Positions 1 through 43,978 of a DNA stretch of 43,978 bases are shown one piece after another. Position numbers and translations under genes: made by a program. This DNA is from a virus. The notes beneath the pieces are model-generated. The model saw only the letters and a program-made list of their open reading frames with translations, was not told the origin of the DNA and ran no database searches. Each line of letters opens with the position of its first letter. Positions within the stretch are counted from its first letter, which is position 1. The DNA lies in the IMG/VR virus record IMGVR_UViG_3300027857_000007, positions 1 to 43,978 of that record, one strand, 5' to 3'.

Positions 1-127
1 CGACGCTGGATCGGCCGACCGAAACCGGCTTTTTAGGCAAGCAGGAAATCTGGCGCGAGTTCTTCATTATTGCCGCGACTTACGTGCTCGGGATCAGTAA
101 AGGCGCTCCCAGCGGAAAGTTGCGGGA
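1..127. repeat. Terminal direct repeat, left copy (circular-assembly overlap)
   Basis: The first 127 bases are identical to 43852-43978. The portal reading frame continues exactly through the repeat. A 127-base exact overlap is the size expected from a de Bruijn assembler run at k=127, so it most likely marks a circular contig and not a biological terminal repeat. The unit genome is then about 43,851 bp. Confidence 0.95.
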
Positions 128-731
128 GTCGGTGGGTGAAGGGGAAGTCGAGATCCAGGAAGCTCCCCGCCGAAGATTGAGAACCGGACGATGGGTGTAC
201 GCAAAGGAAGCGAAGAGCACGCCGGCTAAAATTTTGGTTCGTGCGGAATTTCCGGCCATTCGCGAAGGCGACATCCCGAACATGGTAAAAGCAGTAGCAG
301 AAGCGATGACGCTCAACAACAAAGGCGGGCAAATCATCGGGATCGATGCGCGGGAAGGTATCCGGCTGCTTTACCAGTTGTTCGACGTGGACAACCCGGA
401 TGAACTGCTCGAAGCGATGTTCCCCGATTACGATCCTGACCGGACAGTGGAAGACATCCCGGCGCCCATCGGAAAGGCTCTGCCGAATCCCGGAGGCGAG
501 CCGCAGTTACCCAACGGGCAACAGCAGCCTGTTTTGACCGCAGCACCACCCTCGACACAGGGCGCGGTGAAGGAAGTCGCCGATAGACTCTTGAAGGCTG
601 CACTGAAATTGGCAGAGCAGAAACCGCCGATTCACGTCAACGTCGAAGCACCAGTAAACGGTCACCGGAAGCAGAAAATCACGCGCGATGCAGACGGACG
701 TATCGCCACCATCGAAGACGTAGATGGCTGA
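1..731 (+). CDS. Phage portal protein, C-terminal part (gene broken by contig end)
   Basis: This is the 3' end of the portal gene that starts at 42558. The first full codon is at position 3, and the frame matches 42558 once the 127-base repeat is collapsed. The joined protein is about 674 residues. The portal is the dodecameric ring at the capsid vertex through which DNA is packaged and ejected and to which the terminase and connector bind. The part seen here covers the end of the conserved core, then a helical stretch (SKGAPSGKL onward), a segment rich in Asp and Pro (DNPDELLEAMFPDYDPDR) and a lysine-rich tail. Its stop overlaps the next start (724) by 8 bases, as in a translationally coupled late operon. 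Confidence 0.85.
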   Translation, partial: TLDRPTETGFLGKQEIWREFFIIAATYVLGISKGAPSGKLRESVGEGEVEIQEAPRRRLRTGRWVYAKEAKSTPAKILVRAEFPAIREGDIPNMVKAVAEAMTLNNKGGQIIGIDAREGIRLLYQLFDVDNPDELLEAMFPDYDPDRTVEDIPAPIGKALPNPGGEPQLPNGQQQPVLTAAPPSTQGAVKEVADRLLKAALKLAEQKPPIHVNVEAPVNGHRKQKITRDADGRIATIEDVDG

Positions 732-1647
732 GCAATTCGCCAATCTTTTTTCAACCACGCTGGCATCGGGCTACACCGCTGGATCTGGATCTATCTCGGT
801 AGTTTCCGCAAGTGGCGCTCCTTCGGTCGGAACGTTCACGCTGGTGATTCGCGATTCGTCGACGAAGGCAATCAAGCTTCTCTTCCGCGTCACGTCGGTA
901 TCTGGAACGACTTTCACCGGAGCATCGGAAGGAACGGACGCCTCGGCCAACGCCGGCGACTTAGTGGACGGCACGATGATAACCGTCGCGTCGCTTGCAC
1001 AGTTCAAGGCTGACATTCTCGCCTCAGTTGCAAATCCGTTCATTCAAGCTCTTACGGCTCCGGTTGCGGCGAACTTCTCACAGAAGAACTTCAACGTTGG
1101 CTCGGGCGTGGTTTCGACGCAGCAGAATCTATCCAGCCCGGTTCAGGCGATTACGCTCATTCAGCACGATCCGAACGCAACGAACAACGCGATTGCGCTG
1201 GCAAAGGCAAAGATAAACGCTCTCTTCACGGTCACGATCGCTTTCACGATTCGGACGCCTCCAGGGACAAACGGATGCGGCGGCTTGTGGCTGAGCGACG
1301 GAAGCGGTGGGCCGAATATCATCTGGTGGACGGTATCTCAAGGCGGTTTCGGGGAACGCGTCTCGACCTACAGTAGCTTTACCGCCTTCAGTGCGGATTT
1401 GATCGCGCCGATTCACGACCCGCTGACTCTCGGGCCGTTGGTGTGGATGCGGATTCAAGAGACCGCAAGCGCGCGGATCTACTCTGTCTCTTCGGACGGC
1501 GTGAACTGGGCGCAAATCCGTACTGAGTCAAACGTCGCGCAAATGACCACGGCTCAATACGGCTGGGCGATCGCCAATCGCACGGCGTCATCCAGCGCGC
1601 CGGATGCGATGATGACGGTCTATCACTTCACCGAAACAACGCCATGA
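724..1647 (+). CDS. Head fibre or decoration-like protein with lectin-like C-terminal domain
   Basis: 307 residues. Residues 1-95 form a Gly/Ser/Thr-rich beta module with the pattern SGTTFTGASEGTDAS, close in style to the N-terminal module of the protein at 13049-13750 (TLTVTRGVEGTAGS). Such modules occur in phage virion fibres. The C-terminal half (about 165-305) looks like a beta-sandwich carbohydrate-binding or LamG-type fold: Trp-rich strands and a SSDGVNWAQI turn typical of glycan-binding domains. The gene lies directly after the portal, where head-fibre genes are often found. I infer a virion surface protein that may bind host or environmental polysaccharide. It could instead be a tail fibre placed in the head operon. 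No catalytic motif was seen. Confidence 0.5.
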   Translation: MAEQFANLFSTTLASGYTAGSGSISVVSASGAPSVGTFTLVIRDSSTKAIKLLFRVTSVSGTTFTGASEGTDASANAGDLVDGTMITVASLAQFKADILASVANPFIQALTAPVAANFSQKNFNVGSGVVSTQQNLSSPVQAITLIQHDPNATNNAIALAKAKINALFTVTIAFTIRTPPGTNGCGGLWLSDGSGGPNIIWWTVSQGGFGERVSTYSSFTAFSADLIAPIHDPLTLGPLVWMRIQETASARIYSVSSDGVNWAQIRTESNVAQMTTAQYGWAIANRTASSSAPDAMMTVYHFTETTP

Positions 1648-2042
1648 CGCTTTCCGGGCAACTCGGCTTAGCGCAACTCGGAGCCGCGGAGCTCGGCCAG
1701 TTCGAAACTGCGTCGGTAACTCCTCCTGTCCCTCCTCCTCTTGTGGTCATGTCGGCTACCAGTGGGCAGGCGTTTGGAGATGAAGAGACAGAACGAAAGC
1801 CGGTGGTCGTAGCGAAGCCCCTCAAGCCGAAAAAGAAGAAGCGCAAGAAAAAGAAGCCGGCGGAATTGCCGCAAGTAGTCCCACAGGTTGAAGCGGCGAA
1901 ACCTGATCTTGAGTCTCTAACGGAAGCGCTGGCGGAATTCGAGAAGCAGCGATACGCCCATCTCATCCAAGAAATAGAACGCTCGGAACGCGAGCAGCTT
2001 GCCGAAGAAGACGAGCTTGTACTGCTCGGCTGCTTCAGGTGA
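1644..2042 (+). CDS. Hypothetical protein with proline- and lysine-rich linker
   Basis: 132 residues, start overlapping the previous stop by 4 bases (ATGA). The N-terminus is short and Gly/Leu/Ala rich (GQLGLAQLGAAELG). Then come a proline stretch (about 26-32), a strongly basic stretch (PKKKKRKKKKP, about 62-72) and an acidic, probably coiled-coil C-terminus (about 88-128). The N-terminal pattern faintly recalls the first residues of the tail hub at 13752. No family was recognised. The charge layout would suit a flexible virion or DNA-contacting protein, but that is only inference. Confidence 0.6.
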   Translation: MTLSGQLGLAQLGAAELGQFETASVTPPVPPPLVVMSATSGQAFGDEETERKPVVVAKPLKPKKKKRKKKKPAELPQVVPQVEAAKPDLESLTEALAEFEKQRYAHLIQEIERSEREQLAEEDELVLLGCFR

Positions 2043-2045
2043 CTT

Positions 2046-2063
2046 TACCGACCGTGATATAGT
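2046..2063 (+). promoter_or_regulatory. Dyad-related site with TATAGT -10-like box
   Basis: TACCG at 2046-2050 is followed by four bases and the degenerate half TGATA (2055-2059). TATAGT (2058-2063) lies only six bases before the ATG at 2070. This is a weak member of the dyad family described at 21046 and 28367. The short distance from -10 to start suggests a nearly leaderless transcript. No convincing -35 was found. Confidence 0.35.
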
Positions 2064-2069
2064 TTGGGC

Positions 2070-2300
2070 ATGTCCCAAATGACCAGCACCAAAGTCACCG
2101 TGACCATTGATGGTGTAAAGAAATCCATCGGCGCCGGCTTGACTTCATTCAAAGAACTCGTCGCAGAAGCATGGCTCAACGCGAAAACCGCCAAGCTTAC
2201 CGTGACCAGCGCGGCTGCAGCGCAAGCTTCGACCATCAACGGAAACGATTCGTACAACTTCATTGGCGGGGAAGTCCTGACTACCACGCTGAGTGCTTAA
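2070..2300 (+). CDS. Small hypothetical protein (head operon)
   Basis: 76 residues (MSQMTSTKVTVTIDGVKKSI...). ATG 2070 is preferred over an in-frame TTG at 2064 because it is the stronger codon and lies six bases after a TATAGT box. The sequence predicts short beta strands (KVTVTIDG, KLTVTSAAA) around a helix and looks like a small compact fold. No known family was recognised. It sits between head genes and overlaps the next start by 8 bases. Confidence 0.6.
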   Translation: MSQMTSTKVTVTIDGVKKSIGAGLTSFKELVAEAWLNAKTAKLTVTSAAAAQASTINGNDSYNFIGGEVLTTTLSA

Positions 2301-2481
2301 CGCTTACGAACCCGATCCGTGCTGCGCGAAGCCGTTATCAAAGGCATTGCGCGACGGATTGCTAGAGACGGCTACGAAGTGGACGTGTCCCAAGTGCGGG
2401 TGTGATTGGGGTGTTGCTATCGTCCAGGGCGGGGTGAGGTTCTGGTCGCCGCATCCGCTGATTGAGGTTTTACGAGTCTGA
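2293..2481 (+). CDS. Small zinc-ribbon-like protein
   Basis: 62 residues from GTG 2293, overlapping the previous stop. The motif CPKCGCDWG near residues 32-40 and an upstream Cys pair (DPCCAKP) could bind one zinc ion. Its function is unknown. Small zinc-binding proteins are common in phage genomes. The next gene starts just after its stop. Confidence 0.5.
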   Translation: MLNAYEPDPCCAKPLSKALRDGLLETATKWTCPKCGCDWGVAIVQGGVRFWSPHPLIEVLRV

Positions 2482-2489
2482 GCGCAGAG

Positions 2490-3317
2490 TTGGATTTTCT
2501 CGAAGCCGCTGCGGAACTCGCGGTATTAACCGAAAACCTGGACCGTCCCAACCGTCGCGCGGTCATCGATCCCCTGATAGCCAAACTCAGAAAAGCTCTG
2601 CGGATCCGCTGGAACACCCAACTCAGGCATTTGGAAGACAAGGGCCTTCCGCATCTCGAGGAAGCGCTGGGGCGGTTGACGATGCCTTTACCGCACGGAG
2701 TACGGGCGCCAGGTTCCCAGAAACGCAGAGCGCTGATGAGCATTCCGTACCATCAAAGCGGTTTCGCGCAGAAGTTTCGCAAGGTCACAGCCACGGCTTA
2801 CGCAACTGGTGTGGAGCGAGTCACCAAGCAACTCCCTACATCGGTTGCGGAAGCGCCACGGAAGCCCGTCACACCCGCGTTGGCGGGCCCGTCGCGCGAT
2901 CCCGAAGATGTGGAAGACGAACTCGATGAGACCACCACTGAGAGAGTGTCTGGAATTATCGACCGGGCGTTCTCGACGCCTTTGACTTACGCAGCTATGG
3001 TTGGACTCGTACGAGAGGAGTTCCGAGGCTGGGGCGACGCGCAGGCGGATGAAACCAGCCGGGCCGAAACCGTAGCGTTGCAGGAAGTCTCAACCGCCTA
3101 TCACGACGGCGGGGCGGATTACGTCGATACTTGGCGGGGCGGAAACGGGCCAGTTGAGAAACGATGGTCTGCCGAAGACGACGCCTGTGAAATCTGTCTG
3201 GAGAATGAAGCCGAGGACTTCATCGACTCGGAAGCCCCGCATTCGTCGGGGGATGACGAACCCCCGGCTCATCCAAACTGCCGGTGCGAAGAGGAGTATC
3301 AGCCTACGCCGGAATAG
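2490..3317 (+). CDS. Minor head / head morphogenesis protein (SPP1 gp7 or Mu gpF-like)
   Basis: 275 residues. The C-terminal third carries the family signature: a central helix region (TERVSGIIDRAFSTPLT..., about 150-205), then DDACEICLENEAE and PPAHPNCRCEEE, a pair of Cys-containing motifs that resembles a zinc site. In this family the protein enters the procapsid with the portal and helps head assembly or DNA ejection. The frame opens at 2466; TTG 2490 is the first usual start, with CTG 2478 as an alternative. Its position close behind the portal agrees with the family. Confidence 0.8.
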   Translation: MDFLEAAAELAVLTENLDRPNRRAVIDPLIAKLRKALRIRWNTQLRHLEDKGLPHLEEALGRLTMPLPHGVRAPGSQKRRALMSIPYHQSGFAQKFRKVTATAYATGVERVTKQLPTSVAEAPRKPVTPALAGPSRDPEDVEDELDETTTERVSGIIDRAFSTPLTYAAMVGLVREEFRGWGDAQADETSRAETVALQEVSTAYHDGGADYVDTWRGGNGPVEKRWSAEDDACEICLENEAEDFIDSEAPHSSGDDEPPAHPNCRCEEEYQPTPE

Positions 3318-3603
3318 CGCAGACCGGCCGCGGGCTCTGATCTAGCGCAAAGGCCACTTCCATGCAGTTCATTTCGGCGATCCCCAAGCGGTTGAACATC
3401 TCCACGAAAGCTTTCCGTTGCGCTTCGACGCCGGCCTGAAACCCGCGTTTGAAGGCCATCTCTTCGGTGGTCTTGGTGTACTGGCTCTGATATTCTGCTT
3501 TGTGCATGTTGCACCAGGCGTGCTTTCCGGCCGCTGGATTGGCGCAGCCGGGCTTTGTGCATAGCCTGACTCCCCCGAGCGAACCATTGTTGGGCGGATT
3601 CAC
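3304..3603 (-). CDS. Small zinc-binding protein on the opposite strand (possible moron)
   Basis: 99 residues from GTG 3603, read against the surrounding head operon. The N-terminus has CTKPGCANPAAGKHAWCNMH (Cys-x4-Cys-x9-Cys-x2-His, residues 15-34), a good zinc-binding pattern. The rest is helical (FKRGFQAGVEAQRKAFVEMFNRLGI). Its 3' end overlaps the end of the minor head gene by 14 bases. It may be an independently expressed gene inserted between head genes. A perfect 7-bp palindrome at 3612-3626 lies just upstream. Function unknown. Confidence 0.6.
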   Translation of the reverse strand: MNPPNNGSLGGVRLCTKPGCANPAAGKHAWCNMHKAEYQSQYTKTTEEMAFKRGFQAGVEAQRKAFVEMFNRLGIAEMNCMEVAFALDQSPRPVCAIPA

Positions 3604-3611
3604 TTGAAACC

Positions 3612-3626
3612 AATTCTACTAGAATT
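3612..3626. promoter_or_regulatory. Perfect 7-bp inverted repeat upstream of the minus-strand gene
   Basis: AATTCTA and TAGAATT flank a single C. On the minus strand it places a TAGAAT -10-like box about ten bases before the GTG of the zinc-binding gene ending at 3304. It could be an operator overlapping a promoter. The interval 3604-3678 has no gene of its own. Confidence 0.35.
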
Positions 3627-3678
3627 CTGAGCGGTATTCTTGGTCTCGCGGTAAAGGTGCCTTAACATCGGCTTTCAG

Positions 3679-5340
3679 ATGGACAAGGCGCGCGAAGCGT
3701 TTCACGAGCGGCTTTTGCAGGAAGCCGATGCTTCGCTCGAATTCTCCCACTCCGATATCCGCGCGGCTCTCCAGGACGAATTGAGCGACATGTTCCCTGG
3801 CGAGTACGCCTATCTCCGGGATGTGTTCGGAGATTCCGAAGAGGGCGAATGCGTGTATGTCTGCGGCAACGATACCTGGAAAGCGCCGTATGAAATCGGA
3901 ACCGTCAACGGAAAGCGAACCTGCGCGATCGACGACGACTCGGCGGTCGAAGTCATTCCACACACGGTCTATGACGAACAGGCCGACGATTCGGACCACT
4001 ACACCTCCATGGGTGAGGCGTTCAAAAAAGCCAATATCTACACCGACCTTCCGCTGTACGAGCGCTTCATTTCGAAGAAGGAACGCGACTCGATGTCTGC
4101 GGCGGACTTCGCCGGCAAAAACAAATCCTTCCCGATCAAAAAGCAGGCCGATGTAGACGCGGCGTTTCATTCTCTGGGTAGAGCAGGGTCAGACAACTAC
4201 TCGACGTCGGTGATTCGCGCCAATATCATCAAAATCGCCAAGCGCAAAGGCTTCACGCTACCGAAGTCGGCACAGTCAGATGCTTCGGCTTCTGAATCCG
4301 CACAGCCCGCGACCAAAGACCTGGTGCTGGTCGAGTCTGCGGCCACGCTCGAAACCATTGTCTTGAAAGAGGCGCGCGCGGATTATCCGATCAAGCTCAT
4401 TGCTCCGGGTAAAGGCGCATCGGCGTACTATCCCAAGGAAGTTCTGCAGCGGGACGGACCGAAGGTTTTCAAGGCCGGAACTCACATCTATCTCAACCAT
4501 CCGACAACGGCGGAAGAGGCATCCCGACCCGAGGGTGACGTAAAGAACCTGGCCGGGGTGCTCACCACAGCCGCGGAATGGCAAGAGTCCGGGGCCAAAG
4601 GACCGGGCCTCTACGGGCGCATGAAAGTTTTCGCCGATCACGGCCAGATGGTCGAAGAAAAAGCTCCACACGTCGGCATGTCCATTCGGGCTGCAGGCAT
4701 AGCGGAGTCCGGTAAAACCCGCGACGGTCTGCCGATTCTGAAGCAACTCACCCACGCCGAAAGCGTGGACATCGTAACCCGCGCCGGCGCGGGCGGAATG
4801 ATTTTGACCGAAGCCGCGAACACCGGCACCACGATTCAAGTCCCAGTACAGGAGGGCGAAATGACGCCTGATGAAGTCAAGAAACTTGTCGAAAGCGCAG
4901 TGCAAACGGCTGTCGCGGAAGCGAACAAACCCGTAGCGGATTTGCGGCAACGCGCGCTGAAGGGCGACGCGCGCGAAGAGGCCCAACGGCTGCTCGAAAC
5001 CGTAACGCTTCCGGCTGAAACAAAAGCCAGGGTGATTACGGAAGCTCTCCGGTCATTGCCGCTGACGGACAAAGGCGAACTCGATCTGAAGAAGTTCGAG
5101 GAAAGCGTGGTCGAACTGGCGAAGACCGAAGGCGCGTATCTCGCCAAGGTCACCGGCTCCGGCAAGGTTTTCGGCAACGGCTCATCCATCGGCTTCACCG
5201 AAACCAAGCCCGACAAAAAGGCTTTGAAGGAAGCCCGCAAGGAACGCGAGGAAGAGGAAGCCGATGCCGTGAAGATCTGGGAACGCCTCGGACTCTCGGA
5301 AGCTGCGGCGAAAATCGCCGCGAAAGGACGGGTGGCGTAA
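3679..5340 (+). CDS. Capsid maturation protease fused to scaffold domain
   Basis: 553 residues. Residues 1-115 are acidic. Residues about 138-197 (DFAGKNKSFPIKKQ...GRAGSDNYSTSVIRANIIKIAKRKGF) match a small helical domain often fused to phage head proteases. Residues about 230-390 are the protease: HIYLNHPT and HVGMSIRA probably carry the catalytic His and Ser. Residues 395-553 are charged, helical and scaffold-like, ending in REEEEADAVKIWERLGLSEAAAKIAAKGR. Order and position (before decoration and major capsid genes) are typical. Protease-scaffold fusions cut the scaffold and capsid delta domain before DNA packaging. A nested start at 4861 would also give free scaffold. Confidence 0.85.
   Translation: MDKAREAFHERLLQEADASLEFSHSDIRAALQDELSDMFPGEYAYLRDVFGDSEEGECVYVCGNDTWKAPYEIGTVNGKRTCAIDDDSAVEVIPHTVYDEQADDSDHYTSMGEAFKKANIYTDLPLYERFISKKERDSMSAADFAGKNKSFPIKKQADVDAAFHSLGRAGSDNYSTSVIRANIIKIAKRKGFTLPKSAQSDASASESAQPATKDLVLVESAATLETIVLKEARADYPIKLIAPGKGASAYYPKEVLQRDGPKVFKAGTHIYLNHPTTAEEASRPEGDVKNLAGVLTTAAEWQESGAKGPGLYGRMKVFADHGQMVEEKAPHVGMSIRAAGIAESGKTRDGLPILKQLTHAESVDIVTRAGAGGMILTEAANTGTTIQVPVQEGEMTPDEVKKLVESAVQTAVAEANKPVADLRQRALKGDAREEAQRLLETVTLPAETKARVITEALRSLPLTDKGELDLKKFEESVVELAKTEGAYLAKVTGSGKVFGNGSSIGFTETKPDKKALKEARKEREEEEADAVKIWERLGLSEAAAKIAAKGRVA
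4861..5340 (+). CDS. Nested in-frame scaffold protein (internal start)
   Basis: ATG 4861 is in frame with the protease gene (codon 395). It is preceded by AGGAGGG at 4850-4856, one of the best ribosome binding sites in the window, four bases from the ATG. The product would be 159 residues of charged alpha-helix (MTPDEVKKLVESAVQTAVAE...). This repeats the arrangement of lambda C/Nu3, where the scaffold is made from an internal start inside the protease gene. The site is seen directly; its use is inferred. Confidence 0.65.
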   Translation: MTPDEVKKLVESAVQTAVAEANKPVADLRQRALKGDAREEAQRLLETVTLPAETKARVITEALRSLPLTDKGELDLKKFEESVVELAKTEGAYLAKVTGSGKVFGNGSSIGFTETKPDKKALKEARKEREEEEADAVKIWERLGLSEAAAKIAAKGRVA

Positions 5341-5766
5341 ATGGCAACCAACCAAGCAATTTCCGGCCGTCATCACATCAACGTGCCGGTTCCCTCCGCT
5401 GTGACGGTGGGGATGCCGGTGCTGGTCGGCCAGCTCTCGGGCGTTGTAATCGCCTTGCAGCCGCTTCCGACCCCGACCTCTCCGACCACCGCAACGATCG
5501 ACCTGGGAGAGGACTGCTACACCCTCAGCGTCATCGGGCAATCGCAGTTGTCGCCCAACTCTGTTCAGGCAATTGGCGTCGGAGATGAACTCTTCGCCTC
5601 GGGAACGTTGGATGCAACTACCAACGTGACCTACAACCTCACGATCGACAAAACGCGAGGCAACACGCCGTTTGGGAATTCGCTCGATGCGGTTGCGGCC
5701 GGCGTGACGAACGCGAGTTGTCGAGTTCGTCTGAAGGGCGGCGGATCTGGGCCTTACGGAGCCTAA
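5341..5766 (+). CDS. Capsid decoration protein (DUF2190-like)
   Basis: 141 residues, starting the base after the protease stop. It is beta-rich with Gly/Pro turns (VTVGMPVLVGQLSGVVIALQ, IGVGDELFASGTLDAT), the pattern of small head decoration proteins that sit between protease and major capsid genes and stabilise the expanded capsid at the threefold or quasi-threefold points. No cysteine pair or catalytic residues stand out. The call rests on position, length and beta content. Confidence 0.65.
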   Translation: MATNQAISGRHHINVPVPSAVTVGMPVLVGQLSGVVIALQPLPTPTSPTTATIDLGEDCYTLSVIGQSQLSPNSVQAIGVGDELFASGTLDATTNVTYNLTIDKTRGNTPFGNSLDAVAAGVTNASCRVRLKGGGSGPYGA

Positions 5767-5777
5767 AGGAGAACATT

Positions 5778-7079
5778 ATGAACATCGAACAAATGTATGG
5801 AAACGCTCCGGCATACGAAGGCTCGTCACTGGGACCCAACGGCGTCGAAGTTCCCGGCTTCAACCGGATCACGCGGGAAGCCAGCGTGCAACGCCAAAAG
5901 CGCGTATTGGGCGCGGCGGAGATCTGGGCCGACTTCACCGAAGGCCGGCTCGATCCGTTCTACATGCGGCAGGCGTTCCATTTAACCGAATCGGGCGCCT
6001 TCGAGATGCTGTGCAGACGGTATCCGATGGTCTTTCGCGAAACGATGACCAGCTCGGACTTCAACGCTTTGACGGTTGACGTCCTCGATCGACAGTTGCT
6101 CGGCGACTACACCGAGGTTCCGATCCCGGTCATGCCTTTGGTGCAGAAGGCCACGCTGAACGATTTCCGCAACAAGAAGATTTTCATCATGGACGGCCTG
6201 GAACAGCCGTTCACGTCTGTGGCGGAAATGCAGGACCTTCCCTTGGGCGATTTGTCGCAACGGACGGCCATCACCTATGCGCCCTTGAAGTACGAGAAAG
6301 GCGCGCGGATTTCCTGGGAAGCGGTGGTCAATGACGACCTCGGTATTTTCCGGGATCTCTCGCAGCGTCTCGCAAGAGGCGCACGGAGAACCAAGCACAA
6401 ATTCATCACCGGGCTTTATTCGGGCGCGACCGGGCCGAACGCGACCTTGTTCTCGTCCACCTTCAAGAATCAGGTGATCGTCGCCAACGGCGCCGCAACC
6501 GCGAACCCGGCCTTGAGTGTGCAGGGCTTGGCCGACGCCATGACGGTGTTCATGAACCAGGTCGACACCAACGGTGATCCGATCGAGATCCCCGGCCGGT
6601 TGTTCCTGGTGGTTGGGCCTTCGCTGTATGTGACCTCGATGAACCTGATGCACCAGTTGGCGGTTTACGCCAATACCAACGGTGGCACGCTGACCGCCGC
6701 CGGCTCGGGTGCAACGGCGACGAATTACAACGCCCAGATGGTCAAGGTCGACAACTGGCTGGTCCAGAACATGACCGTGATTGTGGACCCGTATCTGCCG
6801 ATCGTGACCACCTCGGCGGGTGTGAAGCTGACCCAGTGGTATGTGTTCGCGGACCCGGCTTCTCAAGGCCGGCCGGCGATCCAGGTTGGCGACTTGCGCG
6901 GATTCGACACACCGCAGCTGTACGAGAAGGTTCCGAACACCATGCGGGTAGGCGGGGGAGTCGAACCGCTACTGGGAGATTTCCGCACCATGTCAACCGA
7001 GTTCAAAGCGCTGATCGCATTCGGCGGCGTGGTGCTCGATGGACGCTCGGCAGTCGCATCGACCGGCCAGGGCGTTTAA
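5778..7079 (+). CDS. Major capsid protein (HK97 fold)
   Basis: 433 residues. ATG 5778 follows AAAGGAG with seven bases between. The N-terminal about 55 residues may be the delta or scaffold-interacting region. Family-like features are the long helix region (LGAAEIWADFTEGRLDPFYMRQAF), P-domain strands (RRTKHKFITGLYSGATGP), an Asn/Gly-rich A-domain and a C-terminal hydrophobic strand (MSTEFKALIAFGGVVLDGRSAV). It lies between the decoration protein and connector genes and is the most abundant structural protein expected. The fold call is from pattern and context. Confidence 0.85.
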   Translation: MNIEQMYGNAPAYEGSSLGPNGVEVPGFNRITREASVQRQKRVLGAAEIWADFTEGRLDPFYMRQAFHLTESGAFEMLCRRYPMVFRETMTSSDFNALTVDVLDRQLLGDYTEVPIPVMPLVQKATLNDFRNKKIFIMDGLEQPFTSVAEMQDLPLGDLSQRTAITYAPLKYEKGARISWEAVVNDDLGIFRDLSQRLARGARRTKHKFITGLYSGATGPNATLFSSTFKNQVIVANGAATANPALSVQGLADAMTVFMNQVDTNGDPIEIPGRLFLVVGPSLYVTSMNLMHQLAVYANTNGGTLTAAGSGATATNYNAQMVKVDNWLVQNMTVIVDPYLPIVTTSAGVKLTQWYVFADPASQGRPAIQVGDLRGFDTPQLYEKVPNTMRVGGGVEPLLGDFRTMSTEFKALIAFGGVVLDGRSAVASTGQGV

Positions 7080-7102
7080 CGGAGTCTTCCCCAGATGAAG
7101 AT

Positions 7103-7141
7103 AACGCCGTTTCGACTCGGGGGAGGCGGGGCGGCGTTTTT
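7103..7141 (+). terminator. Weak hairpin with T-run after the major capsid gene
   Basis: AACGCCG (7103-7109) pairs with CGGCGTT (7132-7138), and five T residues cover 7137-7141. The 22-base loop is long, so termination is probably partial. A leaky terminator here would lower expression of connector and tail genes relative to capsid, as in many phages. Confidence 0.4.
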
Positions 7142-7145
7142 ACTC

Positions 7146-7592
7146 ATGAGCTTTACTTACCAACTCGGGGCGAATCCGGCCATCGATTACGTTCGCTTGC
7201 TCATCAGCGACACGCAATCGGTGAACCACATTTTCGAGGACGAGGAGATCACCGCAGCGACCGCCATCCAAGCCGGCACGTTTCAGAGTTCGCAGCTCTA
7301 TTCCGGCGCCGCGGGGAACACTCTGCCCGCAACTCCTGTTTCCTATTTGAGAATCGCTGCGCTTTTGCTAGACGCCTTGGCAGCGAACAAAGCCCGTCTG
7401 GCTTCCATTAAGCAACTGCTCGATGTTCGGCTGGATTCTTCCGACGCTGCGATTCAGTTACGGGCCACGGCCGCGGAGTATCGGGAGGTCGAGGACAATT
7501 CCGGCGCGTTCATGATTATTGAGCAAGTGAACGACATCTACAGCTTCCAGGAGCGTTTCTGGAAAACCGTGCAGCGGAGTAGCGCGGTATGA
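7146..7592 (+). CDS. Head-tail connector (adaptor-like) protein
   Basis: 148 residues from ATG 7146 (MSFTYQLGANPAIDYVRLLISDT...). An in-frame ATG at 7095 would add 17 low-complexity residues and read through the hairpin region, so I prefer 7146. YVRLLISDTQ...HIFEDEEITAA followed by helical repeats (YLRIAALLLDALAANKARLA) is the usual look of the adaptor that docks under the portal. It is the first gene after the major capsid gene, the expected place. It overlaps the next start by 4 bases. Confidence 0.7.
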   Translation: MSFTYQLGANPAIDYVRLLISDTQSVNHIFEDEEITAATAIQAGTFQSSQLYSGAAGNTLPATPVSYLRIAALLLDALAANKARLASIKQLLDVRLDSSDAAIQLRATAAEYREVEDNSGAFMIIEQVNDIYSFQERFWKTVQRSSAV

Positions 7593-8005
7593 ACCAAAGT
7601 CTCGCTTACGAATTCACGCAGGTCATGCCGTTGGTTGCTGCGACGGGCGTACAGGTTTCGCTCTGCAATATCCTCGTGCGGGCGACCGCGGCCAGCAAGC
7701 CAGTTACTGATTCTCTGGGCCAAGTGGATTTAGCGACCAGCGATTTCACCATACTGCCGGGACACGCGAATATTCCGTGTCAGTTGGCGGTGAACAAACT
7801 ACGTGCGGATGAAGGTGCGGAGATCCACACGCCAACCGATTACGAAACCATGTCCGACCGGACCTTGGAATTGAACGGCTACTATCCTCTGATTCTGCAG
7901 CAGCATTTAGCCCAAGTCGACGGCGTGGTCTATCAGATCATGGGCACCGATTCCGATTCTCAATCGCAGGTCACCCGGTTGGCAGTGAGGATCTACACGC
8001 TTTGA
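7589..8005 (+). CDS. Head closure / stopper-like protein
   Basis: 138 residues, ATGA overlap with the previous gene. Mainly beta (VQVSLCNILVRATAASKPV, YQIMGTDSDSQSQVTRLAVRIYTL). The second gene after major capsid usually encodes the stopper that closes the connector channel after packaging. The assignment is by size, order and beta content, as the sequence itself is not strongly recognised. Confidence 0.55.
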   Translation: MNQSLAYEFTQVMPLVAATGVQVSLCNILVRATAASKPVTDSLGQVDLATSDFTILPGHANIPCQLAVNKLRADEGAEIHTPTDYETMSDRTLELNGYYPLILQQHLAQVDGVVYQIMGTDSDSQSQVTRLAVRIYTL

Positions 8006-8457
8006 AACTCACCGTCTCATTTACGGGCTTGAGCGAACTGGACATGAAAGTACGGTATCTCCGAGAAGCCGCACAGTCCGGTTTGAAATTGTCGGTTCCT
8101 GAAGCGGCTCAGCTCTTCGTCGAAGAAGCCAAGATTCTTGTTCCCGTTGACACTGGGCGATTGCAGGAAGCGATTCACGCGGAAACGCTGGAGGATACGG
8201 ACACACGCCAGACCATGCAAGTCGCGCCGTTCGTGGAAGCGCCGAATGAGTGGGGCTTCGATCCTGCCTACGCTCGGCGAATCGAGTACAGCTTCATCGG
8301 ACCTGATTCGCTCGGAAGGTTGTTTCACCAGGCGGCTCAACCGTACATGAGACCGGCCTATGACGCCAAGCAAGCAGAAGCGGCAGAGACGATCAAGACC
8401 GGCATTTACGATTCGCTGGATAACGCCATGGCCAGCGTTTCCCAAGGGAGACGATGA
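8002..8457 (+). CDS. HK97 gp10-like tail completion protein
   Basis: 151 residues from TTG 8002, overlapping the previous stop. The family signature is clear: AAQLFVEEAKILVPVDTGRLQEAIHAE (residues about 34-60), where P-V-D-T-G-x-L is the hallmark. A C-terminal YARRIEYSF...PYMRPAYDAKQAEA stretch also fits. These proteins join the finished tail to the head. The next start overlaps its stop (ATGA). Confidence 0.8.
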   Translation: MKLTVSFTGLSELDMKVRYLREAAQSGLKLSVPEAAQLFVEEAKILVPVDTGRLQEAIHAETLEDTDTRQTMQVAPFVEAPNEWGFDPAYARRIEYSFIGPDSLGRLFHQAAQPYMRPAYDAKQAEAAETIKTGIYDSLDNAMASVSQGRR

Positions 8458-8915
8458 GTGTCGAAAGCATTCTACGGGCGGAACTTCTGGCCGATCCTGG
8501 CCTTAGCGCTCTCATTGGAGATCGGCTGTACTGGGTTCGCCTTCCTCAGAATCCTCAACTTCAAAATCTCTATCCCTGTGGCGTCTATCACAGGATTTCA
8601 ACCGTTCCGTTGTACGTCCACACCCGCGGGCGCAACCCGCTCACAGGTGGGCAGGCAAGCATTGGACAGGTGCGCTTCAGTTTCACGTTCTGGAGTGGCG
8701 ACGGAGCTCAAGGCGCTGCACAAGTCGGAGCAATCGGTCTCGCGCTCAAAGCAGCGATGGAGAACGTCAACCTCATCGCTCTTCCAACTTCGCCGGCCAC
8801 GATCAATAATGCGCCGAACCGTCTCGTGTTCGAGACCTACGACTTTGAAGTCAACACCCAACCCCCGTTACCTCGGGGTCGCTTGGATTTCATCAGCTGG
8901 TATTCAGATCAGTAA
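8454..8915 (+). CDS. Tail terminator (DUF3168-like)
   Basis: 153 residues: SVESILRAELLADPGLSALIGDRLYWVRLPQ at the N-terminus and central strands (ASIGQVRFSFTFWSGD), as in the DUF3168 tail terminator family. These proteins cap the tail tube and fix tail length with the tape measure. Order (gp10-like, terminator, tube) is canonical. An ORF in another frame at 8458-8925 is not credible. Confidence 0.75.
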   Translation: MSVESILRAELLADPGLSALIGDRLYWVRLPQNPQLQNLYPCGVYHRISTVPLYVHTRGRNPLTGGQASIGQVRFSFTFWSGDGAQGAAQVGAIGLALKAAMENVNLIALPTSPATINNAPNRLVFETYDFEVNTQPPLPRGRLDFISWYSDQ

Positions 8916-8925
8916 GGAGACATAA

Positions 8926-9387
8926 ATGGCTACCCCGATCGCACAAGCGGCAATCAACACCTTCCTGCAGCTCTCGGACGGAAACTCTCCCGAGACCTTG
9001 ACGACTGTCGCGAACGTTGGAGACATCACCGGGCCCACCTTTCAGGGGGCGGTGGTCGACGTGACGTCGCACTCTACCGGGAACGCCTGGAGACAGAAGA
9101 TTGTCACCTTGCTGGACCCTGGCACGTTGACGTTTCCGTGCTACTTCATCCCCAATGACGCTGGCCACAAGCGGCTGTTGGGCGTGTTCTTCAATCGCGG
9201 CTTGCCCACGGCTCCCCAGGCGAACGCGGATTGGGCGCTCTCGTTTCCGACCTCACCGAGAACGGTCTGGAATATCTCGGCCTGGCTCTCGAAGTTCTCG
9301 ATGGACATGAAGGTGGCCGACGTGGTGCGGTCGAACACCGAGCTGGTGTTGACCGGCGAACCCGCTATCCCTGGAGTGGACGCCTAG
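8926..9387 (+). CDS. Major tail tube protein
   Basis: 153 residues after AAGGAG and a spaced ATG. Beta-rich: NVGDITGPTFQGAVVDVTSHSTGNAWRQKI and DMKVADVVRSNTELVLTGEP follow the tube-protein pattern (DVTSH..., FTG or LTGEP near the C-terminus). It polymerises as stacked hexamers around the tape measure. Position between terminator and chaperone genes supports the call. It is short but within the family range. Confidence 0.8.
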   Translation: MATPIAQAAINTFLQLSDGNSPETLTTVANVGDITGPTFQGAVVDVTSHSTGNAWRQKIVTLLDPGTLTFPCYFIPNDAGHKRLLGVFFNRGLPTAPQANADWALSFPTSPRTVWNISAWLSKFSMDMKVADVVRSNTELVLTGEPAIPGVDA

Positions 9388-9395
9388 GAGGAACT

Positions 9396-9554
9396 ATGCT
9401 GCTTTGCTACATCGTGGCAATCGTGCTTTTCGTGATCGCCGGTATCGGGCACTGGCGCGCTCCCACCTGGCCCTACAACAGCGCTCTGATCGCGTGGGGC
9501 CTGGCCTTCCTTGCGGCGGCGCTCGGTTGGGGCGCATTGCGGGCGGCGGTGTAA
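9396..9554 (+). CDS. Small two-helix membrane protein
   Basis: 52 residues with two hydrophobic segments (about 2-18 and 30-50). TAGGAGG six bases before the ATG is a strong ribosome binding site. It is the first of three consecutive tiny membrane proteins between tube and chaperone genes, an unusual place for them. It could be a holin or antiholin component or an inner-membrane accessory. No family recognised. Confidence 0.65.
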   Translation: MLLCYIVAIVLFVIAGIGHWRAPTWPYNSALIAWGLAFLAAALGWGALRAAV

Positions 9555-9625
9555 TGCTCGGGCTGGGAGTGCTCGGAACCATCCTGGTGATTATTCTCAT
9601 CATCTGGTTGATCCGTCGAGTATGA
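9554..9625 (+). CDS. 23-residue single-helix membrane peptide
   Basis: MLGLGVLGTILVIILIIWLI plus RRV. One hydrophobic helix with a positive end. Its ATG shares one base with the previous stop, and its own stop overlaps the next start by four bases, so the three small genes form a coupled string. The length is at the limit of detection, but the overlap pattern argues that it is translated. Confidence 0.5.
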   Translation: MLGLGVLGTILVIILIIWLIRRV

Positions 9626-9870
9626 ATCCGCTTGGTTCACTACCGGGAGCCTCGAGCACGCAGTTCAGCTTGAACGCGCTCGACTGGCGCAAGATTTTAC
9701 GATTCTTTCTCATTCAGTTAGTCGGGTTGTTTCTGACGATCGGCGTGCCGTTCCTTCTGGGCTTCAAGTACACCTTGAAGGGAACCGACTACACGCCCTA
9801 TGTTTTGGTCTTTGTGAATGCCGCGGCCGAGGCTGCGCGGCGGTTTTTGGCTCAGCCTCCCAAGGTGTAA
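9622..9870 (+). CDS. Holin-like small membrane protein
   Basis: 82 residues. A polar N-terminus (about 1-30) is followed by a hydrophobic helix (FFLIQLVGLFLTIGVPFLLG, about 31-50), a short loop and a second weaker helix (YVLVFVNAAAEAARRFLA). This layout is compatible with a small holin, which would permeabilise the inner membrane to time lysis. The endolysin lies 10 kb away on the other strand, so the role is uncertain. Confidence 0.55.
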   Translation: MNPLGSLPGASSTQFSLNALDWRKILRFFLIQLVGLFLTIGVPFLLGFKYTLKGTDYTPYVLVFVNAAAEAARRFLAQPPKV

Positions 9871-9874
9871 AACT

Positions 9875-10189
9875 ATGGACCCCATTCAATACCCCTCCGT
9901 CACGATCGACGGAACTCCGGTGGAAGTGAAATTCCGCTGCGGAGACATCATCCGATTGAAGAAAGCCGGTGTGGACATCGGCGACCTGACACCCGTAAAG
10001 GGCGTGGAAGCGATGGAACGGACTCTCACGTTTCTGCAGCACGGCATCGCTCACCAGATGAAGAAAACTGTCGAGGAGCTGGCTGATTCAGTGGATCTCG
10101 CGAACCTTCCGGCAATAGGCGAGGCGATCAACGAAGCTCTAAAAAAAGCTTCCCCCCAGGCGACGGAGCCGAAACCGACCGTTCAATAG
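9875..10189 (+). CDS. Tail assembly chaperone, upstream part (gpG-like)
   Basis: 104 residues from ATG 9875. It begins with a compact domain (YPSVTIDGTPVEVKFRCGDIIRLKKAGVDI) and ends in an Ala/Glu-rich helix. It precedes the tape measure gene by one gene, the conserved position of the G/GT pair. A-AAA-AAA at 10141-10147 lies near its end, and the -1 frame is open into the next ORF. The protein coats or guides the tape measure during tail assembly and is not part of the finished virion. Confidence 0.75.
   Translation: MDPIQYPSVTIDGTPVEVKFRCGDIIRLKKAGVDIGDLTPVKGVEAMERTLTFLQHGIAHQMKKTVEELADSVDLANLPAIGEAINEALKKASPQATEPKPTVQ
10141..10147 (+). promoter_or_regulatory. Programmed -1 frameshift slippery site A-AAA-AAA
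   Basis: Seven A residues occur in zero-frame phasing CTA AAA AAA GCT, a classical X-XXY-YYZ heptamer. A -1 slip continues with codons from 10147 (reading SFPPGDGAETDRSIGF) and runs without a stop to 10581. The fusion would be about 235 residues. A C-rich run follows at 10151-10157. This reproduces the lambda G/GT mechanism. Confidence 0.75.
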
Positions 10190-10581
10190 GCTTCGAGGAG
10201 AGATGGACCGACATGTTAGCTGCGGGAGTGTACGACCTGGGGTTGACCGCAGGCGAGTTCTCGTCTTTCACTCCACGTCATATCGACGCTTTCTATAAAC
10301 GTCACCTGGCTGCGGAATCGCGCCGCATGATGTTGACGCTGTGGTATGCCAACGTCCACCGCGACACCGATAAGAAACCCGATCCATTCTCGATAGACGA
10401 CTTCGTACCGGGTGCCAGTGGTTCGCGTGTTACCGTTCGAGCCATTGAGCGGATGCCGGGGGAATCAGTGGAAGACTTCCTCGCGCGCATCTCTCGGCCG
10501 ACGATGGACCCGGCGTTACAGGTTGAGCAGATCAAAGCCATGAGCAGAGGTTACGGGAAATGGACGGTGGAGAATGCCTGA
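10147..10581 (+). CDS. Tail assembly chaperone, frameshift extension (gpT-like)
   Basis: This is the downstream part read after the -1 slip. An ATG exists at 10213 (122-residue version), but the frame is open back to the slippery site. The region includes FTPRHIDAFYKRHLAAESRRMMLTLWYANVHRD, a helical segment of the kind seen in T-domain proteins. Only a fraction of ribosomes is expected to make the fusion. It overlaps the tape measure start (10574) by 8 bases. Confidence 0.7.
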   Translation, partial: SFPPGDGAETDRSIGFEERWTDMLAAGVYDLGLTAGEFSSFTPRHIDAFYKRHLAAESRRMMLTLWYANVHRDTDKKPDPFSIDDFVPGASGSRVTVRAIERMPGESVEDFLARISRPTMDPALQVEQIKAMSRGYGKWTVENA

Positions 10582-13048
10582 TCTTTCTGGACTCGGCGAT
10601 CTTGTTGTAACAGTTGGTGGGGATATTACCCCGCTGACTTCGGCGCTTGACCAAATCCCAGCGGCCGCGCAGTCGGCCGCGTCTGAAATCCAAGCCGCGT
10701 TCGATGCGCTGCCTTCCGCGACGGAAGGTGTGAACCAGAGTCTCGCCAACCTCAGCACTGGACTTTCGGAAGCTGGCGCCGCGGCGACCGAAACAGCCGG
10801 CCACGTCGGGGAGATTCCCCCGGCGCTGCACGATACCTCTGAAGCCGCTGGCGAGGCCGGGGAAAAGCTTCACGAGTTCGTCATGCAAGGGTTGGAGCTC
10901 GCCGGCATCGTGCTTTCGATGGAAGCTCTGAAGGAAGCCACGGTCGGAGCGCTCGAAACCTTCGGAGAATTCCAGCGGGCCGGCGAAGCCCTAACCGCAA
11001 TCACGAAGAACGCAACTGGCGCCGCCGATGCGATGGAACGCATTCCGGCACTCGCGAATGCGTTGGGTGTCAGCATCACGTCTCTCGAACAGGCACAGCA
11101 GAAGTTCGCACTCTTCGGCGTCGACCTCGAGGCCATGCCTCCCTTGTTTGAGGCGATCGCCAACGCCTCGGTAGCATCTGGAAATGGTTTCGACGCTGTG
11201 GCTTCTAGCTTCGAGCGCATGGACAATACCGGGAAGGTGATGGCCCGGACACTCCAAGCCGCTGGGTTGAACATGAACGACCTCGCGAAAGCGATGGACA
11301 TGGAAGGAGCTTCGAGCAAGGAAGTAACAAAAGCATTTGCCGATTTGGGAGAGGGTGCGGAAGGCGCGGCGGCGCGCGCGCAAGTTCTTATCGACGCGAC
11401 CGAAAAGATGGCCGGTGTTGCCAAGGCGACCGCAAATGATGTGACTGGTTCCTGGAACCAGATGAAGAACGCCGTCCACGAAGCCATGGTGAATATCGGC
11501 GAAGCGCTTTCGCAGCTCTCGCAAGCGGGCGGTATGTCGGTTCTGAAAACCGCTATTGCAGGAGTGGAAACGTTCGTCGTTTCACTCATTGGCTACTTGG
11601 GGCAAGCGATTGACTTAGTGAAAGGCTTTTCGAGTATCGCGGTCGACGAGTTCACTGCGCTTGGAAAGGCCGCAACCGACGCCGCGCACGGACAATTCGC
11701 GCAAGCTTGGGCCGACATCAAAGCCGGTGACGAAAAGATGGTGATGGACTTCGGGGCAATGAGCACGAAGATGCAGGCCGATTGGGACGCCAACGGAAAG
11801 ATCATCGATAAGATTTGGGCCGACACCTCGACAGCGGTAAACACGAGCAGCGGCAAAATCGGTGACGGCCTAAAAGGAGCGGCGGATGCTGCCGGCGAAA
11901 CAGCGGACGCAGTTACCAACGCTGGGAAGGCGGTTCAAGCGTTCGTTGGGCCAGTGTATCAGGCGAATCTCGGGATTCAAATGTACTCGGGAGCCACGAA
12001 GGACGCGACTGACCGAACGGCGCAAATGGTAGACGGCATCGAAGTGTTGAACGGGACCGTTTCTCCTCTCACGGACACCTTCGACGCCGCAAAAGTGACC
12101 ATCATCGGCGCCGGGGATGCGTTCTCGCAAACAGCAGCGGATCTAATCGATTACATCAACCAAACCGACAGCGCCACAGCAGCTACGGATAGCCTTACTT
12201 CTGCGTTGGAGACGGCGGGAAGCGCAGCGGAAAGCCTCGGATCTCAGCTTGATCAATCGATGGCAACAGCAAGCGAGGGCGGCGGGACACTTGGAATGCA
12301 TGTCAGCTTGAAACCGGGCGACCAGTACACTCAATGGGGCATTGGCTTACAGATGCCGCAAATGAACGACGCGACGGGCTCTCCTACAGGTTGGGGGCAG
12401 CCTTCAACGTTGACGTTTGATCCGGTAGACTACGCCAAACAACTTGCTCGAGACTTCCAGCAACGCCAACAAGCCAATGCAGGTCTGAATACCGCAGCAA
12501 CGAACCTGACGAGTGCGGCGCAGGCTCAGTTAGACGCAGCCAACAAAGCCGCAGACGCCGCGAAGATGGCGAGTGTTGCGGCGCAAGTCGGCACGACCGC
12601 GGCGAGCGCGATCAACGCTTCGGCTCTTGCAGCGGCAGACGCAGCCAATCAACAGGCTTCCGATAATGCGGCTTTTGCTTCGGTCATCACCCAAACGTCT
12701 ACTGTCACCGCGGCGACGGTTCAAGCTCTGGCTTTAGCGACTAACACGATGGTTGGAGCGGCTTCAGTGATAACCGCGGTTGCGGTGAAAGCAGGTGTGC
12801 CACTCACCAGCAACACCATGACGGGCGGCTCGGTTCTGGGGAGCTTGAATCTTCCGAACGTCTCGACCGGATCGGGGCTGAGTGCGAGCACAGGCGGAAT
12901 GCCGTTCGCGCCTCCGGTGTTCCAATCTGGACCGAATTCACAGATTCCATCGGTGAACATCACCGGAGGGCCTCAGTTCGTACAGAGCTTGATGAATGAG
13001 TTCGTGAAGAATCTTCAGACACAGGGAATCAGGCTCACGAGAGGGTAA
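10574..13048 (+). CDS. Tail tape measure protein
   Basis: 824 residues, the longest gene in the window, Ala/Thr/Ser rich and mostly helical with coiled-coil stretches. The N-terminal third has a typical tape measure pattern (LVVTVGGDITPLTSALDQIP, then GSWNQMKNAVHEAMVNIGEALSQ near residues 296-318). A hydrophobic patch (about 330-350) follows. At about 0.15 nm per residue the tail would be near 120 nm. A soluble lysozyme or peptidase domain was not seen. The C-terminus is Gly/Thr-rich. Position after the frameshifted chaperones is diagnostic. Confidence 0.9.
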   Translation: MPDLSGLGDLVVTVGGDITPLTSALDQIPAAAQSAASEIQAAFDALPSATEGVNQSLANLSTGLSEAGAAATETAGHVGEIPPALHDTSEAAGEAGEKLHEFVMQGLELAGIVLSMEALKEATVGALETFGEFQRAGEALTAITKNATGAADAMERIPALANALGVSITSLEQAQQKFALFGVDLEAMPPLFEAIANASVASGNGFDAVASSFERMDNTGKVMARTLQAAGLNMNDLAKAMDMEGASSKEVTKAFADLGEGAEGAAARAQVLIDATEKMAGVAKATANDVTGSWNQMKNAVHEAMVNIGEALSQLSQAGGMSVLKTAIAGVETFVVSLIGYLGQAIDLVKGFSSIAVDEFTALGKAATDAAHGQFAQAWADIKAGDEKMVMDFGAMSTKMQADWDANGKIIDKIWADTSTAVNTSSGKIGDGLKGAADAAGETADAVTNAGKAVQAFVGPVYQANLGIQMYSGATKDATDRTAQMVDGIEVLNGTVSPLTDTFDAAKVTIIGAGDAFSQTAADLIDYINQTDSATAATDSLTSALETAGSAAESLGSQLDQSMATASEGGGTLGMHVSLKPGDQYTQWGIGLQMPQMNDATGSPTGWGQPSTLTFDPVDYAKQLARDFQQRQQANAGLNTAATNLTSAAQAQLDAANKAADAAKMASVAAQVGTTAASAINASALAAADAANQQASDNAAFASVITQTSTVTAATVQALALATNTMVGAASVITAVAVKAGVPLTSNTMTGGSVLGSLNLPNVSTGSGLSASTGGMPFAPPVFQSGPNSQIPSVNITGGPQFVQSLMNEFVKNLQTQGIRLTRG

Positions 13049-13750
13049 ATGTCTATCGATAATGCTGTCAATTTCGGGAAGGTAACGGTTTTGGCCGGCC
13101 ACAACGCCTCGGATACGTCCATTGCTTTGCAATCTGGAAACGGCGCGCTTTTGCCTGTGGCGCCGTTCAATGTCGTGTACTGGAACTCAACTGATTTTGC
13201 GGACCCGTCCGACGATCCGAATAAGGAAATCTGCCGAGTGACGGCGGGAGGAGGAGGCGGGGGCGGTGACACGCTCACAGTCACGCGCGGCGTTGAAGGA
13301 ACCGCAGGCAGCACCAAGAACACCGCAGGCAAAACCTACAAGATGATCGCCGGGTTAACCGCGAAGGTCATCAACACCGATATTTTGCAGACAGGCTTTA
13401 CCCCCATCACGCTTGTGAATGGGGCAAACCACAACGTCTCCTTAGCCGCTGTCCCGATCAGCGCGGGCGGCATGATGAAAATACGCATCACCGGCCCCAC
13501 GCTGGCTTTCAATATTACGGGATTCACCAACGGTACTGACGGCCTGCGTCTGATCGTGATGAACGACACCATAGGCGTCGTCATGACGCTGAATAATGCC
13601 AACGTTGGCTCTACCGCGGGTAATCGTATATCGAGCCTGACCGGAGCGGATGTGGCCATCGGATCGACCCATGGTGGCAATGCGGAGTTAGTCTACGATT
13701 CCAACATTGCAACCAACGGTTGGGTCATCTTGAGCACCTTCGGGACATAG
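13049..13750 (+). CDS. Tail-tip or fibre protein sharing a module with the head protein at 724
   Basis: 233 residues, starting on the base after the tape measure stop. Residues 1-95 resemble the N-terminal module of 724-1647: beta strands, a Gly run (GGGGGGG, about 68-74), then DTLTVTRGVEGTAGS. The rest is beta-rich with Thr/Asn/Gly repeats. It lies where a distal tail protein is expected, but I do not see that family. It could be a fibre or decoration subunit at the tail tip. Confidence 0.5.
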   Translation: MSIDNAVNFGKVTVLAGHNASDTSIALQSGNGALLPVAPFNVVYWNSTDFADPSDDPNKEICRVTAGGGGGGGDTLTVTRGVEGTAGSTKNTAGKTYKMIAGLTAKVINTDILQTGFTPITLVNGANHNVSLAAVPISAGGMMKIRITGPTLAFNITGFTNGTDGLRLIVMNDTIGVVMTLNNANVGSTAGNRISSLTGADVAIGSTHGGNAELVYDSNIATNGWVILSTFGT

Positions 13751-13751
13751 T

Positions 13752-15581
13752 GTGCAGTACGGTTCCTTCGCTTACGGTGCTGTCGAGCTCGGCGGGTTAC
13801 CAGTCCCGATCGTCGTTCCGACTCCACCAGCACAGAAACGCTTCACGTTGTTCATTGCAGGCGTGGACAGAACCTCGCTGATGACGGTGAACACTCTCAC
13901 AGGAACCAACCCACTCAGCCAGCCGGCAACCTGTTCGTTTGCGGTTGAAGATCCAGCCGGCGCGTTCCATCCGACCATCGGCATGGATGTCCAGGTGTTT
14001 TCGAACACGACAAAGATTTTCGGCGGCCTGATCGATTCGGCGGAAGAGTCTGCCTATCAGGCGAGTCCGCGTGTGCACGCTGAAGTAAAAGCCGTCGACT
14101 ACTCAGGCCTTTTGGACCGGCGCGTGGTCGCCAACTTTTACAGCGGCTTCAGCATGTCGTCTATCGTCTCCGACCTGGTGCAGAAGTTTCTCTCCGCCGA
14201 TGGGATCATCTACAACTCTAGCGATGGAGATCCGGGAACCACGCTCGGCGATATGCTGTTTCCGTTCGTCACAGCACGGCAGGCGTTCAACCAACTGTCG
14301 ACGGCGACGGGTTGGGAATTCAGTGTCGATGTCAACAAAGTGCTGCGCTTCTTTCCGCCCGGCAATGGCACAGCGAATGCGCCATTCAATCTCGCCGATA
14401 ATGACGGAAACGTTTTAGCGGTCGGAGGATCGGGCGGCACAGGACAAAGCGCGGTAGTGCGCGTTTTTCGCGGCAATTACATGAACCGCGTGTTTGTGAC
14501 TTCCTCGTCCCAGGCATCGGCTCTCTGGGTGGATATCTTCTCAGCGGCTCAACCAGGCCCGTATCCGTCGAACAAGCAGGCGCCGGGTGGAGGAAGGATC
14601 GCTTTCATCACGCTGTTCAAGCTCGAAGCGACGCCCGTTGTTCTGAAAAACGGCAGCGCGCAGCGCGTTATTTCGCTCAGCCAAGTCGCAACCGCAGCGC
14701 CGGGCTCGTATGACTTCTATTGGATCCCAGACGGCTCGGGAGTATTCGCCGCGGTCGCGCCCGTCTCAACCGACGTCATCGAAGTGGATTATCAGACCAG
14801 GCTTTCGCCGGCGACCATCGCCACGTGCGCAGCGGAAGTGACAGCTCGAGCATCAGCAGAAGGAAACAGCGGCTACTACGATGCCGTGATGCCGGCTCCG
14901 GACATCACCGATCCCACAGCGCTGAAGAACTATGCAACCTTTTTGCTGAACCGCTACGGGTGTACGAACGGAATTCCCAAGCAGGTCATCTACTCGACCA
15001 TCAAAGACGGTCTTTTCGCGGGGATGCTGCAGACGATCAACCTCACTCAGCCGCTGATCCCCTCTCACGCTTACCTGCTTTCAGGCGTGACGTGGAAGGA
15101 CGTCGACAAAGATCACATCGAATACCAGGTCACGTGCGACTTCGGGCAGTATCTGGCGAACACATCGGACCAGTTTTTCGCGGGGCTCGTCAATCGCGGG
15201 CAGTTGCCGCAGCCGGGAAACATCCAGAGCTACTTCGGGCTGATCGCTCCGAACGGAAGCGGCGGGATACAGGGCGGCTTCCAGTTCCCCTGGACGCATG
15301 TCGTTCGCAACCAGGTGGAGGTGGTTCAGTATTGGAGTGTGGTCGCCAGAAGCGGACCGACCAGCGGAAACCCGGTTGTACAGCTCGTCATCAACACCAA
15401 CGGGAGCCTGTCTGTCACGGTCCCGAAAGGAACCGCCGGCGGCGTGGAACTCCGGGCTTATCCGTCCTCGCCGATCGTTTTGCATGCAGGCGATTACTTG
15501 CAATGTCTTCACTCTGGCGATAACGACGCCAACATGCTGGACGTGATGGTCACGCTCGTAACAAGTATCGCGGTGACCTAG
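13752..15581 (+). CDS. Tail hub / baseplate protein
   Basis: 609 residues from GTG 13752. The early part (FTLFIAGVDRTSLMTVNTLTGTNPLSQPATCSF...IFGGLID) matches the hub beta domain of phage tail proteins, with a DRT-type start and the GGLID strand. Next is a middle domain (VKAVDYSGLLDRRVVANFY...). The last about 110 residues form a separate beta-sandwich (QGGFQFPWTHVVRNQVEVV...), perhaps a receptor-binding domain. It would close the tail tip and direct host contact. No separate long tail fibre follows. Confidence 0.7.
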   Translation: MQYGSFAYGAVELGGLPVPIVVPTPPAQKRFTLFIAGVDRTSLMTVNTLTGTNPLSQPATCSFAVEDPAGAFHPTIGMDVQVFSNTTKIFGGLIDSAEESAYQASPRVHAEVKAVDYSGLLDRRVVANFYSGFSMSSIVSDLVQKFLSADGIIYNSSDGDPGTTLGDMLFPFVTARQAFNQLSTATGWEFSVDVNKVLRFFPPGNGTANAPFNLADNDGNVLAVGGSGGTGQSAVVRVFRGNYMNRVFVTSSSQASALWVDIFSAAQPGPYPSNKQAPGGGRIAFITLFKLEATPVVLKNGSAQRVISLSQVATAAPGSYDFYWIPDGSGVFAAVAPVSTDVIEVDYQTRLSPATIATCAAEVTARASAEGNSGYYDAVMPAPDITDPTALKNYATFLLNRYGCTNGIPKQVIYSTIKDGLFAGMLQTINLTQPLIPSHAYLLSGVTWKDVDKDHIEYQVTCDFGQYLANTSDQFFAGLVNRGQLPQPGNIQSYFGLIAPNGSGGIQGGFQFPWTHVVRNQVEVVQYWSVVARSGPTSGNPVVQLVINTNGSLSVTVPKGTAGGVELRAYPSSPIVLHAGDYLQCLHSGDNDANMLDVMVTLVTSIAVT

Positions 15582-15628
15582 GGCAGTTACTAGGGCGGGA
15601 TACTGGTTCTGGGTAACGGTGAGATGGA

Positions 15629-15901
15629 ATGGCGCACGAGCACGAATCGGAAGAACTCAATTTCGGTAGCAGTGACCGGGCGCAAGTCATCAAGCTGCGC
15701 GTCGAGTTGCGGTATTTGAGCGGCGCCATTCAGAAACTAGAAAATCATGTGAAAGAAGCGTTGGTGGGTCAAGAGCAAAAGTTTTCAGCGCAAGAGCAAC
15801 GCATTCGTGTCCTCGAAAATTTCCGCTGGTGGATGGTGGGAGCCATGATCGGCTCTGGCGTCATCACCGCATTCCTTAATAAGCTACTCGAAAAGCTATA
15901 G
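15629..15901 (+). CDS. Coiled-coil plus membrane anchor protein (XhlA-like)
   Basis: 90 residues. An amphipathic coiled coil (residues about 22-62, VIKLRVELRYLSGAIQKLENH...) is followed by one membrane helix (WWMVGAMIGSGVITAFLNKLL). This layout is that of XhlA or hemolysin-like lysis accessory proteins often found next to holins. The start at ATG 15629 follows GGTGAGATGG. The 47-base gap before it holds no gene. Confidence 0.6.
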   Translation: MAHEHESEELNFGSSDRAQVIKLRVELRYLSGAIQKLENHVKEALVGQEQKFSAQEQRIRVLENFRWWMVGAMIGSGVITAFLNKLLEKL

Positions 15902-15909
15902 AGGGCTGT

Positions 15910-16008
15910 ATGACCGAGAAGCGGAGCCCCAGCGTCTTCTGGTGGGCGGTCGTGATCATCGCAACGACGGTGCTGATTTCGCTCTTCAATCACATGCTGG
16001 CGCATTAG
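15910..16008 (+). CDS. 32-residue membrane peptide
   Basis: Begins MTEKRSPSVFWW and continues as one hydrophobic helix (VVIIATTVLISLF) with a basic N-terminus. Eight bases separate it from the previous stop. It may act together with the coiled-coil protein upstream as part of a lysis module. No family is recognisable at this length. Confidence 0.5.
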   Translation: MTEKRSPSVFWWAVVIIATTVLISLFNHMLAH

Positions 16009-16009
16009 G

Positions 16010-16035
16010 CGGTAGATACCGACTTGTGATAGAGT
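16010..16035 (+). promoter_or_regulatory. CGGTA-GA-TACCG palindrome with TAGAGT box
   Basis: A perfect dyad, CGGTA (16010-16014) and TACCG (16017-16021), is followed by TAGAGT at 16030-16035. The next gene (16065) has a good AAGGAG site. The same dyad in reverse orientation is at 42526-42537 before the portal, so I read it as an operator of a shared regulator. Confidence 0.5.
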
Positions 16036-16064
16036 AAGCCGAACAGTTCACCCAAGGAGAATAC

Positions 16065-16403
16065 ATGCCAGGACCAGCAGCAGCCAATCCGAGTTTCAAT
16101 GCTTCCCTCAATGACGGCCACATGCTCATGGCCAAGATGAAGGCCGACAACGTGTCAGCCAATCCGCGGCTCTATGCCAACGATCTGAACAGTTTTTACC
16201 CGGAGACCGACGCGCAGGACAATTCCGACGTGCTCCAGCTCGGCTGGGTTGTGCTCGGCCCGTCTCTCGAGAGTCAGGGCCAAGATCCCGCGGCTCCGAT
16301 TTACCTTCAGATTTGGGTCGCGGAGAAAAGCAACTTCTTCGACGTCGCCCAGGTCAAGAGAATCATCGACGGACGCGGCTCCTGGGATCAAGCGCTGCGG
16401 TAA
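16065..16403 (+). CDS. Hypothetical protein
   Basis: 112 residues with AAGGAG seven bases before ATG. Residues about 60-108 (DVLQLGWVVLGPSLESQG...IYLQIWVAEKSNFFDVAQVK) suggest a small alpha/beta fold. No signal peptide or membrane segment. It has its own dyad-containing promoter region, so it may be expressed apart from the tail operon. Function not recognised. Confidence 0.6.
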   Translation: MPGPAAANPSFNASLNDGHMLMAKMKADNVSANPRLYANDLNSFYPETDAQDNSDVLQLGWVVLGPSLESQGQDPAAPIYLQIWVAEKSNFFDVAQVKRIIDGRGSWDQALR

Positions 16404-16475
16404 AGGAAATTCATGATATACCACTCGACGAAAAGGGCGACGCTCCAGTCAAGCTTAGCCCCAACACATACAACG

Positions 16476-16964
16476 ATGGACAGCTACCGCAGAGAGCGGC
16501 GATTCGGAAACGTGACTGACGCCCGGTCGCACGGGCCGCTAGTAAGTCCCGTGGTGCTGATCCTGTTCTTGTTTCTTGTCGGGTGTTCCGACAAAGCGCT
16601 GCAGCAAGTCGCGAAAGCCTCTCGTGATATCGCAGCGGCGAATCTGGCGATCGAGAACACGGTTCTTTCGGCGAACCAAGCCGGAACACTTTCGAACGAT
16701 CAGGCTAGGCCGTTCATCCAACTTCACTTGCAAATCGGCCAGGCCGGAATTCAGCTCGACTCTGCGATCCGGGGTGTCAACGCTCTGGCGCCGGCAGACA
16801 AGGCTAAAATCCTCGCGGTGCTGCAGCCGGTGATTCAGTCGGTGAATGGCGCGGTCGCGCAGACGTCTCTCATCACCAACCAGACGGTGAAGACGGAAGT
16901 GCTCGGAGCGTTAACGACAATTCAAACCGCGCTGGCTGTGGCGCGCGTGGCAGTGGGGGGATAA
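16476..16964 (+). CDS. Putative lipoprotein (possible outer-membrane lysis or exclusion factor)
   Basis: 162 residues if started at ATG 16476; GTG 16515 or GTG 16551 are alternatives and give a more normal signal peptide. A hydrophobic stretch ends in a lipobox (LFLFLVGC-SDK), so the mature protein should be lipid-anchored. The mature part is helical and Ala/Gln rich (KASRDIAAANLAIENTVLSANQAG...). In a phage this could be an outer spanin or a superinfection-exclusion lipoprotein. It sits in the possible lysis region before the terminator. Confidence 0.6.
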   Translation: MDSYRRERRFGNVTDARSHGPLVSPVVLILFLFLVGCSDKALQQVAKASRDIAAANLAIENTVLSANQAGTLSNDQARPFIQLHLQIGQAGIQLDSAIRGVNALAPADKAKILAVLQPVIQSVNGAVAQTSLITNQTVKTEVLGALTTIQTALAVARVAVGG

Positions 16965-16965
16965 C

Positions 16966-17169
16966 ATGGGCATTCAAGCGATTTTGGCTTTAATCAATGC
17001 GGCCATTCCGAACGTCGCGAGTCTCATCGTCGCGATCAAGAACGCCAACGGCGGGGTAGATATCGGGGTGCTGTTGAGTTCAGCGGATGCGGACTATCAG
17101 AAGTCGGTGGATCAAGCCCAGGCGTGGCTTGCGGCGCATCCGTCGACAGTGAAACCACCGACGCCGTAA
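16966..17169 (+). CDS. Small hypothetical protein at the end of the late operon
   Basis: 67 residues starting one base after the lipoprotein stop, with GGGGGATAAC upstream. An N-terminal hydrophobic helix (IQAILALINAAIPNVASLIVAI) is followed by a short helical region (YQKSVDQAQAWLAAHP) and a Pro-rich end. It may be membrane-associated. It is the last gene before the strong terminator at 17199. Confidence 0.6.
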   Translation: MGIQAILALINAAIPNVASLIVAIKNANGGVDIGVLLSSADADYQKSVDQAQAWLAAHPSTVKPPTP

Positions 17170-17198
17170 CAATCTTTCTACGCACGCCATGCTCCTTC

Positions 17199-17226
17199 GG
17201 CCTCGCGCTAGACGCGGGGCCTTTTT
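17199..17226 (+). terminator. Strong rho-independent terminator of the late operon
   Basis: A 9-bp stem GGCCTCGCG / CGCGGGGCC (one G-T pair) encloses the five-base loop CTAGA and is followed by TTTTT and, after a G, more T residues. It is on the plus strand and ends the structural/lysis operon. The TAG stop of the convergent minus gene (17208) falls within the loop. Confidence 0.9.
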
Positions 17227-17432
17227 GTTTTCTGGTGTTCTTCCCATTTCGCGCGGTCAGTGTAATACAGCAACGGCATCGTCGTGTACTCGGGATAGTA
17301 GCCTTTGACTGGGAGGATTCGATAGTCCAGGTCATCGCCTTTGTTCCGGCACGCCGGGTTATCCACAATCCATTTCTGGGCTTCTTCTCGCGTATGGAAA
17401 TCTCCTATATGCGGCAGGCTCATCTCACACAT
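17208..17432 (-). CDS. Small hypothetical protein, convergent to the late operon
   Basis: 74 residues from ATG 17432 (MCEMSLPHIGDFHTREEAQKW...). An in-frame ATG at 17510 would give 100 residues, with an N-terminal part that reads less like protein. HTREEAQKWIVDNPAC and YYTDRAKWEEHQK look like a small soluble alpha/beta protein. Its stop lies within the terminator loop. A TTATCCACA nonamer lies inside it at 17359-17367. Function unknown. Confidence 0.5.
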   Translation of the reverse strand: MCEMSLPHIGDFHTREEAQKWIVDNPACRNKGDDLDYRILPVKGYYPEYTTMPLLYYTDRAKWEEHQKTKRPRV

Positions 17433-17521
17433 CACGCCACCAATGAGCTGAAGTCGTGACGGCCAGCCTGGGGGTTGGCGGAAAACGCGGCAGAAAGTAT
17501 CTTGAGGCATAGGCGAAGATT

Positions 17522-17803
17522 TTACCAGATGCGGTTTGCCAGTGCGCGATTCAGATGCGCGGCGGAATTGTAGAAGTTGGCTTTCGAGGCTTGCTCTGCG
17601 ATCTTCAGCGAGAGAATCGTTTCCCTAAGATGCTGAGCGTTCGTCGCGCGGACCTCGGCAGTCTTCACGTCTTTCTCGTCGGGGACGAAGGGCGGCGGTT
17701 CTTTGTCGAGATTCGACCAAGCGCCTTTCATCGGTTCGGGAACCTTAATTTCCTGGGCGGCGAGCGAACCCCAAACCAGCGCAAGAAACAGTGCGTATCT
17801 CAT
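17522..17803 (-). CDS. Small secreted protein
   Basis: 93 residues. A clear signal peptide (MRYALFLALVWGSLAAQE) probably ends at the LAA-Q site. The mature part is short and polar (VPEPMKGAWSNLDKEPPPFVPDEK, then a helix RETILSLKIAEQASKANFYNSAAHLNRAL). GGAGG lies six bases before ATG. It is on the strand opposite the late operon, so it may be expressed from the prophage and act in the periplasm (lysogenic conversion). That role is inference. Confidence 0.65.
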   Translation of the reverse strand: MRYALFLALVWGSLAAQEIKVPEPMKGAWSNLDKEPPPFVPDEKDVKTAEVRATNAQHLRETILSLKIAEQASKANFYNSAAHLNRALANRIW

Positions 17804-17991
17804 AAGTCCTCCATCTCCACCTTCAAAATAGTCCCGCGTTTCGCGCGCTGCAATGGGCCGAAAGTACTATAGGGCGATTTCCACCGGCCGGCTCAGGTCT
17901 TCGGCTGATTCAACTGAAACCAAAGTAACCGTACAGTGGGCCTAGGAGATGGTCGGTATAAGTTCCAACGGAGCGAAAACCGACATGGAAC
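17804..17991. other. Intergenic control region, no gene seen
   Basis: 188 bases between a minus gene and a plus gene. It holds TATAGT on the minus strand near 17868-17873 and GGTATAAG on the plus strand at 17955-17962. The CGGTA half-site at 17954-17958 matches the genome-wide dyad. I read it as divergent promoters. No ORF or RNA gene is convincing. Confidence 0.4.
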
Positions 17992-18264
17992 ATGACACAA
18001 TTCATTCTGTTCGCTATCGCGGCGGTGTCCCTCGGACTCGCTGCCGGAAAGCTCGTTAACTCGATGATTCACTCAGCCCGAAGGAAAGAAGCTTACGACC
18101 GGGTGTTGTGGCAGGAAGCCGCTGAGAGAGCTCATCATTCTCATGATTTAAGGCGGATCGCGGACGCACTTGAACGAATAGTGTCCGAGTTCCCGGCAGA
18201 CAAACCCCCATACTTCGAACGGCTTTTGATGACCTTGCAGGAGTGGACCCCGGCGCGGCGGTAA
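17992..18264 (+). CDS. Small protein with N-terminal membrane helix
   Basis: 90 residues: a hydrophobic segment (FILFAIAAVSLGLAAGKLV, about 4-22), then a basic and helical soluble part (HSARRKEAYDRVLWQEAAERAHH...) ending in ERLLMTLQEWTPARR. It may be an inner-membrane anchored protein. Its stop lies amid the two direct CGGTA half-sites before the methyltransferase gene. Confidence 0.6.
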   Translation: MTQFILFAIAAVSLGLAAGKLVNSMIHSARRKEAYDRVLWQEAAERAHHSHDLRRIADALERIVSEFPADKPPYFERLLMTLQEWTPARR

Positions 18265-18282
18265 GGCGGTATATATTGACTC

Positions 18283-19041
18283 ATGCTCGCGATTGATTTG
18301 TTTTGTGGTCTCGGTGGATGGGCGGAAGGATTTCTCTCGGAAGGCTACGACGTGATCGGTTTTGACGTGGAAAAGCACGATTACGGAACCGGAGGCTATC
18401 CGGGACAGCTTGTGCTTCAGGACGTGTTGACCTTGCACGGTTCGCAGTTCCGCAACGCTACCGTGATTGTGGCGAGTCCACCGTGTCAAGCGTACTCGTA
18501 TCGTGCGATGCCCTGGAAGCGCGCCAAGGCTCTGCCGCCTCCCGATAACACGCTGTTCGAGGCGTGCTTCAGGATTCAGCGAGAGGCAAGTGAAGCGGCA
18601 GGGCGATACATTCCGCTGATTGTAGAGAACGTGCGAGGCGCGGAAAAGTGGGTTGGATCAGCATCGTGGAAGTTTGGCTCATTCTACTTGTGGGGCGATA
18701 TTCCAGCTCTGATGCCGCTGCGAAACGGGGGGGGGCAAAAGATTGCACTCAAGCAGTGGTTCGGAAGAGAAGGCGGAACTGGGGTGAAGAGAGAAGGACA
18801 AGACTGGCTGGTCACGAATGGCGATGGTCTGAAGCGCCCAGGCCAGACGATATCGAAAGGGTTCAACAACTGGCCCAAAGACGAGAGCGGCCGTTATATC
18901 CTGCCAGACGGAACGAAGATTAAGTGCTCATCACGTTCACTCGCGCGGAAAGCAGCCTCAGCCCAGATAGCGAAAATACCGCTGCCTCTCTCGACTTGGA
19001 TTGCCAAGGTCTTGAAGGAACAACATGATCAAACTCTGTGA
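18283..19041 (+). CDS. C5-cytosine DNA methyltransferase
   Basis: 252 residues. Motif I DLFCGLGGWAEGF (residues 5-17), motif IV PPCQAYS (66-72, catalytic Cys 68) and motif VI ENVRG (about 114-118) are all present, and the SAM-binding fold continues to the C-terminus. It is shorter than bacterial restriction-modification enzymes (usually over 300 residues), so the target-recognition region is reduced. It transfers a methyl group from SAM to cytosine. No cognate restriction gene is adjacent, so it is an orphan and probably protects the phage genome or marks it. CGGTA half-sites lie upstream. Confidence 0.85.
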   Translation: MLAIDLFCGLGGWAEGFLSEGYDVIGFDVEKHDYGTGGYPGQLVLQDVLTLHGSQFRNATVIVASPPCQAYSYRAMPWKRAKALPPPDNTLFEACFRIQREASEAAGRYIPLIVENVRGAEKWVGSASWKFGSFYLWGDIPALMPLRNGGGQKIALKQWFGREGGTGVKREGQDWLVTNGDGLKRPGQTISKGFNNWPKDESGRYILPDGTKIKCSSRSLARKAASAQIAKIPLPLSTWIAKVLKEQHDQTL

Positions 19042-19372
19042 GCGTTGCGGAAAAGAATATAAGGCGTGGCACACAAAGAAGGCCAAGTACTGTTCTCGCT
19101 CTTGTCAGGCACGACGGCCAATCGCTAAGGTAACGCGCTACCGGAATGTCTTCCACGATGGACGATATCTCGGCGAGCATCGCGCAGTCATGGAGAAGCA
19201 TTTAGGGCGACGGCTTGGCCGATTCGAGACGGTTCACCATATCAACGGCGACAAGTTGGACAATCGCCTCGAAAACCTGCAAGTGATCAGCCTCTCGGAT
19301 CATGCACGGCTTCACCGCGAAGAGCAACTAGCTAAGGGCCTCCGTTACGGCAGAAAGAAGAAAGTCGCGTGA
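19025..19372 (+). CDS. HNH endonuclease with N-terminal zinc finger
   Basis: 115 residues. CERCGKEYKAWHTKKAKYCSRSC (residues 5-27) is a two-pair Cys zinc finger. EHRAVMEKHLGRRLGRFETVHHINGDKLDNRLENLQVISLSDHARLH is a full HNH_3 nuclease core, with catalytic His in VHHINGD. Its start overlaps the methyltransferase gene by 17 bases. It may be a homing nuclease or a partner of the methyltransferase; the zinc finger suits free-standing phage HNH genes. Confidence 0.8.
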   Translation: MIKLCERCGKEYKAWHTKKAKYCSRSCQARRPIAKVTRYRNVFHDGRYLGEHRAVMEKHLGRRLGRFETVHHINGDKLDNRLENLQVISLSDHARLHREEQLAKGLRYGRKKKVA

Positions 19373-19419
19373 TTCCCTTTCCGCTGGCTCAGCATATCGC
19401 GAGAGTGTTCAAGCGGTAA

Positions 19420-19435
19420 TGTTTCACGTTGAACA
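19420..19435 (+). promoter_or_regulatory. parS-like 16-mer
   Basis: The 16-mer TGTTTCACGTTGAACA differs at one position from the chromosomal parS variant TGTTTCACGTGGAACA and at two from TGTTTCACGTGAAACA. It lies in the 74-base gap between the HNH gene and the endolysin stop. No ParB or ParA gene is in the window, so a host ParB would have to bind it. Confidence 0.4.
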
Positions 19436-19446
19436 TCTACCGACAG

Positions 19447-19836
19447 TCAGGTGTTGGAGGATGCGATGAGCGCCATTTCGAGGGCCCGGCGCGCTCGTAG
19501 CCCTTCCAAAGCGTTGCCGTGTCGGTCGTGGATGAAGTTCCCCATCTGGGCGCTGCCAGCCAAAACCAGTTCTAAAGCATGTTTTCCGCAGTTGTAACCG
19601 AATGAAACATAAGCGGCTTGTGCGTAAAGTGGCTTATCGGCTGCCAGCCTAAACAGGTTTTGAGCGTCCGCGGCCAACCAGGCGGCGGCTTGTTCCAGAG
19701 TGCAGCTATCGCCCGGTTCCACGCCCGAGGTGTGGCCGAAGCCGAGGGTCCAGACGCCTCCTGAATCGGAGTAGGCGGTGAGTCTCAAACCTTCAAATAC
19801 CCGGATGAGGGCGGCGGCGAGTTCCTGAACAGGCAT
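19447..19836 (-). CDS. GH24 lysozyme-type endolysin
   Basis: 129 residues with the muramidase triad: Glu15 ([11 protein letters not shown]), Asp24 and Thr30 ([10 protein letters not shown]), spaced exactly as in T4 lysozyme (9 and 6 residues). The C-terminal [13 protein letters not shown] also matches the family. It cuts the glycan backbone of peptidoglycan. It is short compared with the usual about 145-165 residues. No signal peptide, so a holin is needed. It is on the minus strand, away from the late operon, and starts next to a shared divergent promoter region. Confidence 0.85.
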
Positions 19837-19841
19837 GAGCC

Positions 19842-19866
19842 ATTGTACAATCTACCGTATGCGGTA
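19842..19866. promoter_or_regulatory. Symmetric divergent promoter region with dyad operator
   Basis: ATTGTACAAT (19842-19851) is a perfect palindrome that gives a TACAAT -10-like box in both directions: five bases before the endolysin ATG (minus) and seven before the collagen-like gene ATG (plus). TACCG-TATG-CGGTA at 19853-19866 overlaps that plus-strand ATG. Both transcripts would be leaderless or nearly so. The pairing is direct sequence; the function is inferred. Confidence 0.5.
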
Positions 19867-20455
19867 TTTGCTCTTGTTCGTCTGTCTGCCGCTGTTCGCG
19901 CAGCAATCCCCCTTCACCATCTCGCTTTTGGGTTACAACCCCGCTATCGGCCGGTATGAATCGGTTGGAGTCGACGGGAAAACCCTCCTGATCGACACCA
20001 GCTCGAGCAACCCGTTCCTGAAATGCGTCGTTCCCGCTGTCACGGGGCCGGCCGGACCACAGGGGCTACAAGGCGTCGCTGGCCCGGCTGGGCCTGTGGG
20101 TCCTCCAGGGCCACAAGGCTTGCAGGGCGCGCCTGGGGTTAACGGGGCGGTAGGGAATACGGGACCCCAAGGACCGCAAGGGATCCCAGGTCCACCCGCA
20201 GCCACGTTGGGCGCCATTACCTACCGGGCGGCGTTCCTACGGGAGGCGGATGGGACTTGGACCGCACAGGCGACGTTCAATATCCCTCTTCCGAACTTCG
20301 ATGCACTGATTCAGGTATTCCGCAACGGGGCGTTTCAAGACATACCAGGGGATTGCCTGGTAACGTTCAACCCGGCCAACGGCGGAAGTTTGGTTATCAC
20401 TCCGAAGGGCACATGGACCGCAAGCGACGTGGTGAGGGCGGTGTGGATCCAGTAA
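19859..20455 (+). CDS. Secreted collagen-like protein
   Basis: 198 residues from ATG 19859. A signal peptide ([16 protein letters not shown]) is followed by a 40-residue domain. A Gly-X-Y collagen stretch of about 24 triplets (residues about 60-118) comes next ([20 protein letters not shown] and on), then a beta-rich C-terminal domain of about 80 residues ([15 protein letters not shown]...). Phage collagen-like proteins are usually tail fibres and lack a signal peptide. This one looks exported by the lysogen. It may alter the host surface or adhesion. Confidence 0.75.
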
Positions 20456-20661
20456 AGAAGTCGACGCTCTGTATGCGGCGGATTCGTGCTGGGTTGCGAC
20501 GACTCGATGCCCGAGACGCGATGCTGGAGGAAATGCGCTTTCGGCAAGCCTGGTTTCCTGGTCTACGATATAGCGCCCAATCCTCATGGGCACTTATCGA
20601 ACAACATGCCAAACTCTACGGAATCAAAGGCAACGCCGGAATCGGCGCGAAATCTATTTAG
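20443..20661 (+). CDS. Small basic hypothetical protein
   Basis: 72 residues from GTG 20443, overlapping the collagen-like gene by 13 bases. An Arg-rich helical N-terminus ([33 protein letters not shown]) is followed by a short polar C-terminus. It might bind nucleic acid. The interval to the convergent gene (20668) has no terminator I trust. Function unknown. Confidence 0.5.
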
Positions 20662-20667
20662 GCACGG

Positions 20668-21027
20668 CTAGCCCGTCCTTCGGGGTTGTTCCGGCCACAT
20701 TTCCGCAGCCGTCAGGCAGCGCGCTTCTTTTCTTCTGTAGTTACTATTCAACTCATATAAGGGCGGTTTGCGTTCGAGGGGACTTCGAGGGGACTTCGAG
20801 GGGACATTTTTATCCACAAGTACTTGATAAGAATTGGGTCCGCGGCCGGGGTTGGAAACGGCTACGAGTTCAGCGGCGACGAGCTCCCGAATGTAGCGCT
20901 TCACCTGCCTGACTCCGACTCCCAGGCGGCGCGCCAGAGTCTCTTGATACGGAAACACGTCATCGAAGCGAGCGGCGTACCATTTCAAAAGCTGCAAACA
21001 GCGGCGGGCACCTCGGGAAAGCGGCAT
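20668..21027 (-). CDS. Winged HTH protein, candidate replication initiator
   Basis: 119 residues. The N-terminal half is a helix-turn-helix (LQLLKWYAARFDDVFPYQETLARRLGVGVRQVKRYIRELVAAELVAV, residues about 12-58), as in phage replication organisers and helix_turn_helix_36 proteins. The C-terminal half is a charged linker (VPSKSPRSPLERKPPLY) and a Trp/Pro end. Three 11-bp iterons and a DnaA box lie inside the gene, a layout like lambda O. It starts behind a TACCG-N4-CGGTA dyad with TATAGT. It could alternatively be only a regulator. Confidence 0.6.
   Translation of the reverse strand: MPLSRGARRCLQLLKWYAARFDDVFPYQETLARRLGVGVRQVKRYIRELVAAELVAVSNPGRGPNSYQVLVDKNVPSKSPRSPLERKPPLYELNSNYRRKEARCLTAAEMWPEQPRRTG
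20773..20818. repeat. Three 11-bp iterons and a perfect DnaA box: candidate replication origin
   Basis: TTCGAGGGGAC occurs three times head to tail at 20773-20783, 20784-20794 and 20795-20805. TTATCCACA, the consensus DnaA box, is at 20810-20818. AT-rich DNA lies to the left (20728-20763) and right (20803-20831). All are inside the candidate initiator gene. Directly repeated iterons within an initiator gene, next to a DnaA box, are the classic signs of a theta origin. Confidence 0.55.
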
Positions 21028-21045
21028 GTCGGTATTTGGAGACTA

Positions 21046-21059
21046 TACCGTGTGCGGTA
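21046..21059. promoter_or_regulatory. Dyad operator TACCG-TGTG-CGGTA upstream of the HTH gene
   Basis: A perfect 5-bp inverted repeat. On the minus strand TATAGT (21042-21047) follows it directly, leaving a leader of about eight bases before ATG 21027. A second CGGTA half at 21030-21034 abuts the start. The arrangement suits a repressor covering an early promoter. Confidence 0.55.
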
Positions 21060-21128
21060 TTAGAAGGCGAGACGCTAGATGTAGCGCTGGGGATTCTCCC
21101 TAGCCACTGTGAAAAAAGCTGTGGAAAT

Positions 21129-21551
21129 TCAGAGAATACGCTGGCACAATCCCGAGGCTTTGTACCAGCGGGTGAATTCGTCGATGTCGTCCACCGTGAG
21201 CACTAGGGCGCCGCGTGCGGCTTCGGCTTGATGCCATCGAACCTGGTGATCTTTCCGCAGTCCGCGCTTGCGCTTGAACTCGGTCCAGAGCACCTCGGCT
21301 ATTTGCCCTTGGTTCAGCGGAAACGGAAACTGAACACAATGGCCCTTCTCTGGCTGATACCGGATGAACAGGTAATCCGGCATCCCGAGTTCCCCAAAGC
21401 CCTTTCCTCTCGATCGGTCTGATACTGGGTCCGTGCGGATCGCTCTCCAGCCGTCCAGCTCCAGGAATTGCACCACGGTCTGCTGAACGTGGGCTTCGGA
21501 AATCTTGAGGATCTTCTCGACTGCCGGATGCTTGTCTTGGGCCGTGCTCAT
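21129..21551 (-). CDS. VRR-NUC family nuclease
   Basis: 140 residues. ISEAHVQQTVVQFLELDGWRAIRTDPV, GMPDYLFIRY and VLWTEFKRKRGLRKDHQVRW give the E...D...ExK pattern of the PD-(D/E)XK VRR-NUC fold (catalytic residues Asp of MPDY and Glu and Lys of EFK). The C-terminal VLTVDDIDEF is also conserved. VRR-NUC proteins act as Holliday-junction or flap nucleases in phage replication and recombination. It heads a tight leftward early operon. Confidence 0.75.
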   Translation of the reverse strand: MSTAQDKHPAVEKILKISEAHVQQTVVQFLELDGWRAIRTDPVSDRSRGKGFGELGMPDYLFIRYQPEKGHCVQFPFPLNQGQIAEVLWTEFKRKRGLRKDHQVRWHQAEAARGALVLTVDDIDEFTRWYKASGLCQRIL

Positions 21552-21844
21552 GCTTTCGTCTCCGCTTTCGCACCAGTGGCGCGGCAGAGGGCATCTGCAG
21601 CGTCATTAGCGGCATCCTGAAAGAAGCGCTCTGTCGGCGTCCCTACGCAGTCATCGAAGCACTGCGACAGGATATTTCTCGCGCGCTCCAGCGCCTCCAC
21701 GAGTTCCTTCACCAGCGCCTCGGCTTTCTCGGCTCGCTCGTCCATGTAGTCGGAGTGTGCTAATAGACAACTGGTTGCTACTTCGCCTGGGTGCATGCCT
21801 TTGCGCTGCTCCTTAGTGAGGTATCTCAGATCTTTGTGGTTCAT
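21548..21844 (-). CDS. Hypothetical early protein
   Basis: 98 residues, ATGA overlap with the nuclease gene. Helical and charged (DYMDERAEKAEALVKELVEALERARNIL), probably a coiled coil. No family recognised. It belongs to the leftward early operon with the neighbours on both sides. Confidence 0.55.
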   Translation of the reverse strand: MNHKDLRYLTKEQRKGMHPGEVATSCLLAHSDYMDERAEKAEALVKELVEALERARNILSQCFDDCVGTPTERFFQDAANDAADALCRATGAKAETKA

Positions 21845-22101
21845 GGCCTCGGCTCCTCGGGGATCGGCAGGGCGCGCAGCTCGCGTGCAACCTCTGGGGT
21901 GCAGAAGTAGTACACAGTTTGATCTCTAAGCCAAACAGCTGCCGACTCTCGCATCGCCTCCGCTCCGGCCTTCCAATTGCTCTCAGCCCGCTGCTCGGCT
22001 TCGCGTAACAGATCCATTGCGGCACCAAATTCCTTAGGGGTGAAGGTCGCGTATAGATTCGCCTTTTCGATCTTTTCCAGATGCGTTCGAATTGTGTTCA
22101 T
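21841..22101 (-). CDS. Hypothetical early protein
   Basis: 86 residues, ATGA overlap downstream. Helical N-terminus (MNTIRTHLEKIEKANLYATFTPKEFGAAMDLLREAEQRAE...) and a short Pro-ending C-terminus. No motif recognised; the context suggests an accessory early gene. Confidence 0.55.
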   Translation of the reverse strand: MNTIRTHLEKIEKANLYATFTPKEFGAAMDLLREAEQRAESNWKAGAEAMRESAAVWLRDQTVYYFCTPEVARELRALPIPEEPRP

Positions 22102-22238
22102 TCGCTACCTCCCTGCCGTTGTCGCTCAAGCGGGTTCGCCAAATCGATCACCCTATCCGTCCGCAAGAATGTCACGGCTTGATCAACAACTTCGCGTAAC
22201 GACGGAATGCGTAGACCAGCGAGCGGATTATCCGGCAT
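22098..22238 (-). CDS. Small hypothetical early protein
   Basis: 46 residues from ATG 22238 (MPDNPLAGLRIPSLREVVDQ...), with AAAGGTGAAGTG upstream. A single helix (LREVVDQAVTFLRT) is predicted. It overlaps the next start by four bases and fills the gap between the methyltransferase and 22101. Function unknown. Confidence 0.5.
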   Translation of the reverse strand: MPDNPLAGLRIPSLREVVDQAVTFLRTDRVIDLANPLERQRQGGSE

Positions 22239-22278
22239 CACTTCACCTTTCCTGTCACCGGGCGCGTGGGGGATTCGC

Positions 22279-22896
22279 TCATGCAAAGTCCAGCACTTCC
22301 TGGCTGAGCCGTTTCGCGGCAATCTCGCAGTAGCGCTCCTCTATCTCGATACCGATGGCCGTTTTGCGGATTGCCTTTGCTGCTACGAGCGTTGTCCCGG
22401 ATCCCGCGAATGGATCACATACACTCGAGCCCGGCATCCATCCGACTAATTCCTTCATTAAATCCAGCGGCTTCGGTGTTGGGTGTCCGCTCCCTTGTGC
22501 TTTGGCGGGCGCAAAGTTGAACACATCCGACCGATGGCCGACGTTTCCCGCAAAATCACCGGAGAGATTATAAAGTGCGATTCCCTCCCAGTGCGGATAG
22601 ATCGGGTAGGCGATCAGCCCAGAAGCGCCATAACGCTTGTTCCAGATGCCCATCCATTGCGGGCGCACTGGAAGATCCCAGATACGGCAGACCGGTACGA
22701 AGACAGCAGCACGCCTCGAGCTGCACAACATAACAGCCTCACGGAAAGTCTCCAGCGTGTCATCGCAAACGCCATAATCTTTGCCGACACCATAGGGCGG
22801 ATCGGCCACAACCGAGTCCACCTCGAGCTGCGGCAGCACTTCGCGACAATCGCCGTGATAGATCGTGATCCCCGCGTGCTCGTAGTACGGCTTCAC
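22279..22896 (-). CDS. N4-cytosine or N6-adenine DNA methyltransferase (beta class)
   Basis: 205 residues from GTG 22896, preceded by a strong GGGAGGGAAGC site. Longer starts up to 23007 would run into the attP side. Motif IV DPPY is at residues 32-35 and motif I FAGSGTT at 163-169; this order (IV before I) is the beta class. GHPTPKPLDLMKELV lies before motif I. It methylates an exocyclic amino group on phage DNA. No restriction partner was seen, so it is probably an orphan protecting the phage or modulating transcription. Confidence 0.85.
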   Translation of the reverse strand: MKPYYEHAGITIYHGDCREVLPQLEVDSVVADPPYGVGKDYGVCDDTLETFREAVMLCSSRRAAVFVPVCRIWDLPVRPQWMGIWNKRYGASGLIAYPIYPHWEGIALYNLSGDFAGNVGHRSDVFNFAPAKAQGSGHPTPKPLDLMKELVGWMPGSSVCDPFAGSGTTLVAAKAIRKTAIGIEIEERYCEIAAKRLSQEVLDFA

Positions 22897-23049
22897 GCTT
22901 CCCTCCCTGGACTCGATACCGGCACTGGAGTGGTCACCGTGCCACATCCCGGCTCGTGCCAGTTCCCCAGTTGTCGAGCCAGTTCCGTGCCACATACTCG
23001 GGCGCATTGGCGCGGAGTCCGGCGAAAAGATGCTTGCTTTGAGTGCCTA

Positions 23050-23101
23050 CGCTACCTTGACACGGTAGAGGTCGCAGATTCGAGTTCTGCCGGGCCCACC
23101 A
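23050..23101 (+). promoter_or_regulatory. attP core: 3' half of tRNA-Val(GAC)
   Basis: From 23050 the sequence reads as the 3' half of a tRNA: anticodon stem CTACC/GGTAG (23052-23056, 23064-23068), loop TTGACAC with anticodon GAC (23059-23061), variable loop AGGTC, a perfect T-arm (23074-23090) and acceptor CGGGCCC-A-CCA (23091-23101). The 5' acceptor and D-arm are missing. It lies 58 bases from the integrase stop. Integration into a host tRNA-Val would rebuild the gene. It is not a functional phage tRNA. Confidence 0.8.
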
Positions 23102-23159
23102 CATTCCAAACGGGTTGTTCATTTATCGGTCCGTGCCATGTTGACTGATTCGTGCCAGT

Positions 23160-24302
23160 TCATTGTGGCTTTCCTTGCGGGGTCGCCATGAGTTTATCGA
23201 ACATCGCTTGCACCTGATCCCGTTCCCGCTCCGCATCGTTCAGCGTGTAAAGCAGCGACATATCCAGGCTTGCATGGCCGGCCGCTTTCTGCGCTTCCAG
23301 CGGTGTCGCTCCGCCGATGGTCTGGCGCCACGTCACGTTTAACCGTCTGAAAGCGTGCCAGCCGAAACCGGGATAATACAAGCCCAACCGCTTCAGCGCG
23401 GGCCGCAGCTCGTATCCCAACGTTCTCACTTCATCGACCGGCATTCCGCTTCCGTCGTTCTCGGTGAAGATGTATTTGTCTCGCGCTTGCGGACCCGGAT
23501 ACCGTCGCTGAAATTCCTGCACCAGCGGGCCAAGTTGTCTTTCGCGCTCACTAGCCTGGGTCTTTGGTTCGTCCAGGTCGCCGCGATACCAACGGCGCTT
23601 CACTGTCAGGGTGTTCTTGGTGAAGTCAATATCTCCCCATCGAAGCCCGCAGATTTCAGAGATCCGCAATCCCATCAGAGCTCCGATGAGAATCATGAAC
23701 CGCGTCTGCTCGGAAACCGCAGCGAGAACGGCGCGCAACTGATCGGCGGTGATGATGCGTTTTTCTCTCGTCTCGCGCTTCCGCCCGATCCTCACGCCGA
23801 TGGTCGGGGAATCACCAGACCAAAGGTTCCAGTCCTTCGCGGCGGCGAAAATGGAAGCCATGATTCCCCGGAGTCCTTCGCGAGTCCACCACGATAGACC
23901 GGCCTGCTCTTTGCCTGTCAGCCATGCTTCTACGTCCAGACGGGTGATGTCGCAGATTCTCTTTTCACCAAAGGCCGGCAGGATGTGATTCTCAATTTGG
24001 CTCAGGTAGCGCGCTCGCGTTCCGGTTCCGAACCGCGGAAGCCTGGCGGCAACAAACTGGCCCACCACTTCACGAAAGACAACTTGGGCTTGAATGAGAA
24101 TCCTTCCGGCGTTCACCACGTCCAAGACTTCAGCCCGGCGCTTCTCGGCTTCTTTCTTCGAGACATCGGCGACGAAGCCCAGCATCCGCACGATACGCTT
24201 ACGTTTTCCATCGGGCGACGGAACGAACACACGGATGAAGTAGAACGATCTCGCGACGTCGTGACGAATCTGGAGTTTGGGATTCTGATACTTCTTTGGC
24301 AC
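23160..24302 (-). CDS. int: Tyrosine recombinase integrase
   Basis: 380 residues from GTG 24302; upstream in-frame starts at 24377 and 24413 are possible but run over an operator-like site. A SAM-like N-terminal DNA-binding domain (RARYLSQIENHILPAFGE...) precedes the catalytic domain: GLRISEICGLRW (box I Arg), HAFRR (His and Arg), GHAS (His) and LLYTLND (nucleophile Tyr). All catalytic positions are present. It integrates the phage at attP (23050-23101), which abuts its 3' end. Confidence 0.9.
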   Translation of the reverse strand: MPKKYQNPKLQIRHDVARSFYFIRVFVPSPDGKRKRIVRMLGFVADVSKKEAEKRRAEVLDVVNAGRILIQAQVVFREVVGQFVAARLPRFGTGTRARYLSQIENHILPAFGEKRICDITRLDVEAWLTGKEQAGLSWWTREGLRGIMASIFAAAKDWNLWSGDSPTIGVRIGRKRETREKRIITADQLRAVLAAVSEQTRFMILIGALMGLRISEICGLRWGDIDFTKNTLTVKRRWYRGDLDEPKTQASERERQLGPLVQEFQRRYPGPQARDKYIFTENDGSGMPVDEVRTLGYELRPALKRLGLYYPGFGWHAFRRLNVTWRQTIGGATPLEAQKAAGHASLDMSLLYTLNDAERERDQVQAMFDKLMATPQGKPQ

Positions 24303-24330
24303 GTCGGAGAGTATGCCACGTAAGATAGCC

Positions 24331-24342
24331 TGAGTAGATACC
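24331..24342. promoter_or_regulatory. Half-dyad operator before the integrase
   Basis: The sequence GTAGATACCGAC is shared, base for base, with the dyad at 16010-16021. It sits 29 bases upstream of GTG 24302 on the minus strand and supports that start over longer ones. It may control integrase expression. Confidence 0.35.
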
Positions 24343-24346
24343 GACG

Positions 24347-24613
24347 TCACCGGAAGTACTCCATCAGGTCGAGCCATCTCAAATGTCTGTCGATGCAATC
24401 CCGGTCTTTGCACTTTGAGATGTGCAGTCGATAGTTTTTGATCGAGACGTTCTGCGGATCGAAGCCGCAGCGGAACTTGCGGTCGAGCGGATGACTGGTT
24501 TGGGTCACGGAACGACCGAAGATGGAATCGGAATAATGCCGCGCTTTCGATCGCCCCACATGGCCATCGCGCGCGGCTTCGTTCTTCAGAGCACGTTCAG
24601 CCAACAAATCCAT
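24347..24613 (-). CDS. Small HNH-like or zinc-binding protein
   Basis: 88 residues from ATG 24613 (a longer version from 24655 overlaps the previous gene by 41 bases). HPLDRKFRCGFDPQN and HISKCKDRDCIDRHLRWLD contain Cys and His residues in a C...C..C pattern that could bind zinc. Too short for a clear HNH. It is next to the integrase, and its role is unknown. Confidence 0.5.
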   Translation of the reverse strand: MDLLAERALKNEAARDGHVGRSKARHYSDSIFGRSVTQTSHPLDRKFRCGFDPQNVSIKNYRLHISKCKDRDCIDRHLRWLDLMEYFR

Positions 24614-24614
24614 T

Positions 24615-25103
24615 TCAGTCACTCTCGGGGGAAGTGGCGGCGCGGCGTTCGTCACCGGCGAGGTCTTCTATGGGTAGCTCGGCTTGCTGAACATAGCTGA
24701 CTGTTAACGTGCTTTTCGCCTCTCCGACGCTGGTTAAATACTTTTCCAGCTCCGCACAAGCTTTCGTGTCAGCGAATGAGACCTTGAAGCGAAGCTCGAT
24801 CCGGTGTCCTTTTCCTTTGTGGCCTTCGAGCTCGAGCCGGAACACCTGGAAGTCGGCGACCTCGGTAGCATCGAAGTCGATTTTCCATTTCTTCAACTCA
24901 CCATCTTTCGGCCTCAGTTGAACGTGCGTAGCGGCGAGCTGGCCTTCCAGTTTCGCGGAAGTCACGGATGCCGGCATTCCATTCCAGCCCATCGCTTTTC
25001 CAACCGAAGCCGGGAACGTCGACATGAACGTCGCAGCACCTCCCGATCGGTTACGAGAGAAGCTCTTCAAAACGACGCTCGGAAATTCGAGGGTGTCAGA
25101 CAT
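24615..25103 (-). CDS. Hypothetical early protein
   Basis: 162 residues. It has a beta-rich core (KLEGQLAATHVQLRPKDGELKKWKIDFDATEVADFQVFRLELEG...), then RIELRFKVSFADTKACAELEKYLTSVG and a C-terminal TLTVSYVQQAELP. It may be a nucleic-acid-binding or single-strand-binding accessory, since such ORFs lie near annealing proteins in phages. I do not recognise the family. Confidence 0.55.
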   Translation of the reverse strand: MSDTLEFPSVVLKSFSRNRSGGAATFMSTFPASVGKAMGWNGMPASVTSAKLEGQLAATHVQLRPKDGELKKWKIDFDATEVADFQVFRLELEGHKGKGHRIELRFKVSFADTKACAELEKYLTSVGEAKSTLTVSYVQQAELPIEDLAGDERRAATSPESD

Positions 25104-25443
25104 GCAGTTGGTTGTACCTTTCGTTTAATTCGCGGATGATTTGGACGCGGTCGAGATTGTGATAAACCCAAAACTCCCTGCCTATGACATGCACAGCGTC
25201 TCGACCGTGTCGGTGATGTCGCTCACACAAGGGAATGGCTGTCCGGTCTGGCGCTCGTTGTGCAAAACCATGGTCGCCGGCGTGGTGCGCTTCGGTCGGC
25301 CCATAGCATTCTGTGGTTAGCTTCGGCCACAATTCACACGGCAGGGTGCGAATCCAGGCGAGATACTTCGGGTCGTCGCCAGGCTGTTTCTTGCGAGGCT
25401 TGCGCTTCAGTGGGGTGCGCTTCAGTGGTGTTCGTTTCAGCAT
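25096..25443 (-). CDS. HNH-like protein (DUF968/NinG-type context)
   Basis: 115 residues from ATG 25443, TGATG overlap with the upstream gene. It starts with a Lys/Arg/Pro-rich repeat (LKRTPLKRTPLKRKPRKK). Then CELWPKL and ECYGPTEAHHAGDHGFAQRAPDRTAIPLCERHHRHGRD give the Cys/His-rich core of phage recombination-type HNH proteins. These nick or bind recombination intermediates. The basic start should contact DNA. Confidence 0.65.
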   Translation of the reverse strand: MLKRTPLKRTPLKRKPRKKQPGDDPKYLAWIRTLPCELWPKLTTECYGPTEAHHAGDHGFAQRAPDRTAIPLCERHHRHGRDAVHVIGREFWVYHNLDRVQIIRELNERYNQLHV

Positions 25444-25706
25444 CAGACCTTTGGTTCGTCTCGCGCCGATCTGGACTTCGGCGCGGGGGATTTTCGCACT
25501 TCCCAATACCGGATGAGTGTTGACTGTGCCGAGGCTTTGTCTGGGCACAGCGCAATCGTCCCGTGCGGATGCGGCGGCAGTTCGTCGGGCTCTGGCTGAA
25601 ACTCCACTCTCCAGGAACCTCCGACTGGTAGAACTCTGCCGATGTAACGCTCATCCTCGAACAATTTGGAATCTTCTTCGGTCAACTCTTCTTCCCACGT
25701 GTACAT
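25443..25706 (-). CDS. Small hypothetical early protein
   Basis: 87 residues. Acidic N-terminus (MYTWEEELTEEDSKLFEDERYIGRV...) and beta segments (GGSWRVEFQPEP). Sits in the leftward early operon, one base before the Gp157-like gene stop. Function not recognised. Confidence 0.55.
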   Translation of the reverse strand: MYTWEEELTEEDSKLFEDERYIGRVLPVGGSWRVEFQPEPDELPPHPHGTIALCPDKASAQSTLIRYWEVRKSPAPKSRSARDEPKV

Positions 25707-26360
25707 CTACTTCACCTCCAACCGGACACCATCGGTCTTCAGTCGGCATCCAGGAACGCCGTCGCCTTCCTTCAGCCGTTTGGCAATTTCGGTCTTCATT
25801 GGTTCGGGTGTGTAGTTATTCGCGAGAACCAGTTGCGAGCTGAGCATTCGGGTGGCCTGTACGTCGCTCTGATCGAGCAGGTGGATCACTTCCTGCCACT
25901 GCGCGAGAGTCATCTTGACGGCGATTCGTTTTAGCTCGTTCGGCACAAGTTCCGGCTGCGCGACTTCGACCGAGGGCGGATTCTTCTTCAATTGCAATAC
26001 GCTATGCCGTCCATCGATGCGCGTCTGCTTCGTGGCTTGCATGATGTCGATGACCATACCTTCCAGGCTGTCGTAGCGCTTCTGCCAGTTCTTCGCCATC
26101 GCCGTACATCTGGCAGCTTCTTCCTTCAACGTGGCGGCGCGCGTTTCGAATTCGCGCAAGTATCGTGCGATGCCGTCTGCCTTGCGGACTTCCGCGCGGA
26201 TGTACTCGGCTATCGATTCGTCGCAAGCTTTCAGGCTTTCGGCTTGTTCTTGCGGCGTCATGTCAGGGTCGGATTCGATCGCTTCGCGGAAGTTCAGCAG
26301 CTCGAGCAATTGCGTCTCGATGCCGTACAAGGTCAGGTTGGGTTTCTCGGTTGCGGTCAC
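25707..26360 (-). CDS. Siphovirus Gp157-like protein
   Basis: 217 residues from GTG 26360 (GTGA overlap). A long coiled coil (LLELLNFREAIESDPDMTPQE...AKNWQKRYDSLEGMVIDIMQATKQ) is followed by RIDGRHSVLQLKKNPPSVEV, which is the family's conserved region, and a second domain. Gp157 proteins of lactic phages are early genes linked with phage resistance and replication. The exact function is not settled. Confidence 0.7.
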   Translation of the reverse strand: MTATEKPNLTLYGIETQLLELLNFREAIESDPDMTPQEQAESLKACDESIAEYIRAEVRKADGIARYLREFETRAATLKEEAARCTAMAKNWQKRYDSLEGMVIDIMQATKQTRIDGRHSVLQLKKNPPSVEVAQPELVPNELKRIAVKMTLAQWQEVIHLLDQSDVQATRMLSSQLVLANNYTPEPMKTEIAKRLKEGDGVPGCRLKTDGVRLEVK

Positions 26361-27409
26361 TTCACCACCTCCGGTATCAGAGGCTCTTGAGTTTTCGGTT
26401 TCGCCAGTTCGGCTTCGACCACTTTGATTGCGTGGTAGAGATCCGAGATGCACGACTTCAGCCCGGCTTTGTCTTTGCAGCCGTTCGGATACTTTTTATC
26501 GAATGCTCTTTGAATCCGGTCATACGCCTTGACGCCTTCGCCTCCGAGAGCTTCCAGCCGGTTCAACATCAGGTTGAATGCTTCACCAGATCGCGCGATG
26601 TCTTTGTCGATTCCGTCCAGCAGAATCTTCAGGTCTTTGGGCGTGCCGTTCGCGGTCTTCTCTTTCTCTTCCGCAACGCGCTTGCCGGCGAGTTCTTTCT
26701 GTTCTTCTGGCGTGTTGCGCTGAACGTCGGAGCCGTCTTCAAGATCCTGAGTGAAGGCGTCGGAGCAATTCGTCACCACGAGCACAGCGGCAACCAGCGC
26801 GCGCTTCTGGGCCATCTTTTGCAGCGTGTTGACCTGATCGGCGATATCGGCGTTTGCAATCTTGCCGACGTCCTGCGAAGTGATAGCTGGATCGTCTTGA
26901 GCGAACTTCGCGCCGCATCCGCCCTTTTTCTTAAAGCACAGCCATCCCCCGCCGTACTCGGCTTTCCCTTGGATGATGAACTCACCCTGGCACGTCGGAC
27001 ACTTTCGCGCGGTGTTGCGATACCGATACTTCGATTCCCAGGAGTTGCACGAGCCGATGGCTTCACCCATGAACCGATCGCCGCGGTAAAGCTGGCAGCG
27101 ATAGCGGTAGTTGAAGAACGGCTCTCCACCGTGTAAGTCACCGATCCAGTCTTCGGTTTCCGATTCGATGACGTAGCGCGGCGCCAGTCCGAAGATGCTG
27201 CAAAGCTTCTCGGCGCCCGGCTTCATGAGAACCGGCTTCTGATTGCCACCTGGGATCTTGCCGTAGTCTTCGCTTTCCTTCAGGACTTCAGCAACGAAGG
27301 AGTTGAGCATTTGCTTGCGCTCGACGGCCTGGGCGACCGACAGAACGGGCATAAAATCATTCGCAGTCACCACATCGGTGCGCGGCACATGAACGATTTC
27401 AGTTCCCAT
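26357..27409 (-). CDS. Zinc-ribbon early protein, candidate single-strand annealing protein
   Basis: 350 residues from ATG 27409 with AGGAGAG before it. KPVLMKPGAEKLCSIFGLAPRY and YRCQLYRGDRFMGEAIGSCNS form an alpha/beta core seen in phage annealing-like proteins. A zinc ribbon follows (CPTCQGEFI...CFKKKGGCG). Next is the signature NTLQKMAQKRALVAAVLVVTNCSDAFTQDLED, common to Erf/Rad52-like phage proteins. A helical C-terminus ends it. I infer a recombination role in partnership with the VRR-NUC and HNH-like genes. Confidence 0.55.
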   Translation of the reverse strand: MGTEIVHVPRTDVVTANDFMPVLSVAQAVERKQMLNSFVAEVLKESEDYGKIPGGNQKPVLMKPGAEKLCSIFGLAPRYVIESETEDWIGDLHGGEPFFNYRYRCQLYRGDRFMGEAIGSCNSWESKYRYRNTARKCPTCQGEFIIQGKAEYGGGWLCFKKKGGCGAKFAQDDPAITSQDVGKIANADIADQVNTLQKMAQKRALVAAVLVVTNCSDAFTQDLEDGSDVQRNTPEEQKELAGKRVAEEKEKTANGTPKDLKILLDGIDKDIARSGEAFNLMLNRLEALGGEGVKAYDRIQRAFDKKYPNGCKDKAGLKSCISDLYHAIKVVEAELAKPKTQEPLIPEVVK

Positions 27410-27488
27410 ATTTCTCTCCTGCTTTGAGCCACATCGCAATGCAGCCCAACATCGAAACGAAAACAACGAATTGAATGAATGCGGTCAT
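27399..27488 (-). CDS. 29-residue membrane peptide
   Basis: A single hydrophobic helix (FIQFVVFVSMLGCIAMWL). GGAGGAAAGT right before ATG 27488 is a very strong ribosome binding site. Its 3' end overlaps the next start (27409), so it is probably coupled to the annealing-like gene. One of several such mini-proteins in the genome. Confidence 0.5.
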   Translation of the reverse strand: MTAFIQFVVFVSMLGCIAMWLKAGEKYGN

Positions 27489-27578
27489 ACTTTCCTCCGA
27501 GCGGTCATCTGAGTCCTTCTGCACCCGCATCGGCAGACTTTTCAGAGCGACGCGGTAGAGACGTGAGGACTCGGATCA

Positions 27579-28127
27579 CTACTCCGATATCCCCCTACGT
27601 TCCAGCTCTTCCCTGCAGGTGTGCGCGGCGCGGTGGAAATATTCGCTGTCCGCTGCGTCGGCAATCATGATGACGGCACGCAACATTTCGGCCGTGGCGC
27701 GGCGGATGCGGTCAAAGCTGGCTTCGCCGTGATAGACGAACTGTTCCGGGTGAATGCGCTTCGCCAGTTGCTCGTAAACCCACTGGACATCTTCGTTTAG
27801 CGCCATTTCCAAAGACGTGCGATACCCGGTGCGCTCTTCCATCAAGCACGCGACTTCGCCCATCAAATCCAAGCCGAGGGCGAGAATTCGGACTTGACGA
27901 ACTAACTTGTCATGCGCGGTGATTCCATCCATTACTGTGCTCATGCGCGCACCCCCGAGGGATTCAGGATCGGATGGAAACGCGCCGGGCTGAGTCGGCA
28001 GCTTAACCTCAACGACGTTCAACGGATCGGCTGTGGCCCAAAAGGTATCGATCTCAATGTAGTTGAACGCCAAGATCAGGGCGTGCCGATAATCCAAGCC
28101 ATTAAAAACGAACAAATCAGGGTTCAT
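27579..28127 (-). CDS. Hypothetical early protein
   Basis: 182 residues. A hydrophobic start (MNPDLFVFNGLDYRHALILAFNYIEI) is followed by a helical region (DKLVRQVRILALGLDLMGEVACLMEERTGYRTSLEMAL). The C-terminus has DADSEYFHRAAHTCREELERRG-type helix. It overlaps the RHH gene start by four bases, so the two are co-expressed. Function not recognised. Confidence 0.55.
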   Translation of the reverse strand: MNPDLFVFNGLDYRHALILAFNYIEIDTFWATADPLNVVEVKLPTQPGAFPSDPESLGGARMSTVMDGITAHDKLVRQVRILALGLDLMGEVACLMEERTGYRTSLEMALNEDVQWVYEQLAKRIHPEQFVYHGEASFDRIRRATAEMLRAVIMIADAADSEYFHRAAHTCREELERRGISE

Positions 28128-28330
28128 GACTGTTTCTCCAACTGGGCTAGTCTCAACTCCAGACCTTCACAGAACAGCGTTTGCAACGACGTGCGCGCAT
28201 CGGCGGCGGCTTTCTTGCCACGGATCAAAAGCGCCTCTGGTACTACTACGGTGGTTTTCCTATCCCTCGCTGGGACCAACGGCCTATGCGCGCGAGGCCC
28301 GTTCTGTGATACCGTGTTTCTGTCTTTCAC
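28124..28330 (-). CDS. Ribbon-helix-helix regulator (leftward)
   Basis: 68 residues from GTG 28330. An N-terminal polar tail precedes KTTVVVPEALLIRGKKAAADARTSLQTLFCEGLELRLAQLE, a ribbon strand plus two helices as in CopG/Arc repressors. The promoter region (28331-28441) is shared with the rightward RHH gene and holds dyads. RHH dimers bind short palindromes, so this is a good candidate for the early repressor. No CI-type repressor was found. Confidence 0.6.
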   Translation of the reverse strand: MKDRNTVSQNGPRAHRPLVPARDRKTTVVVPEALLIRGKKAAADARTSLQTLFCEGLELRLAQLEKQS

Positions 28331-28342
28331 AATCAGAGTATG

Positions 28343-28380
28343 GAGTATATACCGACAGAGAGTCAATACCGCAGTCGGTT
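28343..28380. promoter_or_regulatory. Divergent switch region with two dyads
   Basis: GAGTATATACCGAC (28343-28356) and TACCG-CAGT-CGGTT (28367-28380) lie between two divergent RHH genes. On the minus strand a TATTGA follows the second dyad and a TATATA the first. Paired operators in a divergent intergenic region are the usual form of a phage genetic switch. Confidence 0.6.
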
Positions 28381-28441
28381 CAAAACGACCCTAGAAGTAC
28401 TTAGTTCGCCGGAAACTACTGAAACAAGGGGAAAAAGAGTT

Positions 28442-28888
28442 ATGGAAAAGCAGGGCGTGACGGGTGAAAAACGTGCGAAAACCTCAATCAATCTGAAGCA
28501 GAGTCTTCGCAACGCGGCCATTAAACACTTGATCGATTTGACCGGGGAAACCGAAATCTCGAAAGCGGTAGAAATCGCGCTGACAGAGTGGCTCGAACGC
28601 GGCGTACAGCCCGGACGGGATAACTCGGGGCCTAGCAGTTCTACACAAAAAACACCATTGCAAATCGCACCAACTACCCCCACAATGAGTAGCGATCAGC
28701 GCCGGAGGTTAGAAAGTGCAGTCTGGCAAATCCTGGAAGCTTTCCATGGCGTCACTGCTGAAGCTCCCAACGCGGCAGACGTCCCAAGCGCAGGTGCAAA
28801 GCCTGGCGCGGTTCCATCGCGGCGTAGCGGAGCTGAGAAACCTGTACCGCGAAAAGCTCATGGAACTCGCAAGCAAAATGGTGGATAG
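28442..28888 (+). CDS. Ribbon-helix-helix-like DNA-binding protein (rightward)
   Basis: 148 residues from ATG 28442. TSINLKQSLRNAAIKHLIDLTGETEISKAVEIALTEWLERG (about 15-57) is an RHH-type domain. The rest is Pro/Thr/Ala-rich and disordered (about 60-148). An in-frame ATG at 28340 would run through the operators and is unlikely. It faces the leftward RHH gene, so it may be its counter-regulator. Its C-terminal part overlaps another ORF (28716-28970). Confidence 0.6.
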   Translation: MEKQGVTGEKRAKTSINLKQSLRNAAIKHLIDLTGETEISKAVEIALTEWLERGVQPGRDNSGPSSSTQKTPLQIAPTTPTMSSDQRRRLESAVWQILEAFHGVTAEAPNAADVPSAGAKPGAVPSRRSGAEKPVPRKAHGTRKQNGG

Positions 28889-28970
28889 GTCGAATCTGCA
28901 CAAGGAATTGGAGATAGCAGACGTGACCGAAGCCGAGGACGGCTTCACCGTAAAGTTTCGCTTTCGATAA
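28716..28970 (+). CDS. Overlapping small ORF (possible true gene)
   Basis: 84 residues from GTG 28716, or 74 from ATG 28746. It overlaps the RHH gene by 173 bases in a different frame. Its second half (LARFHRGVAELRNLYREKLMELASKMVDRSNLHKELEIADVTEAEDGFTVKFRF) reads as a regular helix and strand and is more protein-like than the disordered C-terminus of the other frame. One of the two overlapping tails may be spurious. Confidence 0.45.
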   Translation: MQSGKSWKLSMASLLKLPTRQTSQAQVQSLARFHRGVAELRNLYREKLMELASKMVDRSNLHKELEIADVTEAEDGFTVKFRFR

Positions 28971-28984
28971 GCCGATAGATCCGC

Positions 28985-29095
28985 ATGGTTCGGAAACACG
29001 CCATCTTTGTTGTGATTTTCATGGCGTTATTCTTCGCCGGATTGATCGTGCTGAAGACGTGTTTTGAAACCAACATAAGCGAGGCGCGGCCGTGA
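28985..29095 (+). CDS. 36-residue membrane peptide
   Basis: One hydrophobic helix (AIFVVIFMALFFAGLIVL) with a charged end (KTCFETNISEARP). Its stop overlaps the next start by four bases. It and the following peptide form a pair of tiny membrane proteins before the terminase genes. Confidence 0.5.
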   Translation: MVRKHAIFVVIFMALFFAGLIVLKTCFETNISEARP

Positions 29096-29196
29096 CTTTC
29101 GCGAAGATCGGCGCATGGGTCATCACGATAGCCTGCCTGGTGTTTCTGGGGTTGGTGGTCGTCAAGAACTTCTTCGGACTGCTCTACTTGCGCTGA
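29092..29196 (+). CDS. 34-residue membrane peptide
   Basis: GTG start with four-base overlap. A hydrophobic helix (WVITIACLVFLGLVVV) and a basic end (KNFFGLLYLR). Probably translationally coupled to the peptide before it. Role unknown; paired membrane peptides may act as holin or exclusion factors. Confidence 0.45.
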   Translation: MTFAKIGAWVITIACLVFLGLVVVKNFFGLLYLR

Positions 29197-29241
29197 AGCG
29201 TGGTAAGCTTTCGGTGTCAGTAAGATACTGCTAAAGTAGCA

Positions 29242-29583
29242 ATGCCGAAAGGTTCCCAGCCAGGCGAGCGGCGCGGTGGTCGCTCGAAAGGCACGCCCAA
29301 TTTCCGCAGTACTCGCGCTGTGCAATCCACGCTTGATGAACGCAAGTGCGACCCTATCGATGTCATGGCAATGCTGGCCATGGATGACCACAATCCGCCT
29401 GAGCTTCGTGGTCGCATGGCAGCCGAACTCGCCAACTACTTACACCCCAAACGCAAAGCCATCGAGCACTCAGGGCCAGGCGGCGGACCCATAGAGCACA
29501 ATGTCAACCCCAGGGAACTACTCGCTCGCAAAATCGCTGAGCTTAGACCCGCAGTGCGACCAGATCATCCAGAGCCTAACTGA
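29242..29583 (+). CDS. Small terminase subunit
   Basis: 113 residues. It begins MPKGSQPGERRGGRSKGTPNF, a basic disordered tail typical of TerS. A helical central region follows (DERKCDPIDVMAMLAMDDHNPPELRGRMAAELANYLHPKRKA). The C-terminus is Gly-rich. It recognises the packaging site on phage DNA and recruits TerL. Overlap with TerL by 83 bases in another frame is long but common in phage terminases. Confidence 0.75.
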   Translation: MPKGSQPGERRGGRSKGTPNFRSTRAVQSTLDERKCDPIDVMAMLAMDDHNPPELRGRMAAELANYLHPKRKAIEHSGPGGGPIEHNVNPRELLARKIAELRPAVRPDHPEPN

Positions 29584-30871
29584 CGCTGAAGCCGAAGCGC
29601 TTCTCTACAGTTGGCGCTTCCATGCGCGGCCGGCGCAAATCCTCCCCGGCACGGAAGGCGCGGCGATCGCTGAGGCGGATTGGGTCTTCTGGTTATTGCT
29701 GGCTGGACGGGGATTCGGCAAGACCAGAACGGGCGCCGAAACAGTGCGCGAGTGGGCAGAGGATCCCAATGAGCGAATCTTGATGATCGCGCCGACCGCG
29801 GATGACGTTCGCTCGGTGATGATTGAAGGACCCAGCGGCTTGCTGAGTTGCTATCCGCCAGGCGCAAAGCCTGAGTTCAATTCTTCCCGACATCTTATTC
29901 AGTTCCCATCCGGGGCTGTTGGCATCACGCGCTCAGCGGACGAACCGGAACGGTTGAGGGGCCCGCAGTTCACGAAGTTCTGGGCCGATGAGTTGTGCGC
30001 GTGGAACTATCCCCAAGAGGCCTGGGATCAGATCATGTTCGGCTTCCGGCTGAAGTCGGCCAAGTTGCAGGGGATTATCACCACCACGCCGAAACCTCTT
30101 CCGGTGCTGAAGGGCATCATCGCGGATGAGTCAACAGTCATCACCAGGGGTTCGAGCTACGACAACAGAGACAACCTGAGCGAAACGTATTACCGGAAAG
30201 TCATCCGGCCTTACGAAGGGACGCGGCTCGGCCGGCAGGAAATCAACGCAGAGCTGCTGGAAGACATTCAAGGCGCCTTGTGGACGCGGGGAATGATCGA
30301 GGCCACGCGCCGGCCGGTGAATGACATCCGGCAAGATCAGATGGTTCGGCTGGTGGTGGCGATAGATCCGGCAGTGTCGACCACTGACGAATCGGACGAA
30401 ACCGGCATCATCGTTGCGGCGTTGGCGAAAAGCGGACACGTCGCGGTGCTAGCGGATCTGACTTGCAGGGAATCGCCGGCGAGCTGGGCGAAGATCGCGA
30501 TCGCGGCATACAAAAACTGGGGCGCAGATCGCATCATCGGCGAAGTCAATAACGGCGGCGATTTGGTTGAGCGCAACATTCGGAGCGCGGAGGGCGGCGA
30601 GCAAGTGGCGTTTCGAGCGGTCAGGGCTTCTCGAGGAAAGATGGTCAGGGCCGAACCTGTTGCGGCGAGATACGAACGCGGTTTGGTTCATCATCTCGGT
30701 AGTTTTGAAAAGCTGGAAGACCAGATGTGTAGCTATGTGCCAGGCATGACTAAAAAGTCACCCGACCGGATGGATGCGCTGGTGTGGGCCATTCATGATT
30801 TGGTTCTGGACGAAGAGCAGAGCGAAATCAGATTCCAGTTTGCCGATGAAGTGGTAATCAGTCCGTTCTGA
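29501..30871 (+). CDS. Large terminase subunit
   Basis: 456 residues from ATG 29501. Walker A AGRGFGKT is at 68-75, Walker B/DE motif at KFWADELCAW (about 162-171), and the C-terminal RuvC-like nuclease begins VVAIDPAVSTTDESDETGI with the catalytic Asp. The ATPase drives DNA into the procapsid through the portal and the nuclease cuts the concatemer. It is 11.7 kb from the portal gene, whereas the two are normally adjacent. Confidence 0.93.
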   Translation: MSTPGNYSLAKSLSLDPQCDQIIQSLTDAEAEALLYSWRFHARPAQILPGTEGAAIAEADWVFWLLLAGRGFGKTRTGAETVREWAEDPNERILMIAPTADDVRSVMIEGPSGLLSCYPPGAKPEFNSSRHLIQFPSGAVGITRSADEPERLRGPQFTKFWADELCAWNYPQEAWDQIMFGFRLKSAKLQGIITTTPKPLPVLKGIIADESTVITRGSSYDNRDNLSETYYRKVIRPYEGTRLGRQEINAELLEDIQGALWTRGMIEATRRPVNDIRQDQMVRLVVAIDPAVSTTDESDETGIIVAALAKSGHVAVLADLTCRESPASWAKIAIAAYKNWGADRIIGEVNNGGDLVERNIRSAEGGEQVAFRAVRASRGKMVRAEPVAARYERGLVHHLGSFEKLEDQMCSYVPGMTKKSPDRMDALVWAIHDLVLDEEQSEIRFQFADEVVISPF

Positions 30872-30905
30872 CGTCGATGGGCGGCTTGGAAGTGATTAGC
30901 CCGAT

Positions 30906-31445
30906 TTAGGCGCCTATCTTTCCGAAGAAGCGTTCCCACCGCGCAGGGTTTACTATCCAGTCCTGTGAATTCGCGATGACGAAAGATGGCGGCATTTCAG
31001 ACCAGCGGTAAGCGGCGAATTCTGAGCTACCGTCTCGGTTGGATCGCGCTTCACCGACCGGGCGATGTTTGCGAAAGACGTTCAAGTCGGCGAGCGTCCA
31101 CAGGCTGAGATGCTCGTCTTTCTCGTCGGCGAATCCGTAGAAGAACACATCACCCCAGCCTTCGAGAATCTTTTCCATCTCGGTCTTCATTCCTGATGGC
31201 CGCACGGTTCGAATGGTGAACTGGCTTCGGTAACCCTTATAGGTGTCAGCTCTGCGGATTCGACATGCGATGCGAAGCGGTTTCAGTTCAAGACCGCGAT
31301 CCATCTTGAAACTCATCAAGTCCGAATTGCGTTCGCGGTCTTCTAGGATAGGGGCGCGCCCGATGAGGCACGAGCCGAGAATGCGTTTCATCTCAGGCTC
31401 GAAACGCAGGCTCCATTCGTAATCGCGTTGGCAATCAGGCGACAT
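30906..31445 (-). CDS. Conserved-looking hypothetical protein, possible nuclease
   Basis: 179 residues from ATG 31445, overlapping the MT-A70 gene by 11 bases. EDRERNSDLMSFKMDRGLELKPLRIACRIRRADTYKGYRSQFTIRTVRP (about 36-84) resembles a CRIRR-type phage protein that I have seen in many phages without a firm function; its D...K pattern could suit a PD-(D/E)XK nuclease. GWGDVFFYGFADE is the second conserved block. Pairing with a DNA methyltransferase raises the idea of a modification-cleavage pair. Fold prediction would be decisive. Confidence 0.5.
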   Translation of the reverse strand: MSPDCQRDYEWSLRFEPEMKRILGSCLIGRAPILEDRERNSDLMSFKMDRGLELKPLRIACRIRRADTYKGYRSQFTIRTVRPSGMKTEMEKILEGWGDVFFYGFADEKDEHLSLWTLADLNVFRKHRPVGEARSNRDGSSEFAAYRWSEMPPSFVIANSQDWIVNPARWERFFGKIGA

Positions 31446-32334
31446 GCTCGGCTTGGTTGCCCCACGGTTCGAAGCCTTCATGTGCCGCGCGCGCAAACAT
31501 CTCAAGGCGCGGGCCTGGGCTCGCGAGTGCGACGCGTTCGTAGAAGATGTCAGGCTTGACTGAATGGCCGTTGACGTCGGCTTCGAAGGAAAGCCGCAAG
31601 CCAAGCTGGACTAACTTCAGAGATCCGATGCGTCCGAACAGGACGTGCTCGGTGTCGTACATCCAACTGAATGGCGTGATGCCGACGTTCTTGCGCCAAG
31701 TCATCAAGCACTGGTATTCCACTCCCCAGTGGTCGAAGATGTTGAGACCGTCACGCAGGAAATGGTGTGTGACCCACAGATAAACGTGACAACCGTCTTC
31801 GAATGCTAGTGCTGGAACCGGAAGCGCAGCGATGGCATCCAGCTCCATCGTGGGATAAACAAGCACGGGGCCTTGCTTTGGTCGGACGTCCCGAGAAAGT
31901 TTCTCCATTGGCCACGGCGGATCCACAACGAGGCATCTGTACTTGCCATCTGGGAATGGAACGTTGGCTTGGTCGACAGGCTGAACGCTTTGTCGTTTCA
32001 CTTCTTGAATCAGTGTCTTAAGGCCTGGAAGTTCATCCTCTGATGTGATTACCTGGTCATGACATACATCGCGAATCGCTGGTTCGTGTCTTGCGCCCTC
32101 CATTAACCACCAAGCCCATGCCTGCCCAAACGGCAGATTTGCCTCGTTACACCATTTGCCAAAAGCCTTGTCTCCGTCGTGCCCTTCGCCGAACTCCCTT
32201 CGTGCGTCTAGCAACGCGTGACCTGTAGCTATCTGATCGTTCAGCCTAGCCAGACCATGAGCGTGAGCCTGTTTGTGGAGGCGGTGAATTTTCTGCTTCA
32301 GATTGTCGAGACGTTCCTGAGATGTGGATTTCAC
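31435..32334 (-). CDS. MT-A70-family adenine methyltransferase
   Basis: 299 residues. An N-terminal helical region (1-125) precedes the MT-A70 core: DPPW at 138-141 (SAM/target motif), then PTMELDAIAALPVPALAFEDGCHVYLWVTHH and TWRKNVGITPFSWMYDTEHVLFGRIG, and a C-terminal KPDIFYERVALASPGPRLEMFAR. Bacterial and phage MT-A70 proteins methylate adenine N6 in DNA. This is the third DNA methyltransferase in the genome. Opposite strand to the terminase and sugar cassette. Confidence 0.85.
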   Translation of the reverse strand: MKSTSQERLDNLKQKIHRLHKQAHAHGLARLNDQIATGHALLDARREFGEGHDGDKAFGKWCNEANLPFGQAWAWWLMEGARHEPAIRDVCHDQVITSEDELPGLKTLIQEVKRQSVQPVDQANVPFPDGKYRCLVVDPPWPMEKLSRDVRPKQGPVLVYPTMELDAIAALPVPALAFEDGCHVYLWVTHHFLRDGLNIFDHWGVEYQCLMTWRKNVGITPFSWMYDTEHVLFGRIGSLKLVQLGLRLSFEADVNGHSVKPDIFYERVALASPGPRLEMFARAAHEGFEPWGNQAEHVA

Positions 32335-32362
32335 GAACGGAGCATATCACTAGTACGGTATT

Positions 32363-32406
32363 GACCGCAAGCGGTATTGACACTCGCGCGGTAGTCGGTG
32401 TAGAGT
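32363..32406 (+). promoter_or_regulatory. Promoter and dyad operator at the head of the cassette
   Basis: GACCG-CAAG-CGGTA (32363-32376) is a dyad of the same family. TTGACA (32377-32382), 18 bases and TAGAGT (32401-32406) form a good sigma-70 promoter for the RHH gene at 32420. The TTGACA overlaps the dyad, so a repressor bound there would block it. GTGTATACCGAC follows at 32405-32416. Confidence 0.65.
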
Positions 32407-32419
32407 GTATACCGACCCC

Positions 32420-32560
32420 ATGAAACACGTCATCGGTCTCCGAATCATGGTCATCATCGACCGCGAACTGTTGAAGCGGATCGACAGTGCAGCGAAGAAG
32501 GCCAAGCTCAATCGTTCAGCGTTTCTCAGGGCGGCAGCGGAGGCCAAACTGAATGCCTGA
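32420..32560 (+). CDS. 46-residue ribbon-helix-helix regulator
   Basis: MKHVIGLRIMVIIDRELLKR then IDSAAKKAKLNRSAFLRAAAEAKLNA: a ribbon strand (IMVIID) and two helices with R-S-A-F-L-R, a classic minimal RHH. It starts four bases after the operator region and is the first gene of the sugar cassette operon. It probably represses its own promoter. The next ATG overlaps its stop. Confidence 0.65.
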   Translation: MKHVIGLRIMVIIDRELLKRIDSAAKKAKLNRSAFLRAAAEAKLNA

Positions 32561-32729
32561 GATCGACGAACGCGACGTCAGGTTGTGGTTCATGAAAACG
32601 GATTTGGAACAGGCTGAAGATACATTTCGAGTAGTCGAGGGAATCATCGAGACACGGAAAGTTTCAGCCGAAACGCAAAAAGCGCTCGGACGCGGGCCAG
32701 CCCAAGCTCGAGTTGAAGGAGCCCGGTAA
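32553..32729 (+). CDS. Small hypothetical protein
   Basis: 58 residues from ATG 32553, overlapping the RHH gene by 8 bases. Helical (VRLWFMKTDLEQAEDTFRVVEGIIETRKVSAETQKAL). The stop directly touches the GTG of the next gene. Its role is unknown. Confidence 0.5.
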   Translation: MPEIDERDVRLWFMKTDLEQAEDTFRVVEGIIETRKVSAETQKALGRGPAQARVEGAR

Positions 32730-33419
32730 GTGATTCCGCATGTCACCTGCATTTGTCTCACGGCAGATCGGCAAGCCTACACCGACCGCGCGGTGAAGTT
32801 GTTTCTGGCTCAAACCTACCTCAACAAATCGCTTTTGATCCTCGACAACGGCGTCACGCCGTACAAATGGCCGGCCGGAGCGAAAGGTGTTTCGGTCGTT
32901 CGAACAGCGATGGAACCGAAGACTATCGGGGCGCTGCGGAATTTTGCCAATCAGCTGGCAGCGATGGCGGATATCCTCGCGCACTGGGACAGTGATGACT
33001 ACTCTCATCCTCTTCGTCTGGCTTGGCAAGCGCAGGCGTTGACGCGCGAAAGCACCGGTCGGCCGCTCGAAGTGGTTGGATATCGCACGATGCTGTTCTG
33101 GCGCAAGAAACAGCAAGAGGCGTGGTTATTTCAACACGCGACCCCCGGTTACGGTGTTGGGACCTCGTTGATGTATTGGCGCGGGACGTGGAAGGCGCAT
33201 CCGTTTGAAGAACGAAATGGCGGCGAAGACCTCATCTGGTTACGGGATTCGGTGGGTTACGGGAATGCGGCTTCCGTCGACGGGTTTTTGAAAGATGAGC
33301 CCGCTATGGTAGCGGAGATTCACGAATCGAATACGACCAAGCAGACCATACCGGGGGATTCGTGGACAAGAAAACCGGAGTGGGATTCGAGGCTTGCTGA
33401 ACTGATGAGGTTGCCCTGA
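32730..33419 (+). CDS. GT-A-fold glycosyltransferase (GT2-like)
   Basis: 229 residues from GTG 32730. VTCICLTADRQAYTDRAVKLFLAQTY is the GT2-like nucleotide-binding start, and HWDSDDY at 85-91 contains the metal-binding DxD. GVGTSLMYWRGTWKAHPFEERNGGEDLIWLRDS is the later acceptor region with an ED motif that could be the catalytic base. Such enzymes transfer a sugar from UDP- or dTDP-sugar. No membrane segment is seen. It opens a run of five GT-like genes. Confidence 0.75.
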   Translation: MIPHVTCICLTADRQAYTDRAVKLFLAQTYLNKSLLILDNGVTPYKWPAGAKGVSVVRTAMEPKTIGALRNFANQLAAMADILAHWDSDDYSHPLRLAWQAQALTRESTGRPLEVVGYRTMLFWRKKQQEAWLFQHATPGYGVGTSLMYWRGTWKAHPFEERNGGEDLIWLRDSVGYGNAASVDGFLKDEPAMVAEIHESNTTKQTIPGDSWTRKPEWDSRLAELMRLP

Positions 33420-34228
33420 TGTCAGTTTGGCTGTGCATTCCATCGAAGCGTCCACCGGAAGAAGCGGAGGAGTGTCTGAAGCTGTGGCGAGAGCGCGGCT
33501 ACAAGATTGCGCTGTGGTGCGACACTCGTCAGGACGCCGAAGCGAAAAGCCCTGACTGGTGGCAGGCGAATAGCACTGACTACCATGGCAGCACTGACAC
33601 GTATCCCGGTTATGCTTCCGCCGTTAATCACCTGGTTCGCTGCGTTCTTGAGTTTGATTCAGACGCTGAATGGTTCGTGACCGGCGGCGACGACATCGAA
33701 CCGGACGCCAACCATTCCGCCGAAGAAATCGCGCGGGAATGCATTGGTCATTTTGCGGATGCGTATCGTCAACGTCACAACTTCACCGGAACGTGGCTGG
33801 ATCTCGACCACTATTTCGATGTTGCAACCTTCGGAGTGATGCAACCCACCGGCGACAGATACGGCGCCGACGAACGACACATCGGAGAACCAGGCTCAGC
33901 CTATATCGATCGAGTCTGTGGATCGCCGTGGATGGGACGAGAATTCTGCCGGCGAATGTACGGCGGAAACGGGCCACTCTTCGAAGGCTACTTCCACATG
34001 GGCGAAGACGAAGAGCTTCAATGTGTCGCTCAGAAGCTTGGGGTGTTATGGCAGAGACCGGACCTGATTCAGTTTCACCGGCATTGGGCGCGCAAGAGAA
34101 AATCTCGTGACGATATGCCGAAGTTCCTGGAACGTGCTAACTCGGCCGCGGAGTGGCGCAAATACAAAGAACTATTCGCAGCGCGGCAGGCTGCTGGTTT
34201 TCCCGGCCATGAGCCACTGGAGGCGTGA
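33419..34228 (+). CDS. GT-A-like glycosyltransferase, second
   Basis: 269 residues, TGATG overlap. WLCIPSKRPPEEAEECLKLWRERGYKIALWCD begins like a GT2/GT-A domain, and WFVTGGDDIEPD at 86-97 contains the metal-binding DD. HMGEDEELQCVAQKLGVLWQRPDLIQFHRHW is the GED-type catalytic region. Same architecture as the previous gene, weak sequence relation. Function in the pathway unknown. Confidence 0.7.
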   Translation: MSVWLCIPSKRPPEEAEECLKLWRERGYKIALWCDTRQDAEAKSPDWWQANSTDYHGSTDTYPGYASAVNHLVRCVLEFDSDAEWFVTGGDDIEPDANHSAEEIARECIGHFADAYRQRHNFTGTWLDLDHYFDVATFGVMQPTGDRYGADERHIGEPGSAYIDRVCGSPWMGREFCRRMYGGNGPLFEGYFHMGEDEELQCVAQKLGVLWQRPDLIQFHRHWARKRKSRDDMPKFLERANSAAEWRKYKELFAARQAAGFPGHEPLEA

Positions 34229-34467
34229 TGCTTCCTGACGATCCGCTGGTGATGGACTTCGAGAAGGAAGCGCGCAAGCTGGAACAGACGTTGGAAGGCT
34301 GGTGTTACGCGAACGATGTTCATCCGGTTGTGATGTTCTCGGCCATGATGTCGCTCGCGATGCGAGCTGCAATGAAAGCCGGAATGAGTCGAACGGAAAC
34401 CCAGGACGCGATTGACAAGTGGTGGACGATTCGAGAATCGAAAGGCTACAGGTTGCAAAGCAGATGA
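34228..34467 (+). CDS. Hypothetical protein of the cassette
   Basis: 79 residues from ATG 34228, after GGAGG. Helical (DFEKEARKLEQTLEGWCYANDVHPVVMFSAMMSLAMRAAMKAGMSR). It overlaps the next membrane peptide by four bases. No family recognised. Confidence 0.55.
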   Translation: MLPDDPLVMDFEKEARKLEQTLEGWCYANDVHPVVMFSAMMSLAMRAAMKAGMSRTETQDAIDKWWTIRESKGYRLQSR

Positions 34468-34556
34468 GCTGGATTGATGGGTTGACGTTTTGCGCGGCAC
34501 TATTCTTTCTCGTGACGCTGCTGGTGCTGCGGGATAAACGCAACGGGAAATGGTGA
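34464..34556 (+). CDS. 30-residue membrane peptide
   Basis: MSWIDGLTFCAALFFLVTLL then VLRDKRNGKW: one hydrophobic helix with a basic end. ATGA overlap with the previous gene, so it is probably co-translated. One of two such peptides inside the sugar cassette. Confidence 0.5.
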   Translation: MSWIDGLTFCAALFFLVTLLVLRDKRNGKW

Positions 34557-34566
34557 AAGGAATCTG

Positions 34567-34755
34567 ATGGCAAAACCAAAGCATCCCAAACGTATTCTGG
34601 TGTCCCTGCAAAATGCGGGCGGCGATGACGAGTATCTAGACGCGGTGTATGCGGAAGACGAGTTGGCGGATGATCGGTTCGAAGATGGCGAGCAAATCGG
34701 AGTCTACGAACTCGAGGAAGTAAAGCGGTTGAAAAAGCCGGTGCTACTGCAATGA
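34567..34755 (+). CDS. Small acidic hypothetical protein
   Basis: 62 residues, ATG 34567 with GAAAGGAA upstream. It has a basic start (MAKPKHPKRILVSLQNAGG) and an acidic central part (DDEYLDAVYAEDELADDRFEDGE). No family recognised. Its stop overlaps the next ATG. Confidence 0.5.
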   Translation: MAKPKHPKRILVSLQNAGGDDEYLDAVYAEDELADDRFEDGEQIGVYELEEVKRLKKPVLLQ

Positions 34756-35552
34756 AGCTGGACGCTCCCGACATCGCGCAGTACTTTCCGCATCTGCAGG
34801 AACGAGTGATGCCGCATTCCCTCGGTCAACCTGTGTTATCGGACTGGGCCGACATGCCCGATGATCACGAATTGAAGCTGTACAAGAACTGCGGGTTTCT
34901 GAATCGCGATGAAGCGGCTATCCTGTATCAGTGCGCGAAGCAGTTCCCGCATGGTGATTGGCTCGACATCGGCGCTCATACCGGCTGGACGGCGCTTCAC
35001 GTTGCGGCGGCAGGCTTGCACGTTAGCGCGTTGGAGCCGATGTACGCGGACGACGCGTTCTTTGATCGGGCTAACGCCAACATCAACGAACGGGCGAAGT
35101 TCGGAGATCAGGTGTTCATGATGCCGGTCACGAGCCGGATGCATTTCGAAAAGCTGGAAAGCGACCAAGAGTATGACGGTGTCATGATCGACGGTGACCA
35201 TTGCTGGATGAATCCGCTGTACGATGCCGTGAAAGCGTTCAAGCACCTCGCGACGAACAGTGTTGTCGTGCTTCACGATTTCATCGGCGGGCCAGTGCGG
35301 GAAGCGACCAGGTATCTGATGTGCGAAGGAATGAAATGCCGCGTCTACTGCGCGAGTTCTCAGCTTCTAGCAGTCTGTTGGAGAGGCGACTTCACTCCAC
35401 CGGATTACACGCCTGATCCAAAGATTGATTGGCGATCGGTTCTTGAACCTTTGGCGGCCACTCGGCTGGTGGACTTCCAAGACGGCCACGCAATCACGGA
35501 CCCGCAGCACACGCAAGGCAGCGGAGACTTCTACTTCGAGTTGTGCTCATGA
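34752..35552 (+). CDS. Class I SAM-dependent methyltransferase (Methyltransf_24-like)
   Basis: 266 residues. The SAM-binding motif I is DIGAHTGWTALHVA (72-85), followed by ALEPMY (acidic loop) and the post-motif DGVMIDGDHCWMNPLYDAVKAFKHL, as in Methyltransf_24 and TylF-like O-methyltransferases. The N-terminal 65 residues are helical. Probably methylates a sugar or small acceptor, given neighbouring GTs. Overlaps the next gene by four bases. Confidence 0.75.
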   Translation: MKLDAPDIAQYFPHLQERVMPHSLGQPVLSDWADMPDDHELKLYKNCGFLNRDEAAILYQCAKQFPHGDWLDIGAHTGWTALHVAAAGLHVSALEPMYADDAFFDRANANINERAKFGDQVFMMPVTSRMHFEKLESDQEYDGVMIDGDHCWMNPLYDAVKAFKHLATNSVVVLHDFIGGPVREATRYLMCEGMKCRVYCASSQLLAVCWRGDFTPPDYTPDPKIDWRSVLEPLAATRLVDFQDGHAITDPQHTQGSGDFYFELCS

Positions 35553-36181
35553 GCTACTCCCAATACCAAGAAGACCTCATCATCGCGGAAATCTTCGCCA
35601 ACCACAATCAGCATACCGGCCGGCTTTTAGATATTGGAAGTTGGGACCCAATCGAGAAATCCAATTCTCGCTTGCTGATCGAGCAAGGCTGGAGTGCCGT
35701 CCTGATCGAACCGTCGCCTACCGCATTGCGAAACCTGATCGCTGCGTATGGGCCACGATTCGTGCGAAAGCCAGGTCAGGAGATTCACGTCCTCGGCGCC
35801 GCGGTGGGAGTCGAAGCGGGCTTGGTGAAAATGGCAATCACCGACGACGCTGTTTCCACGTCTGACCCGAAAGTAGCGGAGCTCTGGAAGGACGCCGGGG
35901 GATACGTCGGATACGGCTGGTTCCCGGCCATGACGCTCGGGAATGTCTTTGATCGCTTCGGTGGACCGTATGACTTTGTGAACATCGACGCCGAAGGGTT
36001 GAGCGTCGAGCTATTGAAGGAATTGCTGAAGACCAAAGCGTACCCGCGGGTGATTTGCTGTGAACACGACGGACGGATACAGGAAATCATGACTGCGGTT
36101 TCCCCGTTCGGCTACACGGCGAAAGTCGCGAATGCGGACAGCGCGGGAACCAACATCATCTTGGAGCATCGACGTGCGTAA
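35549..36181 (+). CDS. FkbM-like methyltransferase
   Basis: 210 residues from ATG 35549 (ATGA overlap). SQYQEDLIIAEIFAN starts the FkbM pattern, DIGSWDP at 28-34 is motif I, then VLIEPSPTALRNLI, and DFVNIDAEGLSVELLKEL is the family's I-D-x-E-G motif. FkbM-type enzymes methylate hydroxyl groups on sugars or polyketides. Together with the neighbours, a sugar O-methylation step is likely. Confidence 0.85.
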   Translation: MSYSQYQEDLIIAEIFANHNQHTGRLLDIGSWDPIEKSNSRLLIEQGWSAVLIEPSPTALRNLIAAYGPRFVRKPGQEIHVLGAAVGVEAGLVKMAITDDAVSTSDPKVAELWKDAGGYVGYGWFPAMTLGNVFDRFGGPYDFVNIDAEGLSVELLKELLKTKAYPRVICCEHDGRIQEIMTAVSPFGYTAKVANADSAGTNIILEHRRA

Positions 36182-36938
36182 AGTACTTGTTACGTTTGGT
36201 GGTCGAGCCTACGATCTGAACATTGCTTTGACGATGCAGAACAAAGACATCTCTGGCGTCGATGATATCCGAGTCTATGACGACGCTTGGCTTTTGCAAA
36301 CGCCGTTTTATGAGACGAATCGGTGGATATTCGAGAGAAAACCGCAGAATCATTTAGGCCATTGTTGCTGGAAGCCGCTGATTATCTTGGACACGATGAA
36401 GGGTTTGAACTGGGGCGACGTGGTTCTCTACGTCGATGGCGACACATCACCGATTGCGAATCTCGATCCGCTGTTTGAGATCGCACGGCGAGAGAAAGTA
36501 GTTCTGTTCGAGGCGACCGGCTGCGACAATCTGCGATTCACAAAAGCGGAATGTTTTGCGGCCATTCTAGGCAAAGCGCCGTTTTCCTCGCAGCATGCTT
36601 GCGGACGGTTTCAACTCTTCACTTGCGGCAATATGTTCGCAAATCAACTGCTTCTCGAATGGCAGACGTACATGCTGAATCCGCTCTGCCAGTTCGACGA
36701 AGGCAGTACCACAATGCCAGATCAACCGGAGTTCTTCAGGAACTCGGCGGATCAATCGGTGCTTTCGATGCTGGCTTTGAAGTACAACATTCCACTTCAC
36801 AGAGAAGCGTGTCAGTACGGCTGGCCGGCTCATCCTGGAATCGGGCAGCCAGGGGATACGTACCCTCAACTGTTTCACCAGGAATGGGCGACGGGTGACA
36901 GGAACGACGTGAGCGGATCGAGGTTCAGGAACGTATGA
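36174..36938 (+). CDS. Putative glycosyltransferase with DGD motif
   Basis: 254 residues from GTG 36174, overlapping the FkbM stop by 8 bases. VTFGGRAYDLNIALTMQNKD, CCWKPLIILDTMKGLNWGDVVLYVDGDTSPI contains the DGD metal-binding motif at 88-90 after a Trp-Lys-Pro helix, a pattern of capsular or GT8/DUF-type glycosyltransferases. The C-terminus includes NSADQSVLSMLALKYNIPLH, typical of the catalytic 'DQ' helix. Cytosolic. Confidence 0.7.
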   Translation: MRKVLVTFGGRAYDLNIALTMQNKDISGVDDIRVYDDAWLLQTPFYETNRWIFERKPQNHLGHCCWKPLIILDTMKGLNWGDVVLYVDGDTSPIANLDPLFEIARREKVVLFEATGCDNLRFTKAECFAAILGKAPFSSQHACGRFQLFTCGNMFANQLLLEWQTYMLNPLCQFDEGSTTMPDQPEFFRNSADQSVLSMLALKYNIPLHREACQYGWPAHPGIGQPGDTYPQLFHQEWATGDRNDVSGSRFRNV

Positions 36939-37162
36939 CGCCGACGGAAGAGATCATCGAGCAAGAGACGCCGCTGGGCGCGATCAAGGATGCACGTCGC
37001 CGGAAGCAACAAATGGAATTGGAGATTGCCAAGCTGATCGTGGGGTTCGAGACTGCAACGTTGCTCAAGATCGAGAACATCAAAGTCTTGAGGACGGAGG
37101 CCGTCAACGCGATCGGTCAAAAACGGATACGGATCATGACGGAAGCCAGAGTAATCCTGTGA
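36935..37162 (+). CDS. Hypothetical protein of the cassette
   Basis: 75 residues, ATGA overlap. Charged helix throughout (EEIIEQETPLGAIKDARRRKQQMELEIAKLIVGFETATLLKIENIKVLRTEAVNAIGQ), probably a coiled-coil or small helical bundle. No catalytic motif seen. Confidence 0.5.
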   Translation: MTPTEEIIEQETPLGAIKDARRRKQQMELEIAKLIVGFETATLLKIENIKVLRTEAVNAIGQKRIRIMTEARVIL

Positions 37163-37803
37163 CCACAGCGGAATTCATCAAGACGGTAGGCTTTCATTCT
37201 TTGGGAGGCCCAGAGTCCAAAGAAGCAACTTACGACATTGCGATGCTGGCTCTGCAAAGAGGCATACCAGGAGACTTCGTGGAATGCGGCGTATACGCGG
37301 GGGCAAGTTCGGCACTGATGGCGCGGGCGCTGATGGACGCGTATGGTTGGGATAGCGTTGAAGCGCATCCCTGGCAAAACACCCGGAGGGTGCATCTCTT
37401 CGACAGCTTTCAAGGGATGCCAGAGTCTCAACCGATTGACGCGGAACTTCACGCGCGCGGCGACGTCAAAGGCTCAGCAAGTGTTTCCCTTCCAACCGTA
37501 CAAGCGAATATGCATCGCTGGGGGATTCCGCCTGAGCTGCTGGTTTACCATCCAGGCTGGTTTGAGGAAACGGTTTATGCTTGGGTTGCCTCGCATCGCT
37601 ACGGCGATCCGCCGAACTTGCCAACAATCTCAGTGCTTCGTCTCGACGCGGATCTTTATTCGTCGACAAAGGCAGCAATGAAGCTATACCCCTTAGTCTC
37701 ACAGGGTGGCTGGATCATCTGCGACGACTACGATTTATCAGGAGCAAGATTAGCAGTGAATGAAGTGGTGAATCCGGCGCCGATGTACTGGAGGAAGCGG
37801 TGA
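37159..37803 (+). CDS. TylF/macrocin-type O-methyltransferase
   Basis: 214 residues from GTG 37159 (GTGA overlap). GDFVECGVYAGASSALMARAL is motif I (38-58), RVHLFDSFQGMPESQPID is the TylF signature, and LRLDADLYSSTKAAMKLYPLVSQGGWIICDDYD is the metal-site/DDY region. TylF enzymes methylate deoxysugar hydroxyls in macrolide biosynthesis. In this phage it most likely decorates a sugar made or transferred by the neighbours. The family match is strong. Confidence 0.88.
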   Translation: MTTAEFIKTVGFHSLGGPESKEATYDIAMLALQRGIPGDFVECGVYAGASSALMARALMDAYGWDSVEAHPWQNTRRVHLFDSFQGMPESQPIDAELHARGDVKGSASVSLPTVQANMHRWGIPPELLVYHPGWFEETVYAWVASHRYGDPPNLPTISVLRLDADLYSSTKAAMKLYPLVSQGGWIICDDYDLSGARLAVNEVVNPAPMYWRKR

Positions 37804-38003
37804 CCAAGTTCGATCAGGTGCGCGCGTGTTTGCGCGAAGGTCCAACCACGTCGGGCGAGGTTGCTGCGACCACCGGGTTAAGCGTCAAGAACGCTTGTGC
37901 GAGGTTGCGTGACCTGGAGGCTCGCGGGCAGGCTAAGCGTATTGGTTTGGTTCGCGGGTCGCAAGGACGAAGCGCTGTTCTCTATATGGAGACAAAGCGG
38001 TGA
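37800..38003 (+). CDS. Small winged-helix regulator
   Basis: 67 residues from GTG 37800 (GTGA overlap). KFDQVRACLREGPTTSGEVAATTGLSVKNACARLRDLEARGQAKRIGLVRGSQGR is a MarR/ArsR-style winged helix-turn-helix: two helices, the recognition helix (SVKNACARLRDLEA) and a wing. It sits inside the sugar cassette and might control it, or bind the dyad elements. Confidence 0.6.
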   Translation: MTKFDQVRACLREGPTTSGEVAATTGLSVKNACARLRDLEARGQAKRIGLVRGSQGRSAVLYMETKR

Positions 38004-38707
38004 ATCTGATTCCATTGGGCCGCGACACCGATTACCGCATTGGTTTCGGAGAGATGGGCCACACCATTGATGTAGACCTGCTACCTGATTCTCCAATTGT
38101 TCTCGATGCGGGATGCCGCGGTTTCGCGTTCTCGAAAGACATTCTCATTTTGAGGCCGAAAGCGCGAGTGATTGCGCTCGACCCGGACTCACGCATCGAC
38201 AACCCACAAGTCCCAGGCATCGAGTACTGGAAAGTCGGACTCGTGGCGCATCAGAAACGCGTCTCCAGTTACGTCTCGACCACAAAGTCATCGGGCGACG
38301 GCGGTGCAAACTTCCTGATCGAACCCGGATCAGGGATTGACGGAGTAATCACACGGCCGGATTGTGGATGGGAGTTCTCCGACTACGAAATGGAAACGGT
38401 AGCGACTGGGAATATCCAAGCCATCATGCGGATTGCGGACGTCTCGCACTGGGACGTGGTGAAGCTCGACATCGAAGGGCAGGAGTTTCCGGTTCTCGAA
38501 AACTGGCCGGGGCCAATCGCAACACAGATCAGCGTGGAGTTTCACGACTTCACCGGACCCATGCGACACAGAGTAGACGCGGGGTATTACACAACACTGA
38601 TGGATCACCTGGGGCAGTGGTATCGCTTCGCGAGACATGAGTGGATGGACTTGGACGGTGACCCGGTGCACTTCGGCCATTGGGATTCCGTGCTGGTGTT
38701 GAAATGA
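38000..38707 (+). CDS. FkbM-like methyltransferase, second
   Basis: 235 residues from GTG 38000. VLDAGCRGFAFSKDIL is motif I (34-49), ARVIALDPDSRID follows, and DVVKLDIEGQEFPVLENW (about 151-168) carries the FkbM motif. A C-terminal HDFTGPMRHRVDAGYY completes the family. Similar job to 35549 but clearly separate. It would O-methylate a hydroxyl group, probably on a glycan. Confidence 0.8.
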   Translation: MNLIPLGRDTDYRIGFGEMGHTIDVDLLPDSPIVLDAGCRGFAFSKDILILRPKARVIALDPDSRIDNPQVPGIEYWKVGLVAHQKRVSSYVSTTKSSGDGGANFLIEPGSGIDGVITRPDCGWEFSDYEMETVATGNIQAIMRIADVSHWDVVKLDIEGQEFPVLENWPGPIATQISVEFHDFTGPMRHRVDAGYYTTLMDHLGQWYRFARHEWMDLDGDPVHFGHWDSVLVLK

Positions 38708-38793
38708 CTCTAGGAAACGAATTGAAGCTCTGTTTTGGGTTGACATGGATGTGGCTAGTGGCGCTAACGATTTACGTGTTGGTGCTGAAATGA
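38704..38793 (+). CDS. 29-residue membrane peptide
   Basis: A single helix of about 16 residues (LTWMWLVALTIYVLVL). It overlaps the previous stop by four bases and the next start by four bases, so it is embedded in the coupled operon. Function unknown. Confidence 0.5.
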   Translation: MTLGNELKLCFGLTWMWLVALTIYVLVLK

Positions 38794-38978
38794 CAAACAC
38801 GGCGGATGAGGACTGGCTAGAAACGAAGCGCCGAATGGCAAACGCAAAGTGTAAGTGTGGCGTGTGCGCTGCGAATCTGTACTTGAAGATTCGAACTGAG
38901 CGGAGACTGCGAGAGCACGAATCTCCAACGCGCGGCGACTCCATGGCCGCGCGAAACGAACCAAAGGTGAGTGAATGA
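38790..38978 (+). CDS. Small Cys-containing protein
   Basis: 62 residues from ATG 38790. CKCGVC (about 28-33) could bind a metal with a fourth ligand elsewhere. The C-terminus is Arg/Lys-rich. Function unknown. Confidence 0.45.
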   Translation: MTNTADEDWLETKRRMANAKCKCGVCAANLYLKIRTERRLREHESPTRGDSMAARNEPKVSE

Positions 38979-39961
38979 TCCGAGTCGGGGTGATGGGCTG
39001 CGGCGGCATGGGGCAGAAGCGCATTCAAGCACTGAAGCAAATCGAAGGCGTGGAGTACATCGGCGTCGCAGACGAGGCAAGGTATTTGGATTACGAATCG
39101 TTGGATGATTTGCTGATCGACAAGCCGGATTGGATCATCGTCTGTCTGCCTCACGATACGGCGGTAACAGTGGTAGAACAGGCGCTTAATGCGGGGGTCA
39201 AAGTGTTCATGGAAAAACCGATGGGCCGCAACTTGGCCGAAGCGACGGCGTTGTATCTCGAAGCTGAGAACGATCACTTATTCGTTGGCATGAACTATCG
39301 CTTCTATCCCGGCGTCATCGCGTTGATGAAAGACCTGAAGTCTGGATACTTCGGAGAGTTGATCTCGGTCGAAATGACGCTGGGCCACGGCGGAAAGCCT
39401 GGGGATGTGACATCGTGGAAGCTTGATCCAGAACGCAACGGCGGCGCATTGCTCGATCCGGGGATTCATCTGCTGGATCTGGTGCAACAAATCATCGACC
39501 CGGTTGTCTTCAAGCTTTCAGCGCGCGGATCACAGGGTTGGTGGAAAACTGGCATTGACGAAGAAGTGCACGCGCTATTTGCTGATGAAGACGTGCTGGT
39601 CAATCTTCAAGCCTCCATCGTGCGATGGCGGAACACCTTCCGAATCCAAGTCAACGGCACGGACGGCTACGGCATCGTCGAGAGACGCGGCGGAAATTAC
39701 GGGCCACAATCTTACCGCAGAGGAAAACGGTGGGGCTGGATGAACTCAGGCTCTCACTGGCCGGAAGACTGGGTCGTCCGACAGGCGAACTGCGAATCGG
39801 TATTTGCCGATGAACTGCGCGAGTTGTTTTTCCCAACTTGGCAGTACGGCGATAATCCCTGGAAACCGCACGTATGCACGTCGGTAGAAGCGCTGGAGAC
39901 GATGAAGCTGTATGACCGGCTTGCTACAATCGGCGAATGCGAAACGAAGAGCTCATCGTGA
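38975..39961 (+). CDS. Gfo/Idh/MocA-family NAD(P)-dependent oxidoreductase
   Basis: 328 residues. Rossmann start RVGVMGCGGMGQKRI (3-17) and the family hallmark GVKVFMEKPMGRNLAEA with catalytic Lys of EKP near residue 76. NYRFYPGVIALMKDL then GALLDPGIHLLDLV are the C-terminal domain residues (the conserved DxGxH with probable catalytic His). Members oxidise or epimerise sugar substrates such as UDP-sugars and inositols. It is unusual in phages and suggests production or modification of a particular sugar. Confidence 0.88.
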   Translation: MIRVGVMGCGGMGQKRIQALKQIEGVEYIGVADEARYLDYESLDDLLIDKPDWIIVCLPHDTAVTVVEQALNAGVKVFMEKPMGRNLAEATALYLEAENDHLFVGMNYRFYPGVIALMKDLKSGYFGELISVEMTLGHGGKPGDVTSWKLDPERNGGALLDPGIHLLDLVQQIIDPVVFKLSARGSQGWWKTGIDEEVHALFADEDVLVNLQASIVRWRNTFRIQVNGTDGYGIVERRGGNYGPQSYRRGKRWGWMNSGSHWPEDWVVRQANCESVFADELRELFFPTWQYGDNPWKPHVCTSVEALETMKLYDRLATIGECETKSSS

Positions 39962-40452
39962 GCCACGTGAATTTTGCGCAGCGGATTGCTACGAATATGG
40001 CCAATGCAACGGGGCGAAACTCGTGCGATTTAGAAAGCGAAGCCGTCTTTGGACTGCTGCAAATGGGGGCGCGGTTCGACGGCGAGAAGTGGCGCACAGA
40101 GTTCAGGACCTTTGTCGCTTACGGGATCGTCGCTCAAGCGAAGCGATTCTTGAGGACGCGCTATCAGCAACCGTTCTTCGATTTGGAAGATATTCATCCT
40201 GATAGCCGATTGGAACTGTCGGCGACGCACATCGAGTTACGGCGCAGGTTGAAGCGTTTTGTCGGACGTCTCCCAGCGAAGCAACGCTTAGTCATCCGTC
40301 TACGCTACTGGGACGGAATGTCAATGAGCGAGGTTGCCAAAGAGACCGGCATGTGTCGAGACTGGATTTTCACGTTAGAGCATCGCGCATTGCAACGTCT
40401 AAAAGGCGGGATGGAACGACGCGGCGTTCACAAAGTCTCGGACATCTTATGA
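39937..40452 (+). CDS. Sigma-70-like RNA polymerase sigma factor
   Basis: 171 residues, overlapping the oxidoreductase end by 25 bases. Region 2: RIATNMANATGRNSCDLESEAVFGLLQMGARFDGEKWRTEFRTFVAYGIVAQAKRFLR (17-74). Region 4: LPAKQRLVIRLRYWDGMSMSEVAKETGMCRDWIFTLEHRALQRLKGG (111-157), a full HTH. Regions 1 and 3 are absent, as in phage late or group IV-type factors. It may switch host RNA polymerase to late or cassette promoters. No anti-sigma gene was seen. Confidence 0.75.
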   Translation: MRNEELIVSHVNFAQRIATNMANATGRNSCDLESEAVFGLLQMGARFDGEKWRTEFRTFVAYGIVAQAKRFLRTRYQQPFFDLEDIHPDSRLELSATHIELRRRLKRFVGRLPAKQRLVIRLRYWDGMSMSEVAKETGMCRDWIFTLEHRALQRLKGGMERRGVHKVSDIL

Positions 40453-41174
40453 GGCGGTGTGTGGTCAACGTCGCGATCGGCGGACGGAATCAGCAGAAGT
40501 ACATCGTCGGTCAAGAGCGATTACGAAACCAGCTCAAAGGCGAAACGCTGAGATTCTACACGAATGGTTATCCGATCGGATGCCCGGAACACAAAGACGT
40601 TCCGTATGCCTTCAAAGCCTACGCACTGAAAGAAGCCTCGGCTTACGCAAGTACGTTGCTATGGTGCGATTCATCCATCGTGCTTGGACCGAGACCCTTG
40701 GAAGAGCTATGGGCGAAGATCGAGACCGATGGATACTGGATCGCACGCGGGGGTTGGAGTAATTACGAGTGGACCGCAGAGAGCGCGTACGCGGATCTGT
40801 TGCCGGAGATCGATCCACGCGACCGGATGGCCGCGAACAGGCAGATTCCCCATGTGATCGCAACCGCATTCGGCCTGCAGACTCAAAGCAACATCGGCCT
40901 GGATTTTCTGAGTCAGTATTTTCGCCTCGCCAACACGAAAGCCTTCATCGGGCCGATCACCAACTCCAACTTTCCCGGCGCGAAGTTCTCCGGCAATGCG
41001 GCAAAGTGCTCACCCTGCGGACCCCCAGACGTCAGGGGACACCGGCACGACCAGAGTGCCGCCTCTGTTATAGCGTGGCGTCTTGGCATGAAACTCAGCG
41101 ACACTCCCGAGTGGTTTGCTTACCGTGGCAATGAAACTGCTGATACTTGCTTGGTGGCTGATGGCTCTTATTAG
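40449..41174 (+). CDS. Putative glycosyltransferase, fourth
   Basis: 241 residues from ATG 40449 (ATGA overlap). VVNVAIGGRNQQKYIVGQERLRNQLKG opens like a GT with a nucleotide pocket, and ASTLLWCDSSIVLG at 68-81 has the DSS metal-binding triad. HDQSAASVIAWRLGMKLSD provides a DQS helix like the other GT. Similar to 36174 in layout but not close in sequence. Called by structure-like motifs. Confidence 0.6.
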   Translation: MRRCVVNVAIGGRNQQKYIVGQERLRNQLKGETLRFYTNGYPIGCPEHKDVPYAFKAYALKEASAYASTLLWCDSSIVLGPRPLEELWAKIETDGYWIARGGWSNYEWTAESAYADLLPEIDPRDRMAANRQIPHVIATAFGLQTQSNIGLDFLSQYFRLANTKAFIGPITNSNFPGAKFSGNAAKCSPCGPPDVRGHRHDQSAASVIAWRLGMKLSDTPEWFAYRGNETADTCLVADGSY

Positions 41175-41637
41175 TTCCGCAAACCCGGCGTACAAACACG
41201 GCAAGACTGGCACGCCAGAACACAAGATCTGGATCGACATGCGGCAACGCTGCGAGAATCCGAACCGCTCAAACTTCAAACACTATGGCGGTCGCGGGAT
41301 TCGCGTGTGTGAACGTTGGCAGTCATTCGAGGCGTTCTTTGCAGACATGGGCGAGCGACCGACCCCGGAGCATTCCATTGAGCGCAAAGACAACGACGGG
41401 CCGTACTCGCCGGACAATTGCAAGTGGGCCACTCCATCGGAACAGCGGCATAACTACAGCCGTAATCACTGGATCACAATAGACGGACGGCGGCAGACCA
41501 TTGGTGACTGGGCGAAAGAGCGTGGTCTTGACGAGCGGCTAATCCGCATTCGCCTCCGGCGCGGCATGAGCGAACACGCCGCCGTGATGTTCGCGAAAGC
41601 TCCGAACGTCGGCGGCAGACGAAAGAGGTTCGCATGA
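41161..41637 (+). CDS. HNH/AP2-type homing-endonuclease-like protein
   Basis: 158 residues from ATG 41161 (longer forms from 41116 or 41131 add a hydrophobic N-terminus). PEHKIWIDMRQRCENPNRSNFKHYGGRGIRVCERWQSFEAFFADMGERPTPEHSIERKDNDGPYSPDNCKWATPSEQ is a familiar phage pattern: short HNH-like nuclease with a conserved D-N-x-G-x-Y and N-C-x-W-A. WAKERGLDERLIRIRLRRGMSEHAAV is a DNA-binding tail with an HTH look. It may be mobile within the cassette. Confidence 0.7.
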   Translation: MALISSANPAYKHGKTGTPEHKIWIDMRQRCENPNRSNFKHYGGRGIRVCERWQSFEAFFADMGERPTPEHSIERKDNDGPYSPDNCKWATPSEQRHNYSRNHWITIDGRRQTIGDWAKERGLDERLIRIRLRRGMSEHAAVMFAKAPNVGGRRKRFA

Positions 41638-42524
41638 AACTGATAGGGATCATGCCTGTAAGAAATGAGGATTGGTGCCTTGGTCTGTCGGCTCGCGTGG
41701 CGCTCGAATGGTGTGATGCCGTGGTGTTCTATCTGCACGCTTGCACGGATCGTTCGTTGCAAATCATCGCGGACATCCAAGCTGAAGTAACCGACCGGAT
41801 CAGCTACCACATTTGCGAAGACGGCTGTTGGGATGAAATGACGCATCGGCAGATTCTACTTCGCAGCGCACGCCAAGAACACGGCGCAACCCACATAGCG
41901 ATGATTGACGCGGACGAAGTTCTGACCGCGAATTTGCTGCCGCGCGACGCTCTTGAAATTCGGCTGCTTTGCGATATGTTGGTGCCCGGTCAAATGCTCG
42001 AACTCCCCGGCTACAACTTACGCGGCTCACTCGACCGATATCACTCCAACGGCATCTGGGGAAACCGCTGGTTCTCGTGCGCGTTCAAAGATCAACCAGA
42101 AGCACATTGGGCTGGAGATAAATTCCATTCTCGAAATCCAGCTGGCGTGAAGTGGCAACCGTGGCGCCCAATCAAACAAGGCGAAGGGGGGATACTGCAC
42201 CTGTGGGGAGCCAGTGAGAGCAGATTGCGGGCGAAACATGCACTGTACAAAGTGACAGAGCGCCTGCGATTCCCCGCGAAGCCCACGGTTGAAATCGAGC
42301 GGATGTACAACTTATGGAGATCGAAAGACGATGAACTGATTTCGTATCCAAAGCAATGGCCGAACGATTGGGAATACGCGTCAATACCGGATGAATGGTG
42401 GCGGCACGACGTCGCATACGTTTCCTTCGATTCGGAGATTCCCTGGCAAGAAGCCGAAGTACGACGGTTAGTTCAAGAGCACGGCCCAGAGAAGTTCAAG
42501 GGCCTCGATCTGTTCGGATTGTAG
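41634..42524 (+). CDS. GT2-family glycosyltransferase, fifth
   Basis: 296 residues. KLIGIMPVRNEDWCLGLSARVALEWCDAVVFYLHACTDRS is a GT2-like fold start, HIAMIDADEVLT at 87-98 has the DxD motif, and the acceptor region with Trp and His follows. Ends with a Trp-rich region (WEYASIPDEWWRHDVAYV). The last gene of the cassette before the portal operator. Clear family assignment, unknown donor. Confidence 0.8.
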   Translation: MKLIGIMPVRNEDWCLGLSARVALEWCDAVVFYLHACTDRSLQIIADIQAEVTDRISYHICEDGCWDEMTHRQILLRSARQEHGATHIAMIDADEVLTANLLPRDALEIRLLCDMLVPGQMLELPGYNLRGSLDRYHSNGIWGNRWFSCAFKDQPEAHWAGDKFHSRNPAGVKWQPWRPIKQGEGGILHLWGASESRLRAKHALYKVTERLRFPAKPTVEIERMYNLWRSKDDELISYPKQWPNDWEYASIPDEWWRHDVAYVSFDSEIPWQEAEVRRLVQEHGPEKFKGLDLFGL

Positions 42525-42525
42525 T

Positions 42526-42546
42526 CGGTATCTACCGTTCGTGGTA
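42526..42546. promoter_or_regulatory. Compound dyad operator upstream of the portal gene
   Basis: CGGTA-TC-TACCG (42526-42537) is a perfect dyad, followed by TACCG-TTCG-TGGTA using the same TACCG. TATTCT (42545-42550) lies 7 bases before ATG 42558. The 33-base gap thus looks like a promoter-operator for the portal and the late operon. Confidence 0.55.
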
Positions 42547-42557
42547 TTCTTGGCGCA

Positions 42558-43978
42558 ATGCGTTGGTTGCGTTCGTTCCTTCGAAGGCTTGCCATTCGTT
42601 TCGACCCAAACACGCGGCGAGCCTTCGAAGATCAGAAGCGCGTTGCACTCGCTTCCCAAGCTCTGGATGAATCCGCGCTCCGCGAATCCCGCTATCGCGC
42701 CGAGTACATCGAACGCGCCTCCGAACTGATCGAAGCCAAGCAGATGTCAGGAACGGGGCCGTGGTTGGTCCACGAGTCCCGAGGGCAGGTAAACAAGCCC
42801 GGCAAGTTTCGGGAAACCAATCCCATTACGTCGACCGGAGCCACAGCGGACATTTCGCTGATGCTGGAAAACGTCGAGTGGCGACGGGAAGTAAACCTCT
42901 CGTGGCTCGAGTTCTCGAGATGGGGCATTCAGCAAATCATCCTGATTTCGAGACTGTACTACATCAAGAATCCGATGATCCAGAGGGGTATCAACGTTGC
43001 GGCGGATTACGTCTTCGCGCGCGGCGTCGAAGTGTCGTCGGATGACGAAACCGCCAACGAAACCATCACGGACTTCTTCGAGCGCAACAAATCAGTGCTC
43101 GGCTCGACTGCATTGGTTGGGTTAGAGAAACGCCAATATTACGACGGCCAGGTGTTCTTCCGGTTTTTCCCCGATAAAACAGATAAAGGGCTGGTCACCA
43201 TTCGAACGATCGACGCGACCGAGATCCAGGATGTGTTGACCGACCCGGACGACACCGACGAACCAAGATACTATCGGCGGGTCTGGTCTCAAAGGAACTA
43301 CGATCCAACCGGCCAGGTAACGATTGACAAGCAGGAATCCTGGTATCCGGCGCTCAACTACGAGCCGGAAGGCGCAGACAAGCTGGAGCAAATCAACGGG
43401 ATCCCGGTCGAGTGGGATTCCCCGGTTTACCACATGCGCGGCGGTGTGGGAGTTTCAAAATGGCATTTCGACGTTCCCCGAGTTTACGCGGCGTTGGACT
43501 GGGCGAAGACCGCAACGAAGTGGTTAGGCTGGTGCGCCACGATCAAAGCTGCTTTGTCGCAATTCGCCATGACGCTGACGACCAAAGGCGGATTGCAAGC
43601 CGTCGCAGGCGCAAAACAGCAACTGGAAACCACGGTCAACACAGGGGCAAATATCTGGGACACAAACCCCTCTGCAACGGCGGGATCAATTTTCGCCTCG
43701 GGACCTGGCACGGTTCTTGCGCCATTCAACACCAAAGGGGCGGGAGGCGATCCATCGGAAGTGAAAGAGTACCGCAACATGGTGGGTCAGGTGTTGGGGA
43801 TTCCTCCGACCTGGTTGGGAGATTTAGAGACCGCGAATCTTGCAACTGCGACGACGCTGGATCGGCCGACCGAAACCGGCTTTTTAGGCAAGCAGGAAAT
43901 CTGGCGCGAGTTCTTCATTATTGCCGCGACTTACGTGCTCGGGATCAGTAAAGGCGCTCCCAGCGGAAAGTTGCGGGA
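42558..43978 (+). CDS. Phage portal protein, N-terminal part (continues at 1-731)
   Basis: Opens at ATG 42558 and runs off the window in frame. Residues 1-130 are the charged clip-like start; QIILISRLYYIKNPMIQRGINVAADYVFARGVEV and EKRQYYDGQVFFRFFPDK are portal-core patterns, then KWHFDVPRVYAALDWAKTATKWLG and VLGIPPTWLGDLETANLATATTL (conserved P-x-x-x-L-G near the stem). The joined protein is about 674 residues. Twelve copies form the ring with terminase docking. No close-coupled gene between terminase and portal, because the cassette separates them. Confidence 0.85.
   Translation, partial: MRWLRSFLRRLAIRFDPNTRRAFEDQKRVALASQALDESALRESRYRAEYIERASELIEAKQMSGTGPWLVHESRGQVNKPGKFRETNPITSTGATADISLMLENVEWRREVNLSWLEFSRWGIQQIILISRLYYIKNPMIQRGINVAADYVFARGVEVSSDDETANETITDFFERNKSVLGSTALVGLEKRQYYDGQVFFRFFPDKTDKGLVTIRTIDATEIQDVLTDPDDTDEPRYYRRVWSQRNYDPTGQVTIDKQESWYPALNYEPEGADKLEQINGIPVEWDSPVYHMRGGVGVSKWHFDVPRVYAALDWAKTATKWLGWCATIKAALSQFAMTLTTKGGLQAVAGAKQQLETTVNTGANIWDTNPSATAGSIFASGPGTVLAPFNTKGAGGDPSEVKEYRNMVGQVLGIPPTWLGDLETANLATATTLDRPTETGFLGKQEIWREFFIIAATYVLGISKGAPSGKLR
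43852..43978. repeat. Terminal direct repeat, right copy (circular-assembly overlap)
   Basis: Identical to 1-127. It closes the circle and shows that the window is one unit genome with an arbitrary break inside the portal gene. Confidence 0.95.

Follow-up and report, generated by a model that had tools for sequence, protein, structure and literature searches.

The probable glycan block and its genes

The window is a stretch of 43,978 nucleotides, positions 1 to 43,978 of the viral record IMGVR_UViG_3300027857_000007. Between its genes for the terminase large subunit and the portal protein lie 18 tightly coupled genes (32553-42524), all on the plus strand. At 14 of the 17 internal junctions the neighboring genes overlap, and in ten cases the overlap is exactly 4 nt. 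The first-pass annotation had described a large insertion at this point, with about twenty tightly overlapping genes; the block is confirmed as real and the tight overlaps stand, although the count comes down to 18. Genes are referred to below by their first coordinate where needed.

29501-30871, plus strand: terminase large subunit (terL), left flank (PHROG 979 (terL), E 9e-40)
31435-32334, minus strand: MT-A70 type adenine methylase, between terL and the block (Pfam MT-A70, 1.9e-15)
32553-32729, plus strand: small ORF of no assigned function, without Pfam match
32730-33419, plus strand: core glycosyltransferase 1, GT2-like (weak Pfam GT2, 0.015)
33419-34228, plus strand: core glycosyltransferase 2, predicted GT-A fold (AlphaFold2 model; without Pfam family)
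34225-34467 and 34567-34755, plus strand: two small ORFs without Pfam match
34752-35552, plus strand: Methyltransf_24 class I methyltransferase (Pfam, 1.8e-8)
35549-36181 (start 35543 or 35549), plus strand: FkbM-type methyltransferase (family-level PF05050 matches)
36174-36938, plus strand: glycosyltransferase-like protein of the same family as 40449 (D-x-D-T motif)
36935-37162, plus strand: small ORF without Pfam match
37159-37803, plus strand: TylF-type O-methyltransferase (Pfam, 8.8e-30)
37800-38003, plus strand: small winged-helix-like protein (weak Pfam HTH matches, best 0.0045)
38000-38707, plus strand: FkbM-type methyltransferase (Pfam, 3e-4, slightly under cut-off)
38745-38978, plus strand: small ORF without Pfam match
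38975-39961, plus strand: Gfo/Idh/MocA oxidoreductase (Pfam, 3e-16)
39937-40452, plus strand: sigma-70 family factor, regions 2 and 4 (Pfam Sigma70_r4, 2.4e-11)
40449-41174, plus strand: glycosyltransferase-like protein, homolog of 36174 (hhalign)
41131-41637, plus strand: protein that is HNH-like by eye only, without Pfam match
41634-42524, plus strand: core glycosyltransferase 3, Glyco_tranf_2_4 type (Pfam, 1.3e-4, weak GT2)
42558-43978, the frame running on over the circular junction to 731, plus strand: portal protein, right flank (orthologous to the portals of relatives)

The MT-A70 methylase, on the opposite strand, is probably outside the glycan module.

Three of the five glycosyltransferases first proposed as GT-A-like hold up, two by profile and one by fold. 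The profile of the GT32730 family, in which an HWDSDD motif is conserved, matches heparosan synthase B in the PDB at 1e-11, and also SpsA. That of the GT41634 family has GmaR as its best PDB match, which is weak (E 0.001), and its DADE motif follows a D-A/S-D-E pattern in 96 of 99 sequences. GT33419 is linked to neither by hhalign with small alignments, and its own profile (74 rows) found no glycosyltransferase in the PDB by sequence. An AlphaFold2 model built from an alignment of 74 family members (pLDDT 91.7) nevertheless matches GT-A enzymes in a fold search of the PDB, with TM-scores of 0.4-0.5; it supersedes an earlier, poor model from 13 sequences (pLDDT 56), for which a fold search was meaningless. 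D91, D92 and H220 are invariant in all 74 sequences, and the two aspartates follow the strand at 83-87, as is expected of a conserved acidic metal-binding motif. GT33419 is thus predicted to be a glycosyltransferase of GT-A fold, from a family that is absent from Pfam and can serve as a marker of such modules.

The remaining two, GT36174 and GT40449, carry a D-x-D-like motif and gave no significant Pfam or PDB profile match. Their families are linked to each other by hhalign (98.4%), and they appear to form one glycosyltransferase-like family without a named relative.

All four class I methyltransferases were borne out, MT35549 through its family: its own sequence has no Pfam match, but 32 of 40 family members match FkbM (PF05050). 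The oxidoreductase and the sigma factor were likewise recovered. Of the two further regulators named at the outset, the winged-helix protein retains its weak HTH matches, whereas no ribbon-helix-helix (RHH) match was found among the block genes scanned.

Conservation and placement among related viruses

A set of 111 non-redundant IMG/VR loci was assembled for comparison. The synteny proposed as a check on the block proved strict for the three core glycosyltransferases: the order GT32730-GT33419-GT41634, on one strand, is constant in all 92 testable loci. Between the trio genes lie methyltransferases and glycosyltransferase-like genes that vary among loci, with the MT35549 family present in 70 of the 111, the GT40449 family in 48 and a Methyltransf_24 gene in 30. 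The EKP motif of the Gfo/Idh/MocA enzyme was found in the five related loci checked. The module genes are under purifying selection (dN/dS 0.09-0.20) and, since the same genes recur in the same order in about 100 other viral loci, the block is not a product of chance. Together, families, fold, synteny and selection provide good support for a phage glycan cassette with O-methylation.

Sigma-like genes occur in only 4 of the 111 loci, so that the phage's own sigma factor, originally seen as part of a distinctive combination, does not define the module. Among the smaller genes, the ORF at 32553-32729 shares 68% identity over 38 amino acids with an ORF of L002, and the protein at 41131-41637 has a homolog in L091 and L083.

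The module is wider than the insertion first seen, and the gap between terL and portal is one of the two positions that it occupies. It precedes the portal gene of this clade in 41 loci and directly follows an HK97-type capsid gene in another 22, with no locus showing both arrangements; 38 of the 111 show neither in the stretch examined. The two head backbones that carry it are unrelated. On the GT33419 tree, eight changes of context are needed, at least two of which are forced by strong branches, and this indicates repeated moves of the module between the two backbones.

One copy of the module lies in an integrated prophage of a sequenced acidobacterial isolate, KBS 96, where the trio is next to the prophage's capsid gene. 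A terL-based host search identified L100 and L102 as contigs of Chloroflexi MAGs, which are possibly misbinned, and L101 as a 361-kb contig of Acidobacteria AB60 with a prophage-like stretch that does not contain the glycosyltransferase core. Nothing was found in a search of 400 Chloroflexota genomes.

The virion and other candidate targets

The first-pass annotation left three targets for the glycan: the virion, the host surface or the phage DNA. We favour the virion in view of the association of the module with head genes, seen in two unrelated backbones, and we consider the other two less likely. On the evidence of sequence, the block is probably, though with modest confidence, a transferable late-operon module for the cytoplasmic glycosylation of virion proteins with an O-methylated glycan. 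The module would probably be transcribed late, together with the head genes. Working in the cytoplasm with nucleotide sugars of the host, the soluble trio would assemble a short glycan step by step on a protein of the virion, for example the capsid, the tail tube or a decoration protein. GT36174 and GT40449 would extend this glycan, the Methyltransf_24, TylF and FkbM enzymes would O-methylate it, and the Gfo/Idh/MocA enzyme would oxidize or reduce a sugar. In this account we infer the enzyme activities, the sugars, the protein target, the late expression and the order of the steps. The block contains no genes for nucleotide-sugar synthesis, which implies dependence on the sugars of the host. 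A Ser/Thr-rich capsid C terminus was considered as a mark of the acceptor and dropped, since homologs in described phages that do not belong to the group have such tails too. The head protein at 724-1647, once called lectin-like, has no match in Pfam.

Temperate phages carry O-antigen conversion genes, and TylF, FkbM and GT2 genes are found also in bacterial surface-glycan loci. The enzymes might then alter a surface glycan of the infected cell or lysogen, whether lipopolysaccharide, capsule or another, with the result that superinfection is blocked or adsorption changed. At least one carrier of the module is indeed an integrated prophage, and a cluster of sugar genes in cyanophage P-SSM2 contains distant relatives of GT41634. 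However, no flippase, polymerase, priming enzyme or membrane glycosyltransferase was recognized in the block. Its enzymes show no clear membrane segment, and there is no Pfam match to a flippase or membrane glucosyltransferase of the kind that marks gtr-type O-antigen conversion cassettes. Given also the constant linkage of the module to head genes, host-surface remodeling is unlikely.

Glycosylation of modified DNA bases, as a defense against restriction, is a quite improbable role for the glycosyltransferases. The genome does encode C5-cytosine, N4/N6 and MT-A70 methylases that might prepare the base, and in some relatives homologs of the C5 enzyme are found close to terL. FkbM and TylF proteins are not known to act on DNA, and the linkage to head genes again speaks against this target. 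Furthermore, a thymidylate-synthase-type hydroxymethylase (PF00303) was found in none of 29 cassette phages by a search whose control was positive; a search of 29 records for a TET/JBP oxygenase (PF12851), which would act after C5 methylation, likewise gave no match, but there the control was silent. Glycosyltransferases of phages are known to hypermodify DNA (Pyle et al. 2024, cited in PMC12619734).

Tailoring of a secreted glycoside or other metabolite during infection can be credited with very little probability. FkbM takes its name from a macrolide pathway. TylF, by its Pfam description, acts on a macrolide sugar. Against this, no aglycone synthase or transporter was recognized in the block, and the linkage to head genes holds in two backbones.

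Relation to known systems

Glycosylation of phage virions is already known, whereas the conserved module seen here appears to be undescribed. Mycobacteriophages glycosylate their capsid and tail tube with glycosyltransferases of their own (Che8 gp110, Corndog gp38, Myrna; Freeman et al. 2023, cited in PMC12363180). One such enzyme is named per phage in those reports, compared with a conserved trio and several O-methyltransferases here. Also similar is the pas33-pas34 pair of Actinoplanes phage phiAsp2, in which a GT2 enzyme is accompanied by a protein with a GT33419-like fold and a Methyltransf_24 domain. It is situated 1.2 kb after the putative major head gene, but consists of two genes rather than a multi-gene module. 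A tblastn search of INPHARED with the GT33419 family gave no match.

The capsid glycan of chlorovirus PBCV-1 is made by virus-encoded enzymes and has an O-methylated terminal rhamnose, and the a64r product combines a GT-A with an O-methyltransferase-like domain (PMC4691112). This resembles what is proposed for the block, in likeness rather than demonstrated homology; PBCV-1 is a eukaryotic algal virus with an N-linked glycan and nucleotide-sugar enzymes of its own. The sugar clusters of cyanophages P-SSM2 and P-TIM68 are also tight runs of glycosyltransferase genes, with distant homologs of GT41634 and GT36174 (24-31% identity), but they belong to T4-like genomes, include nucleotide-sugar epimerases and dehydratases, and lack the trio order. 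GmaR, whose glycosyltransferase domain glycosylates flagellin (PMC9638930), is an example of O-glycosylation by a soluble cytoplasmic enzyme, with the difference that its target is bacterial flagellin and that its match to the GT41634 family, though the best in the PDB, is weak.

We put forward tentatively, at a little short of an even chance, a more ambitious proposal. The fixed trio, with its exchangeable glycosyltransferase-like and O-methylation genes, would be a transferable module dedicated to capsid glycosylation. Repeated moves would have carried it from one head backbone to another, unrelated one, with chemically variable, methyl-capped coats as the outcome in many uncultured phages, including at least one that infects Acidobacteriota. 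Variation in the middle genes would then give rise to virion glycan types, in the manner of bacterial O-antigen loci. Few isolates of tailed phages have documented virion glycosylation, which was there tied to antibody recognition; if virion glycosylation is the right reading here, it also exists in a conserved form with several enzymes, widespread in the uncultured phages that infect environmental bacteria. Antibodies are an unlikely reason for it in such hosts, which would suggest another role, for example in particle stability or attachment. The copy integrated in the acidobacterial isolate makes the module testable.

Organization of the cassette

The window ends in an exact 127-bp direct terminal repeat (1-127 and 43852-43978 of the IMG/VR virus record), so the record is probably complete and its map a circle of 43,851 bp; the portal frame, which starts at 42558, spans the circular junction. 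PHROG profiles recognize terminase, head protease, major head, tail-completion, major tail, and tape-measure proteins. Between terL and portal, 18 genes (32553-42524) all lie on the plus strand, with overlaps at 14 of 17 internal junctions, exactly 4 nt in ten, and a gap of only 33 nt before portal. Because a methylase gene lies antisense between terL and this block, the block probably does not extend the terL transcript but opens a portal-head operon. A promoter-like site lies at 32377-32406, in keeping with an operon start there, but sites of this kind are no more frequent here than expected by chance. The methylases and putative sugar-modifying enzymes are as follows.

18283-19041: C5 DNA methylase
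22279-23007, minus: N4/N6 DNA methylase
31435-32334, minus: MT-A70 methylase, between terL and the block
start 34752, plus: Methyltransf_24 (Pfam)
start 37159, plus: TylF (Pfam)
start 38000, plus: FkbM (Pfam, just under cut-off)
start 38975, plus: Gfo/Idh/MocA (Pfam)

The three DNA methylases are of different types. In some relatives (L003, L082, L089), a C5 gene is again located close to terL or the cassette.

The enzymes

Methyltransferase MT35549 (enzymes are numbered by gene start) has no Pfam match by its own sequence, and 32 of 40 members of its family match FkbM (Pfam). Among the glycosyltransferases, GT32730 and GT41634 give weak GT2 matches (Pfam). In the PDB, heparosan synthase B (1e-11), SpsA, and chondroitin synthase match the family profile of GT32730; that of GT41634 weakly matches GmaR (0.0011), whose GT domain glycosylates flagellin (PMC9638930). 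GT33419 has no Pfam family match. Its predicted model (pLDDT 91.7, from a 74-sequence alignment) finds GT-A enzymes as best Foldseek matches, namely lysyl hydroxylase LH3, which contains a glycosyltransferase domain, a Leptospira glycosyltransferase, chondroitin polymerase, and GlfT2; with TM-scores of about 0.4-0.5, the model places it as a distant GT-A member. An acidobacterial ORF with a weak GT2 domain (L246:97-1728) aligns with GT33419 family members over their C-terminal portion and may be a cellular cousin. GT36174 and GT40449 match no named family in Pfam or PDB profile searches; they are mutually homologous (hhalign 98.4%) with acidic motifs kept, and we infer that both are glycosyltransferases.

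Between the window and its closest relative, L094/L173 (59-82% protein identity over the enzymes present there), dN/dS in the L173 comparison is 0.09-0.20 in all eight enzymes compared and 0.16 in portal, some dS values being close to saturation. Such low values indicate enzymes under constraint that are probably functional.

A conserved trio in two head-gene contexts

With terL, the GTs, and TylF as queries, IMG/VR scans gave about 240 loci, of which a profile survey and dereplication by shared 150-mers left 111 with core genes. The complete trio of GT32730, GT33419, and GT41634 occurs in 69, and its order is identical, on a single strand, in all 92 holding at least two members. Because most loci were retrieved via GT33419 or GT41634, finding these two is not independent evidence; the trio order is independent of retrieval, as is where GT32730 lies. 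The genes between trio members vary across loci, as tabulated.

Occurrence of other cassette genes among the 111 loci
MT35549 (FkbM-type): 70
GT40449: 48
GT36174: 37
Methyltransf_24: 30
TylF: 17
FkbM38000: 10
Gfo/Idh/MocA: 5
Sigma-like: 4

Some relatives carry an extra short-chain dehydrogenase gene adjoining the Gfo gene, immediately 5' of it in L092:13603-15299 and L091:5153-6813, which suggests a two-step sugar redox conversion in these two loci.

GT41634 is followed by portal of the window's clade in 41 loci. In 22 others, the head backbone is an unrelated one of HK97 type (terL phrog_9, portal phrog_12, capsid phrog_10), and the trio comes after its capsid gene at a median gap of 296 nt. 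No locus has both contexts, and 38 have neither within the stretch fetched. In L102, a terL relative lacking the cassette, portal begins 11 nt after terL, and relative to that layout the block is an insertion. The GT33419 tree of 65 loci requires 8 context changes, versus 21 in shuffles, and strong branches force at least two; the module has thus moved between head backbones, yet remains with one over long periods. L232:5528-14322 is rearranged: the GT trio precedes terL, and a C5 methylase separates terL from portal.

Target, novelty, and host

The first-pass annotation had proposed a glycan placed on the virion, the host surface, or DNA. We favor the virion, because linkage to head genes is maintained in two unrelated backbones, because no clear membrane segment was found in the block enzymes, and because of the likeness to phiAsp2. 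Shortly 3' of the putative major head gene, this phage encodes a GT2 enzyme together with a protein that matches GT33419 in fold and bears a Methyltransf_24 domain, the GT part presumably lying N-terminal of the methyltransferase. The chemistry has precedent: mycobacteriophage capsid and tail tube are glycosylated by the phages' own GTs (PMC12363180), and the PBCV-1 capsid glycan is O-methylated, with GT-A and O-methyltransferase-like domains joined in the a64r protein (PMC4691112). Glycosylation of DNA is disfavored, as 29 cassette phages have no thymidylate-synthase-type hydroxymethylase; a TET/JBP oxygenase search of 29 cassette phage records found no match, its control being equally silent. 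Modification of the host surface is likewise disfavored, the block holding no recognizable flippase, polymerase, or membrane GT. The protein after portal (724-1647), earlier called lectin-like, has no Pfam match and a sole PHROG match of unknown function; it may be a decoration protein and may accept the glycan.

Phage virion glycosylation as such is already known. No description of the module was found in the literature searched, mainly open-access papers, so its novelty is provisional. GT33419, GT32730, and TylF37159 have no tblastn match in INPHARED, and GT41634 and GT36174 have relatives there, at 24-31% identity (tblastn), in only a small number of records, all cyanophage, marine, or uncultured.

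L136, a locus of the HK97-type context (IMGVR_UViG_2522125054_000001), is an integrated prophage, its sequence lying at 129,993-170,850 of a 6.69-Mb contig in a genome from the class of Acidobacteria AB60. The source of IMGVR_UViG_2522125054_000002, which has the same genome number, is Bryobacterales bacterium KBS 96, an acidobacterium (PMC11924767). In the bacterial genomes searched, the GT33419 family is otherwise near-absent, with one strong match among 399 genomes of the AB60 class, two weak partial matches among 396 of the Acidobacteria phylum, and none among 400 of Chloroflexota. A host in Acidobacteriota is a reasonable guess for the window's phage. A tyrosine-recombinase-like integrase recognized by eye (23160-24413, minus) suggests that this phage is temperate, and 19835-20455 encodes a collagen-like tail fiber protein (PHROG tail fiber matches) with a signal-like N terminus.
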